From Planctomycetia bacterium (GTDB lineage: Bacteria; Planctomycetota; Planctomycetia; Pirellulales; JALHLM01), in assembly GCA_034440135.1 (NCBI GenBank), contig JAWXBP010000008.1, forward strand, positions 1-43,658: DNA of 43,658 nucleotides. Direction: 5' to 3'. The translations under genes were made by a program, and so were the position numbers. This document shows, piece after piece, positions 1 through 43,658 of this stretch (positions are counted from its first letter, which is position 1; each line of letters begins with the position of its first letter). The notes beneath the pieces are model-generated. The model was not told the DNA's origin and made no database searches. It worked only from the letters and a program-made list of their open reading frames with translations.

Positions 1-89
1 CTCCTACTCCTACTCCTACTCCTACTCCTACTCCTACTCCTACTCCTACTCCTACTCCTACTCCTACTCCTACTCCTACTCCTACTCCT
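1..89. repeat. CTCCTA hexanucleotide tandem repeat
   Basis: About 14.8 perfect copies of CTCCTA run from the first base of the window to position 89, so the true left end is outside the window. The tract touches the stop codon (TTA on the plus strand, 90-92) of the leftward oxidoreductase gene and therefore forms its immediate 3' flank. On the minus strand it reads TAGGAG. Six-base units keep any reading frame through it in phase. No coding use is seen here. Confidence 0.97.
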
Positions 90-1175
90 TTATTTCTCTC
101 CCTTCCTCCGCTTCAACACCGGGTCCCCCTGCAACGGCAGCTTCACTGCCTTGCCGGTTTCCGCCGATTTGTAGATCGCCAGGATAATCTCCACCGCTTT
201 GCGTCCTTCGCGCCCGTCCACGGCCAAGGGACGATCTTTCTTAAGGGCGTCGACGAAATCCTGAAACTGCCGCGTATGGCCGTGATGGCCGATGGCCTTG
301 GGATCGGCCGCGCCGCCACCGGTGCTTTTCGAGCGTTGCATGGCCGCCTGAATGGCTTCGTCACGCTTCTGCTTCTTGGCGAAGTCCCAGCGGACGATAT
401 CTTCCTCTTCCATCGCAGCGGAACCCGCGTTGCCGTGGATTTCCAGGCGTTTGAGATAGCCGGGATAGACCGATGTCGTGGCCTCGATCACGCCCAACGC
501 GCCGTTGGTAAAGCGCAAGGCCGCCACGGCGGTGTCTTCGACGGCAATCCGATCGTGTGCCAAGAGCGCGGTCTGCGCCTGGACCTCGGCCACGGGACCC
601 ATCAGCCATTGCAGTAGATCGATGTTATGGATGGCCTGATTCATCAACGCGCCGCCGCCGTCGAGCTCCCAGGTGCCGCGCCAGGCGCCGCTGTCGTAGT
701 AGGCCTGCGAGCGATACCACTTCACATAGGCATCGCCCAACGTCAGGCGACCAAAACGTTCGGCGTCGACCGCCGCTTTGAGCGTGCGGCTGCTGTCGTG
801 AAAACGCGAGGGGAAGATGGTCGCCAGCCGTACGCCCTGTCGATCGCAGGCGTCGATGATGCGATCGCAGCGCCGCAGCGTGATCTCCAGCGGCTTTTCC
901 ACGATCACATGCTTGCCTGCTTTGGCGGCCTGAACGGCCGGCTCCAAGTGCGCGCCGCTGGGGGTGCAAATTGTGACAACGTCGAGTTGCGGATTCGCCA
1001 GCATCGCGTCGAGCGACGCGAATGCTTCGCAACCCTGCTCCGCGGCGAAGGCTTTGGCCGCCTCGGGGCGACGCCCATAGCAGCCCACTAGTTTCGCGCC
1101 ACGCACGTCGGCAATCGCCCGGGCGTGAAACTTGGCGATCATCCCGACGCCGACGATTCCAAATCCAAAACTCAT
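90..1175 (-). CDS. Gfo/Idh/MocA family NAD(P)-dependent oxidoreductase
   Basis: This is a cytoplasmic dehydrogenase-like protein of 361 aa. The N-terminal Rossmann fold shows GIVGVGMI at residues 6-13. The family EKP motif (VIVEKP) has its likely catalytic lysine near residue 94. The C-terminal half carries the family's substrate-binding alpha/beta domain, including GGGALMNQAIHNIDLLQW. The family oxidises or reduces sugars, inositols and related compounds; the substrate cannot be read from sequence. An in-frame GTG at 1190 would add five residues. The ATG at 1175 is preferred because GGGGAG lies seven bases before it. The gene is divergent from the BshB1-like gene, and the shared 225-bp gap holds a hairpin repeat. 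Confidence 0.93.
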   Translation of the reverse strand: MSFGFGIVGVGMIAKFHARAIADVRGAKLVGCYGRRPEAAKAFAAEQGCEAFASLDAMLANPQLDVVTICTPSGAHLEPAVQAAKAGKHVIVEKPLEITLRRCDRIIDACDRQGVRLATIFPSRFHDSSRTLKAAVDAERFGRLTLGDAYVKWYRSQAYYDSGAWRGTWELDGGGALMNQAIHNIDLLQWLMGPVAEVQAQTALLAHDRIAVEDTAVAALRFTNGALGVIEATTSVYPGYLKRLEIHGNAGSAAMEEEDIVRWDFAKKQKRDEAIQAAMQRSKSTGGGAADPKAIGHHGHTRQFQDFVDALKKDRPLAVDGREGRKAVEIILAIYKSAETGKAVKLPLQGDPVLKRRKGEK

Positions 1176-1254
1176 CCGACTGCTCCCCACGTGTTGACGA
1201 ACGTCATGGCGAGCGAGGATTATAACGGGAGCTGACGTGGCGTTGCGCTCCGGA

Positions 1255-1317
1255 CCCAGGGAAGGCCTCCTGAGATCGAGGGAGATGGAGAGGTTTTTGA
1301 GGGCCTTCCCTGGGCTT
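1255..1317. repeat. Dispersed hairpin repeat, copy 1
   Basis: The arms CCCAGGGAAGGCC and GGCCTTCCCTGGGCTT flank a 34-base loop that starts TCCTGAG and ends TTTGAG. The outer AAG of the left arm is lost (GGA instead). The loop has the same orientation as copy 3 and is reversed relative to copies 2 and 4. It lies between two divergent gene starts, so it cannot be a simple transcription terminator for either. Confidence 0.93.
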
Positions 1318-1400
1318 AGACGTAGCGCTCGATGTGACCCGACGACGACGGTTCGCTTCTAATTCATAGCTTCTCGTTTCCCGACTCCTGGTTGCTGCCC

Positions 1401-2090
1401 ATGCTCGACATCCTCGTGATTGCCCCGCATCCGGACGACGCTGAGCTTGGTTGCGGCGGCGCGATTTTGCGCTGGAAGGCCGAAGGAAAACGGGTCGGCG
1501 TGCTGGATCTCACGAGCGGCGAGCCCACGCCGCATGGCAGTCTGGAGATCCGCGCTCGGGAAACTGCCGCGGCGACCGAAATCCTGGGATTGGACTGGCG
1601 CGGCAACCTCGGATTGCCCAACCGGAGTCTGGAACACACGCTGGAGGCCAGAGCCAAACTGGCCGGTCTGATCCGGCAACAGCGGCCGAAGTGGTTGCTG
1701 GCGCCCTATTGGGTCGACGCGCATCCGGATCACCTCGCGGCGACGGAGCTCATCGAGGCCGCACGGTTCTGGTCGAAGCTGACGAAGTCCGATTTGCCCG
1801 GCGAGCCATGCCACCCGGAGCGGGTCATTCACTACTCCTGCGTACATCTCAAAGTGCTGCTGAAGCCTGATTTCGTGTTGGATATCAGCCCTTTTTGGGA
1901 CGCCAAACGCCGCGCCATCGAGTGTTTTCATAGCCAGTTCATCGAGGGGCGTCCGAGCGAACCGCCGACGTTTGTCGACCGCTTGCGAGATCAGGCGGCA
2001 TACTGGGGCTGGTCGATTGGCAAGCAATACGGAGAGCCGTTCATGTGCCGCGAGCCGATCGGGCTGACGAGCATGCGGGACCTCGTCTAA
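1401..2090 (+). CDS. bshB1: BshB1-like LmbE-family N-acetyl-glucosaminyl deacetylase
   Basis: This 229-aa enzyme is of the zinc-dependent PIG-L/LmbE deacetylase fold. The metal/catalytic motif PHPDDAE is at residues 9-15, and the second motif AHPDH lies near residues 109-113. Several stretches match the BshB1 branch, from memory: TSGEPTPHGSLEIR, PDFVLDIS, SQF and the YGEPF-type C-terminus. BshB1 removes the acetyl group from GlcNAc-malate during bacillithiol synthesis. No bshA or bshC lies nearby, so the pathway assignment is inferred. A TTG three codons upstream is an alternative start; neither start has a clear ribosome binding site. Confidence 0.8.
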   Translation: MLDILVIAPHPDDAELGCGGAILRWKAEGKRVGVLDLTSGEPTPHGSLEIRARETAAATEILGLDWRGNLGLPNRSLEHTLEARAKLAGLIRQQRPKWLLAPYWVDAHPDHLAATELIEAARFWSKLTKSDLPGEPCHPERVIHYSCVHLKVLLKPDFVLDISPFWDAKRRAIECFHSQFIEGRPSEPPTFVDRLRDQAAYWGWSIGKQYGEPFMCREPIGLTSMRDLV

Positions 2091-2210
2091 CGGCTAAGGC
2101 GCCTCGGCCGGGCTTGGGTCGCGGTTGTCCGGTTTTGCCTGGGAATGATATGTTGACCGGATTCCCGCGGTTGCGGAGTGCGGGATTCTCCTCCTGGGCG
2201 GCACAGCGAT

Positions 2211-5200
2211 ATGAATAATTGGCGTGGAACGCTTCGTTTGGCCGCGGCTTGGTGCGCGGTGCAATGGATGCTGGGTGCGGGCCAAAGTGCTGCCCAAACG
2301 GGCGAGGCCCAATGGATTTGGGGCTCGCCGAATCCTTCGCAGGTCAAGGTTTGCTATTTCCGTCAGGAGTTTACGCTGCCCAAGCCGGAAGCGGGCACGA
2401 TCGAAATCACCGCCGACGGGAGTTACGAGCTGTATCTTAACGGCGTGCGTGTCGGTGACGGGAGCGGCTGGGAAACGCTGGAGCGCTTCGACCTGCTGTC
2501 GCGGCTGGTGAAGGGGCGCAACGTGCTGGCGATCAAGGCCAGCAACGACGACGGCGGTCCGGCGGGGCTGGTAGCGCGCGTGACCGTCCGCAACGAAGGG
2601 AACACGGACGTTTCCCATTCGACCGACCCCAGCTGGCGTGTGAGCACGAAAGAGACCGCCGGTTGGGAGCGTTCGCGCTTCGACGATCGGGCCTGGCAAC
2701 CCGCAGTGAGTTTGGGCGAACTTGGCGGCGCGCAGCCGTGGGGTGACAAATTGCGCACCCAGGATGGCAAGGCGAGCGGGCGCTTCACTTTGTCGCCAGA
2801 GTTTCGCGTGGAGCGCGTCGCGCCGCCGGCGGAAACGGGCTCGCTGATCGCGATGACATTCAATGAATACGGAGAAATCCTGGCGTCGCGCGAGCGCGGG
2901 CCGATCTTGTTGATTCGCGACGCAAACAACGACGGCGCATTCGACATCGCCGAAGTATTCAGCGACCAGGTGAACGATTGCCAGGGCCTGTTGGCGCTGA
3001 ATGGGAAGCTGTATGCCGTCGGTGATGGACCGAATGGGATTGGCTTCTATTTGTTGCAAGACACGAACGGCGATCGCAAAGCAGATCAACTCAAACTGCT
3101 GTTTCGCTTTCAGAAGCCGCGCAGCGAGCATGGTCCGCACGCACCCGTGCTGGGGCCGGACGGCCGCATCTACTTGATGGTTGGTAACCTGAATGCGGCC
3201 GAGGTGCGTTACAAGGCGACGAGTCCCTACCGATACTTCTACGAAGGAGACCTCGCGCCGAAGCGTTTCGACGTCGCGACGGGCAATTCCGCCGGCATCA
3301 CGGCGCCAGGCGGCGTGATCTTGCGAACCGACACGGAAGGTCAGAACGTCGAGGTTTATTGCGGCGGGTTTCGCAACGCCTACGACATGGCGTTCAATCA
3401 ATCGGGCGACCTGTTCACGGTCGATTCCGACACGGAGCTGGACATCGGCCTGCCCTGGTATCGGCCCACGCGAATGTGTCTCTGCGTGTCCGCGGCGGAG
3501 TTCGGTTGGCGGGCAGGTTGGGGCAACTGGCCGGCTTACTTTTTTGATTCACTGCCGTCCGTGATCGACCTTGGGCGCGGCTCGCCGTCGGGCGTGGAGG
3601 TTTACGATCACGTCCGTTTTCCACTTCGTTACCATGGCGCGGTGTTTGCTTGTGATTGGTCGCGTGGAAGGATTCTGGCTCTGCATGTGGAACGCGATGG
3701 GGCGCATTATCGAGCCGAGGAAGAGACGTTTCTCGAGGGCCGCCCGTTGAATGTCACCGACATCGCCGTCGGTCCGGACGGCTGGCTGTATTTTTCGACC
3801 GGCGGGCGCGGCACCGAAGGAGGCGTCTATCGCGTCGTCGCATTGCGGCCGTCGCTCGTACCGTTGGTGGAGCCGGGCATCATGCAAGCGATCCGGCAGC
3901 CGCAACTGCAGAGCGCCTGGGCCAGAAACGCCATTGCCGGGCTCAAGGAGCGGATGGGCGCGCAGTGGGATTCTCAACTCGCGGCGGTCGTCGCCAGCGC
4001 GACGCATTCTCCCGTGGATCGCGCGCGCGCGCTGGATTTGATGCACCTGGTCGGTCCTGCGCACACAACGGCCGGACTGTTGAAGTTGTCCGCGGATGGA
4101 GTTCCTGAAGTGCGGGAAAAGTCCGCGATGTTCCTCGGCATCTACGGCGATGCGGCGGGAGATGCGCGCTTGACTGAAATGCTGCGCGACTCCGAGGCCA
4201 TGGTGCGCCGCAAGGCCTGCGAAGCGTTGATGGAACGCAATGTGGCGGTCGATGCGGCGAAGGTGATTCCGCTCTTGGCGGACGCGGATCGTTACGTACG
4301 GTGGGCGGCTGGAAGACTCATGGAACGGCAACCGCCGCAAACGTGGCAAGCAGCGGCGCTCGAAGCGAAGCAGCCACGGGCCTTTCTGGAAGGCGCGCTC
4401 GCCGTCCTTCGCACCAGTCGCAGCGCGTCTTCGATGACGCTCGTCTTGCTGGGCGCCGCTGATTGGATGAAAAAAGACCTGAGCGAGGTGGATCGCCTCG
4501 ATCTCCTGCGGCTCGTGGAGGTGGCGCTGCATCGCAGCGGATTGCGCCGGGATCAAGCGCCGGAGATCGCGGCGCTGTTGAACGGAGGGTATCCGGCCAA
4601 AGATCCGATCGCCAATCGCGAGTTGATCCGGCTGTTGGGCTACTTGCAGGAGCCGACGTTGGCGCCGCGGGCGTTGCAACAGATTCAATCTTCAGCGCCG
4701 CTGGAAGACCGGCTGCAAACGGCGCTGTTTGCCGTGTTCGTGGCGGATAAGTGGCAACCGGCCGAGCGGCAGGCGCTGCTGGAGTTCTTGGAGTTCGCGC
4801 GCTTTCAGTCCGGCGGGCAGGATTTGGAGAGTTATATCGACACCGTCACGCGCGAGTTCGTAACGCGACTGGCGCCGGCGGCGCGGTTGGAGATTCTTGA
4901 ATATGCGGACAAGGCCCCTAGTGCCGCGACGGATGCATTGCGGACACTGGGCGTGCCGGACAGGTCGATGGTCGAGAAGCTGATGCAATTGGACGGCAAG
5001 CTCGCGCCGCGCACCCGCGAAATCGCCGTAATGCGCTTCCGCACCGGCATCGCGGCGCTGTTGTCGGCCAGCAAGCAGCCGGAAGCTTTGAAGTATCTGC
5101 GCGAATTGTTCGAACGCGAACCGGATCGAAGGCAAATTCTGGCGATGGGCCTCGCGGTGGAGCCGGAGGGGGAGAACTGGCCGCTGCTGGTCCGCGGGAT

Positions 5201-5954
5201 GGCGGTTGCGGAAGGCGAACCGGCGCGCTTCATTCTGGGGCAGCTCGCGCAAGTGCCCCGCAAGCCCGAGGCGCCGGAACCGATTCGGCAGGCGATCCTT
5301 TGCGGGCTGCGGCTGGGCGATCAAGGCGGCAAGTTGGCCGTGGCGCTCCTGGCGCATTGGACCGGCGCGAATGCGAGCGCAGCCGACGAACCGTGGAACA
5401 CGGCGCTTGCCAAGTGGCAGGATTGGTTTCGCCAGAAGTATCCGAACGAATTGGATCCTGCACCTCCGGTCGTCGGCGACGGCTCGAGTTGGACCCACGA
5501 AGATCTCATCGGGCTGCTAATTGGCGCGGATGTGAAACCCGGCGACGCCGAGCGCGGGGCCGTGGTATTCGAGAAGGCGACGTGCATCAAATGCCACCGT
5601 TACGGCGCCCGCGGCGAAAGCCTTGGGCCGGACCTCACGACGATCAGCCAACGGTTCCACAAGAAGGAAATTGTTGAATCGGTGCTGTTCCCCTCGCAGG
5701 TGATCTCCGACCAGTACGCGGCGAAAACCGTGCAGACCAAGGACGGCCTGACTTACACCGGCATCGTCGCCGAGCAAGGCGGCACGACCATCGTGGTGCT
5801 GGACAACCAAGCCAAGAAAAACGTGATCGCCAAGGAAGACATCGCCGAAATGGCTCCGGCCAAGCAATCCGCGATGCCGGACGGGTTGTTCAACACGCTG
5901 ACCCGGGAGGAGATTGTCGACCTGTTCGCGTACATGGCGAGCCCGCCGCAGTAG
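2211..5954 (+). CDS. Secreted PVC-type heme-binding (CxxCH) protein with beta-propeller and HEAT repeats
   Basis: This 1247-aa exported protein begins with a signal peptide (hydrophobic LRLAAAWCAVQWMLGAG, probable cleavage near QSAAQ, residues 25-29). Residues about 30-170 look like a galactose-binding-type jelly roll (AQWIWGSPNP, LYLNGVRVGDG, FDDRAWQP). Residues about 200-545 resemble the sorbosone-dehydrogenase/NHL-like propeller found in planctomycete 'membrane-bound dehydrogenase' proteins. Residues about 560-1060 are HEAT-like helices. The C-terminus is a mono-heme cytochrome domain, CIKCH at 1125-1129. An electron-transfer or carbohydrate-oxidation role is inferred; the substrate is unknown. 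The ATG at 2211 is chosen because it places the signal peptide at the N-terminus. Confidence 0.93.
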   Translation: MNNWRGTLRLAAAWCAVQWMLGAGQSAAQTGEAQWIWGSPNPSQVKVCYFRQEFTLPKPEAGTIEITADGSYELYLNGVRVGDGSGWETLERFDLLSRLVKGRNVLAIKASNDDGGPAGLVARVTVRNEGNTDVSHSTDPSWRVSTKETAGWERSRFDDRAWQPAVSLGELGGAQPWGDKLRTQDGKASGRFTLSPEFRVERVAPPAETGSLIAMTFNEYGEILASRERGPILLIRDANNDGAFDIAEVFSDQVNDCQGLLALNGKLYAVGDGPNGIGFYLLQDTNGDRKADQLKLLFRFQKPRSEHGPHAPVLGPDGRIYLMVGNLNAAEVRYKATSPYRYFYEGDLAPKRFDVATGNSAGITAPGGVILRTDTEGQNVEVYCGGFRNAYDMAFNQSGDLFTVDSDTELDIGLPWYRPTRMCLCVSAAEFGWRAGWGNWPAYFFDSLPSVIDLGRGSPSGVEVYDHVRFPLRYHGAVFACDWSRGRILALHVERDGAHYRAEEETFLEGRPLNVTDIAVGPDGWLYFSTGGRGTEGGVYRVVALRPSLVPLVEPGIMQAIRQPQLQSAWARNAIAGLKERMGAQWDSQLAAVVASATHSPVDRARALDLMHLVGPAHTTAGLLKLSADGVPEVREKSAMFLGIYGDAAGDARLTEMLRDSEAMVRRKACEALMERNVAVDAAKVIPLLADADRYVRWAAGRLMERQPPQTWQAAALEAKQPRAFLEGALAVLRTSRSASSMTLVLLGAADWMKKDLSEVDRLDLLRLVEVALHRSGLRRDQAPEIAALLNGGYPAKDPIANRELIRLLGYLQEPTLAPRALQQIQSSAPLEDRLQTALFAVFVADKWQPAERQALLEFLEFARFQSGGQDLESYIDTVTREFVTRLAPAARLEILEYADKAPSAATDALRTLGVPDRSMVEKLMQLDGKLAPRTREIAVMRFRTGIAALLSASKQPEALKYLRELFEREPDRRQILAMGLAVEPEGENWPLLVRGMAVAEGEPARFILGQLAQVPRKPEAPEPIRQAILCGLRLGDQGGKLAVALLAHWTGANASAADEPWNTALAKWQDWFRQKYPNELDPAPPVVGDGSSWTHEDLIGLLIGADVKPGDAERGAVVFEKATCIKCHRYGARGESLGPDLTTISQRFHKKEIVESVLFPSQVISDQYAAKTVQTKDGLTYTGIVAEQGGTTIVVLDNQAKKNVIAKEDIAEMAPAKQSAMPDGLFNTLTREEIVDLFAYMASPPQ

Positions 5955-6036
5955 CGAGCGCTGATGTGGGTCGTCGAAATGGCCGATGCTGGGTATATTG
6001 ACGCGGTTGACGCTTGTTCACATCGGATGATCGGCC

Positions 6037-7080
6037 ATGGCGCGGGAGACAATCCTTGGAGGGAGTGCGGCCGCCAGCAGCACGGCCGTTGTCGCCGTGG
6101 ACGAATTCGATCGTTCGCTGCGCCCCACGCGGATGCGCGACATGGTCGGGCAGCGCGAGGTTTACGCGCGGCTGGAGATCGCGCTGGATGCCGCGCAGAA
6201 GCGGAGTGAGCCGCTCGGCCATATTCTCTTCGACGGGCCGCCCGGGCTGGGCAAAACGACCTTTGCCTCGGTGTTGCCGACGGAGATGGGGGTGCCGCTG
6301 CAAATGGCGAGCGGCGCCGCCTTGGCCGCTCCCAAAGACTTGCTGCCTTATCTGACGAACCTGGAGGAAGGCTCCGTCCTATTCATCGACGAGATTCACC
6401 GGCTGCCGAAGGCGGTCGAGGAATTCATGTATCCGGCGATGGAAGATTTTCGGATCGATATCGTGCTGGGCGAGGGGATGAACGCCCGGACGATCAATAT
6501 GCCGCTCAAGCGGTTCACTTTGATCGGCGCCACGACGCGGAGTGGCATGCTCTCCGCGCCATTGCGGGACCGGTTTGTGATTCGGGAACATCTCGACTTT
6601 TACACCGTCGACGAATTGGCCGAAATCATTCGCCGCAACGCCGTGCGACTGCAATCGGAAATCGCGCCGGAAGCGACGCGCGAGATCGCCGAACGGAGCC
6701 GGGGTACGCCCCGAGTCGCCAACAATCGTCTCCGCTGGGTCCGCGACTATGCCACGAGCAAGGCCGACGGCAAGGTGAATCTCCACCTCGCTCAGGCGGC
6801 CCTCGATATGGGCGGCGTTGATCCGCGGGGCCTCGATCGGCAGGACCGTCGCTATTTGGAGACGATCATCCGCGTCTTTCATGGCGGTCCGGCCGGCATG
6901 GAAGCGATCGCTCACACGATGAACGTGGCGCCGGATACGCTGGTCGACGAAGTGGAGCCGTACTTGCTGCGTTCGGAGTTGGTGATCCGCACTCCGCGCG
7001 GACGGCGCGTCACGCCGGCGGCGTACGAGCATTTGGGGCTAACGGTTCCTGACGCGGACGGCCAGAGTCGGCTATTCTGA
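6037..7080 (+). CDS. ruvB: Holliday junction branch migration helicase RuvB
   Basis: RuvB is the AAA+ motor that, with RuvA, drives branch migration of Holliday junctions during recombination and repair. The 347-aa length is normal for the family. Walker A is GPPGLGKT at residues 67-74, and Walker B is LFIDEIH with D118/E119. Sensor 1 is IGATTR, and the arginine region GTPRVANNRLRWVRD is followed by the winged-helix C-terminus ending in GLTVPDADGQSRLF. No ruvA or ruvC is adjacent. It starts 82 bases after the heme-domain gene and is followed by a palindromic repeat. Confidence 0.97.
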   Translation: MARETILGGSAAASSTAVVAVDEFDRSLRPTRMRDMVGQREVYARLEIALDAAQKRSEPLGHILFDGPPGLGKTTFASVLPTEMGVPLQMASGAALAAPKDLLPYLTNLEEGSVLFIDEIHRLPKAVEEFMYPAMEDFRIDIVLGEGMNARTINMPLKRFTLIGATTRSGMLSAPLRDRFVIREHLDFYTVDELAEIIRRNAVRLQSEIAPEATREIAERSRGTPRVANNRLRWVRDYATSKADGKVNLHLAQAALDMGGVDPRGLDRQDRRYLETIIRVFHGGPAGMEAIAHTMNVAPDTLVDEVEPYLLRSELVIRTPRGRRVTPAAYEHLGLTVPDADGQSRLF

Positions 7081-7104
7081 TCACTGTATGAGGTCATCGT
7101 TTTC

Positions 7105-7178
7105 GGGTGCCACTGGCGGCTTGTCCGCCAGTGAATCATCGCAGCTAGCACTGGCGGACCAGCCGCCAGTGGCACCCC
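7105..7178. repeat. Nested palindromic intergenic repeat
   Basis: GGGTGCCACTGGCGG at the left is matched by CCGCCAGTGGCACCC at the right. Each half is also a hairpin by itself: CACTGGCGG-CTTGT-CCGCCAGTG and CACTGGCGG-ACCAG-CCGCCAGTG. The sequence can therefore fold either as two small hairpins or as one long one. It sits 24 bases after the ruvB stop. No T-tract follows, so a classical intrinsic terminator is not supported. Similar sequences are, from memory, common between planctomycete genes. Confidence 0.92.
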
Positions 7179-7288
7179 ATAGTTCGATTTCAAACGGCTC
7201 CGGGTTGTTTGCTTGGCAGCATGCACCGTCCCCAAACCGGCCTTGCCGCGTTTTCCACCCCTTTGTATTCTCCGCCCGCGATGTGTAG

Positions 7289-7732
7289 GTGGCCGTGGAA
7301 CCCTTGGCGCGTGAACCCGCTCGATTACCGGCGCGTTGGCGCGTGACGTTGATGCTACTGGCCCTGGCGATGCTGATTCCCTTAGTGGTGGCGAGCCGGT
7401 TGACGCCGAACGCCGCCGGGTTGGGGACGCATCAACAGTTGGGACTGCCGCCTTGCACCATCGTGTGGTACTTCGGCATGCGCTGTCCGTCGTGCGGCAT
7501 GACGACGTCGTGGAGCCTGGCCACGCAAGGCAGGTTCATCGCGGCGTGTCAGGCAAACGCGGGCGGATTGCTGCTGGCGATCACGGCGGCGGTGGCCGGT
7601 CCCTGGGCCTTGGTCTCGGGACTACGCGGCCGCTGGCTGTGGGGAGCGCCGGGTGATCGGCTGCTGGCCACAGTATCGGTGATCATCGTGGGCGTCACGC
7701 TGATCGACTGGTATGCGAGAGTTTGGCGGTAA
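7289..7732 (+). CDS. DUF2752-type small membrane protein
   Basis: This is a 147-aa integral membrane protein of unknown function. It has hydrophobic segments near residues 20-36, 85-110 and 125-141. Between the first two is a cysteine motif, CPSCGMTTSW (C66, C69), preceded by C56. This CP-x-CG-x-T pattern is the hallmark I associate with DUF2752. The role is not known; the cysteines could bind metal or form a disulfide. The start is a GTG at 7289, with a second GTG two codons later at 7295 equally possible. No convincing ribosome binding site helps decide. Confidence 0.8.
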   Translation: MAVEPLAREPARLPARWRVTLMLLALAMLIPLVVASRLTPNAAGLGTHQQLGLPPCTIVWYFGMRCPSCGMTTSWSLATQGRFIAACQANAGGLLLAITAAVAGPWALVSGLRGRWLWGAPGDRLLATVSVIIVGVTLIDWYARVWR

Positions 7733-7820
7733 CGAAGGCGGAAGTATGCATGACGCAGTTTGAACAGGGATGTTCATTGCGCGTCATGCTTCGCTGATAC
7801 TTTTTTCGTGGGGCCGATCG

Positions 7821-8483
7821 ATGGAACGACGGACTACTTCGCGCGCGGCATGGAGCTGGGCGCTGCTCGTGGCGATGCTGTTGCCGACCTTTGCCGCCGC
7901 TGGCTGCGCGAACTGGATCGCGGGCGCCATGTGGCTGATGAAAGGGACCAACCGCATGGCCGAGTGTACCGCGCTCAAAGGGCAACGCGTGGTCGTGGTC
8001 TGCCGCCCGCCGGCCGAGATGGAATTCAGCGACGGCGCCGTCGGCAGCAAGGAATTGGCAATCGCGATCGGCGAATTGCTCGACACCAACGTCAAGAAAA
8101 TTGAAGTCGTGGACTACCGCGACGTCGATGAATGGACCGACGAGCACACTTGGCAGGAATACACCGAGGTCGGCGAGGCCCTCGAGGCCGACATGATCGT
8201 CGGCGTCGATCTGGAGACCTTCCACATCTACGCTGGCCAGACGCTTTATCAGGGCACGGCCGCCATCTCGATCACGGTCTACGACATGAACGAACGCGGC
8301 AAGGCGATTTACGAGAAGATGCTGCAGGTGAAGTATCCGCCGAACGCCCCCATCGCCCGCGACAGCAAGCCGCCGCAACAATTCCGCCGCGAATTCGTCG
8401 GCGTCCTGGCGCGCCAAGTCGGCAAGCTGTTCTACGATTACGATAACTTCGAAGACTACGCGATTGACAGCAAGGCGCTGTAG
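7821..8483 (+). CDS. Putative lipoprotein of unknown function
   Basis: This 220-aa protein begins with a positively charged stretch (MERRTTSR), a hydrophobic core (WALLVAMLLPTF) and a lipobox-like AAAGC with C29. It is therefore probably exported and lipid-anchored. The mature part contains alpha/beta sequence such as KGQRVVVVCRPP, GELLDTNVKKIEVVDYRDVDEW and EALEADMIVGVDLETFHIY, then a charged C-terminus. I recognise no named family or catalytic motif. The ATG at 7821 is preferred over a start 17 codons upstream because it gives a clean signal peptide and is preceded by GTGGGG. It converges on pheT. Confidence 0.85.
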   Translation: MERRTTSRAAWSWALLVAMLLPTFAAAGCANWIAGAMWLMKGTNRMAECTALKGQRVVVVCRPPAEMEFSDGAVGSKELAIAIGELLDTNVKKIEVVDYRDVDEWTDEHTWQEYTEVGEALEADMIVGVDLETFHIYAGQTLYQGTAAISITVYDMNERGKAIYEKMLQVKYPPNAPIARDSKPPQQFRREFVGVLARQVGKLFYDYDNFEDYAIDSKAL

Positions 8484-8514
8484 CCGAGACGCTACGGGCC
8501 GGTGACTCTGGCGA

Positions 8515-8557
8515 GCACCGTCGACCGGACAATTCCGCTTCGCGCGGTGCTATTTTT
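8515..8557 (+). terminator. Weak candidate terminator hairpin after the lipoprotein gene
   Basis: GCACCG (8515-8520) and CGGTGC (8545-8550) can pair and are followed by TATTTTT. The loop is long (24 bases), so the structure is weak. Its right arm overlaps the last base of the convergent pheT stop codon. Confidence 0.3.
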
Positions 8558-10574
8558 CCACGCCGCGGAGCTCCGCGCCAAGCTGCTTGGCACAGGCGGC
8601 GACGATTTGCTCACAGACTTGATCGGCCGCCTGGCTGGTGAGCGTGGCGTCGGGGTCTCGCAGAGTGATGGTGAGCAGCAAGCTCTTCTTGTCGGCGCCG
8701 AGGCGTTCGGCGTGTCGGTACGTATCGCGGTAGGCGATTGTTTCCAACAACGGTCCCGCCGCAGCACTGGCCGTGGCCGCCACGTCCGACCATTGGGTCG
8801 ATTCGTCGACGACGAGATTCAAGTCGCGCTCGATCGCCGGATGTTGCGGCTGCTTGACATAAGTGGGGATCAAGTTCGCCAGCTTCGTCAGCAGCGAGAG
8901 TTGCAATTCCGCAGCCGTCGCGCCGCCCCGCAGGTCGAACTTCTTCTGCCCCGCGGAGCTGACTTCGCCGACGTAACCAAGCGTTTCGCCCGCGATCGAG
9001 AGCCGCGCGTAGCGCCCCTTGGCGAACAACTCGTGCTCGGCCGGCGCAACTTCGACCGTTAACGTGGGATGCAACTCGCGAACGAGCGCCTCGATGACGC
9101 CTTTTAGCTCGTGATAGCCGCCGCCGGAGGTAATGCCGATCAGTCGTTCCTCGCTCGGCAGTTGACCGGGGCGCGGCAAATAGACTTTGGCGATCTCGAA
9201 CAACTCAATCACCGGATTCGAGAGGCTCTCGTTGGTGCGCCGCGCGACGAGCAAGCTAGGAATCAGGCTGCGCCGCAATTGATTCGCGCCGCGCAGGATC
9301 GGCATTTGCGAAATGAGCGGCGCGGCGTCGGTCCAAGGGCTATACGCGGCGGAGATGCCGGGTTCGACGGCGCTCAGCGTGTAAGCCTCATCAAAGCCGG
9401 CCGCAGTGAGCACGTGGCGCACGCGCGACAGCACGCGGTCCTCGTCGCTCCGCGCCGACCGGGCCATCGGCACGCTGACGTCTTCGGGAATCTTGTCGTA
9501 GCCATGAATCCGCGCGACTTCTTCGACGAGATCGATCTCGCGCGTCAGATCGCGCCGCCACGACGGTGGGACGACGGCAATCTTGGAGGCGTCCGCACTT
9601 TGCGCAGCGCAACCGAGCGAGCTCAAGATGGCTCGTACCTGTTCAGCCGGAACGTCGATTCCCAAAATGCGCGGCAATTGGTTGAGTCGCAACACGACCG
9701 GCTCGCGCGGTGGCCGTGCAGGTCCGACATCGATGACGCCCGCGGCTAGTTCTCCACCGGCCAGGTCGAGGATCAACTCGCACGCCCGGCGGCTAGCCCA
9801 GTCGATGCCCTCCGGATCGACGCCGCGCTCGAATCGGTATGACGAATCGCTGCGCAGATTGAGCGCTCGGGCGGTATTGCGAATGGAACCGGGCAAGAAC
9901 TCGGCGGCCTCGATCAGCAGGTCGGTGGTCGATGCGGAGACTTCGGAATCCGCGCCGCCCATCACGCCGCCCAATGCCACGGCAGTCTCGGCGTCGGCGA
10001 TGACGCACATTTCGCCGGTGAGATCGTACGCCTGGTGATTGATCGCTTGAAACTTCTCACCGGCTTTCGCGCGGCGGACGATAATCTGCCGGCCTCTGAG
10101 CCGCGACAGATCGAAGGCATGCAGCGGCTGCCCGCATTCGAACAGGACGTAATTCGTGATATCGACGACGTTGTTGATCGCCGCCACGCCGAGCGTCGCC
10201 AGGCGTTTGACGAGCCAGGCGGGACTCGGACCAATCTTGACGCCGCGTACGACCCGCGCGGTGTAGCGCGGGCAGAGATCGGGGCAATCGATCCGGACTT
10301 GCGCTAATTCCGCGACGGGCGTGCGTCCCTCGCGCGGTTTGGACTCCTTGATTCTCCAAGGCAGCCCGAAGATCACGCCGACTTCCCGGGCGATCCCGAC
10401 ATGCCCCAAACAATCGGGCCGATTGCTCGTCACTTCCAAGTCGATCGCCACGTCGTCGCCGACCTTAGTCGTCGACTCGTGATTCAAGCCCGCCATCATC
10501 AACCGGCGCGCCAATTCCTCGGCCGGCATCTCCAGCGCAACGTAATCAGCGAGCCAGTTCCAGGAGATCAGCAT
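8550..10574 (-). CDS. pheT: Phenylalanyl-tRNA synthetase beta subunit, short form without the EMAPII-like domain
   Basis: PheT forms the alpha2-beta2 phenylalanyl-tRNA synthetase with PheS. At 674 aa it is much shorter than the usual ~800 aa. Residues 1-35 (MLISWNWLADYV, MAGLNHE) match the normal N-terminus. The sequence then runs directly into DLEVTSNRPDCLGHVGIARE, so the roughly 115-residue tRNA-binding OB-fold normally inserted here is absent. The B3/4 editing region (about 95-265), B5 (about 285-355), the catalytic-like core and a C-terminal FDX-ACB anticodon-binding domain (about 570-673, with YVKQPQHPAIERDLNLVV) are present. It is the last gene of the rpmI-rplT-pheS-pheT series. Confidence 0.96.
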   Translation of the reverse strand: MLISWNWLADYVALEMPAEELARRLMMAGLNHESTTKVGDDVAIDLEVTSNRPDCLGHVGIAREVGVIFGLPWRIKESKPREGRTPVAELAQVRIDCPDLCPRYTARVVRGVKIGPSPAWLVKRLATLGVAAINNVVDITNYVLFECGQPLHAFDLSRLRGRQIIVRRAKAGEKFQAINHQAYDLTGEMCVIADAETAVALGGVMGGADSEVSASTTDLLIEAAEFLPGSIRNTARALNLRSDSSYRFERGVDPEGIDWASRRACELILDLAGGELAAGVIDVGPARPPREPVVLRLNQLPRILGIDVPAEQVRAILSSLGCAAQSADASKIAVVPPSWRRDLTREIDLVEEVARIHGYDKIPEDVSVPMARSARSDEDRVLSRVRHVLTAAGFDEAYTLSAVEPGISAAYSPWTDAAPLISQMPILRGANQLRRSLIPSLLVARRTNESLSNPVIELFEIAKVYLPRPGQLPSEERLIGITSGGGYHELKGVIEALVRELHPTLTVEVAPAEHELFAKGRYARLSIAGETLGYVGEVSSAGQKKFDLRGGATAAELQLSLLTKLANLIPTYVKQPQHPAIERDLNLVVDESTQWSDVAATASAAAGPLLETIAYRDTYRHAERLGADKKSLLLTITLRDPDATLTSQAADQVCEQIVAACAKQLGAELRGVEK

Positions 10575-10592
10575 GGGGCGGGGTTAGTTTGA

Positions 10593-10622
10593 AGTTTTCA
10601 GTTTTCAGTTTTCAGTTTTCAG
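10593..10622. repeat. Short AGTTTTC tandem repeat in the pheS-pheT spacer
   Basis: Four copies of AGTTTTC stand in tandem, followed by a fifth degenerate start (AGTATTG). The array occupies part of the 110-bp spacer between pheS and pheT. On the transcribed strand it reads GAAAACT repeated, ending 18 bases before the pheT ATG. A second small direct repeat, ACTCCACCTACT, follows within the same spacer (about 10650-10677). Confidence 0.9.
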
Positions 10623-10684
10623 TATTGGAAAGCAAACCATCCTCACCTACTCCACCTACTAACTACTCCACCTACTTCGTTCCG

Positions 10685-11704
10685 TCAGAACTGCCGCAGG
10701 AAGCGGACGTCGTTTTTGTAGAACTCGCGGATGTCGGTGACTTGATGGCGTCGGGCGCAGACGCGTTCTACGCCGAGCCCGAAGGCGAAGCCGGTGTATT
10801 CTTCGGGATCGTAGCCAACCGCCTGCAGTACGTGCGGGTCGACCATGCCGGCGCCACCCATTTCGATCCAACGATCGTGCCAGCTCATGTCGACTTCCAC
10901 GCTCGGCTCGGTGAACGGGAAGAATGACGGGCGGAAACGGATATGCACGTCGCCGCCGAAGTAAGCCGCTGCGAACAATCGGAGCGTGCTCTTGAGATCG
11001 GCCATCGTCACTTTGCGATCGACCAGCAGCCCTTCGATCTGATGGAACATCGGGTAGTGCGTGTCATCGGCCGTGTCGGGCCGATAGACGCGCCCCAGCG
11101 AGATGATCCGTACCGGCGGCTGCGTGGCCTCCATGACACGAATCTGCACCGTGCTCGTCTGGCTGCGCAACAACAACGGCCCGCCGGCGCCGCGCTCGGC
11201 CGTGGCGAGATAGAAGTTCTCCAGCGGATCGCGCGCGGGGTGCGAGGCCGGAATGTTCAACGCTTCGAAGTTATGCCGCTCGTCCTCGATCTCCGGCCCG
11301 TCGGCGACGTTGAACCCGAGCCGGCCAAGGATTTCTTTCAATTCCTCGATCGTCTGCGTGAGCGGATGCAGGCGACCGAGACGCAACGGACGGCCCGGCA
11401 GCGTCAGGTCGATTGGCGCCAGGCCCGGCTCTGTGCTCCCCTGCGCAGAGTTGCGCTCTTGAGCGCTCGTGAAGGCCGCTTCGATGGCCTGCTTAGCGTC
11501 GTTGAAATGTTTGCCGGCCGCTGGCTTGTCGGCTTTATCGACCGCGCCGAGTCCCTTTTGGGCGTCCTTGATGCGACCGCTCTTTGCGCCGAGGAACTCG
11601 ATTCGCGCGGCTTCGAGCGTCACAGCGCCGTCGGCCTCGGAAAAAGCACGCGAGGCGTCCGCGACAAGCGTTTCAAGTTCGGCGAGGAAGTTGGCCAGGG
11701 CCAC
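10685..11704 (-). CDS. pheS: Phenylalanyl-tRNA synthetase alpha subunit
   Basis: PheS is the catalytic subunit that activates phenylalanine and charges tRNA-Phe. It is 339 aa from the chosen GTG start. An N-terminal coiled-coil region ([31 protein letters not shown]) precedes the class II catalytic domain. That domain shows [20 protein letters not shown] around residue 215 and the motif-3 sequence [11 protein letters not shown] near residue 305. The reading frame stays open upstream to 11851, but that part runs through a palindromic repeat and has no PheS similarity. GTG at 11704 or 11713 is therefore the probable start. It lies 204 bp after rplT. Confidence 0.95.
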
Positions 11705-11736
11705 GGCGAACACCAGTGCCAGATGGGGTAGTCCAT

Positions 11737-11889
11737 CAACACTAGCCCGTTGCGCAAGCGAGGGAGAGTTGACGACGCTTACCGGAAGTGATCGAACTCT
11801 CGGTTGCTCCGACGCGGCGCAACGGAGAGTTTCATCTCCAGCGGCAAGCAACGTCCGCTCTCCCTCGCTTGCGCAACGGGCTAGTGTTG
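11737..11889. repeat. Perfect 32-bp inverted repeat element
   Basis: The left arm at 11737-11768 begins CAACACTAGCCCGTTGCGCA. The right arm at 11858-11889 is its exact reverse complement over 32 bases. The spacer is 89 bases. The element fills most of the rplT-pheS gap and ends 20 bases before the rplT stop on the plus-strand map. The arm sequence resembles a widespread planctomycete intergenic repeat as I remember it. It could be a non-autonomous mobile element or a folded mRNA segment between two cotranscribed genes. Confidence 0.95.
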
Positions 11890-11908
11890 GGATGTTCCAA
11901 CGACGGAC

Positions 11909-12274
11909 TTAGGCCGCGTTTTGCAGCAGCGCGCCTTTGACCATTTCGACGACCTTGTCGAACGCCGGGGCGTCGTGGATGGCCATTTCGGACAAGGACT
12001 TACGATCCAGACCGATGTTGGCGCGGTGCAGTCCGGCGATGAACTCGCTGTAGCGGAGACCGCGCATCTTCACGGCCGCGTTGATGCGGACGATCCAGAG
12101 CCGGCGGAACTCGCGCTTGCGGTTGCGGCGATCGCGATAGGCGTACGCGCCAGCCCGGAGCAAGGTTTCCTTCGCGGTACGCAGCAGCTTCCGACGGCCG
12201 CCGACGAATCCCTTCACCTTCTTGAACAGCCGCTTCTTGGCTTGGTTGCGAGCGGCGCCCTTTTTGGTACGCAT
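11909..12274 (-). CDS. rplT: 50S ribosomal protein L20
   Basis: L20 is an early-assembly protein that binds 23S rRNA. The 121-aa length and the basic N-terminus ([28 protein letters not shown]) are typical. So are [45 protein letters not shown] and the C-terminal helix. AAGGAAAGACC precedes the ATG and supplies a ribosome binding site. It follows rpmI after a repeat-filled 137-bp spacer and precedes pheS. In many bacteria L20 represses its own operon through the mRNA; no such leader structure was recognised here. Confidence 0.98.
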
Positions 12275-12312
12275 GGTCTTTCCTTAACGTCTTCCTGCGC
12301 CCCCTTAGGGGC

Positions 12313-12410
12313 GAATGTCGAATTTCTAAATCGGAATGACGAATCAAATCTGAAATCTGAATTTCGAAGGCCGGAGCGTTCGTCATTCGGATTTCGAACT
12401 TCGTCATTCC
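12313..12410. repeat. Degenerate GAATGACGAA-type repeat in the rpmI-rplT spacer
   Basis: This AT-richer stretch is built from variants of GAATGACGAA, AATTTCGAA and their reverse complements (GGAATGACGAATC, TTCGTCATTCGGATTTCGAA, TTCGTCATTCC). Facing copies give partial inverted symmetry. It occupies almost the whole spacer between rpmI and rplT. Such arrays look like the dispersed low-complexity repeats common in planctomycete spacers. Confidence 0.8.
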
Positions 12411-12411
12411 C

Positions 12412-12615
12412 TTAGTAGCTGTTTCCCTTGAGCATTTCCAGCACGCGGTCGGCGTCCATTTTGTCGAGGACGGAGGTGCCGCGGAGGTTGCGCTTGCGCT
12501 TGGCGCTCATCGCCGTCGCCAAGTGGCTCGTGCCGCATTGACGATGCTTGATCTTGCCGGTGCCGGTTGCCCGGAACCGCTTCTTGGCGCCCTTATGTGT
12601 TTTCTGTTTTGGCAT
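12412..12615 (-). CDS. rpmI: 50S ribosomal protein L35
   Basis: L35 is a small basic large-subunit protein; this one is 67 aa. MPKQKTHKGAKKRFRATGTG at the N-terminus and the KHRQCGTSHLATAMSAKRKRNLRG stretch are diagnostic. The frame is open upstream to 12714, but the preceding 33 residues are unrelated to L35, so the ATG at 12615 is the start. The usual upstream partner infC is absent; the next gene upstream is ilvD, across a 223-bp gap that contains a hairpin repeat. Confidence 0.97.
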   Translation of the reverse strand: MPKQKTHKGAKKRFRATGTGKIKHRQCGTSHLATAMSAKRKRNLRGTSVLDKMDADRVLEMLKGNSY

Positions 12616-12735
12616 TGTCGCTGCGTCCGTGGCAAGCCAGTTGGGTTTTGAAGAATCCATGATTATAGGGCCGCTCGCCGCCAGCGGAAGGGGGAAAGGC
12701 GGTTCTCGAACCAAGGAAAAATGGTCGATCGCGCC

Positions 12736-12801
12736 AAGCCCAGGGAAGGCCCTCGAAGTCCTATCTATCTGCGATAGACTGGGGTGGCCTTCCCTGGGCT
12801 T
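12736..12801. repeat. Dispersed hairpin repeat, copy 2
   Basis: Perfect 16-bp arms AAGCCCAGGGAAGGCC and GGCCTTCCCTGGGCTT enclose a 34-base loop starting CTCGAAGTC and ending GACTGGGGT. The loop itself has inverted symmetry (AGTC facing GACT, CTATC facing GATAG), which lengthens the foldable structure. It lies between the ilvD stop and the rpmI start, both on the minus strand. Confidence 0.95.
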
Positions 12802-12838
12802 AACGAGCGAAATCGCGTAATTGTGCTAGTGCGGCCTC

Positions 12839-14512
<1,674 letters not shown>

Positions 14513-14704
14513 GACAACTCCGAGTGCGGCGGGTGGCGGGCGAGGAAGCGACTATCTTAGCGCGAGGCGGGACAGCATTCCAGCGGTAGGCATGGCAGCG
14601 CGATTTCGTCGCAGCAGCCGCCCCGTAGGTCAGTCGCCGCCGCCAAAGGAAACTGCTTCGATCAAGCGAGCGCACAATCGAAGTCCGGAGCGACTGCGTA
14701 AGGC

Positions 14705-14742
14705 GTGCCTGACGGAATACGCAGCGCTTTCCTGTCAGGCAC
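14705..14742. repeat. Short hairpin GTGCCTGAC...GTCAGGCAC
   Basis: Nine-base arms GTGCCTGAC (14705-14713) and GTCAGGCAC (14734-14742) flank a 20-base loop in which GGAA and TTCC can pair further. It lies downstream of the leftward radical SAM gene and upstream of ilvD. No T-tract accompanies it on either strand, so it may be a dispersed repeat rather than a terminator. Confidence 0.7.
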
Positions 14743-14790
14743 AATTCCGGAATACTCTTGGATGTTGACAATGCCTTGGTGTTGGCCGTG

Positions 14791-15780
14791 TCATTCGCCT
14801 TCGACTGCGGTGGCTGACCTACGGGAGAGCCTTCCTTGCCAGGTATCCCGGCGCGCGAATTCCGCGTCGAGCGCCGTTCTCAACCCCGGCTTATCCAGGC
14901 ACCACGCTGGCCCGATGAGGTAATCGGGCGGGGCGTCGCCGCTGACGCGTTCGACGATGCATTCCGGCGGGATCCGTTCCAGAAAGTCGACCACCGTGCG
15001 GACGTAGTCGTCGCGCTCCATGAGTTGGACCTCGCCGCGGGCGACCTGGTCGGCGAGCGGCGTGTTGCGGACGGCGTAGAGGTTGTGGATTTTCACCGAG
15101 TCGAGTCGTAACCGAGCAATTTCCCGGGCTGTGGCCAGCATATCGGCGTGAGATTCGCCCGGCAGGCCGAGCATGACGTGGGCGCAGATCTCAAAGCTGC
15201 GGCCGCGGCTGCGTTCGATGGCATCGACGCTGGCCGCGTGGTCATGGGCGCGGTTCATCCAGACCAGCGACCGGTCATGCATCGTTTGCAGGCCGTACTC
15301 GACCGACAGATACGTCCGCCCGGCGACTTCCGCGAGCAGGTTCAGCACGTCCTCCGGGACACAGTCCGGCCGGGTGCCGACGGCGATGCCCACGACCTGC
15401 GGATGCGCCAGGGCCTGGTCGAACATCGTGCGAAGCTTTTCCAGCGGCCCGTACGTGTTAGTGGCCGGCTGGAAATAGGCCAGGAAGCGGTCCACCTTAT
15501 AGCGAGTTTTGAGCCGGCGGATGCCGTCGTCGATCTGGCCGCCGATGTTCAGCCGCGGCACCCGGCGGCTGGGGCTGAAGCTGCGGTTGTCGCAGAACGT
15601 GCAGCCGCCCGTGGCCTTGGAGCCGTCCACATTTGGGCAGGTGAACCCGGCGTCGACGCTGACCTTTTGGATTCGCTCGCCAAAACGCTTCCGGAGGTAG
15701 AAGTTGTAGGCGAAATACCGGAGCCCGGCGGACCGCCATTCCGGGATCGCGGCGGGCAGGGTCGGCTGATTGATTGACAC
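14791..15780 (-). CDS. YhcC-type radical SAM protein (TIGR01212-like)
   Basis: This is a 329-aa radical SAM protein. The iron-sulfur cluster motif has the spacing CPNVDGSKATGGCTFC (C48, C60, C63), a C-x11-C-x2-C pattern typical of the YhcC group rather than the common C-x3-C-x2-C. The N-terminal RYFAYNFYLRKRFGERIQKVSVDAGFTC and the later LSVEYGLQTMHDRSL and HVMLGLPGE segments agree. The family is cytoplasmic, and its exact reaction is not settled in what I know. It ends 278 bp before ilvD and starts divergent from the FHA gene. Confidence 0.92.
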   Translation of the reverse strand: MSINQPTLPAAIPEWRSAGLRYFAYNFYLRKRFGERIQKVSVDAGFTCPNVDGSKATGGCTFCDNRSFSPSRRVPRLNIGGQIDDGIRRLKTRYKVDRFLAYFQPATNTYGPLEKLRTMFDQALAHPQVVGIAVGTRPDCVPEDVLNLLAEVAGRTYLSVEYGLQTMHDRSLVWMNRAHDHAASVDAIERSRGRSFEICAHVMLGLPGESHADMLATAREIARLRLDSVKIHNLYAVRNTPLADQVARGEVQLMERDDYVRTVVDFLERIPPECIVERVSGDAPPDYLIGPAWCLDKPGLRTALDAEFARRDTWQGRLSRRSATAVEGE

Positions 15781-15872
15781 TAATCCATGCCCTGCCTAGA
15801 CTTTAGTTGAATTCATCGCGCATTGTAGCCCGTCGTTATCCCTCCCCTCAAGAGTCCTCATAGGTTGCCGGA

Positions 15873-16340
15873 ATGTACGGAGAGCTGGTCCCCATCGGCG
15901 GCGGCGACACCATTCCCTTGCTGAAATCAAAGCTATTGGTCGGACGGAGGGAGAGTTGCGACATCGTGTTGCGTTTTCCGAACGTGTCGGCCCATCACTG
16001 CGAGCTGTCGGTGAACGGCGGCTACTGGTACGTGAAGGATCTGCAGAGCCGGAACGGCGTGAAGATCAACGGCGTCCCGGTCACCGAGGAAAAGCGGATC
16101 GATCCGGGCGACAGCGTGGCCATCGCTAAGCACAAGTACGAACTGCACTACGTTCCCGCCGACATCGGCGCCGTCGGCCCCCCGCCGCTCGACGACGACG
16201 CGGCCCGGATCTTCGGCCAATCGCTCCTGGAACGCGCGGGGCTGAACAAGCCCGCTAATCCGGAGCGCGACCGCGTCCAGCGCTACGACGTCACGAACAA
16301 CGAAGCCGGACAAATCAAAGACCCGAACCGACCAGTTTAG
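15873..16340 (+). CDS. FHA domain protein
   Basis: This small 155-aa cytoplasmic protein carries a single forkhead-associated domain, which binds phosphothreonine peptides. The core motifs are visible: GRRESCDI (residues 24-31), SAHHCEL (39-45), and SRNGVKING (59-67). Residues after about 95 are polar and probably flexible, ending in DPNRPV. It has no kinase or other effector domain, so it is likely an adaptor. No kinase gene is present in the window. It precedes the AT-richer two-gene insert by 87 bases. Confidence 0.93.
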   Translation: MYGELVPIGGGDTIPLLKSKLLVGRRESCDIVLRFPNVSAHHCELSVNGGYWYVKDLQSRNGVKINGVPVTEEKRIDPGDSVAIAKHKYELHYVPADIGAVGPPPLDDDAARIFGQSLLERAGLNKPANPERDRVQRYDVTNNEAGQIKDPNRPV

Positions 16341-16427
16341 GAAAAGTCGAAATTAGATACGAGGAACGCAGCGCCTGGGCGCGAACAACTTCAATCGACG
16401 TGCCTAACACTGGAAAGGAGCCCTGTC

Positions 16428-16706
16428 ATGGCAAGGATTCGATGCAACAAGATTGAAGCAGGACTGAGGTCGTCGGAGGTCGTCGCCCGGTTCAAGGACT
16501 ACCGTGGCCGCGAGCATTTCATCCGCGTGGAGGAAGACTTCCTCACCAAGGAAGACGAAACGTATTTTTTGCCAATCGGCGTGGTGCAGGTTGATATTCC
16601 ACATCAAGCTGCGCTCATTGAACTGCCGCATGAGGCGGAAACCGGTGCAAATCGCATTTGGGTCAAACAAGAGCAACTTGATGAACCCATCGAGGCGCTT
16701 GCATGA
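16428..16706 (+). CDS. Unrecognised 92-aa protein overlapping a dCTP deaminase-like gene
   Basis: I do not recognise this family. The 92-aa sequence is acidic overall and mixed alpha/beta in appearance (VVARFKDYRGREHFIRVEEDFL, TYFLPIGVVQVDIPHQAALIELP), with no signal peptide, membrane segment or clear catalytic motif. It has one of the best ribosome binding sites in the window (AAGGAG seven bases before the ATG). Its stop codon overlaps the start of the next gene in ATGA, which indicates translational coupling. Base composition is clearly more AT-rich than in rsgA or the FHA gene, suggesting acquisition by transfer together with the downstream gene. Confidence 0.8.
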   Translation: MARIRCNKIEAGLRSSEVVARFKDYRGREHFIRVEEDFLTKEDETYFLPIGVVQVDIPHQAALIELPHEAETGANRIWVKQEQLDEPIEALA

Positions 16707-17289
16707 TTCTTTCTGACCGGGAAATCCTGGCCGCGATTGCACGAAACGCACTCAGCATCACGCCAAAGCCTTCCGCAGAAGCTTGGTCGTCAACTGCGGT
16801 TGACTTGCGTCTCGCAAAGCAACTTGTGATCTGGAAGCGACCCGGCGGTCATGGAGTCGAGGCAGTCGTTTGTCCTTCGAGCCCAGACTATGATTTCGAA
16901 GTTGTGCGCAACACATACAGTGAGCGAATTGAAATCACAGCGGACGGATTCACCTTCAAGTCACAGAGTTTTTTGCTAGGTTGGACGCTCGAAAAGATTA
17001 GACTTCCACACCAATCACGATTGGCCGCACGCGTTGAAGGTAAGAGCAGCCTGGCTCGGCTTGGAGTTGGCGTGCATATCACGGCCCCACGATACATTCC
17101 GGTTTTGGATTCAAGCAGGGCGATCCTGAATATCCAGGCAGCCCATTGCAACTTGAAATGTGGAATGTAGGCCCGTTGGATGTAAAGCTCACGGTGGAAA
17201 TGCCCATCTGTCAGCTGATATTCGAATTGGTAGATGGTACGCCAGACAAGGGATACGCCGGGAGATTCACTGTGCAAGGGCCGACGTAA
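16703..17289 (+). pseudogene. dCTP deaminase/dUTPase-family gene broken by a one-base deletion
   Basis: The first frame runs through MILSDREIL and ARVEGKSSLARLGVGVHITAP, the family's signature region, then stops early at 17170. Adding one base near 17085-17089, for example a fifth C in the CCCC run at 17085-17088, restores a family-like continuation. It reads TIHSGFGFKQGDPEYPG, PLQLEMWNVGPLDVKLTVEM and PICQLIFE, ending at 17289. The restored protein would be 195 aa, about the length of Dcd (193 aa in E. coli). The Glu of LEMWN is where the catalytic Glu is expected. Dcd enzymes deaminate dCTP to dUTP; related enzymes act in phage defence. The break may be real or a sequence error. Confidence 0.85.
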
Positions 17290-17341
17290 GCGTCGAACTT
17301 CCGATTGAGCTGCGAGGCCCCAACAGTCGCTCATTGATTGC

Positions 17342-18472
17342 ATGGCCAAAAAACAAAAGCTGCGGGCTAATTTTCGCAAGAATCGCGTGCCTCGGGCTCG
17401 CTCCGGGGACTGGACACGCGATTTCGCCGCGGGCAGCGGTCAGCAAGACGACGCGATTCAAACGGAGCGCGTCAGCGGCAAAGGGGAGCTGACCCGTAAG
17501 CGGACGGTGATCGGCGTCGAGACGGAGCGCTGCGACGGCTCCAGTTTCGACGTGCATCTGAACGTCGACGAAAGCGCTTGCCTCGCGGGCCGCGTGCTCA
17601 AGGTCTTCGGCCTCACCTGCAAGGTGCTGGCCGACGACGGCGCGTTCTATCAGTGTGCGGTGCGCCGCATCCTCAAAACGCTTAGCACCGATCAACGTCA
17701 CGTCGTGGCAGCCGGCGACCGTGTCTGGTTTCGCCCCTCGCCGGGCAACGAAGGGATCATCGAGCGCGTGGATCCCCGACACGGCACGTTGAGTCGCGAT
17801 AGCCGTGGCCGGCGGCACATCATCGTTACCAACGTCGATCAACTTCTGATCCTGGCCAGCGCCGACCAGCCGCCGCTCAAGCCGAATCTGATCGACCGGT
17901 TTCTGATTACCGCCGAAAAGTGCGGGATTCGGCCCCTGATTTGCATCAATAAGATCGACCTCGTCGACCCTGCCAAATTGATGCCGCTCGTGGGGCTGTA
18001 CTCGCAGCTAGGCTACGAAGTACTGCTGACGAGCGCCGTCACGGGACAGGGCGTCGAGCGATTGCGACAAAACCTGGTGGGCCGCGAAAGCGCGTTGGCC
18101 GGGCAAAGCGGCGTCGGCAAATCTTCGCTCCTGAACACGGTGGATCCGACGCTCAACCTTCGCGTGAGAGAGGTGAGCGTCGAGACCACGAAGGGAAAGC
18201 ACACCACCACGACGGCCACGCTAATTCCTCTCGCCGACGGCGGCTTTGTGGTCGATACGCCCGGCATTCGGCAGATGCAACTTTGGGACGTGATTCCGGC
18301 TGAGGTAGCGGGCTATTTCCGGGACTTGCGGCCGTTCGTCAGCGGCTGCCGGTACCCGGATTGCACGCACCTCCACGAGGAGGACTGCGCCGTGAAGGAC
18401 GCGGTGGCCGACGGTTGGCTCGATGAGCGCCGATATGAGAGCTATTGCCGGCTGTTTGAAGGCGAAGAATGA
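17342..18472 (+). CDS. rsgA: Ribosome small subunit-dependent GTPase A
   Basis: RsgA is a circularly permuted GTPase that acts late in 30S assembly. At 376 aa it has the OB-fold near residues 80-155 ([27 protein letters not shown]). The permuted motifs follow: G4 NKIDLVD first, then G1 [12 protein letters not shown] (from residue 254) and G3 DTPG. The C-terminal zinc knuckle is C336RYPDC341THLHEEDC. The N-terminal about 45 residues are basic and longer than in E. coli RsgA. It begins 52 bases after the broken deaminase gene. Confidence 0.96.
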
Positions 18473-18575
18473 GAATGTCGAAGGTCGTATGATTTCACTG
18501 AACCCGAACCCGTTTTGTAGCGTCATCAAGTAAGCGCGACCCACAACCTGTTCTTACTGGGACATTTCTCTGCAC

Positions 18576-19922
18576 GTGAAAGATAACAATCGCAGCGACG
18601 GGATTGCTCGGGAAGCGGCCGTTTTGGTTTCGGTGCTGCCGCCGGGCGTGGCCTACCACGAGGATCCGTTGGACGAATTGGCCGGATTGGCCGAAACGGC
18701 TGGCGCGCGCGTTGTCGGCCGACTTACGCAACGTCGGGAAACGCCCGATAAGACGACGTACCTCGGCGCCGGCAAGGTCGAGGAATTGCGCGTGTTGGCC
18801 GAAGCGAACGACGCCGACGTGATCTGCTTCGACAACGATCTGTCGCCCGCCCAGACCCGCAATCTGGAGAAGGCCACGAATGTCAAAGTGCTGGACCGCA
18901 GCGAGTTGATCCTCGACATCTTCGCCAGCCGCGCGCAGACCTATCAGGCCAGGCTGGCCGTGGAGCTCGCGCAAATGGAATACTCGCTGCCACGTTTGAA
19001 GCGGATGTGGACCCACTTGTCGCGCATGAAGATGGGCATCGGCATGCGCGGCCCGGGTGAGAAACAGATCGAGTCCGATCGCCGGTTGGTCGAAAAGCGA
19101 ATTCACGATTTCCGCACGGAGTTGAAAGACATCGCGAAACGCAAAGTTCGCGAAGTCGCCGCACGCAATGAGCGCATGACGGTTTCGCTCGTCGGCTATA
19201 CGAACGCCGGCAAAAGCACGCTGCTGAACGCGCTGACCGGCGCCGACGTGTTGACGGAGAACCGGCTGTTCGCCACGCTCGATACGCGCACCCGGCGCTG
19301 GCAGTTGCCAGGCTGGGGACCGGTGTTGCTGAGCGACACGGTCGGTTTCATCCGTGATTTGCCTCACCATTTGATCGAAAGCTTCAAGGCCACGTTGGAA
19401 GAAGCCCGGCAAGCGGACCTGCTGTTGCATGTGGCGGACGCCTCGAATCCGAGCGTGCGCGAGCAGGTCTCGTCCGTGTTCAAGGTGCTGGAAGAGCTCA
19501 AGATCGAGGCCAAGGACACGTTGTTAGTCCTTAACAAGGCCGATGCGGCGCCGAACCGCGCCGTGCTGGATTCCTTGACGCAGATGTACCCGAACGCGAT
19601 CCCGATCAGCGCGCGTTCGGGCCACGGACTCGATCGCCTGGCTTCCGCGGTGAGCGATGCGCTGAGCCGCGGGTTTTGCGATATCGACGTCGAAACCGAA
19701 GTCGGCAACGGCCGCGTGTTGGCGTTCCTCGCCGCGCAAGGAGAAATCCTGTCGCAGCACTACAACGACACGGCAGTGCTGGTCCACTGCCGGCTGCCCC
19801 GCGCCGCCGCCGGCCGCCTGATGCGCGACCCCGCGGTCCGCGTGCGCTTCCATGGCAACGCCTTCGCCGGGCAAGACAACGGCAGCGGTGCTGCACTTGG
19901 CCCCGTGGAAGACGTGGCGTAG
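18576..19922 (+). CDS. hflX: GTPase HflX
   Basis: HflX is a ribosome-associated GTPase that splits stalled 70S ribosomes under stress. The 448-aa protein has the HflX N-terminal domain with TTYLGAGKVEELRVLAE and DNDLSPAQTRNLEK. The coiled-coil linker includes GPGEKQIESDRRLV. The G domain has GYTNAGKSTLLN from residue 207, DTVGFIRDLPHHLIESF and LNKAD. The start is a GTG at 18576, chosen because the conserved domain begins soon after. It follows rsgA by 103 bases in the same direction. Confidence 0.95.
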   Translation: MKDNNRSDGIAREAAVLVSVLPPGVAYHEDPLDELAGLAETAGARVVGRLTQRRETPDKTTYLGAGKVEELRVLAEANDADVICFDNDLSPAQTRNLEKATNVKVLDRSELILDIFASRAQTYQARLAVELAQMEYSLPRLKRMWTHLSRMKMGIGMRGPGEKQIESDRRLVEKRIHDFRTELKDIAKRKVREVAARNERMTVSLVGYTNAGKSTLLNALTGADVLTENRLFATLDTRTRRWQLPGWGPVLLSDTVGFIRDLPHHLIESFKATLEEARQADLLLHVADASNPSVREQVSSVFKVLEELKIEAKDTLLVLNKADAAPNRAVLDSLTQMYPNAIPISARSGHGLDRLASAVSDALSRGFCDIDVETEVGNGRVLAFLAAQGEILSQHYNDTAVLVHCRLPRAAAGRLMRDPAVRVRFHGNAFAGQDNGSGAALGPVEDVA

Positions 19923-19962
19923 TGAATCACGGCTGGCATTGGTCGCGGCGCTGCGCAAGAAT

Positions 19963-20028
19963 AAGCCCAGGGAAGGCCACCTGAGATTATCGACGATAGA
20001 AGAGACTTCGAGGGCCTTCCCTGGGCTT
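19963..20028. repeat. Dispersed hairpin repeat, copy 3
   Basis: Perfect 16-bp arms AAGCCCAGGGAAGGCC and GGCCTTCCCTGGGCTT flank a 34-base loop ACCTGAG...GACTTCGAG. Reverse complementing the loop gives CTCGAAGTC at its start, matching copies 2 and 4, so this copy is inserted in the opposite orientation. It lies 40 bases after the hflX stop. Confidence 0.95.
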
Positions 20029-20068
20029 GGCGCGGCGCAACTTCATCTATCTTCGCTGACTGCTTTCC

Positions 20069-20857
20069 ATGTCACGACGCCAGATTTCCGGCCTGCGTGG
20101 CATCATCACCGGGGCATCGAGCGGCATCGGCGGCGCGTTGGCAGTGCAATTGGCGTCCGCCGGCGCGAAGCTGGTACTCATCGCCCGACGTGAGCAGCGG
20201 CTTCAAGAGGTTGTTGAGAAAGTGCCGTCCGCGTTTCGCGGCAACGTGTGCCTGGTCGTCGGCGATATCACGCAAGCCGAGACGCGCGAACGGGCGATCG
20301 CCACGGCGCTCGACCGCTTCGGCGGGCTCGACTTGCTCGTCAACAACGCTGGCATCGGGGCGCAAGGCAAGTTCGTCGACGCCGATCCGGAACGCGCGCG
20401 TCGGATCTTCGAAGTGAATCTTTTTGCGCTCGTGGAAATGACCCGCGCGGCACTGCCGCATTTACGCACCGGCCACGACGCCCTGATCGTTAACATCGGT
20501 TCCATCCTGGGGCATCGCGGCATTCCGTACATGACGGAATACTGTGCCAGCAAGTTCGCCGTGCGCGGGTTCAGCGAAGCACTTCGCGCGGAAGTGGCAA
20601 AGCTCGGTGTCGAAGTGCTCCTCGTCAGCCCCGGCACGACGGAAAGCGAGTTCTTCGACAAGCTCGTTGAAGCGGGTGAAAAGCCGCCTTGGCCCGAGCA
20701 ACCGCCCGTGCCGGCCGCGGTGGTCGCCCGGCGCATCGTTCGCGCGATGCAGCGTCGCGAGCATGAGATCATCCCGAACGCCCGCGGCAAGCTGATGGTC
20801 TGGTTCAACCGGTTTTCGCCACGACTGGTAGATGCCTGGATGGCGCGCTATGGATAA
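20069..20857 (+). CDS. Short-chain dehydrogenase/reductase (SDR)
   Basis: This is a 262-aa cytoplasmic classical SDR. It has the cofactor motif TGASSGIG (residues 14-21), the NNAG motif at 92-95, and the active-site pair Y158 and K162 in YCASK, with an upstream serine in IGSILGH. ARREQRL after the second strand suggests preference for NADP(H). The C-terminus (PNARGKLMVWFNRFSPRLVDAWMARYG) resembles membrane-associating tails of some SDRs. The substrate is unknown. Hairpin repeats flank it on both sides (copies 3 and 4). Confidence 0.94.
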   Translation: MSRRQISGLRGIITGASSGIGGALAVQLASAGAKLVLIARREQRLQEVVEKVPSAFRGNVCLVVGDITQAETRERAIATALDRFGGLDLLVNNAGIGAQGKFVDADPERARRIFEVNLFALVEMTRAALPHLRTGHDALIVNIGSILGHRGIPYMTEYCASKFAVRGFSEALRAEVAKLGVEVLLVSPGTTESEFFDKLVEAGEKPPWPEQPPVPAAVVARRIVRAMQRREHEIIPNARGKLMVWFNRFSPRLVDAWMARYG

Positions 20858-20873
20858 GGCGCTGCTTGTTGTA

Positions 20874-20937
20874 AATCCCAGGGAAGGCCCTCGAAGTCGA
20901 TCCAAGAAGTACGACTGCGGGGGCCTTCCCTGGGCTT
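20874..20937. repeat. Dispersed hairpin repeat, copy 4
   Basis: The arms are AATCCCAGGGAAGGCC and GGCCTTCCCTGGGCTT with one mismatch (T for G in the left arm). The loop is 32 bases, starting CTCGAAGTC and ending GACTGCGGG, in the same orientation as copy 2. It lies between two convergent genes, 16 bases after the SDR stop. Confidence 0.94.
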
Positions 20938-20979
20938 GGCAAAGTGGCGCCGAATCACGTATCAGCAACTAGCGATTTG

Positions 20980-22467
20980 TTATTTCGCTTCGCCCGTGGC
21001 CTCGTTGACCGAATCCGTTTCGCCGGCCTGGGGACGAATCATTTCGAAATATCGTCGAATCGTTTGTCGATGGCCGAGCGGGATCGGCTCGGAGTCGAGC
21101 ACCGACTCGCTAAGTTGTTCGTACTGCTTGGCCTTCTCACGGTACTCGCGAATCGCTTCCTGCTGCTGCTCGGGCGAAGTCATCGTTTCGACGTCCACGT
21201 CGCCTTCACCGGATTCCTGGCCCGTGAGGTTCATCTGCGGGCTGGTCTTAAGTTGAGCCGTCTTGTCACCGAGTTCGTTTCCGCTGGCGCCGAGGCCCCA
21301 GTTCTTGCCGCCCTTCTTGTTGCTCATCGCGGCGTTCTTGCATTCGGATTCACATTCGCCTTTGCATTCCGAGAGGCATTGGCACTGCTTCTGAAGCAGG
21401 TCGGAGAGTTTCTTCCGCCGACCTTGCTTCTTGCATTCGCCGGCGAGTCCCTGCGCGCCGTCTTTGAACTTGGACTTATCCCCTTGGCTCAGGCCCTGGC
21501 TCATCTGACCAATCGCTTCCTTGAGCCGCTTCTGCTGGCCCTCGCTGGAATTCTGTTGGGCTTGCTCAAGTTTTTCGGTAACGGCACGCTCCGTTTGACG
21601 ATCGAGCTTGGGCAATTCGAGCTTCGCGAGCTCTTCCGCGGCTTTGTCCATTTCCCCTTGAGACATGGCTTCGCCCGCGGATTGGAACGGCTCCGCCAGC
21701 GAGAGGGCCTCGCCCAGCGATTGCAGTTCGGCGGCGACGTTCGGATCGTTCAGTTGCGTCTGCTGTTGTTGGAGCGCCGCTTCCATTTCGGAAAGTTTCG
21801 CCAGCGCTTCTTTCGGATCGAGTCCCGGCTGTTTCAGTTCCTCGATCTTGGCCGCCAACTCCTTCAAGAGCTTTTCAATTTCCGGATCGGCCTGCTCTTT
21901 GTTGAATTCTTTGAGATCCTCCAGGCTGTTCTCAACGCGGGCCGCCTGCAACGCTACGGTTTTATTGGCGATTGGCGCGGCGACGACTTGAACGTCCGGT
22001 ACGACAAAAAACGCGATCACGAGGGCAGCCACCGAGAAGCTGAGGCCCCAATACCACGGGCGGGGCGCCAGGATCGGCGCGACGGCGGCCGGATCGATTT
22101 TGGCGACATGATCTTCGGCGTCGGCCAACTGCAACGCGTGAACCGGCGACGTCGCGCCGGACTTTGACATCAAATTCAGCGCCGTGGCGACACGGTCCTT
22201 CAAACTACAGGAGCGATCAATCGCGACGGCTGCTGCGCGCAACGGACGCGGCCGGGCAACCGCGAACAGCGCGCCGGCCGCTGGGCCAGCAGCGAGGAGC
22301 GTGCCAACCATGCTCCATTGGAGCGGGAAAGTCGAAATCGCCGCGGCCAGTCCATAAACGACGCCCGCGGCGCCGCCGGCGAGAAGTCCCCACGAGAGGC
22401 AGAGCCAGAGCCACTGCCGCTGTTGACGGGCACGGACCGCAGCCACACGTTCACGAATGCCTGGCAT
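20980..22467 (-). CDS. Membrane-anchored coiled-coil protein with a cysteine ladder
   Basis: This 495-aa protein has three predicted membrane segments near residues 20-43, 51-71 and 138-162. They are followed by a long charged helical region (SLEDLKEFNKEQADPEIEKL, EEAKKL-type heptads) typical of coiled coils. Between residues 345 and 376 there are six cysteines: C345, C362, C364, C368, C372 and C376. The last four are spaced every fourth residue, on one face of a helix. The tail is Gln/Glu-rich. It broadly resembles DUF4175-like proteins of MoxR loci, but I cannot assign the family firmly. It follows the giant TPR gene by 116 bases on the same strand. Confidence 0.85.
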   Translation of the reverse strand: MPGIRERVAAVRARQQRQWLWLCLSWGLLAGGAAGVVYGLAAAISTFPLQWSMVGTLLAAGPAAGALFAVARPRPLRAAAVAIDRSCSLKDRVATALNLMSKSGATSPVHALQLADAEDHVAKIDPAAVAPILAPRPWYWGLSFSVAALVIAFFVVPDVQVVAAPIANKTVALQAARVENSLEDLKEFNKEQADPEIEKLLKELAAKIEELKQPGLDPKEALAKLSEMEAALQQQQTQLNDPNVAAELQSLGEALSLAEPFQSAGEAMSQGEMDKAAEELAKLELPKLDRQTERAVTEKLEQAQQNSSEGQQKRLKEAIGQMSQGLSQGDKSKFKDGAQGLAGECKKQGRRKKLSDLLQKQCQCLSECKGECESECKNAAMSNKKGGKNWGLGASGNELGDKTAQLKTSPQMNLTGQESGEGDVDVETMTSPEQQQEAIREYREKAKQYEQLSESVLDSEPIPLGHRQTIRRYFEMIRPQAGETDSVNEATGEAK

Positions 22468-22583
22468 CGCTAACGCTCCTGTTTTCGCGGTTTCGAAATG
22501 CTGCGCGCTTTCCAGCTATTTCGGCGATTGTAACGGCGTCCGATCGACGTCCATAGATGCGTTTCCGGGATTCTTGTCGTTTT

Positions 22584-25500
22584 CTACGGTTTCGGCGTCT
22601 CGATAGCCGTTGCTGCACGCGTAGCTGGGCGAACCAGGGTCACTTTGCCGGCCACGACGTCGACCGCCCCCACCGCGTCGGACGAGACGTTCTCCAGCTT
22701 AAACTCCGCGACCGGGGCGGCGCCGACGACAAACGTTTCCAAGATGCGGAAGTCCTCAGAATCCTGCATCGCGAACAGACAGTGCAACAGGGTTCCCTGT
22801 CGGACTAAGCGCAGCCGACCGGACTCGTAGTGTCCGTTCGAGTTGCGGCTGTCTTGCGTCATGGCGCCGTTGACTTGTTTGTGCGCGAAAGTGGTGCGCA
22901 ATTGCTCCTGGCCGGCGCCATCCAAGTAGACCCCGACTTCCGCCCACTGGTCCGGGACGTCGAAGACGACCTTGAATGACATCCCGTTTCCCCAGCCCTC
23001 GCCGACCTTGCCCAGCACGAGTTGGGAAAAATCGAACGTGATGTCGAAGTCACCGGACGTCGGTTGTTTGAAGATCAGGCCCGGCCAACCCTCGTAGTTC
23101 GCGGCGCCATGCAGCTCGAGCCGGGCGCCCTCGGGCGTGGTCGTGATGCGCTCGGCCGGCCCCATCGGAAAGACACCCACCGCGGCCAACTCGCCCAGCG
23201 GCTTCGTGAGATTCAGTTCGAGCGTTTCGCCTTTCAACTCGGCGAGGGGCAACGCGCCGGACGGCCCGTAAGCGAGTTCCTGGTCCGCCAACGCCGGCGA
23301 TTGTTTCGGCCAGTCGCCGCGATAGATCAGCTTGCGGACGCGAGACTTATCCTGATCCGCATAACGGAACAGGCCGAAGAACCGCTCGTTCGGCGTTTCC
23401 TTTAATTCGTACTTCGCCACCTCCGCGCCGTTCACGCTGAGCGTGGCGAGGTCCCCTTCGACCTGCAGGCGGAACTGGTTCCAGTCGTTTTCTTTGAGGG
23501 CCACCGAAGCGGCGGACGCTTCCAGCGGCGACTCGTTCACCGGCGAGAGCCCGGTCGTTTCCCACTCCGCGTCCGTCAGGTGGTGCAGCTTCACGCCGTC
23601 CGGACGGACCAGGAAGGCCACGCGCCCGATGGCCGGGTGGACGATGCATTCGCCGGGAGTGAAATAGGACTCGAACTCAATCACGCCGTCCTCCAGCAGC
23701 GGCCGCTGGTACATCAACAGACTTTCGCGCGGTAGGACGCCGCGCGCTTCGTTCAGGACGCCGACGATTTCATCGCCGCTCTTGCGCCACGCTGCCTCAT
23801 CGGTTTCCGCGCTGAGGGAAAACGCCTCGTGGAACATGTCCGCTCGCCACCCTTGCCAGCGTTCGATCGCGATCAAATCAATGGCCTCGGGGATTTCCGG
23901 CTCGCCGACAATGCGCAAGTTATGCACGGTAGTTCGCAGGCCGGGCGAGAACGCTCGCAACACGACCCACGGATCGGCCGGCGCGGCCAGCGTTTCTTCG
24001 TGGATAAGCACGTCGTTGATGTACGTGCTGATCTTGTGTTTGTCGACGGCAATGCGGCACTGCGCCAGCCAACCGGATTGCGGAATATTCAGTTCCTTGT
24101 CCACGTCGTTGAAGCCGTGCAGCACGCTGATCACGCGTTTAGCCTTGAGGTCGTACCGTGCATCGGCGGCGAGCATGCCGTAGGCCAAGATCGCCTCGCG
24201 CCAGCTATGGAGCGGGCGTTCCACCTGGATTTCGAACTTCCCGCGCAGCGGCGACTGGAAATAGAGTTGCGAGTAGTTCTCGCCGGCCACATGTTGCGCC
24301 GCGCCGCGCATCAGCCGCCAGCTCGAGGCGCGGAATCCCTTGCCGCGCAAGTCCGGCTTCCAGTACGGCACTTCGCGCCATTGCCGCGCGGCAGTACCGG
24401 TAGCGTCTTGCTCCGGTTCCGTGCCGGCAAGCATTCGTTCCGTGTCGCCGGCGAGGCCGTCGAGCTGGCGGTGCCAGTCTTCACTACCCGAGGAGGCGCC
24501 GCCTTCCCGTTCTCGCGATTGCAGCTTGATGGCGAGATCGTAGGCCGCGAGTCGGAACGCCGGCGCTTGCATCGCCCGCCAAATGACGACGTAGTCGGCC
24601 ATCCGCTCGCCGAGCGAGCTCTCCTTGGGAATCGCCTCGATCATTGCGTCGAGCTGTGCCAGCTTCGCGGGTAACCCCTGGAGATCGCCGGACTCGAGCG
24701 CCACCAGGGCCGCCATGGCGAGCTTTTCATGCTCGGCCTTTCGGCCCCGCGCCGTGACGTCGTCGACCGATTGCCGCAGTTCCGGAAGTTTGCCTAGGCG
24801 CTCGGCGAGACGGGTCAACTCGATCGCCGGGCAAATGATCGCATCGTCGATCGACGGGCGCGCCGCGATGGGTCGGCGCTCAAAGTACAGGCGGAAATTG
24901 TCGCGAGCCGGCGTGGGTAGCACCCAATCCCGCAGTCGCACATATGCTTCCGCATCCGCAAGCGACTTCGTCTCCGCCAGCAATTCGGCCGGGCGATGCA
25001 ATTGTGCGAACTCTCCGATGATGTCCTGCAGCAAGCGTTCGTCGGCCACGTTTTCCGTCGGCCGCGCCGCGAGCAAGTTCTCCGCGATTTCCGGCGTTAG
25101 CGTTTCGGGCCAGGGACCGGTCAGCGTGACGTCGCGCACTTGCGACGATTGATTGCGGCGGCGGAAGAGGCCGAACGTGCGGACAATTGAAGGCTCCAAC
25201 GGACGTTCGTAGACGACCGTGCCGTTGAGCGAGACGATCACCGTATCCCCTCGGATCGTGGTTTCGACCTGGTTCCAGTCGTTTGCTTTGAGCGGCAACT
25301 TCGTAGGTCCGCGGCGATACTCCGGTTCGACCGCCTCCTGCGCTTGTTGCAAGTCGAAAAGTGCCGCGTCCCAAGTGGGATCAGAGACCCAATGCGCGTC
25401 GACGCCGTCGGGGTGAAGCATCATTGCCAAGTGCCCGATCGTCGGAAACGCGGACGACTGCCCCGGGACGTAATGAAACTCGTAGCGAATGGTTTCGCCG

Positions 25501-28500
25501 TCCTGCAACGGACGGTGGTAGTAAATCCAACTCTGCGCATCGTCCGGCAAGTCTTGGGCCTCGCCGTGCAGAACACCATCCTTGGCCAGCCAATCGAATT
25601 CCGTGGGAATCTCATCCTGGTAATAAACGTCTGGGTCGCGATCGATTAGCGCCGCTTGTGCGATCTGGCGCTTGGGCGGCTGCTGTTCGTAATAGTTCGA
25701 GGCGTTCCAGCCATCCATCCGGTCTCCGGAGATCAGTTTCACTTCGCGCGGAATGACCGGGCTGCCTGTGATCTTGAGATTCTTGAACGCGGTCACGCGC
25801 GGACGATCGGTGTACAGCAGCAGCCAGGGACTGGTCGTCCCGGCAGCCTCTTCGTAGTTGACGTGATTGTTCACCACGTACTGCATCACGCCGTCCTGCA
25901 CGCGGATCTCGACATGGTTGAAACCGTCCAGATTGCGTGCGAGCGGTCCCTCGAAGTGGATCGTGTCGTGATTGCCGACGGACCAGACGGACGAATTCGA
26001 ACCCGCCTGCAGCGCTTCGACGATGATGCCGCCGTAACCGGCATCCGATTCCTTCCAGCCGGATTTGTAACAATCCACCGAGAACGTAAAGTCGCCGGCG
26101 AGCGGATAGCGGAACGCCAGGATGTCTTTGCCGGAACCGCACAAATGCGTGAGCTGCCCTTCGTGCGCGACCCACCAGGGTTGAATCAGCGTCTGCGGAT
26201 GGTTCAGGGTGGAAGCCGGACGCCAATGTTCGAGCGTCTGATCGCCTGGTTGGATCGTCGTGCCGGTATCCTGCGCGGTCCGCTCGGCGAAGTCGTATTC
26301 GATATGCTCCAACAGGTGATGCAGATAGCGCTCACGGATGGCCTTGGTGAGCTCCATGCGACGCGGGCCGTAGACGGGAGCAAACTGGGGGGACTGCATA
26401 CACGCCCGGTACAGCAGATAATCCGCCCAGAGTTGCTCCGCCGGTTTGTCGTCCTGCTTCGCGACTTCGCGAATCGTCTCCTGGATCGCCGGCTCGGCGA
26501 CCGCAATCTCGCCAAGTCGGATCAGCGTCATCAGCCAGAGCGTGTTCGCGTTGGCCAGTTTTTGTTCGCGGGCCTGCGCGGCCTGATCACGCACCTCGGT
26601 CAGCTTCCCTACTTCGTGTGCCGCGTTAAGCAACTCGTCGAAATTGGAGATCAGTTCCCCGCCATGGTATTTCGCCTGTTGCGCAGCGGGCGAAAGAAAC
26701 ACCTTCGGCACATCGACCGGGCGTACCCATTCCGCGGTGAGGCGAACGGTCTGGCGCCCTGCCTGGGGCAGCGTCCACTTGCGCCACGCCTCGTAGCGTT
26801 CCTCCGGCGCGAGCTTGTTCAGATCGCGGCACACCACGGCCAGCGGCAAGGTCACGTTGGGGCGGGAGTGTTCTGGATGGTTGTAGTCCATCACCCGCCC
26901 GATGTAATCGAGCGCGATCTCGGTCAACCCGCTCTCGGCGGCCGCCTGCGCGATGCTGGCGTAGTCGTTCCACTGGATGTATTGGCCGTAGTCGCCGTCG
27001 TATTGCGAGTATTGCGTCTGCCTGCCGAGCAGGTATTGCTCGTAGAAGGCTTTCACTTCCTCAGGCTTGCTGGCGAAATGCTTGTTCACACGGACTGCCA
27101 AGTCACCCAGTGGGGACAAACCGTCGCCATTCCCGGCGTCTTGGGTTTGGCCCTGCACGGCTCGCTTCAAGATCGCGAAGGCCGCGTCCTTTAAGGCCTC
27201 GCGCTCCGAGGCGGGAATCGCCGCATGGCAGGCTAATTGCAGTTGTTGCGGCAGCGGGCCCTGGCTGAGCGCTTGGTCCAATTCCAGCAGCTGCAGATGC
27301 GCGTCGTCCAGTTTGTCACGGGCCAAAGCAATTTGAATCTGCAAGACGAGCGCCGGCACGAGCATTGCGGCGTTCGCCTTCCGCGCCTCGACGCGGCCGT
27401 GCAGATCGTCGAGTCGATCCGCCCGTTTAGCCCATTGCACCAGCGTTGCGGCAAGGCTCTTCGACTCGGCGTCCTGCAGTTTGGACGAATCGGCGAACAA
27501 CAGGATCTCGGTCGCGCGCGCCGCTGGCAGCACGATCGGGTGCAGCAATTCGTAGACTTCCAGCGGCGGATAGGCGTCGCCGGTCCATTTGTCGAGCACG
27601 CGCTTCAGCATCTCCGCGACTTCCACTGCGTCGCCGCTCGCTTCCTCCGCCGCCATGCCATAGGGGGAACTCCGGATGATGCGACGGCGGGCGCCAACTT
27701 GAGCGACGGGGTCTGCTGCGGGATCCGGCACCGGCAGACCGCCGAGCATCGCAGCGCGGACCGCCTTGCGGGAAAGCTCCGGCAGGCCGTTTTCCGCGGA
27801 AACCATGGCAATCTCCATCGCCACTTGGAATTGCGAATTGGTCAGCGGTGGAACGGCATCCGCGGCGACTGCTTCCTCGACTCCCGTGGGCGGCGCGTCC
27901 TGATAGAGCAACGACACGAGCGCCACGGCGCCCATGCCGGCCGAGTTCCAGCGAGACATCGGGCGTTTCGGCGCGCGCGCCGCCGGCCGGACGCGCTGTG
28001 GCAGCGCATGGGGGGCCGACTCTTCTGTCTGCGCTTTGCGCTGGGGGCGTACCGTGACCAGTTCTAATAACTCGGACCATTTCTGCTCGGCCTGTGCGCG
28101 GTTCCCTTGGGCGAGCGAACGCTGCCCCCAGTCGTAGAGAATCGCCACCAGGTATTTTCTATCCACCTGGCGCCGCGCGGCATCCAGCGAGCGCGCGGCG
28201 AGGCGCTCGCCGATTTCCGCATACTCTGGCGTGGTCAGGCACTCCCGGGCGACTAGCCACAATGGCACGGACAACAGCGCTTCGCGCCGCTGCCGGGAAT
28301 TCGGCCGGCGTCCTTCGGGCACTTCCACGAGCGGCTGCCCGGCCACCAGCACATCCAGTTCCCGCAGTGCTTCGCCTGCCGCGCCGCTCTTCGTTCCTTG
28401 CTCGAACGCCGCGAGCGTGATGCCGATTGAAACGTCCGTGGGATGCTGGGCACGCAGTTCGCGCAGGCGATCGCCAATGCTCGTCTTCAGTTTTTCCTGC

Positions 28501-31500
28501 TGCGCGATCGATTGCAGCAACGTCGTGAGCGGGCTGGCCATGGATTGATCGCGCAATCCTGCCACATCTGGGACCGACACCATGAGATCGAGCGCCCCAC
28601 GGTCGGAGGCCATTTTCTCGTTGACGGTTAGCAATTGCGCCATCGCCTCGCTGGCGTTCGATTCATCGAGCGATGCGAAGGCCTTGCTGAGGCCGTTCTT
28701 GACTTGCGACTGAAAGTAGTTTTCGCCTCGACCGTTCCACTGCGCGGCGGCAGTCAAAGCGGCAGGATCGTCGCTCACGCCCTGGTAAATCTTCACCGCC
28801 TCGACCGGGAAGCCCAATTCCAGCATCTTGTCGCCGGCCCACACGGAGTTCTCCACGCGCTGATAAGAAGAATACTGCGCGTCGTAGCGACTGAAGTTCT
28901 GCCCCGCCAACTGCTTGACCATCAGGGCGCGGGCGTCGTCCTGGCGGCCCAAATCGACGTAGAGCTTCAACAGCCGCGCCACGGGAGAATACTGAATTTG
29001 CTGCATGGACTGTTGTTCCGTCGCCGCTCGCTCCAGCAATCGCAGGGCCAACGGGCGCGTGTCCTGAAAGGCGTCCAACTCCTGCCCGAGCAACCAGCAG
29101 GCGGCGGGTGGCATGTCCTTCACGAGTTCCTCGTCGCTCAGGAGTTTCTCCAACTTCGCTTTGGCCGTTTCCGCCTGGCCCTCCTTGATATCCATCAAGG
29201 CCAGCAGAGCCTGGCCGCCGTACCAGTTAGGAGACTCGCCGAGCGCAGCCTCAATCGACTTGCGCATGTCCTGGACATGATCGGTGCCTTGGATGCCTTC
29301 CAGCAACTGCTGGAACGCGCCATTCGCCTGGCCGTTGCCGCTGTAGGAAGTGATCTCGCCAATGCCGAACCAGGGGGCCGAGGCCACTTCTTCTTTCGTC
29401 GGCAAGATGCCGCGTTTGCCCAGCTGGTAGATGCGCGGATGCTTCCACAACTGCGGATTGTGGATCTGCGTGATCAGCTGGCCGCGATAGCTTGGCAGAT
29501 CCTGATAGACGCGCTCCAGCAGATTGGCCGCGAGATCCGCGTTCTTTTCGTCCTGCATCAATTCCGAGGCGAGGTTGATGATGTAGTACGGTTGCCGGAA
29601 CGACTTGAGGTTCATCGTTTCGAACGCCTTGACCAACTCCAGCGTGCGTTGGCAACGATCGAACGTGCGGCGAATGTTGTAGAGTTCGTCCGCGATCCAT
29701 TCAGGGCGTTCCTTGAGGATTTCCAGGTATTGGTCGCAGGCCTCGGTCGCCTTGCCGGCGCGATCCAATTGTTGCGCCAGTTGATAGCGCAGCGCGACCG
29801 CCTTGGGACGGGCCGCGACGGCCTTTTCCAGCAGCTCCTGCATCTTGTCGCGGTTGTTCGACGCCTGATAAAGCTCGATCAACTGATCGTAGAGCCGCGG
29901 CGACTCGGGCGACTTGGCCAGCTGCGTTTCCAGCCGATCAATCAACGCCGGCAACGCGCCTGTTTGCGACAGCACAGAGAGCGCCTGAGTCCGCGTTCCG
30001 CTATCGGAAGTGCGGTAGCGCATGGGGTTCATCCCCGTCGTTTGCGAAGACAAGGGCGGCGACGTGCGGCGCAGGATCGTATGGGCGATCTGCTGCGCGA
30101 GCTCGGTTTTGCCCTGCCCCTGATAGAGCGACATCAGCGAGGCCAGGGATGAAGTCTGATTGCCGGCGCGGCGATGCACGCGGCCGAGAATCGCCTCGGC
30201 CATATCATGCAGCCCCAGGCGCCGCATTTGTTCCACGAGCGCCAGTTGCGCGTCGTTATCGAGCCGCAATCCGAAGAGCCGTTCGGCGGATTTCCGCGCT
30301 CGTTCCACGTCGCCCACGCGTTCAGCGAGTTGCAACGCCATTTGCTCGCGCCGCTGCACCAGTTGTTGATCGCGCGGCGTGATCGAATCGACGATCGTCA
30401 GCGCGTCGTCGAAGTCGCCGCGCAGCGAGTACAGGGACGCCAACTCCAGGCGCATCAGCGGATCGTTGGAAAGCTGATCGCTGGCCGCGCGGAGTTGCTC
30501 GAGGGCGTCGTCCTGCTCCTCCATCCACCACAGCATGTAGCCGAGCATCAGTTGCTCGTACAGCTTGGCTTGCGGATCCGCCTGGGCGACACGCTGCCGC
30601 AATCGATCCGACAAATCGCTGAGCACATCGTTGCGTTGGAAGACCTCATACGCCTCGCGGAGGATCATCAGCGCGGATTGTTCGACGTAAAGGTTGGTGG
30701 GCGGATACGGAACCTCCGCGTAAAAGCTTTCTTTGCCGTACTTGAGTTGCCATTGATTGGAGGAATTCTGCGAGACGGTCGGCGTGCGCGAATTGGACTT
30801 CCGTTGCGCGATCCGCTGTTGCCCTTCCGCCACGGCCAGATCGAGCGCGCCGTCCAGGATGCCCAAGATTTTCGCGTGTTCTTCCTCGGGCCCCAGTTGC
30901 CCCATCCATTGCACGATCAGATTCGTCGCGCGACCGAGAACCTGCGGACCGGCACTAGCGCCACCCCGTCCGCCGCGCGCCGGGGCGACCGTGGAGCCCT
31001 GAGCGATCTCCGCTCGCGCCGCTGCGATCCATTTTTGATACACGTCCGGCAGCCGCTCGTATTGCTCCTGGGACTGGAGCAATTGCATGGTCCCGGCCAA
31101 CGCGCCGCCGTTCGCGCTCTTGGCAACGCGTTCTTCCATCATCGCATTGGCTTGATCCTCGCGGCCAGCCAACTTCAGTTCCTCCATGACGATGCCGAGG
31201 TAACCGCTCGCCATGGAGTTGCCCGAAACCATCACGTAAGACCCGCCGATGTTGACGTACATCTGTCCGTTCGAGCCATACGCAATCTGGCCTCCCATCA
31301 GCGCGTTCGAAATCTCGTCCGATTCGTCATTTTTGACCAGGTGCTGATAGCAAGTCAGCATCAGCGTCAGATCTTCTTCGCTGAGCGGCGGCTTCTTTGG
31401 CGCCTCTTGTCCCGACTGGCGAACCTGCCGTGAATTGGGATCAACGGCGCGCAATCGCAGCGAGCTCAGGAAGAATCGCTCCGCTTCATCGCCGCCGGCC

Positions 31501-34500
31501 TTGGCGAGGCGCACGGAGGTCTTGTACACGGAGTCGTAGTTGTTGCGCAATTGCTCGACGTACAACCAATCGTAAATCGTTTCTTGGCTCGCATCCGCCG
31601 CGGCGGCGCGGGTCGTTAGCTCATCAATCACCGATGGTTTGGCGTCCGTCGAGGCGCTCGACTCCTCGGTCGTGGCGGCCGCCAGCGCGTCCTCCTGGTA
31701 CTTCAGCAGCCAGCCGTAGGCCGCCATCCGCGCCACGCCGTATGCCTCTGGCGTCCAAGTGCGCGGCTGCGACGCACCCGAGTAGTAGCCGCGATCCGGG
31801 TCCAATCCCACCGCCGACCGGACTTGCGATGAATTGCCCAACATCTCCAACGGCGATTGCCGCTTGGGCGCCGTCGTGCGAATGCCGCGGATATTCTCCG
31901 AGCGGGCTTTGGCCTGCGCTTGTTTCAATCGTTCTTCCGCGGCGGCCCCGAGCGCGTCATGCGCGACTTTGAGCGACAACAGTCGCTCGAACCGCGCCAG
32001 CGCCTCGTCACTCTTTTCCAGCGAGTGCCAGGCCAGGCCTTCGCGGTAGAGCAATTCCCAGTCGTCGCGTTGTTCGCTCAACAGCGGCTCGGTGATCGCC
32101 AGCACGCTTTCGTAGGCGCCTTGCGCCAACAAGGAGTCGAGGCTCTTCAGCAGTCGCTCCTTGTTTTCCTCACGGCGCGTGAGCTTGACGAAGATTTCGG
32201 TGGCCTCGTCCCGATCCCCGCGCGCCTGCAGTAGGTTCGCCAGGCGAAATTCCGTCTCATGGCCGGGCGCGATCGCCACCAGTTGCCGTTGATATTCGAC
32301 CGCCGCGTCCGGATCGGCGCTCTCCTCGCAGAGCTTGGACAGTTGCTGCAAGAGATTCGTATCGCGCGTGTCTTCGCTGAGCAGACTCTCCAGTTCCTGC
32401 CGCGCCGTGCCGTAATCGCCCGAGGTGTGATGCGCCTGGGCCAGGCAAATCGTGATTTCGCGCCGCTGCTCGTCCTCGCGGCGGTCGCGTTCGAAGCGCT
32501 CGATTAGTTTTTCGAACTGATTGCTGAGCAAGTACAACTCGGTCAGCTTCGTGGTCAGTGAGACCTTGTCCTCAATTTCCTCGGACTTTTCGAAGGCTCG
32601 CCAGTACACTTCGATCGCTTCGTCCGCGCGGAATTGTTCCGAGAGCGCCGCGCCGAGCGCCATAATCAGGTGCGGCTCCGTGGGATTGATCCGGACCGCC
32701 TTGCGGAGCGTGTCCAGCCCTTCCTCCGCGTTGCCCAGTTGAAAGCAAAGCTGTGCGTAGAACTCGTAGTTCTCCGTATTGCCAGGGGCGGAGACAATCA
32801 AATCCTTGCCCGCTTGGAGCGCCTCGTCCTTGCGGCCAAGCTGCGCCTCGAGGCGCGCCACGTTCATCAGGTAGTCGCCCCGCGAACGCCGGTCGACGTC
32901 CGCGAGTTGCCGATTCTTTTCCGCCGCTCGGGCGAAATCGCCGGATTGTTCGGCGATCCGTGCCGCGGCGCCGAGCGCCGGAATCGACTTCGCGTCCTTG
33001 GCCAGCGCTTGTTCGACCGCTTCCGCGGCGTCTGTCCAGCGTCGATCGGCTTCGTAATAGCGCGTCAGCAGATGCCAGGCGGCGGCCGTCGCTGCCGAAT
33101 CCGCGGTCACTTGGGCCGCGAGCTTCGCGGTCTCGTCATCCAGCCGATCGCCCGCTTGATAGACTTCAATCCGCTGTTGAATCACGGCGTCCTGTTCATC
33201 CGTGTTCGCGGCGAGTGATTCCGCAGCGCCGATATACGTGAGCGCCTCATCAAATCTCCCGGCGCGGGCATGCAACTCGGCGCCTTTGAGCTGCAAGCTG
33301 AAATCCTTGGCGTCCAACTGGCAGGCGTCGGCAATCTGCTCGACCGCCTGGTCGAGGTAACCGAAGCTGTTGTAAATCTCCGCCAGTCGCGCCACGTTGA
33401 CGGCGGTCCGCCGAGATCCGGCGACGATCTCCTGCCACGTCGCCAGGGCCTCGTCGGAGCGCTTGAGAATGTGGTAGTACTCGCCCAAATATTCGCGATA
33501 TTGCGGGTCCTCTGGCGCGAGTTCCACCGCCTGTTGGTAGAGGGCGATCGCCTCGTCGTTGATGTTCGCCTGGCGGAACAGGTCGGCGACTTGGGCGACT
33601 GTCGGCGCGTCCTTGGGATGGGCCTCGAGGATCATCCGCCAGATGCGCGTCGCTTCCGTCGTGCGGGCGTCCGGCGGCTGCTCCTTGTCGCGAACGACTA
33701 ACTTGCCCCATTCGCGCAGGAAGTCGACGTTGCCGGGAGCCGATTCCACGAGCAGCGCGTACTGCTTCACGGCGTCGGCGTAGCGCTGATCGTCGACAAG
33801 TTGGTCGATAAACGTTTTGCGCAGTTCGGTCCGCGTGGGGGCGAGCTTGATCGCCTTTTCCATCCAAGTGGACGCCTCCGGCACGCGCGCGGAGGAGGCC
33901 AGGAAGTTGGCCAGTCGGGCCATGCTATCCACGTCTTCCACATGCGCTGCGATCCAGCGCTCGTAGTACTTCACCAGGCCGTCCTGATCGCCGGCGCGGA
34001 GGAACACGTCTTCGATCCGTCGCCGCACGTCGCGGTGGAGCCAGCTTTCCGGATTCAAGTCCGCCAGGAGCGCTTCGAGACTCGCCACGCCCTCGTCTTT
34101 TTGGCCTTCACGGATTTTCAAGTCCGCCGCCTGAATGCGGAACATCGTGCGGCGATAATCGTCTTCTACCATGCCGGCGAGTTTTTCGAAGCGCGGCAGC
34201 GCTTGCTTATATTCCCCTTCCTCGACGAGCGTCACGGCGATCTGCTCCTGCACGCGGGGATCGTCTGGAAAGAGCGCTTCGAGCCGTTCCCAGACCTGCA
34301 TCGCCTCGGCCGAACGCTGCGCGCGTTGGTGCACGCGGCCAAGTTGCTGAAAGATCTCCAAGAGGTCGTTGCGAGGGGGCTTGCGGGTGATCGCCCGTTC
34401 GAATGCCTGGACCGCGTTCTCCGGTTCACCGACCTGCAGCAACGATTGTCCCAAGTAATACGAGGCCAGGGCGTCCTCGGCGCGCAATGCTTCGGCGCTG

Positions 34501-34868
34501 CGGAACGCATCCGCGGCGTTGGCGTCTTCGCCGCGTTGGGATTCGAAGAGTCCGAGCAGCATCCAGCCCGCGGAGTCGTTCGGCGCGGCCTGGACCCGCT
34601 CGCGGAGCTTAGCAAGAAATGCATCCAGCGTGCCGAACTCGACATGATGACCATAGACGCGATCTAGCGCGGTACCGCGGCGCGGCGTTTTCTCGAGTAC
34701 CGTCAGAAAACGCTGGGCCACGGCGATTTGCTGCGCCTCCTCCTCAGAGGGTTCGGCAGCAGCCGGTTCCTGGGAAATCGCCATGCGAACCGAAATGGAC
34801 GGAGCCGCCAGGGCGAAAGCCAGGCCGAACAACGCCGCAAGAAAACCACGCCATTCGATATGCGCCAT
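22584..34868 (-). CDS. Giant exported TPR protein (4094 aa) with repeated C-terminal concanavalin/DUF1583-like modules
   Basis: One uninterrupted 12.3-kb frame encodes it. Residues 1-35 are a signal peptide or anchor (FLAALFGLAFALAAPSIS). Residues about 60-2850 are almost entirely TPR-like helix pairs (ASYYLGQSLLQVGEPENAVQ, ALYQQAVELAPEDPQYREYL and many more). Interruptions are a Gly-rich patch near 1200 (YGSNGQMYVNIGGSYVM), RGGRGGASAG near 1300 and a basic Pro/Arg stretch near 2290. From about 2875 there are beta-rich modules. A pair (2875-3050, 3050-3255) is repeated after a helical linker (3500-3670, 3673-3855), and a related domain ends the protein (3890-4094). GGAGG nine bases before the ATG supports the start. 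The function is unknown; a scaffold outside the cytoplasm is inferred. Confidence 0.93.
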   Translation of the reverse strand: MAHIEWRGFLAALFGLAFALAAPSISVRMAISQEPAAAEPSEEEAQQIAVAQRFLTVLEKTPRRGTALDRVYGHHVEFGTLDAFLAKLRERVQAAPNDSAGWMLLGLFESQRGEDANAADAFRSAEALRAEDALASYYLGQSLLQVGEPENAVQAFERAITRKPPRNDLLEIFQQLGRVHQRAQRSAEAMQVWERLEALFPDDPRVQEQIAVTLVEEGEYKQALPRFEKLAGMVEDDYRRTMFRIQAADLKIREGQKDEGVASLEALLADLNPESWLHRDVRRRIEDVFLRAGDQDGLVKYYERWIAAHVEDVDSMARLANFLASSARVPEASTWMEKAIKLAPTRTELRKTFIDQLVDDQRYADAVKQYALLVESAPGNVDFLREWGKLVVRDKEQPPDARTTEATRIWRMILEAHPKDAPTVAQVADLFRQANINDEAIALYQQAVELAPEDPQYREYLGEYYHILKRSDEALATWQEIVAGSRRTAVNVARLAEIYNSFGYLDQAVEQIADACQLDAKDFSLQLKGAELHARAGRFDEALTYIGAAESLAANTDEQDAVIQQRIEVYQAGDRLDDETAKLAAQVTADSAATAAAWHLLTRYYEADRRWTDAAEAVEQALAKDAKSIPALGAAARIAEQSGDFARAAEKNRQLADVDRRSRGDYLMNVARLEAQLGRKDEALQAGKDLIVSAPGNTENYEFYAQLCFQLGNAEEGLDTLRKAVRINPTEPHLIMALGAALSEQFRADEAIEVYWRAFEKSEEIEDKVSLTTKLTELYLLSNQFEKLIERFERDRREDEQRREITICLAQAHHTSGDYGTARQELESLLSEDTRDTNLLQQLSKLCEESADPDAAVEYQRQLVAIAPGHETEFRLANLLQARGDRDEATEIFVKLTRREENKERLLKSLDSLLAQGAYESVLAITEPLLSEQRDDWELLYREGLAWHSLEKSDEALARFERLLSLKVAHDALGAAAEERLKQAQAKARSENIRGIRTTAPKRQSPLEMLGNSSQVRSAVGLDPDRGYYSGASQPRTWTPEAYGVARMAAYGWLLKYQEDALAAATTEESSASTDAKPSVIDELTTRAAAADASQETIYDWLYVEQLRNNYDSVYKTSVRLAKAGGDEAERFFLSSLRLRAVDPNSRQVRQSGQEAPKKPPLSEEDLTLMLTCYQHLVKNDESDEISNALMGGQIAYGSNGQMYVNIGGSYVMVSGNSMASGYLGIVMEELKLAGREDQANAMMEERVAKSANGGALAGTMQLLQSQEQYERLPDVYQKWIAAARAEIAQGSTVAPARGGRGGASAGPQVLGRATNLIVQWMGQLGPEEEHAKILGILDGALDLAVAEGQQRIAQRKSNSRTPTVSQNSSNQWQLKYGKESFYAEVPYPPTNLYVEQSALMILREAYEVFQRNDVLSDLSDRLRQRVAQADPQAKLYEQLMLGYMLWWMEEQDDALEQLRAASDQLSNDPLMRLELASLYSLRGDFDDALTIVDSITPRDQQLVQRREQMALQLAERVGDVERARKSAERLFGLRLDNDAQLALVEQMRRLGLHDMAEAILGRVHRRAGNQTSSLASLMSLYQGQGKTELAQQIAHTILRRTSPPLSSQTTGMNPMRYRTSDSGTRTQALSVLSQTGALPALIDRLETQLAKSPESPRLYDQLIELYQASNNRDKMQELLEKAVAARPKAVALRYQLAQQLDRAGKATEACDQYLEILKERPEWIADELYNIRRTFDRCQRTLELVKAFETMNLKSFRQPYYIINLASELMQDEKNADLAANLLERVYQDLPSYRGQLITQIHNPQLWKHPRIYQLGKRGILPTKEEVASAPWFGIGEITSYSGNGQANGAFQQLLEGIQGTDHVQDMRKSIEAALGESPNWYGGQALLALMDIKEGQAETAKAKLEKLLSDEELVKDMPPAACWLLGQELDAFQDTRPLALRLLERAATEQQSMQQIQYSPVARLLKLYVDLGRQDDARALMVKQLAGQNFSRYDAQYSSYQRVENSVWAGDKMLELGFPVEAVKIYQGVSDDPAALTAAAQWNGRGENYFQSQVKNGLSKAFASLDESNASEAMAQLLTVNEKMASDRGALDLMVSVPDVAGLRDQSMASPLTTLLQSIAQQEKLKTSIGDRLRELRAQHPTDVSIGITLAAFEQGTKSGAAGEALRELDVLVAGQPLVEVPEGRRPNSRQRREALLSVPLWLVARECLTTPEYAEIGERLAARSLDAARRQVDRKYLVAILYDWGQRSLAQGNRAQAEQKWSELLELVTVRPQRKAQTEESAPHALPQRVRPAARAPKRPMSRWNSAGMGAVALVSLLYQDAPPTGVEEAVAADAVPPLTNSQFQVAMEIAMVSAENGLPELSRKAVRAAMLGGLPVPDPAADPVAQVGARRRIIRSSPYGMAAEEASGDAVEVAEMLKRVLDKWTGDAYPPLEVYELLHPIVLPAARATEILLFADSSKLQDAESKSLAATLVQWAKRADRLDDLHGRVEARKANAAMLVPALVLQIQIALARDKLDDAHLQLLELDQALSQGPLPQQLQLACHAAIPASEREALKDAAFAILKRAVQGQTQDAGNGDGLSPLGDLAVRVNKHFASKPEEVKAFYEQYLLGRQTQYSQYDGDYGQYIQWNDYASIAQAAAESGLTEIALDYIGRVMDYNHPEHSRPNVTLPLAVVCRDLNKLAPEERYEAWRKWTLPQAGRQTVRLTAEWVRPVDVPKVFLSPAAQQAKYHGGELISNFDELLNAAHEVGKLTEVRDQAAQAREQKLANANTLWLMTLIRLGEIAVAEPAIQETIREVAKQDDKPAEQLWADYLLYRACMQSPQFAPVYGPRRMELTKAIRERYLHHLLEHIEYDFAERTAQDTGTTIQPGDQTLEHWRPASTLNHPQTLIQPWWVAHEGQLTHLCGSGKDILAFRYPLAGDFTFSVDCYKSGWKESDAGYGGIIVEALQAGSNSSVWSVGNHDTIHFEGPLARNLDGFNHVEIRVQDGVMQYVVNNHVNYEEAAGTTSPWLLLYTDRPRVTAFKNLKITGSPVIPREVKLISGDRMDGWNASNYYEQQPPKRQIAQAALIDRDPDVYYQDEIPTEFDWLAKDGVLHGEAQDLPDDAQSWIYYHRPLQDGETIRYEFHYVPGQSSAFPTIGHLAMMLHPDGVDAHWVSDPTWDAALFDLQQAQEAVEPEYRRGPTKLPLKANDWNQVETTIRGDTVIVSLNGTVVYERPLEPSIVRTFGLFRRRNQSSQVRDVTLTGPWPETLTPEIAENLLAARPTENVADERLLQDIIGEFAQLHRPAELLAETKSLADAEAYVRLRDWVLPTPARDNFRLYFERRPIAARPSIDDAIICPAIELTRLAERLGKLPELRQSVDDVTARGRKAEHEKLAMAALVALESGDLQGLPAKLAQLDAMIEAIPKESSLGERMADYVVIWRAMQAPAFRLAAYDLAIKLQSREREGGASSGSEDWHRQLDGLAGDTERMLAGTEPEQDATGTAARQWREVPYWKPDLRGKGFRASSWRLMRGAAQHVAGENYSQLYFQSPLRGKFEIQVERPLHSWREAILAYGMLAADARYDLKAKRVISVLHGFNDVDKELNIPQSGWLAQCRIAVDKHKISTYINDVLIHEETLAAPADPWVVLRAFSPGLRTTVHNLRIVGEPEIPEAIDLIAIERWQGWRADMFHEAFSLSAETDEAAWRKSGDEIVGVLNEARGVLPRESLLMYQRPLLEDGVIEFESYFTPGECIVHPAIGRVAFLVRPDGVKLHHLTDAEWETTGLSPVNESPLEASAASVALKENDWNQFRLQVEGDLATLSVNGAEVAKYELKETPNERFFGLFRYADQDKSRVRKLIYRGDWPKQSPALADQELAYGPSGALPLAELKGETLELNLTKPLGELAAVGVFPMGPAERITTTPEGARLELHGAANYEGWPGLIFKQPTSGDFDITFDFSQLVLGKVGEGWGNGMSFKVVFDVPDQWAEVGVYLDGAGQEQLRTTFAHKQVNGAMTQDSRNSNGHYESGRLRLVRQGTLLHCLFAMQDSEDFRILETFVVGAAPVAEFKLENVSSDAVGAVDVVAGKVTLVRPATRAATAIETPKP

Positions 34869-35094
34869 AACCAGGGTCCTCCACGGAGGGATAGACGTAA
34901 TCCGGCCCCATTTGGTTTGCAGGAGCGGATCGGCAAATCGATTTTAGTTCCGGGCTCGTTCTGGAAATACTAACCAAATTACGATAGCAAAAGCTAGACA
35001 CCGCGTATTCTTTGCCCCACAATCCGCCTTGAACGACCCACACGCGACTGAATCGCGTAGGAGTAGCGAACCAACGTACTCGAGCGAGGCGCCG
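34869..35094. promoter_or_regulatory. Divergent control region between the giant TPR gene and the MoxR operon
   Basis: This 226-bp gap must hold promoters for both directions. An AT-richer core (about 34930-35015) is a likely promoter area, but no clear -35/-10 pair can be assigned. ATTTGGTT at 34910-34917 and AACCAAAT at 34972-34979 form an 8-base inverted repeat with a 54-base spacer, which could be paired half-sites or chance. Confidence 0.5.
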
Positions 35095-36105
35095 ATGAGT
35101 GTCAGCGAGGAACTGAAGCAGCAACTCGATCAGTTTCGCCACGATTTCGCCCGACTGCGCGCGGAGATTGGCAAAGTGATCGTCGGCCAGCGTGAAATCC
35201 TGGACGACACTTTGGTCGCGCTCATCGCCGGCGGACACGTACTCTTGGAAGGCGTGCCGGGGCTGGGGAAAACCCTGACCGTCCGCACGCTGGCCGATGC
35301 GCTCGATTTGCAGTTTCATCGCATCCAGTTCACGCCCGACCTGATGCCGGCGGACTTGATCGGCACCAATATCGTGCTGGAAACGCCCGAAGGGCGCAAG
35401 GTGTTTGAGTTCCAGCAGGGTCCGCTATTCACGAATGTGCTCTTGGCGGATGAAATTAATCGGGCGACGCCGAAAACGCAGTCCGCCTTGCTGGAATCGA
35501 TGCAAGAGCACTCGGTCACCGTCGCGGGGATCACGCACAAGCTGAGTGAACCGTTCTTTGTGATGGCCACGCAAAATCCATTGGAGATGGAAGGAACCTA
35601 TCCGCTTCCAGAAGCGCAGTTAGACCGGTTTTTCTGCAAACTGCTCGTGAAGTACCCCAGCGCCGCGGACCTGGAATCGATTCTCGATCGCACCACGGAG
35701 TCGGAAAACCCCCGCGCCGAGGCGGTCCTCGCCGGCGCACGCATTTTGGAGATGGCCAAGCTCTCTAGGCAAATCCCGATTGCCGACGAAGTGCGCCGCT
35801 ACGGCATCGCGCTGGTGCTGGCCACGCATCCCGAACACGCCCTCGCCACCGGCGCCACGCGGCAATACGTCCGGTATGGCGCCAGCCCGCGTGGCTTGCA
35901 GTCGATGATCCTGGGCGCCAAGATCCGCGCCATTTTGGACAACCGCTATCACGTCGCCCGCGAAGACCTCCGCACGATGGCCTACCCCGTGCTGCGTCAT
36001 CGGTTGATCCTCAACTTCGAAGGCCAGGCCGAAGGAGTAGGCACGGACGATGTCATCCGTCAGATCATCGAAAAACTGTCCGAAGACGCGCTCGCGGCGG
36101 CGTGA
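35095..36105 (+). CDS. MoxR-family AAA+ ATPase
   Basis: This is a 336-aa cytoplasmic ATPase of the MoxR family, chaperone-like enzymes usually encoded beside DUF58 and VWA proteins. Walker A is GVPGLGKT (residues 53-60), and Walker B is VLLADEINRA with D119/E120. Sensor 1 is FFVMATQNPLEMEGTYPLPEAQLDRF, a MoxR hallmark. The C-terminal lid follows (YVRYGASPRGLQ). A TTG at 35029 would extend the frame by 22 residues of low-complexity sequence. The ATG at 35095, with GCGAGG before it, fits family length. It heads a four-gene plus-strand series. Confidence 0.96.
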   Translation: MSVSEELKQQLDQFRHDFARLRAEIGKVIVGQREILDDTLVALIAGGHVLLEGVPGLGKTLTVRTLADALDLQFHRIQFTPDLMPADLIGTNIVLETPEGRKVFEFQQGPLFTNVLLADEINRATPKTQSALLESMQEHSVTVAGITHKLSEPFFVMATQNPLEMEGTYPLPEAQLDRFFCKLLVKYPSAADLESILDRTTESENPRAEAVLAGARILEMAKLSRQIPIADEVRRYGIALVLATHPEHALATGATRQYVRYGASPRGLQSMILGAKIRAILDNRYHVAREDLRTMAYPVLRHRLILNFEGQAEGVGTDDVIRQIIEKLSEDALAAA

Positions 36106-36200
36106 CGTTCGCAAAGCACTCCTTACCATTGTTACTCCGCGCCTCCGCGGTTTGAAGAACAACACACTATCGAGTTGATTTAACGCCGATCCGCATCGAT

Positions 36201-37076
36201 ATGTTATTTCCGAACGATTTTCTCACGCGACTCGAATACCTTTCGATTATTTCGAAGCGGGTGTTTCGTGGTTCGTTGTTGGCGCAGCGGCGCACGATGC
36301 AGATGGGATCGGGGATCGAGTTTTCGGACCATCGGGAGTACGCCGCGGGGGACGACTTTCGCTACCTGGATTGGAACGTCTACGCACGGCACGGCGACTT
36401 GCTCCTCAAGCGATTTCAGGAAGAGCAGGATCTCCACGTATACATCCTGCTCGATTGCTCCCGCAGCATGGGTTATGGCGATCCGCCGAAGTTCACCCTC
36501 GCGCGACATTTGACGGCGGCGCTCGCGTACATCGCCTTAGCGGATCTGGATCGCGTGGCGGTGCTGGCGTTCGCGGACGGCATTCTCAAGGAGTTTCCGC
36601 TGACCCGGGGCAAAGCGCGAATACTGCCACTGATGAAATTCCTGGAAGGGCTCGAAGTCGCCGGCGAAGATACGAACCTCGTCCGAGCCGCGCAGGGCCT
36701 GCTGCAGCGAGGGCGTCGTACTGGGCTGGTCGTCGTGATCAGCGATCTCTTTGATGAGCATGGCTTTCAGAACGGGCTGGACCAGATGCGGTTCCGTCGC
36801 TTCGACGGTCACGTGCTGCAGCTTTACGACCCTCGCGAGGCCGATCCCATGATCCTGGGGGACGTGGAGCTGGTGGACGTGGAGACCAACTCGCTGCGAA
36901 AAGTGACCGTCACTGAGAAAAACGTCCGCGTCTACAAGCAGCTCTTTGCGGAACATCAGTCTGCGGTGCGAGACTATTGTCGCGGGTACGGACTCGGTTG
37001 CACGCAGACGCTGTCGACAGTGCGTTTCGATGACTTGATCTTGAAGATGATGCGCGAGGCAGGGCAGTTGGGTTGA
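36201..37076 (+). CDS. DUF58 domain protein (VWA-like)
   Basis: This 291-aa protein is the usual second gene of MoxR loci. The DUF58 signature is clear: GIEFSDHREYAAGDDFRYLD followed by WNVYAR, then the metal-ion site LLDCSRSMG with D85-x-S-x-S. VVVISDLFDE supplies the later acidic residues of the von Willebrand-like fold. It has no membrane segment and is shorter than many DUF58 proteins, which often have two N-terminal helices. It likely works with the MoxR ATPase at the inner face of the membrane. A 95-bp gap separates it from moxR and 43 bp from the next gene. Confidence 0.95.
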   Translation: MLFPNDFLTRLEYLSIISKRVFRGSLLAQRRTMQMGSGIEFSDHREYAAGDDFRYLDWNVYARHGDLLLKRFQEEQDLHVYILLDCSRSMGYGDPPKFTLARHLTAALAYIALADLDRVAVLAFADGILKEFPLTRGKARILPLMKFLEGLEVAGEDTNLVRAAQGLLQRGRRTGLVVVISDLFDEHGFQNGLDQMRFRRFDGHVLQLYDPREADPMILGDVELVDVETNSLRKVTVTEKNVRVYKQLFAEHQSAVRDYCRGYGLGCTQTLSTVRFDDLILKMMREAGQLG

Positions 37077-37119
37077 ACGGATTGGAACACTGAAACACTG
37101 AGGCCGTGCGTCGTTCGCC

Positions 37120-39111
37120 ATGTCATTCGCCAATCCTATCGCCTGGTTTCTCGCGCTGGCCGCCGGGCCGATCATCGTCTTTTACATTCTGAAACTGCGT
37201 CTGCGCCGGCTGCCGGTCTCGACGAACCTATTTTGGAAGCAGATTTACGACGAGAAGCCGCCACGCTCGATCTGGCAATACTTGCGTCATCTGCTTTCGC
37301 TACTCGCGCAACTGTTGCTCGTGGCGTTCCTGGCGGCTGCCGTCGCGGATCCCTTCTTCGCCTGGCAGCTGCTGGAAGCGCGCCGGATCGTCGTCGTGGT
37401 GGATAACTCCGCCAGCATGCGCGCAAGTGACATCGCACCCACCCGACTCCAAGCGGCCATCGACTCCGCCAAGGCGCTCGTGGAAGGTCTGCGCTTCCAG
37501 GACGAGATGGCGATCGTGTTGGCTGGACCGCGCCCCGAAGTGGTTGTTGGCATGAGCGGTCACGTGCCAACGCTCAAACGAGCGCTCGAGGAAATCGCAC
37601 CTTCGGATAACCCGACCGACGTAGAGTCGGCGATTGAACTGGGCCGGCAGCTGATCGGCGAGCATCCCCACGGCGAAGTCGTGGTCGTCACGGATGGCTG
37701 TTGGGACGCGATGGTCAAACCGGAGGGCGGCCAGGAAGTGAAGCTGGAAACCAAACTCGCTCCGGTGACTTACCGCGTGTTCGCTACCGAGGCCGCCAAC
37801 GTCGGCATCACGCAGTTTCAGGTGCGACGGAGCCTGATCGATCCGCTCGGCTACGAAGTGCTCATCGCCATGCGCAACGCGGGTCCGTCGGAAGTAAAGT
37901 GCCGCGTGGAAATGGAGTTGGCTGGCCTGCCAGTCGATATTCTCCCGTTGACGCTCAAGCCGGAAGAACACTGGAGCCGCTCGCTGGAAAAATCGTCGCT
38001 GGAAGGTGGACGGCTCGTAGCGAAGCTGACGCAGGTCGCGGCGACAGCCAGCACGAGCGGCGACAAGCCCACGGAGTCGAAGGCCGCGCTCAATTTGTTG
38101 CCGACGGACGACACCGCCTGGGCGGTGCTCCCGGAACGCGAAATTCAAAAGGTGCTGTTGATCACGGAGGGGAATCTGTTCCTGCAGAAGGTGTTCGAGG
38201 CAAACCCACTGGTGCGCGTCGAAACGCGGAAAGATTTTCCAGATCAATGGCCCGCGGATACGCTCGTGGTGCTGCATCGCCAGGTGCTGCCGCTGCTGCC
38301 CGCTGGAAATCTGCTCGTCGTCGACCCAGCCGGGAGTTGCGACGCCTGGGACCTGGGCGAGACGATCGAGAATCCCATCGTCACGGAGCTCGATTCCGCT
38401 TCTCGGCTCATGACCTACGTGCGCCTCGATAACGTGCTGATGCCGGAGTCGAAGCAGCTCAAGTACAAGTCGCCGCCGAAGGTGCTCGCCGGCGCGATTT
38501 CCAAGGACGCGATCTACGCGGAAGTGACGCGCGCCAACGGCAAATGCCTGGTGCTGACCGTCAATCTCGATCGTGGCGATCTCGCCTTCCGCACGGCGTT
38601 TCCAATCTTGGTGGCCAATGCATTAGGGTGGTACGCCGGCGAAACCGGCGAGCTGCGCGAATCCCTCGCCACGGGATCGACCGCGGAGGTCCAGCTTGAC
38701 ATCGCATCCCAAGGCGAGCGCTCCGCGCCGTTACTTCGCTCCCCGAGCGGCCGCGAACAGACGCTGTTTCCGCCCGCTGACGACGAGACAAAAAAGAACA
38801 CCGAGGAATCGAGAAATGAAGCGCCGCAGGCCGCGTCCAGCATCAGCGTGGGGCCATTAGACGAATGCGGCGTGTGGAATGTAGTAAAGTCGGCTTCCGA
38901 AGCGGAAACGCCGCTCATGTCGCTGGCAGTCAATCTGGCGAGCGCGCGCGAAAGTGATCTTCGTCCGCCGCGGGAAATGGCCGAACAGACCACAGCGGAG
39001 TCCGTTGTCTCGAATTGGCTCGCGCGGCCGCTTTGGTTTTACTTGTTGTTCGCCGCCTGTGCGCTGTTTCTGGCCGAGTGGTTCTTGTATCAACGTCGTG
39101 TGATCACGTAA
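37120..39111 (+). CDS. BatA-like VWA membrane protein
   Basis: This 663-aa protein begins with the BatA N-terminal region (FANPIAWFLALAAGPIIVFYILKLR, a membrane helix followed by basic residues). A second helix is near residues 60-82 (LLSLLAQLLLVAFLAAAVADPFF). The VWA domain then starts with VVVVDNSASM (D95-x-S-x-S) and includes VVVTDGCW. The following about 400 residues are a beta-rich extracytoplasmic region, and a C-terminal helix lies near 635-655 (LWFYLLFAACALFLAEWFL). The topology places the VWA domain outside the cytoplasm, as in Bat proteins. It is separated from the next gene by only 18 bases. Confidence 0.92.
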   Translation: MSFANPIAWFLALAAGPIIVFYILKLRLRRLPVSTNLFWKQIYDEKPPRSIWQYLRHLLSLLAQLLLVAFLAAAVADPFFAWQLLEARRIVVVVDNSASMRASDIAPTRLQAAIDSAKALVEGLRFQDEMAIVLAGPRPEVVVGMSGHVPTLKRALEEIAPSDNPTDVESAIELGRQLIGEHPHGEVVVVTDGCWDAMVKPEGGQEVKLETKLAPVTYRVFATEAANVGITQFQVRRSLIDPLGYEVLIAMRNAGPSEVKCRVEMELAGLPVDILPLTLKPEEHWSRSLEKSSLEGGRLVAKLTQVAATASTSGDKPTESKAALNLLPTDDTAWAVLPEREIQKVLLITEGNLFLQKVFEANPLVRVETRKDFPDQWPADTLVVLHRQVLPLLPAGNLLVVDPAGSCDAWDLGETIENPIVTELDSASRLMTYVRLDNVLMPESKQLKYKSPPKVLAGAISKDAIYAEVTRANGKCLVLTVNLDRGDLAFRTAFPILVANALGWYAGETGELRESLATGSTAEVQLDIASQGERSAPLLRSPSGREQTLFPPADDETKKNTEESRNEAPQAASSISVGPLDECGVWNVVKSASEAETPLMSLAVNLASARESDLRPPREMAEQTTAESVVSNWLARPLWFYLLFAACALFLAEWFLYQRRVIT

Positions 39112-39129
39112 CTTGGATCTGTCGGCTTA

Positions 39130-41769
39130 ATGATGCCTTTCGAATTCACCCGCCCTTGGCTGTTGACACTGCTCCTCGTGGCGGCGCCGGTGCTGATCGC
39201 GTTTTTTGTCCGCAGCCTGAGCGATTTCCCGCGCCGGCAGCGCATCGTGTCGCTGGTGACACGCTCGCTGATTGTGTTGCTCGTCATCTTGGCCCTGGCC
39301 GGGTTCACCTTGCTCCGCCCCACGGACGAGCAATTCGTGATGATCCTCGCGGACCAAAGCCTGAGCGTCGGCGATGACGGCGCGAAAAGGGTCAACGAAT
39401 ACCTCGATGCTGCGTTGCGGAACACCGGGGCGAATCGCGTGGCCTATTTGCCATTCGGCGTCGCTCCTGGAATCGTGCAGAACGAACGCATCATTTACGG
39501 CGAATCGCCGTCGTTGATGGGCGAGCAAGACAAATCCCCCGGCGCGGCCAAGGCGCCCTCCACCGAAAAGAGTCCGCTACGCGACGGCACGAATCTGGCC
39601 GCCGCGATGGAGGCCGCCGCCGGATATCTGCCGCCGGGTTACGTCCCGCGAATCGTGGTCTTCACTGACGGCAATGAAACGCACGGCGACGCGCTCGCCA
39701 CGGCCTCGCGGAGCCGCATGCCGATTTCCACGGTGCCCTTGCCGACGCGTTCCGAGCCGGAAGTGCAGGTGTCCGAAGTGAAGGTGCCGGCGGAAGTGCG
39801 CGAGGGCGAGCCGTTCTATGTCGAAGTGACGGTCCACTCCAATCACGACGACGAGGGGCTCATCGAGGTCTTTCGCGGCGACCACAAAGCGATTAGCGAG
39901 CAAAAAAAACTCACCGCCGGCGAGAATGTCTTTCGCTTTCAGCAATCGATCGAACGCGACCGCCTGGCCGCGTTCAGCGCGCGAGTCTCGGGCCTCAAAA
40001 CAGATACGCTGCTCGATAACAACATGGATTCCGGCCTCGTCTTCGCCGCGGGCAAACCTCGCGTGCTGATTATCGAGAGCGACCCGACCCTGATCCGCGA
40101 TCTGGCCTACGCGCTCGAGGACGAAGGCATTCAAGCGGACATTCGTCCGCCGCAGGGGATGCCGGAGACGCTCTCGGATCTGCAGAACTACGAATTACTG
40201 ATGCTCTCCAACGTGCCTGCCACGGCGCTCACGCAGCAACAGATGGAGATCACGCGGACCTACGTGCAGGAACTCGGCGGCGGCTTCATCATGCTCGGCG
40301 GCGAGCAATCGTTTGGCCTCGGCGGCTACTACAAGAGCACGCTCGAAGAGATTCTGCCGGTGCGAAGCGACTTCGAAAAAGAAAAGGAAAAGCCCTCGCT
40401 TGGCATGGTGCTGGTGATCGACAAATCTGGTTCCATGGACGGGGACAAGATCGAAATGGCCAAGTCCGCCGCGCGCAGCGCCGCCGAGCTGCTCGGCAAT
40501 CGGGACCAGGTGGCGGTGCTCGCCTTCGACGGCGATACCTACGTCATCAGCGAGATGCAATCGGCCAGCAACAAGGGGAAAATCAGCGACGAAATCGGCC
40601 GCATCGAGTCCGGCGGCGGCACCACGATGTATCCGGCGATGGAGATGGCGAACGAGATCCTGATGTCCACGCCCGCCAAGCTCAAGCACGTGATCATTTT
40701 GACCGACGGCGTTTCCTCGCCCGGCGATTTCGAGGGACTCGCTCAGCAGATGACCTCAGCGAAGATCACGGTCTCGACGGTCGCCGTCGGTGAGGACTCG
40801 GATACCACGCTGTTGGACAGCATCGCGCGCATCGGAAAGGGGCGTCACTACGCCACGACCGATCCGGCGCAGGTGCCGCAGATTTTCGCCAAAGAGACGG
40901 TCACGGCCAGCAAATCCGCCATCGACGAGCAGCCGTTCGTGCCGCAAGTGATTCGCGCCACGCACGCCCTGCGCGAAGTGGACATGGAATCCGCCCCGTT
41001 TCTGTTGGGCTACGTGATGACCCGGCCCAAGCCGACGTGCGAAGTGATTCTCGCGACGGAAAAAGGCGATCCGCTCTTAGCCTGGTGGCGCTATGGCCTC
41101 GGCATGACGGCGGCCTTCACTTCCGACGCCAAGAGCCGTTGGGCCGCCGAGTGGATGACCTGGCCCGGCTTTGGAAAATTCTGGACGCAAGTGATTCGTC
41201 AGACGATGCGAAAGAGCGACGCTCGGGGCATCGTGGTCGATACCAAGCGCCAGGGCGGCGCAGCAGACCTGACCGTCGACGCCGTCAGCGACCTGGGACA
41301 GTTCCTCAACGGCGCTGAAGTCGAACTTACGGTCATCGACCCGCAACTCAAGCGGGAGAAATCAATCCTCCGTCAGGCCGCGCCGGGACGTTACGTGTCC
41401 AGCTTTCCCACGCCACGGCAGGGTGCGCATCATCTGGAGATTGCGCTTAAGCAAAATGGCCAAGTCGTCTACCGGCAGTCCCGCGGGTTGATGGTCGGCT
41501 ATAGCGATGAGCTGCGCATCAAGCCGACCAACGAGCAACTACTCAAATCGGTCGCCCGCGTGTCGGGCGGCGCTTACGCCCCGCCGCCCGAGTCGCTCTT
41601 TGCTGCGACGGATCAAACGGTCACGCGTCCCACGCAACTTTGGCCCTTTCTGGCGTCCTCGGCGCTTGCGCTCTTCATCCTCGACGTAGCGCTGCGCCGG
41701 ATTGACTTCAGCCTGCACTGGCCGTTCCGGTCGCTGGGGGGCGCCGCGCCGCATTTGCGCGGCGTTTGA
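39130..41769 (+). CDS. Membrane protein with two VWA domains and an amidotransferase-like domain
   Basis: This 879-aa protein starts with two membrane helices (about 10-28 and 42-62). A first VWA-like domain has LADQSLS (D75-x-S-x-S) and VVFTDGNETHGD. After a beta-rich stretch, residues about 310-415 resemble the class I glutamine amidotransferase-like fold (VLIIESDPTLIRDL, GGGFIMLGGEQSFGLGGYY). No catalytic Cys is seen at the expected nucleophile place. A second, canonical VWA follows: VIDKSGSMDGDK with D431, then IILTDGVSSPGDF. The C-terminus has one more helix (about 838-857). The ATG is doubled (MM). It is probably cotranscribed with the BatA-like gene. Confidence 0.93.
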   Translation: MMPFEFTRPWLLTLLLVAAPVLIAFFVRSLSDFPRRQRIVSLVTRSLIVLLVILALAGFTLLRPTDEQFVMILADQSLSVGDDGAKRVNEYLDAALRNTGANRVAYLPFGVAPGIVQNERIIYGESPSLMGEQDKSPGAAKAPSTEKSPLRDGTNLAAAMEAAAGYLPPGYVPRIVVFTDGNETHGDALATASRSRMPISTVPLPTRSEPEVQVSEVKVPAEVREGEPFYVEVTVHSNHDDEGLIEVFRGDHKAISEQKKLTAGENVFRFQQSIERDRLAAFSARVSGLKTDTLLDNNMDSGLVFAAGKPRVLIIESDPTLIRDLAYALEDEGIQADIRPPQGMPETLSDLQNYELLMLSNVPATALTQQQMEITRTYVQELGGGFIMLGGEQSFGLGGYYKSTLEEILPVRSDFEKEKEKPSLGMVLVIDKSGSMDGDKIEMAKSAARSAAELLGNRDQVAVLAFDGDTYVISEMQSASNKGKISDEIGRIESGGGTTMYPAMEMANEILMSTPAKLKHVIILTDGVSSPGDFEGLAQQMTSAKITVSTVAVGEDSDTTLLDSIARIGKGRHYATTDPAQVPQIFAKETVTASKSAIDEQPFVPQVIRATHALREVDMESAPFLLGYVMTRPKPTCEVILATEKGDPLLAWWRYGLGMTAAFTSDAKSRWAAEWMTWPGFGKFWTQVIRQTMRKSDARGIVVDTKRQGGAADLTVDAVSDLGQFLNGAEVELTVIDPQLKREKSILRQAAPGRYVSSFPTPRQGAHHLEIALKQNGQVVYRQSRGLMVGYSDELRIKPTNEQLLKSVARVSGGAYAPPPESLFAATDQTVTRPTQLWPFLASSALALFILDVALRRIDFSLHWPFRSLGGAAPHLRGV

Positions 41770-41912
41770 TCTATGAGTGGACGGGCAGGCGATTCAGTGC
41801 GCGCCGCGTTTGCGGACCAGGCAATGGCGGATCCAACGCGCGCGCTGACTTCCGCGGAGCCTCGCGGCACACTACACTCAGGCCGCGAACTCTCAAACGG
41901 CTGGAGCGCCCC

Positions 41913-43559
41913 ATGCCTGGAAGCGTACCGATACTGCTCGCCCAATCGTCCAGCATCCCGTTGCAATGGCTGGACGTGCTGATCTTGGCGGCCAGCGTGA
42001 TCGGCATTACGGCGTTCGGCATGTGGATCGGCCGCAAGGAGAAGAGCACCGGCGACTACTATCTGGCCGGCAAGACCGTCGCCTGGTGGGCCGTGGCGGG
42101 TTCGATCTTCGGGACGAACATCAGTTCGCACCATATGGTCGGCATGATGGGCGCCGGGTTGAAAGAGGGTTTCGCGCAAGCCAACTTCGAGTTCGGGGCG
42201 ATCTTCGGCTTGCTGGCGTTATGTTATTTCTTTCTGCCGTTTTACCGGCGGATGGGGCTCTATACGCTCTCGGAATATCTTGGCCGCCGCTTCGACGATC
42301 GCAGCCGGCTCGTGTATTCGGTCACCAACATGGCGTTCCTGCTGATCCAAATGGTCGGCACCATGATCTTGGGCGCGCTGACCATTGCCACGCTGACCGC
42401 GGATTCGCCGTATGCGATCAGCTATGAACTTGCCGTTTGCCTGCTGGCCGCCGTGGCCGCCGCTTACACGTTCTTCGGCGGCTTGAAGGCCGATATCTTC
42501 AACGACGTCGTTCAAAGCGTGCTTCTGTTGATCGGCAGTGGGATGCTCGCCGTCTTGGCGATTTGGCATCCCAACGTCGGCGGGCTCTCCGGCTTGCTCG
42601 AAAAGCAACCTGAGAAGTTTCACGTCTTCTTCGAAGCCAGCCATCCCGAGTTGCCGTGGAGCGGCGTACTTAGCGGACTGATGGTGCTGCATCTTTATTA
42701 CTGGGGCACTAACCAGTTCATCGTCCAACGTACGCTCGGCGCCCGCAGCGATTGGGACGCGCGGATGGGCACCGTCGCGGCCGGCTTTTTCAAACTGTTG
42801 ATTCCATTTTTGTGCATCGTGCCCGGCATGGCGGCCGGCTACATTCTGACGATTGATCCGGCCACCGAAAGCGATATGGCGTTTGCCGGGCTGACGCGCG
42901 AGTTGTTGCCGTCCGGTTATGGTCTGGTGGGCCTGGTGATGGCGGCGCTCGTGGCCGGCATTCTTTCGACGATCGACTCCATGATGAACTCGACGGCCAC
43001 GCTATTCACCTTTGACATCTACAAGAAATACGTGCGGCCCGAAGCTTCTGAAATGCGGCTGATTTGGGTCGGCCGCGCTTCGATGATGCTGATGGTGGCG
43101 CTCGCGATTGGTCTCTCGCTCTATTTCGGAAAGACGCGCGGCGGCATCTTCAACCGCATGGCCGATTTCAACGCCTACCTGGTGCCAGGCGTGATCGTCG
43201 CCTATGTCGCCGGGATCTTACAGCCCCGGGTGACGCGTACCGCTTCGTTCATCTGCATACTCGCGGGTCCGTTTCTGTCGATCCTGTTCGAACAGTCGGC
43301 GCGCATCGGCTTTAATCACTCGCTGCAGGCTTTTCATCGGGCCGGCCTGGCCACCTTGGCCTGCTACGGGTTGTTGTTGGTCGTAAGCTTCTCGACGCAA
43401 CACGAGCGCGACGCCGACCGAGAGCAGTACACCTGGTGGCGTTTCCGGCGCGAGCGCCCAAGCGAACCAGTTCACGTTCGGCCCTGGTGGCAACGTGACA
43501 AACTATGGGCCTGCGCGCTGGTGGCCTGCACGCTGGCCATGGTTTGGTTCTTCGCGTAG
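41913..43559 (+). CDS. Sodium:solute symporter (SSS family)
   Basis: This 548-aa polytopic membrane protein has about 13 predicted helices. Helix 1 is WLDVLILAASVIGITAFGMWIG, followed by the family sequence STGDYYLAGKTVAWWAVAGSIF and NISSHHMVGMMGAGLKEG. YTFFGGLKADIFNDVVQ and GTNQFIVQRTLGARSDWDAR are also typical. The family imports sugars or other solutes with sodium; SGLT-like features suggest a sugar, but this is inferred. The frame is open 49 codons upstream without similarity. The ATG at 41913, with GGAG before it, is chosen. It lies 143 bp beyond the VWA operon and may be transcribed separately. Confidence 0.93.
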   Translation: MPGSVPILLAQSSSIPLQWLDVLILAASVIGITAFGMWIGRKEKSTGDYYLAGKTVAWWAVAGSIFGTNISSHHMVGMMGAGLKEGFAQANFEFGAIFGLLALCYFFLPFYRRMGLYTLSEYLGRRFDDRSRLVYSVTNMAFLLIQMVGTMILGALTIATLTADSPYAISYELAVCLLAAVAAAYTFFGGLKADIFNDVVQSVLLLIGSGMLAVLAIWHPNVGGLSGLLEKQPEKFHVFFEASHPELPWSGVLSGLMVLHLYYWGTNQFIVQRTLGARSDWDARMGTVAAGFFKLLIPFLCIVPGMAAGYILTIDPATESDMAFAGLTRELLPSGYGLVGLVMAALVAGILSTIDSMMNSTATLFTFDIYKKYVRPEASEMRLIWVGRASMMLMVALAIGLSLYFGKTRGGIFNRMADFNAYLVPGVIVAYVAGILQPRVTRTASFICILAGPFLSILFEQSARIGFNHSLQAFHRAGLATLACYGLLLVVSFSTQHERDADREQYTWWRFRRERPSEPVHVRPWWQRDKLWACALVACTLAMVWFFA

Positions 43560-43574
43560 AAAAAAAAAGGTTCT

Positions 43575-43658
43575 TCACCCAATTCCGGGGAAAGCCTGGC
43601 GGATTTTGAGAAAGAAGTAGTTGTCGTCTCGGTAGCCGTAGGCCATACGTTTGAGGAC
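43575..43658 (-). CDS. Transposase C-terminus, cut by the window edge
   Basis: Only the last 27 codons are in the window, ending at a TGA (43575-43577). The peptide includes KRMAYGYRDDNYFFLKIR and ends AFPGIG. This resembles the C-termini of ISL3-type (IS204/IS1001/IS1096/IS1165) transposases as I remember them. The stop lies 15 bases past the convergent symporter stop, with a run of A between. No inverted repeat can be defined because the rest lies outside the window. Confidence 0.7.
   Translation of the reverse strand, partial: VLKRMAYGYRDDNYFFLKIRQAFPGIG

Follow-up and report, generated by a model that had tools for sequence, protein, structure and literature searches.

The DNA of a Planctomycetia bacterium analysed here (GenBank assembly GCA_034440135.1, contig JAWXBP010000008.1, positions 1 to 43,658, hereafter the window of 43,658 nucleotides) raises the question of what a bacterium does with a single protein of 4094 aa, and whether the gene that encodes it is real and maintained. 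A first-pass annotation had claimed one intact frame for this protein at 22584-34868. The frame is borne out at exactly these positions and belongs to the minus strand, which had not been specified: it runs uninterrupted from an ATG at 34868 to a stop at 22584 (22584..34868; 457 kDa, pI 5.2), and over this interval the plus strand carries many stops. Besides, GC3 is uniformly coding-like along the frame (75-82%), and the longest frame in 50 shuffles of the window reached 428 codons, with a mean longest frame of 297, the giant ORF being about 14 times this mean. Against G001, the sole same-genus genome (92% identical), the overall dN/dS of the giant is 0.108, with values of 0.04-0.08 in residues 1-1,600 and of 0.14-0.19 near the C-terminus, indicating that the giant is under purifying selection, strongest in its TPR core. 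Shuffles and dN/dS together rule out a chance or artefactual frame. Another ORF, at 34744–35319 on the minus strand, overlaps the giant's start in a different frame, shows no significant family match and is considered spurious.

The gene is also found, mostly intact, in relatives. Giants of about 3,200–4,550 aa with a DUF1583_N domain occur in many Planctomycetia genomes, named carriers being Rhodopirellula solitaria (a frame of 4,177 codons, stop to stop), Limnoglobus roseus (3,875), Pan216, that is Kolteria novifilia (3,808), and Laterigemmans (3,220). The TPR core was detected in 42 of 199 genomes of the class (E ≤ 1e-60) and, among 246 genomes of the phylum, class members included, in only three outside the class, weakly. 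The window, like most relatives, comes from a metagenome bin or a fragmented assembly. In the named collection, 38 of the 54 closed-frame loci encode at least 3,000 aa, 12 encode 2,000-3,000 aa and four are short. These counts run against orthologues being commonly broken, an outcome that the first-pass annotation had named as damaging to its claim, and the intact frames in most relatives lead to rejection of the giant as a pseudogene. Its argument that so long an unbroken frame implies selection is in agreement with the ratio of 0.11 towards the same-genus genome and with these mostly intact relatives.

Departures from the single-gene form do exist. In at least three genomes the giant is cleanly split into two genes: in G004 and G014 the split falls at a Pro/Arg-rich low-complexity linker (residues 2265-2342; 27843..28076, minus strand) that separates the two halves of the giant, the second ORF starting by eye at the position equivalent to this linker and each product bearing its own signal peptide, and a third such locus is L188. 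Decay was rejected as an explanation for G004 and G014, since their second halves have a signal peptide of their own. Some genomes also have TPR-only forms, about 2,250 aa long. Because both splits and TPR-only forms exist, the N-terminal half represents the core of the protein and the lectin-like end its variable part. In one close relative (L131), the giant frame is closed at 1469 codons and the remainder lies in another frame just downstream, reflecting either a frameshift or an assembly error. Some Schlesneria MAGs (L139-L152, L171) hold at least two giant or TPR-only copies, with MoxR beside only some of them.

As to the architecture of the protein, the signal sequence that had been proposed ahead of the TPRs was found: the N-terminus GFLAALFGLAFALAAPS (residues 1 to ~36; 34760..34868, minus strand) is signal-sequence-like, with a hydrophobic segment at residues 9-27 and no lipobox cysteine, and is kept in orthologues. 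Export of the giant is supported by such predicted signal peptides, including the one on each half of the split versions. The segment that follows, residues 45-960 (31989..34736, minus strand), is identified as a TPR superhelix by AlphaFold2, Foldseek and conservation. AlphaFold2, applied to residues 45-960 and 2900-4094 of the giant, predicts 53 helices for this core with a mean pLDDT of 90.4, and Foldseek matches it to the TPR superhelices of IFT139, SKI3, CTR9 and OGT. With a length of 913-925 aa in nearly all orthologues and identities of 39–66% to the window, the core is the most conserved part of the giant. Further TPR-like repeats lie within residues 1400-2040 (28749..30671, minus strand; Pfam TPR_19/TPR_20), where HHalign comparison with the core gave a strong match for ~1400-1780 (probability 98%) and a moderate one for ~1830-2040 (92%). 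The same comparison gave no TPR support for residues 961-1260 and 2621-2885 (probability below 8%, and below 4% for the latter) and a weak match for 2342-2620 (45%), so that residues 2342-2885 (26214..27845, minus strand) are described as a helical region whose TPR membership is not established. Hence, of the TPR-like helix pairs claimed by the first-pass annotation over about 2800 residues, those of residues 45-960, ~1400-1780 and ~1830-2040 stand, and the rest is helical but unproven as TPR.

One reading of such a TPR protein is that of a scaffold for polysaccharide synthesis or export, comparable to PgaA, AlgK and PrsT, in which the lectin modules would guide the polymer. Its best NCBIfam match is indeed TIGR02917, for PrsT, a TPR protein of PEP-CTERM/exopolysaccharide systems; the TPR domains of PgaA bind polymer (PMC9384988), and carbohydrate-binding-like folds are present in the giant. 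However, the PrsT match reaches only 182.7 bits for an equivalog cut-off of 312.2, the giant has no lipobox, none of the window genes was recognised as coding for a glycosyltransferase, a polymerase, a flippase or an outer-membrane secretin, and the conserved neighbour is a MoxR/VWA operon instead, which makes this reading very improbable.

The C-terminal part had been described as carbohydrate-binding-like modules, which is confirmed as regards the fold. Pfam recognises in the giant two DUF1581, two DUF1583_N, one DUF1583 and a 3keto-disac_hyd domain, with scores above the cut-offs (given in brackets) of 257.9 bits for DUF1583_N (22.9), 110.8 for DUF1581 (27) and 52.6 for DUF1583 (22.9). AlphaFold2 of residues 2900-4094 (pLDDT 85.6) predicts five beta-sandwiches and a helical insert, arranged as a first ConA/LamG-like pair of DUF1581 and DUF1583_N (residues 2900-3260; 25091..26171, minus strand; also recognised by Foldseek), a second such pair (residues 3495-3861; 23288..24384, minus strand), absent from some orthologues as judged from missing alignment columns, and a fifth sandwich corresponding to the DUF1583 C-terminus (residues 3880-4081; 22626..23231, minus strand). 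By Foldseek these tandem sandwiches resemble neurexin LNS, laminin LG, SPRY and putative glycosyl-hydrolase folds, which, given the low TM-scores of the whole multi-domain chain, stands as a fold-class assignment and not as homology to the matched proteins. A PDB sequence search with the C-terminal profile returned weak glycosyl-hydrolase matches and otherwise nothing significant, and the sandwiches showed no identifiable catalytic residues. The ConA/LamG-like sandwich fold is often purely structural.

These modules invite the view of the giant as a surface or matrix adhesin, or an S-layer-like protein, whose TPR stalk would present lectin-like modules to surface or environmental polysaccharide, the MoxR operon being either an assembly factor for it or a merely convenient neighbour. 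Giant genes in planctomycetes are commonly regarded as coding for surface proteins (PMC5177795), LamG-like modules in tandem recall the ectodomains of adhesive proteins, the number of C-terminal modules varies as it often does in adhesins, and there are tandem arrays of short proteins built from these modules. Yet the strongest constraint acts on the TPR core and not on the lectin end, some genomes retain the TPR-only forms, no outer-membrane or cell-wall anchor was recognised in the giant, and this reading would still have to account for the close co-occurrence with the ATPase system of the inner membrane described below; an adhesin thus appears unlikely to us. The short proteins in question, of about 1,100 aa and found in planctomycetes, share the DUF1581-DUF1583_N-DUF1583 modules of the giant's C-terminus but, unlike the giant, are devoid of TPRs and are encoded outside the MoxR gene set. 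Such tandem arrays were seen at loci L104 and L106 (G114 and G207), an ECF sigma factor gene adjoining the array of G114.

Further indications on the function come from the gene context. Divergently from the giant, and starting about 160–230 bp from it, lies an operon in the order MoxR, DUF58, BatA-type VWA and second VWA, where an SSF transporter gene is also located; when the intergenic region between the divergent genes was scanned for promoters, a single weak sigma-70-like match emerged. The MoxR AAA+ ATPase (35029..36105, plus strand; likely ATG at ~35095; AAA_3, 1e-62) has intact Walker A and B motifs with the standard P-loop GLGKT, GLGKT and DE being invariant in 49 of 49 loci. It is followed by a DUF58 protein of VWA-like fold (36201..37076, plus strand; PF01882, 8e-41), whose DxSxS motif is kept in 36 of 36 and whose gene retains its place between MoxR and the VWA genes in relatives. 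The BatA-type membrane VWA protein (37120..39111, plus strand; PF07584 (BatA) and PF13519 (VWA_2)) has transmembrane segments at 6-24, 58-76 and 634-652 and a MIDAS of sequence DNSAS. Pfam, topology and co-occurrence then define a second membrane VWA protein (39130..41769, plus strand) with a GATase1-like domain and two DxSxS motifs. On the other side, 117 bp downstream of the giant, a gene for a 495-aa protein of no known Pfam or NCBIfam family (20980..22467, minus strand), with two N-terminal transmembrane segments and a coiled coil, adjoins the giant or sits behind the second VWA gene in most relatives examined and is, as judged from this conserved position, a member of the giant/MoxR gene set. 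The plus-strand ORFs at 20944 and 22164 were rejected as spurious, the conserved gene being that running from 22467 to 20980 on the minus strand.

This neighbourhood is retained across relatives. MoxR adjoins the giant in 19 of 26 comparison genomes, belonging to several families, and all four operon genes do so in 16, while HflX, RsgA, RuvB and other flanking genes are not retained beside it in these 26. In the same line, among loci of the GTDB collection with enough upstream sequence, MoxR lies divergently upstream in 38 of 61, and ten other window genes used as controls lie beside the giant in none of the 61, the two sets overlapping in genomes and being not fully independent. Seven of the 26 giants have no operon alongside (G005, G150 and G201 among them), and some genomes have extra giants or the shorter TPR-only forms without it. 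The arrangement can be divergent or, as in G176 and on contig C360 of G213, have the operon downstream and co-oriented; because it varies, the association is not merely unbroken ancestral synteny.

Co-occurrence points in the same direction. Among 199 genomes, the TPR core is present in 42, the second-VWA subfamily in 42 and both in 40 (Fisher p = 4e-37), the line around the subfamily having been set by hand at a bit score ≥800 plus one partial match (G133), and the Fisher test ignoring phylogeny. Within family f22, 18 genomes have both, none has a single one and 31 have neither, which shows repeated joint presence or absence of the giant and the second VWA protein. Since VWA relatives are widespread, with any match to the second VWA protein in 164 of the 199 genomes, and since a paralogous cluster without giant exists on contig C433, it is this specific VWA subfamily, and not MoxR operons generally, that tracks the giant. 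In addition, the protein distances of the TPR core are correlated with those of the operon proteins (r 0.86–0.90). Joint inheritance would produce such a correlation, to which species phylogeny alone would contribute. That the giant and the MoxR, DUF58, two VWA and 495-aa proteins would share one system is well supported by these genomic data, although gene neighbourhood and a low dN/dS do not show physical contact. Among open-licence papers, no publication linking DUF1583 giants with MoxR was found.

The closest known counterpart is the Bat (Bacteroides aerotolerance) operon, which comprises MoxR, DUF58, the VWA proteins BatA and BatB, the TPR proteins BatC and BatE, and BatD. The gene set described here likewise includes a MoxR AAA+ ATPase, a DUF58 protein, a BatA-type three-TM VWA protein with MIDAS, a second membrane VWA protein and an exported TPR protein, together with an extra membrane protein. 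It differs in that the TPR partner is not a small protein but one of 4,094 aa with lectin-like modules, transcribed divergently, and in that the second VWA protein combines a GATase1-like domain with an additional VWA-like DxSxS site. BatD had no Pfam match among the giant, its 495-aa neighbour and the operon genes, and no small BatC/BatE homologue was found, the giant being the cluster's only TPR protein. MoxR-vWA-beta-propeller ternary systems, whose subsystem 4 was reported in planctomycetes (PMC7159879), also share a MoxR, a VWA and a TPR-bearing third component. Unlike these, the present system has Bat-type membrane VWA proteins and the standard P-loop, and no propeller: no beta-propeller match was obtained on the operon VWA proteins, and the giant's five sandwiches are non-propeller.

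We consider that part of the Planctomycetia probably possess a Bat-like MoxR/VWA membrane system in which the giant is the TPR component outside the cytoplasm. From the cytoplasmic side, the MoxR ATPase and the DUF58 protein would act on both VWA proteins of the inner membrane, the MIDAS-bearing domains of which would face the periplasm. For the BatA-like protein this orientation is predicted because its three-TM layout and MIDAS match those of Borrelia BB0173, for which a periplasmic location of the VWA domain was demonstrated (PMC5700661). In other bacteria, TPR members of the Bat proteins have been put forward as builders of a complex in the periplasm (PMC3557215). We infer that, in the simplest model, the conserved TPR superhelix could dock on the periplasmic VWA domains, this contact being a guess, that the remainder of the giant would form a long arm of roughly 25-40 nm, by our own estimate from TPR geometry (~9 Å rise per TPR), and that the lectin-like tips might hold glycans or glycosylated envelope proteins, the ligand being likewise a guess. 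In this way, the system would link ATP-driven remodelling at the inner membrane with the assembly or maturation of material of the envelope. The scaffold or periplasmic organiser suggested by the first-pass annotation is compatible with this model but unspecific. The main clue, the conserved association with the MoxR operon and the 495-aa protein, lay outside its coordinates and went unseen.

Partly nested inside this Bat-like explanation is a maturation machine modelled on NorQ/NorD, in which the MoxR and VWA proteins would insert a metal cofactor into, or remodel, a periplasmic client complex held by the giant. MoxR/VWA pairs are known to insert cofactors and to bring complexes to maturity (PMC9976466, PMC13036017), and the MIDAS and Walker motifs are essentially invariant among relatives; on the other hand, no metalloenzyme gene is conserved in the gene set, and the VWA domains are here predicted to be periplasmic, unlike that of NorD, so that we hold this possibility to be quite unlikely. 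More tentatively, and with more doubt than trust on our side, the Bat-like system could be extended to a new planctomycete envelope machine, in which an ATP-driven MoxR/VWA complex of the inner membrane, with a TPR arm and lectin-like tips, would organise envelope glycans or glycoproteins, the 25-40 nm arm spanning the periplasm, which is enlarged in planctomycetes.

Although planctomycete giant genes have often been remarked upon, hardly any has been linked to a system. The gene described here shares with the 'giant genes' of PMC5177795 its size of more than 5 kb and its presence in a planctomycete; the latter are a size class to which no function has been assigned, whereas the present gene belongs to a specific family with a function suggested by gene context. 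Through neighbourhood and co-occurrence, this family gains five specific partners, so that its function can be tested in cultured strains. MoxR/Bat systems are themselves poorly understood, the role of Bat in aerotolerance or growth being disputed even in Leptospira (PMC3557215); they would be extended by an unusually large extracytoplasmic component, and the giant could reveal what their periplasmic side does.

Two further loci may be mentioned. The genome of the window encodes a second Bat-like cluster, without giant (L196; G000 contig C433, 1017-9476), with MoxR, BatA-VWA, a VWA/GATase1-like protein and an NHL-repeat propeller protein. Finally, the window encodes, at 2178-5954 on the plus strand, a 1258-aa protein that combines DUF7133/GSDH-like, HEAT and cytochrome c domains, as is typical of multi-domain cytochromes in planctomycetes.
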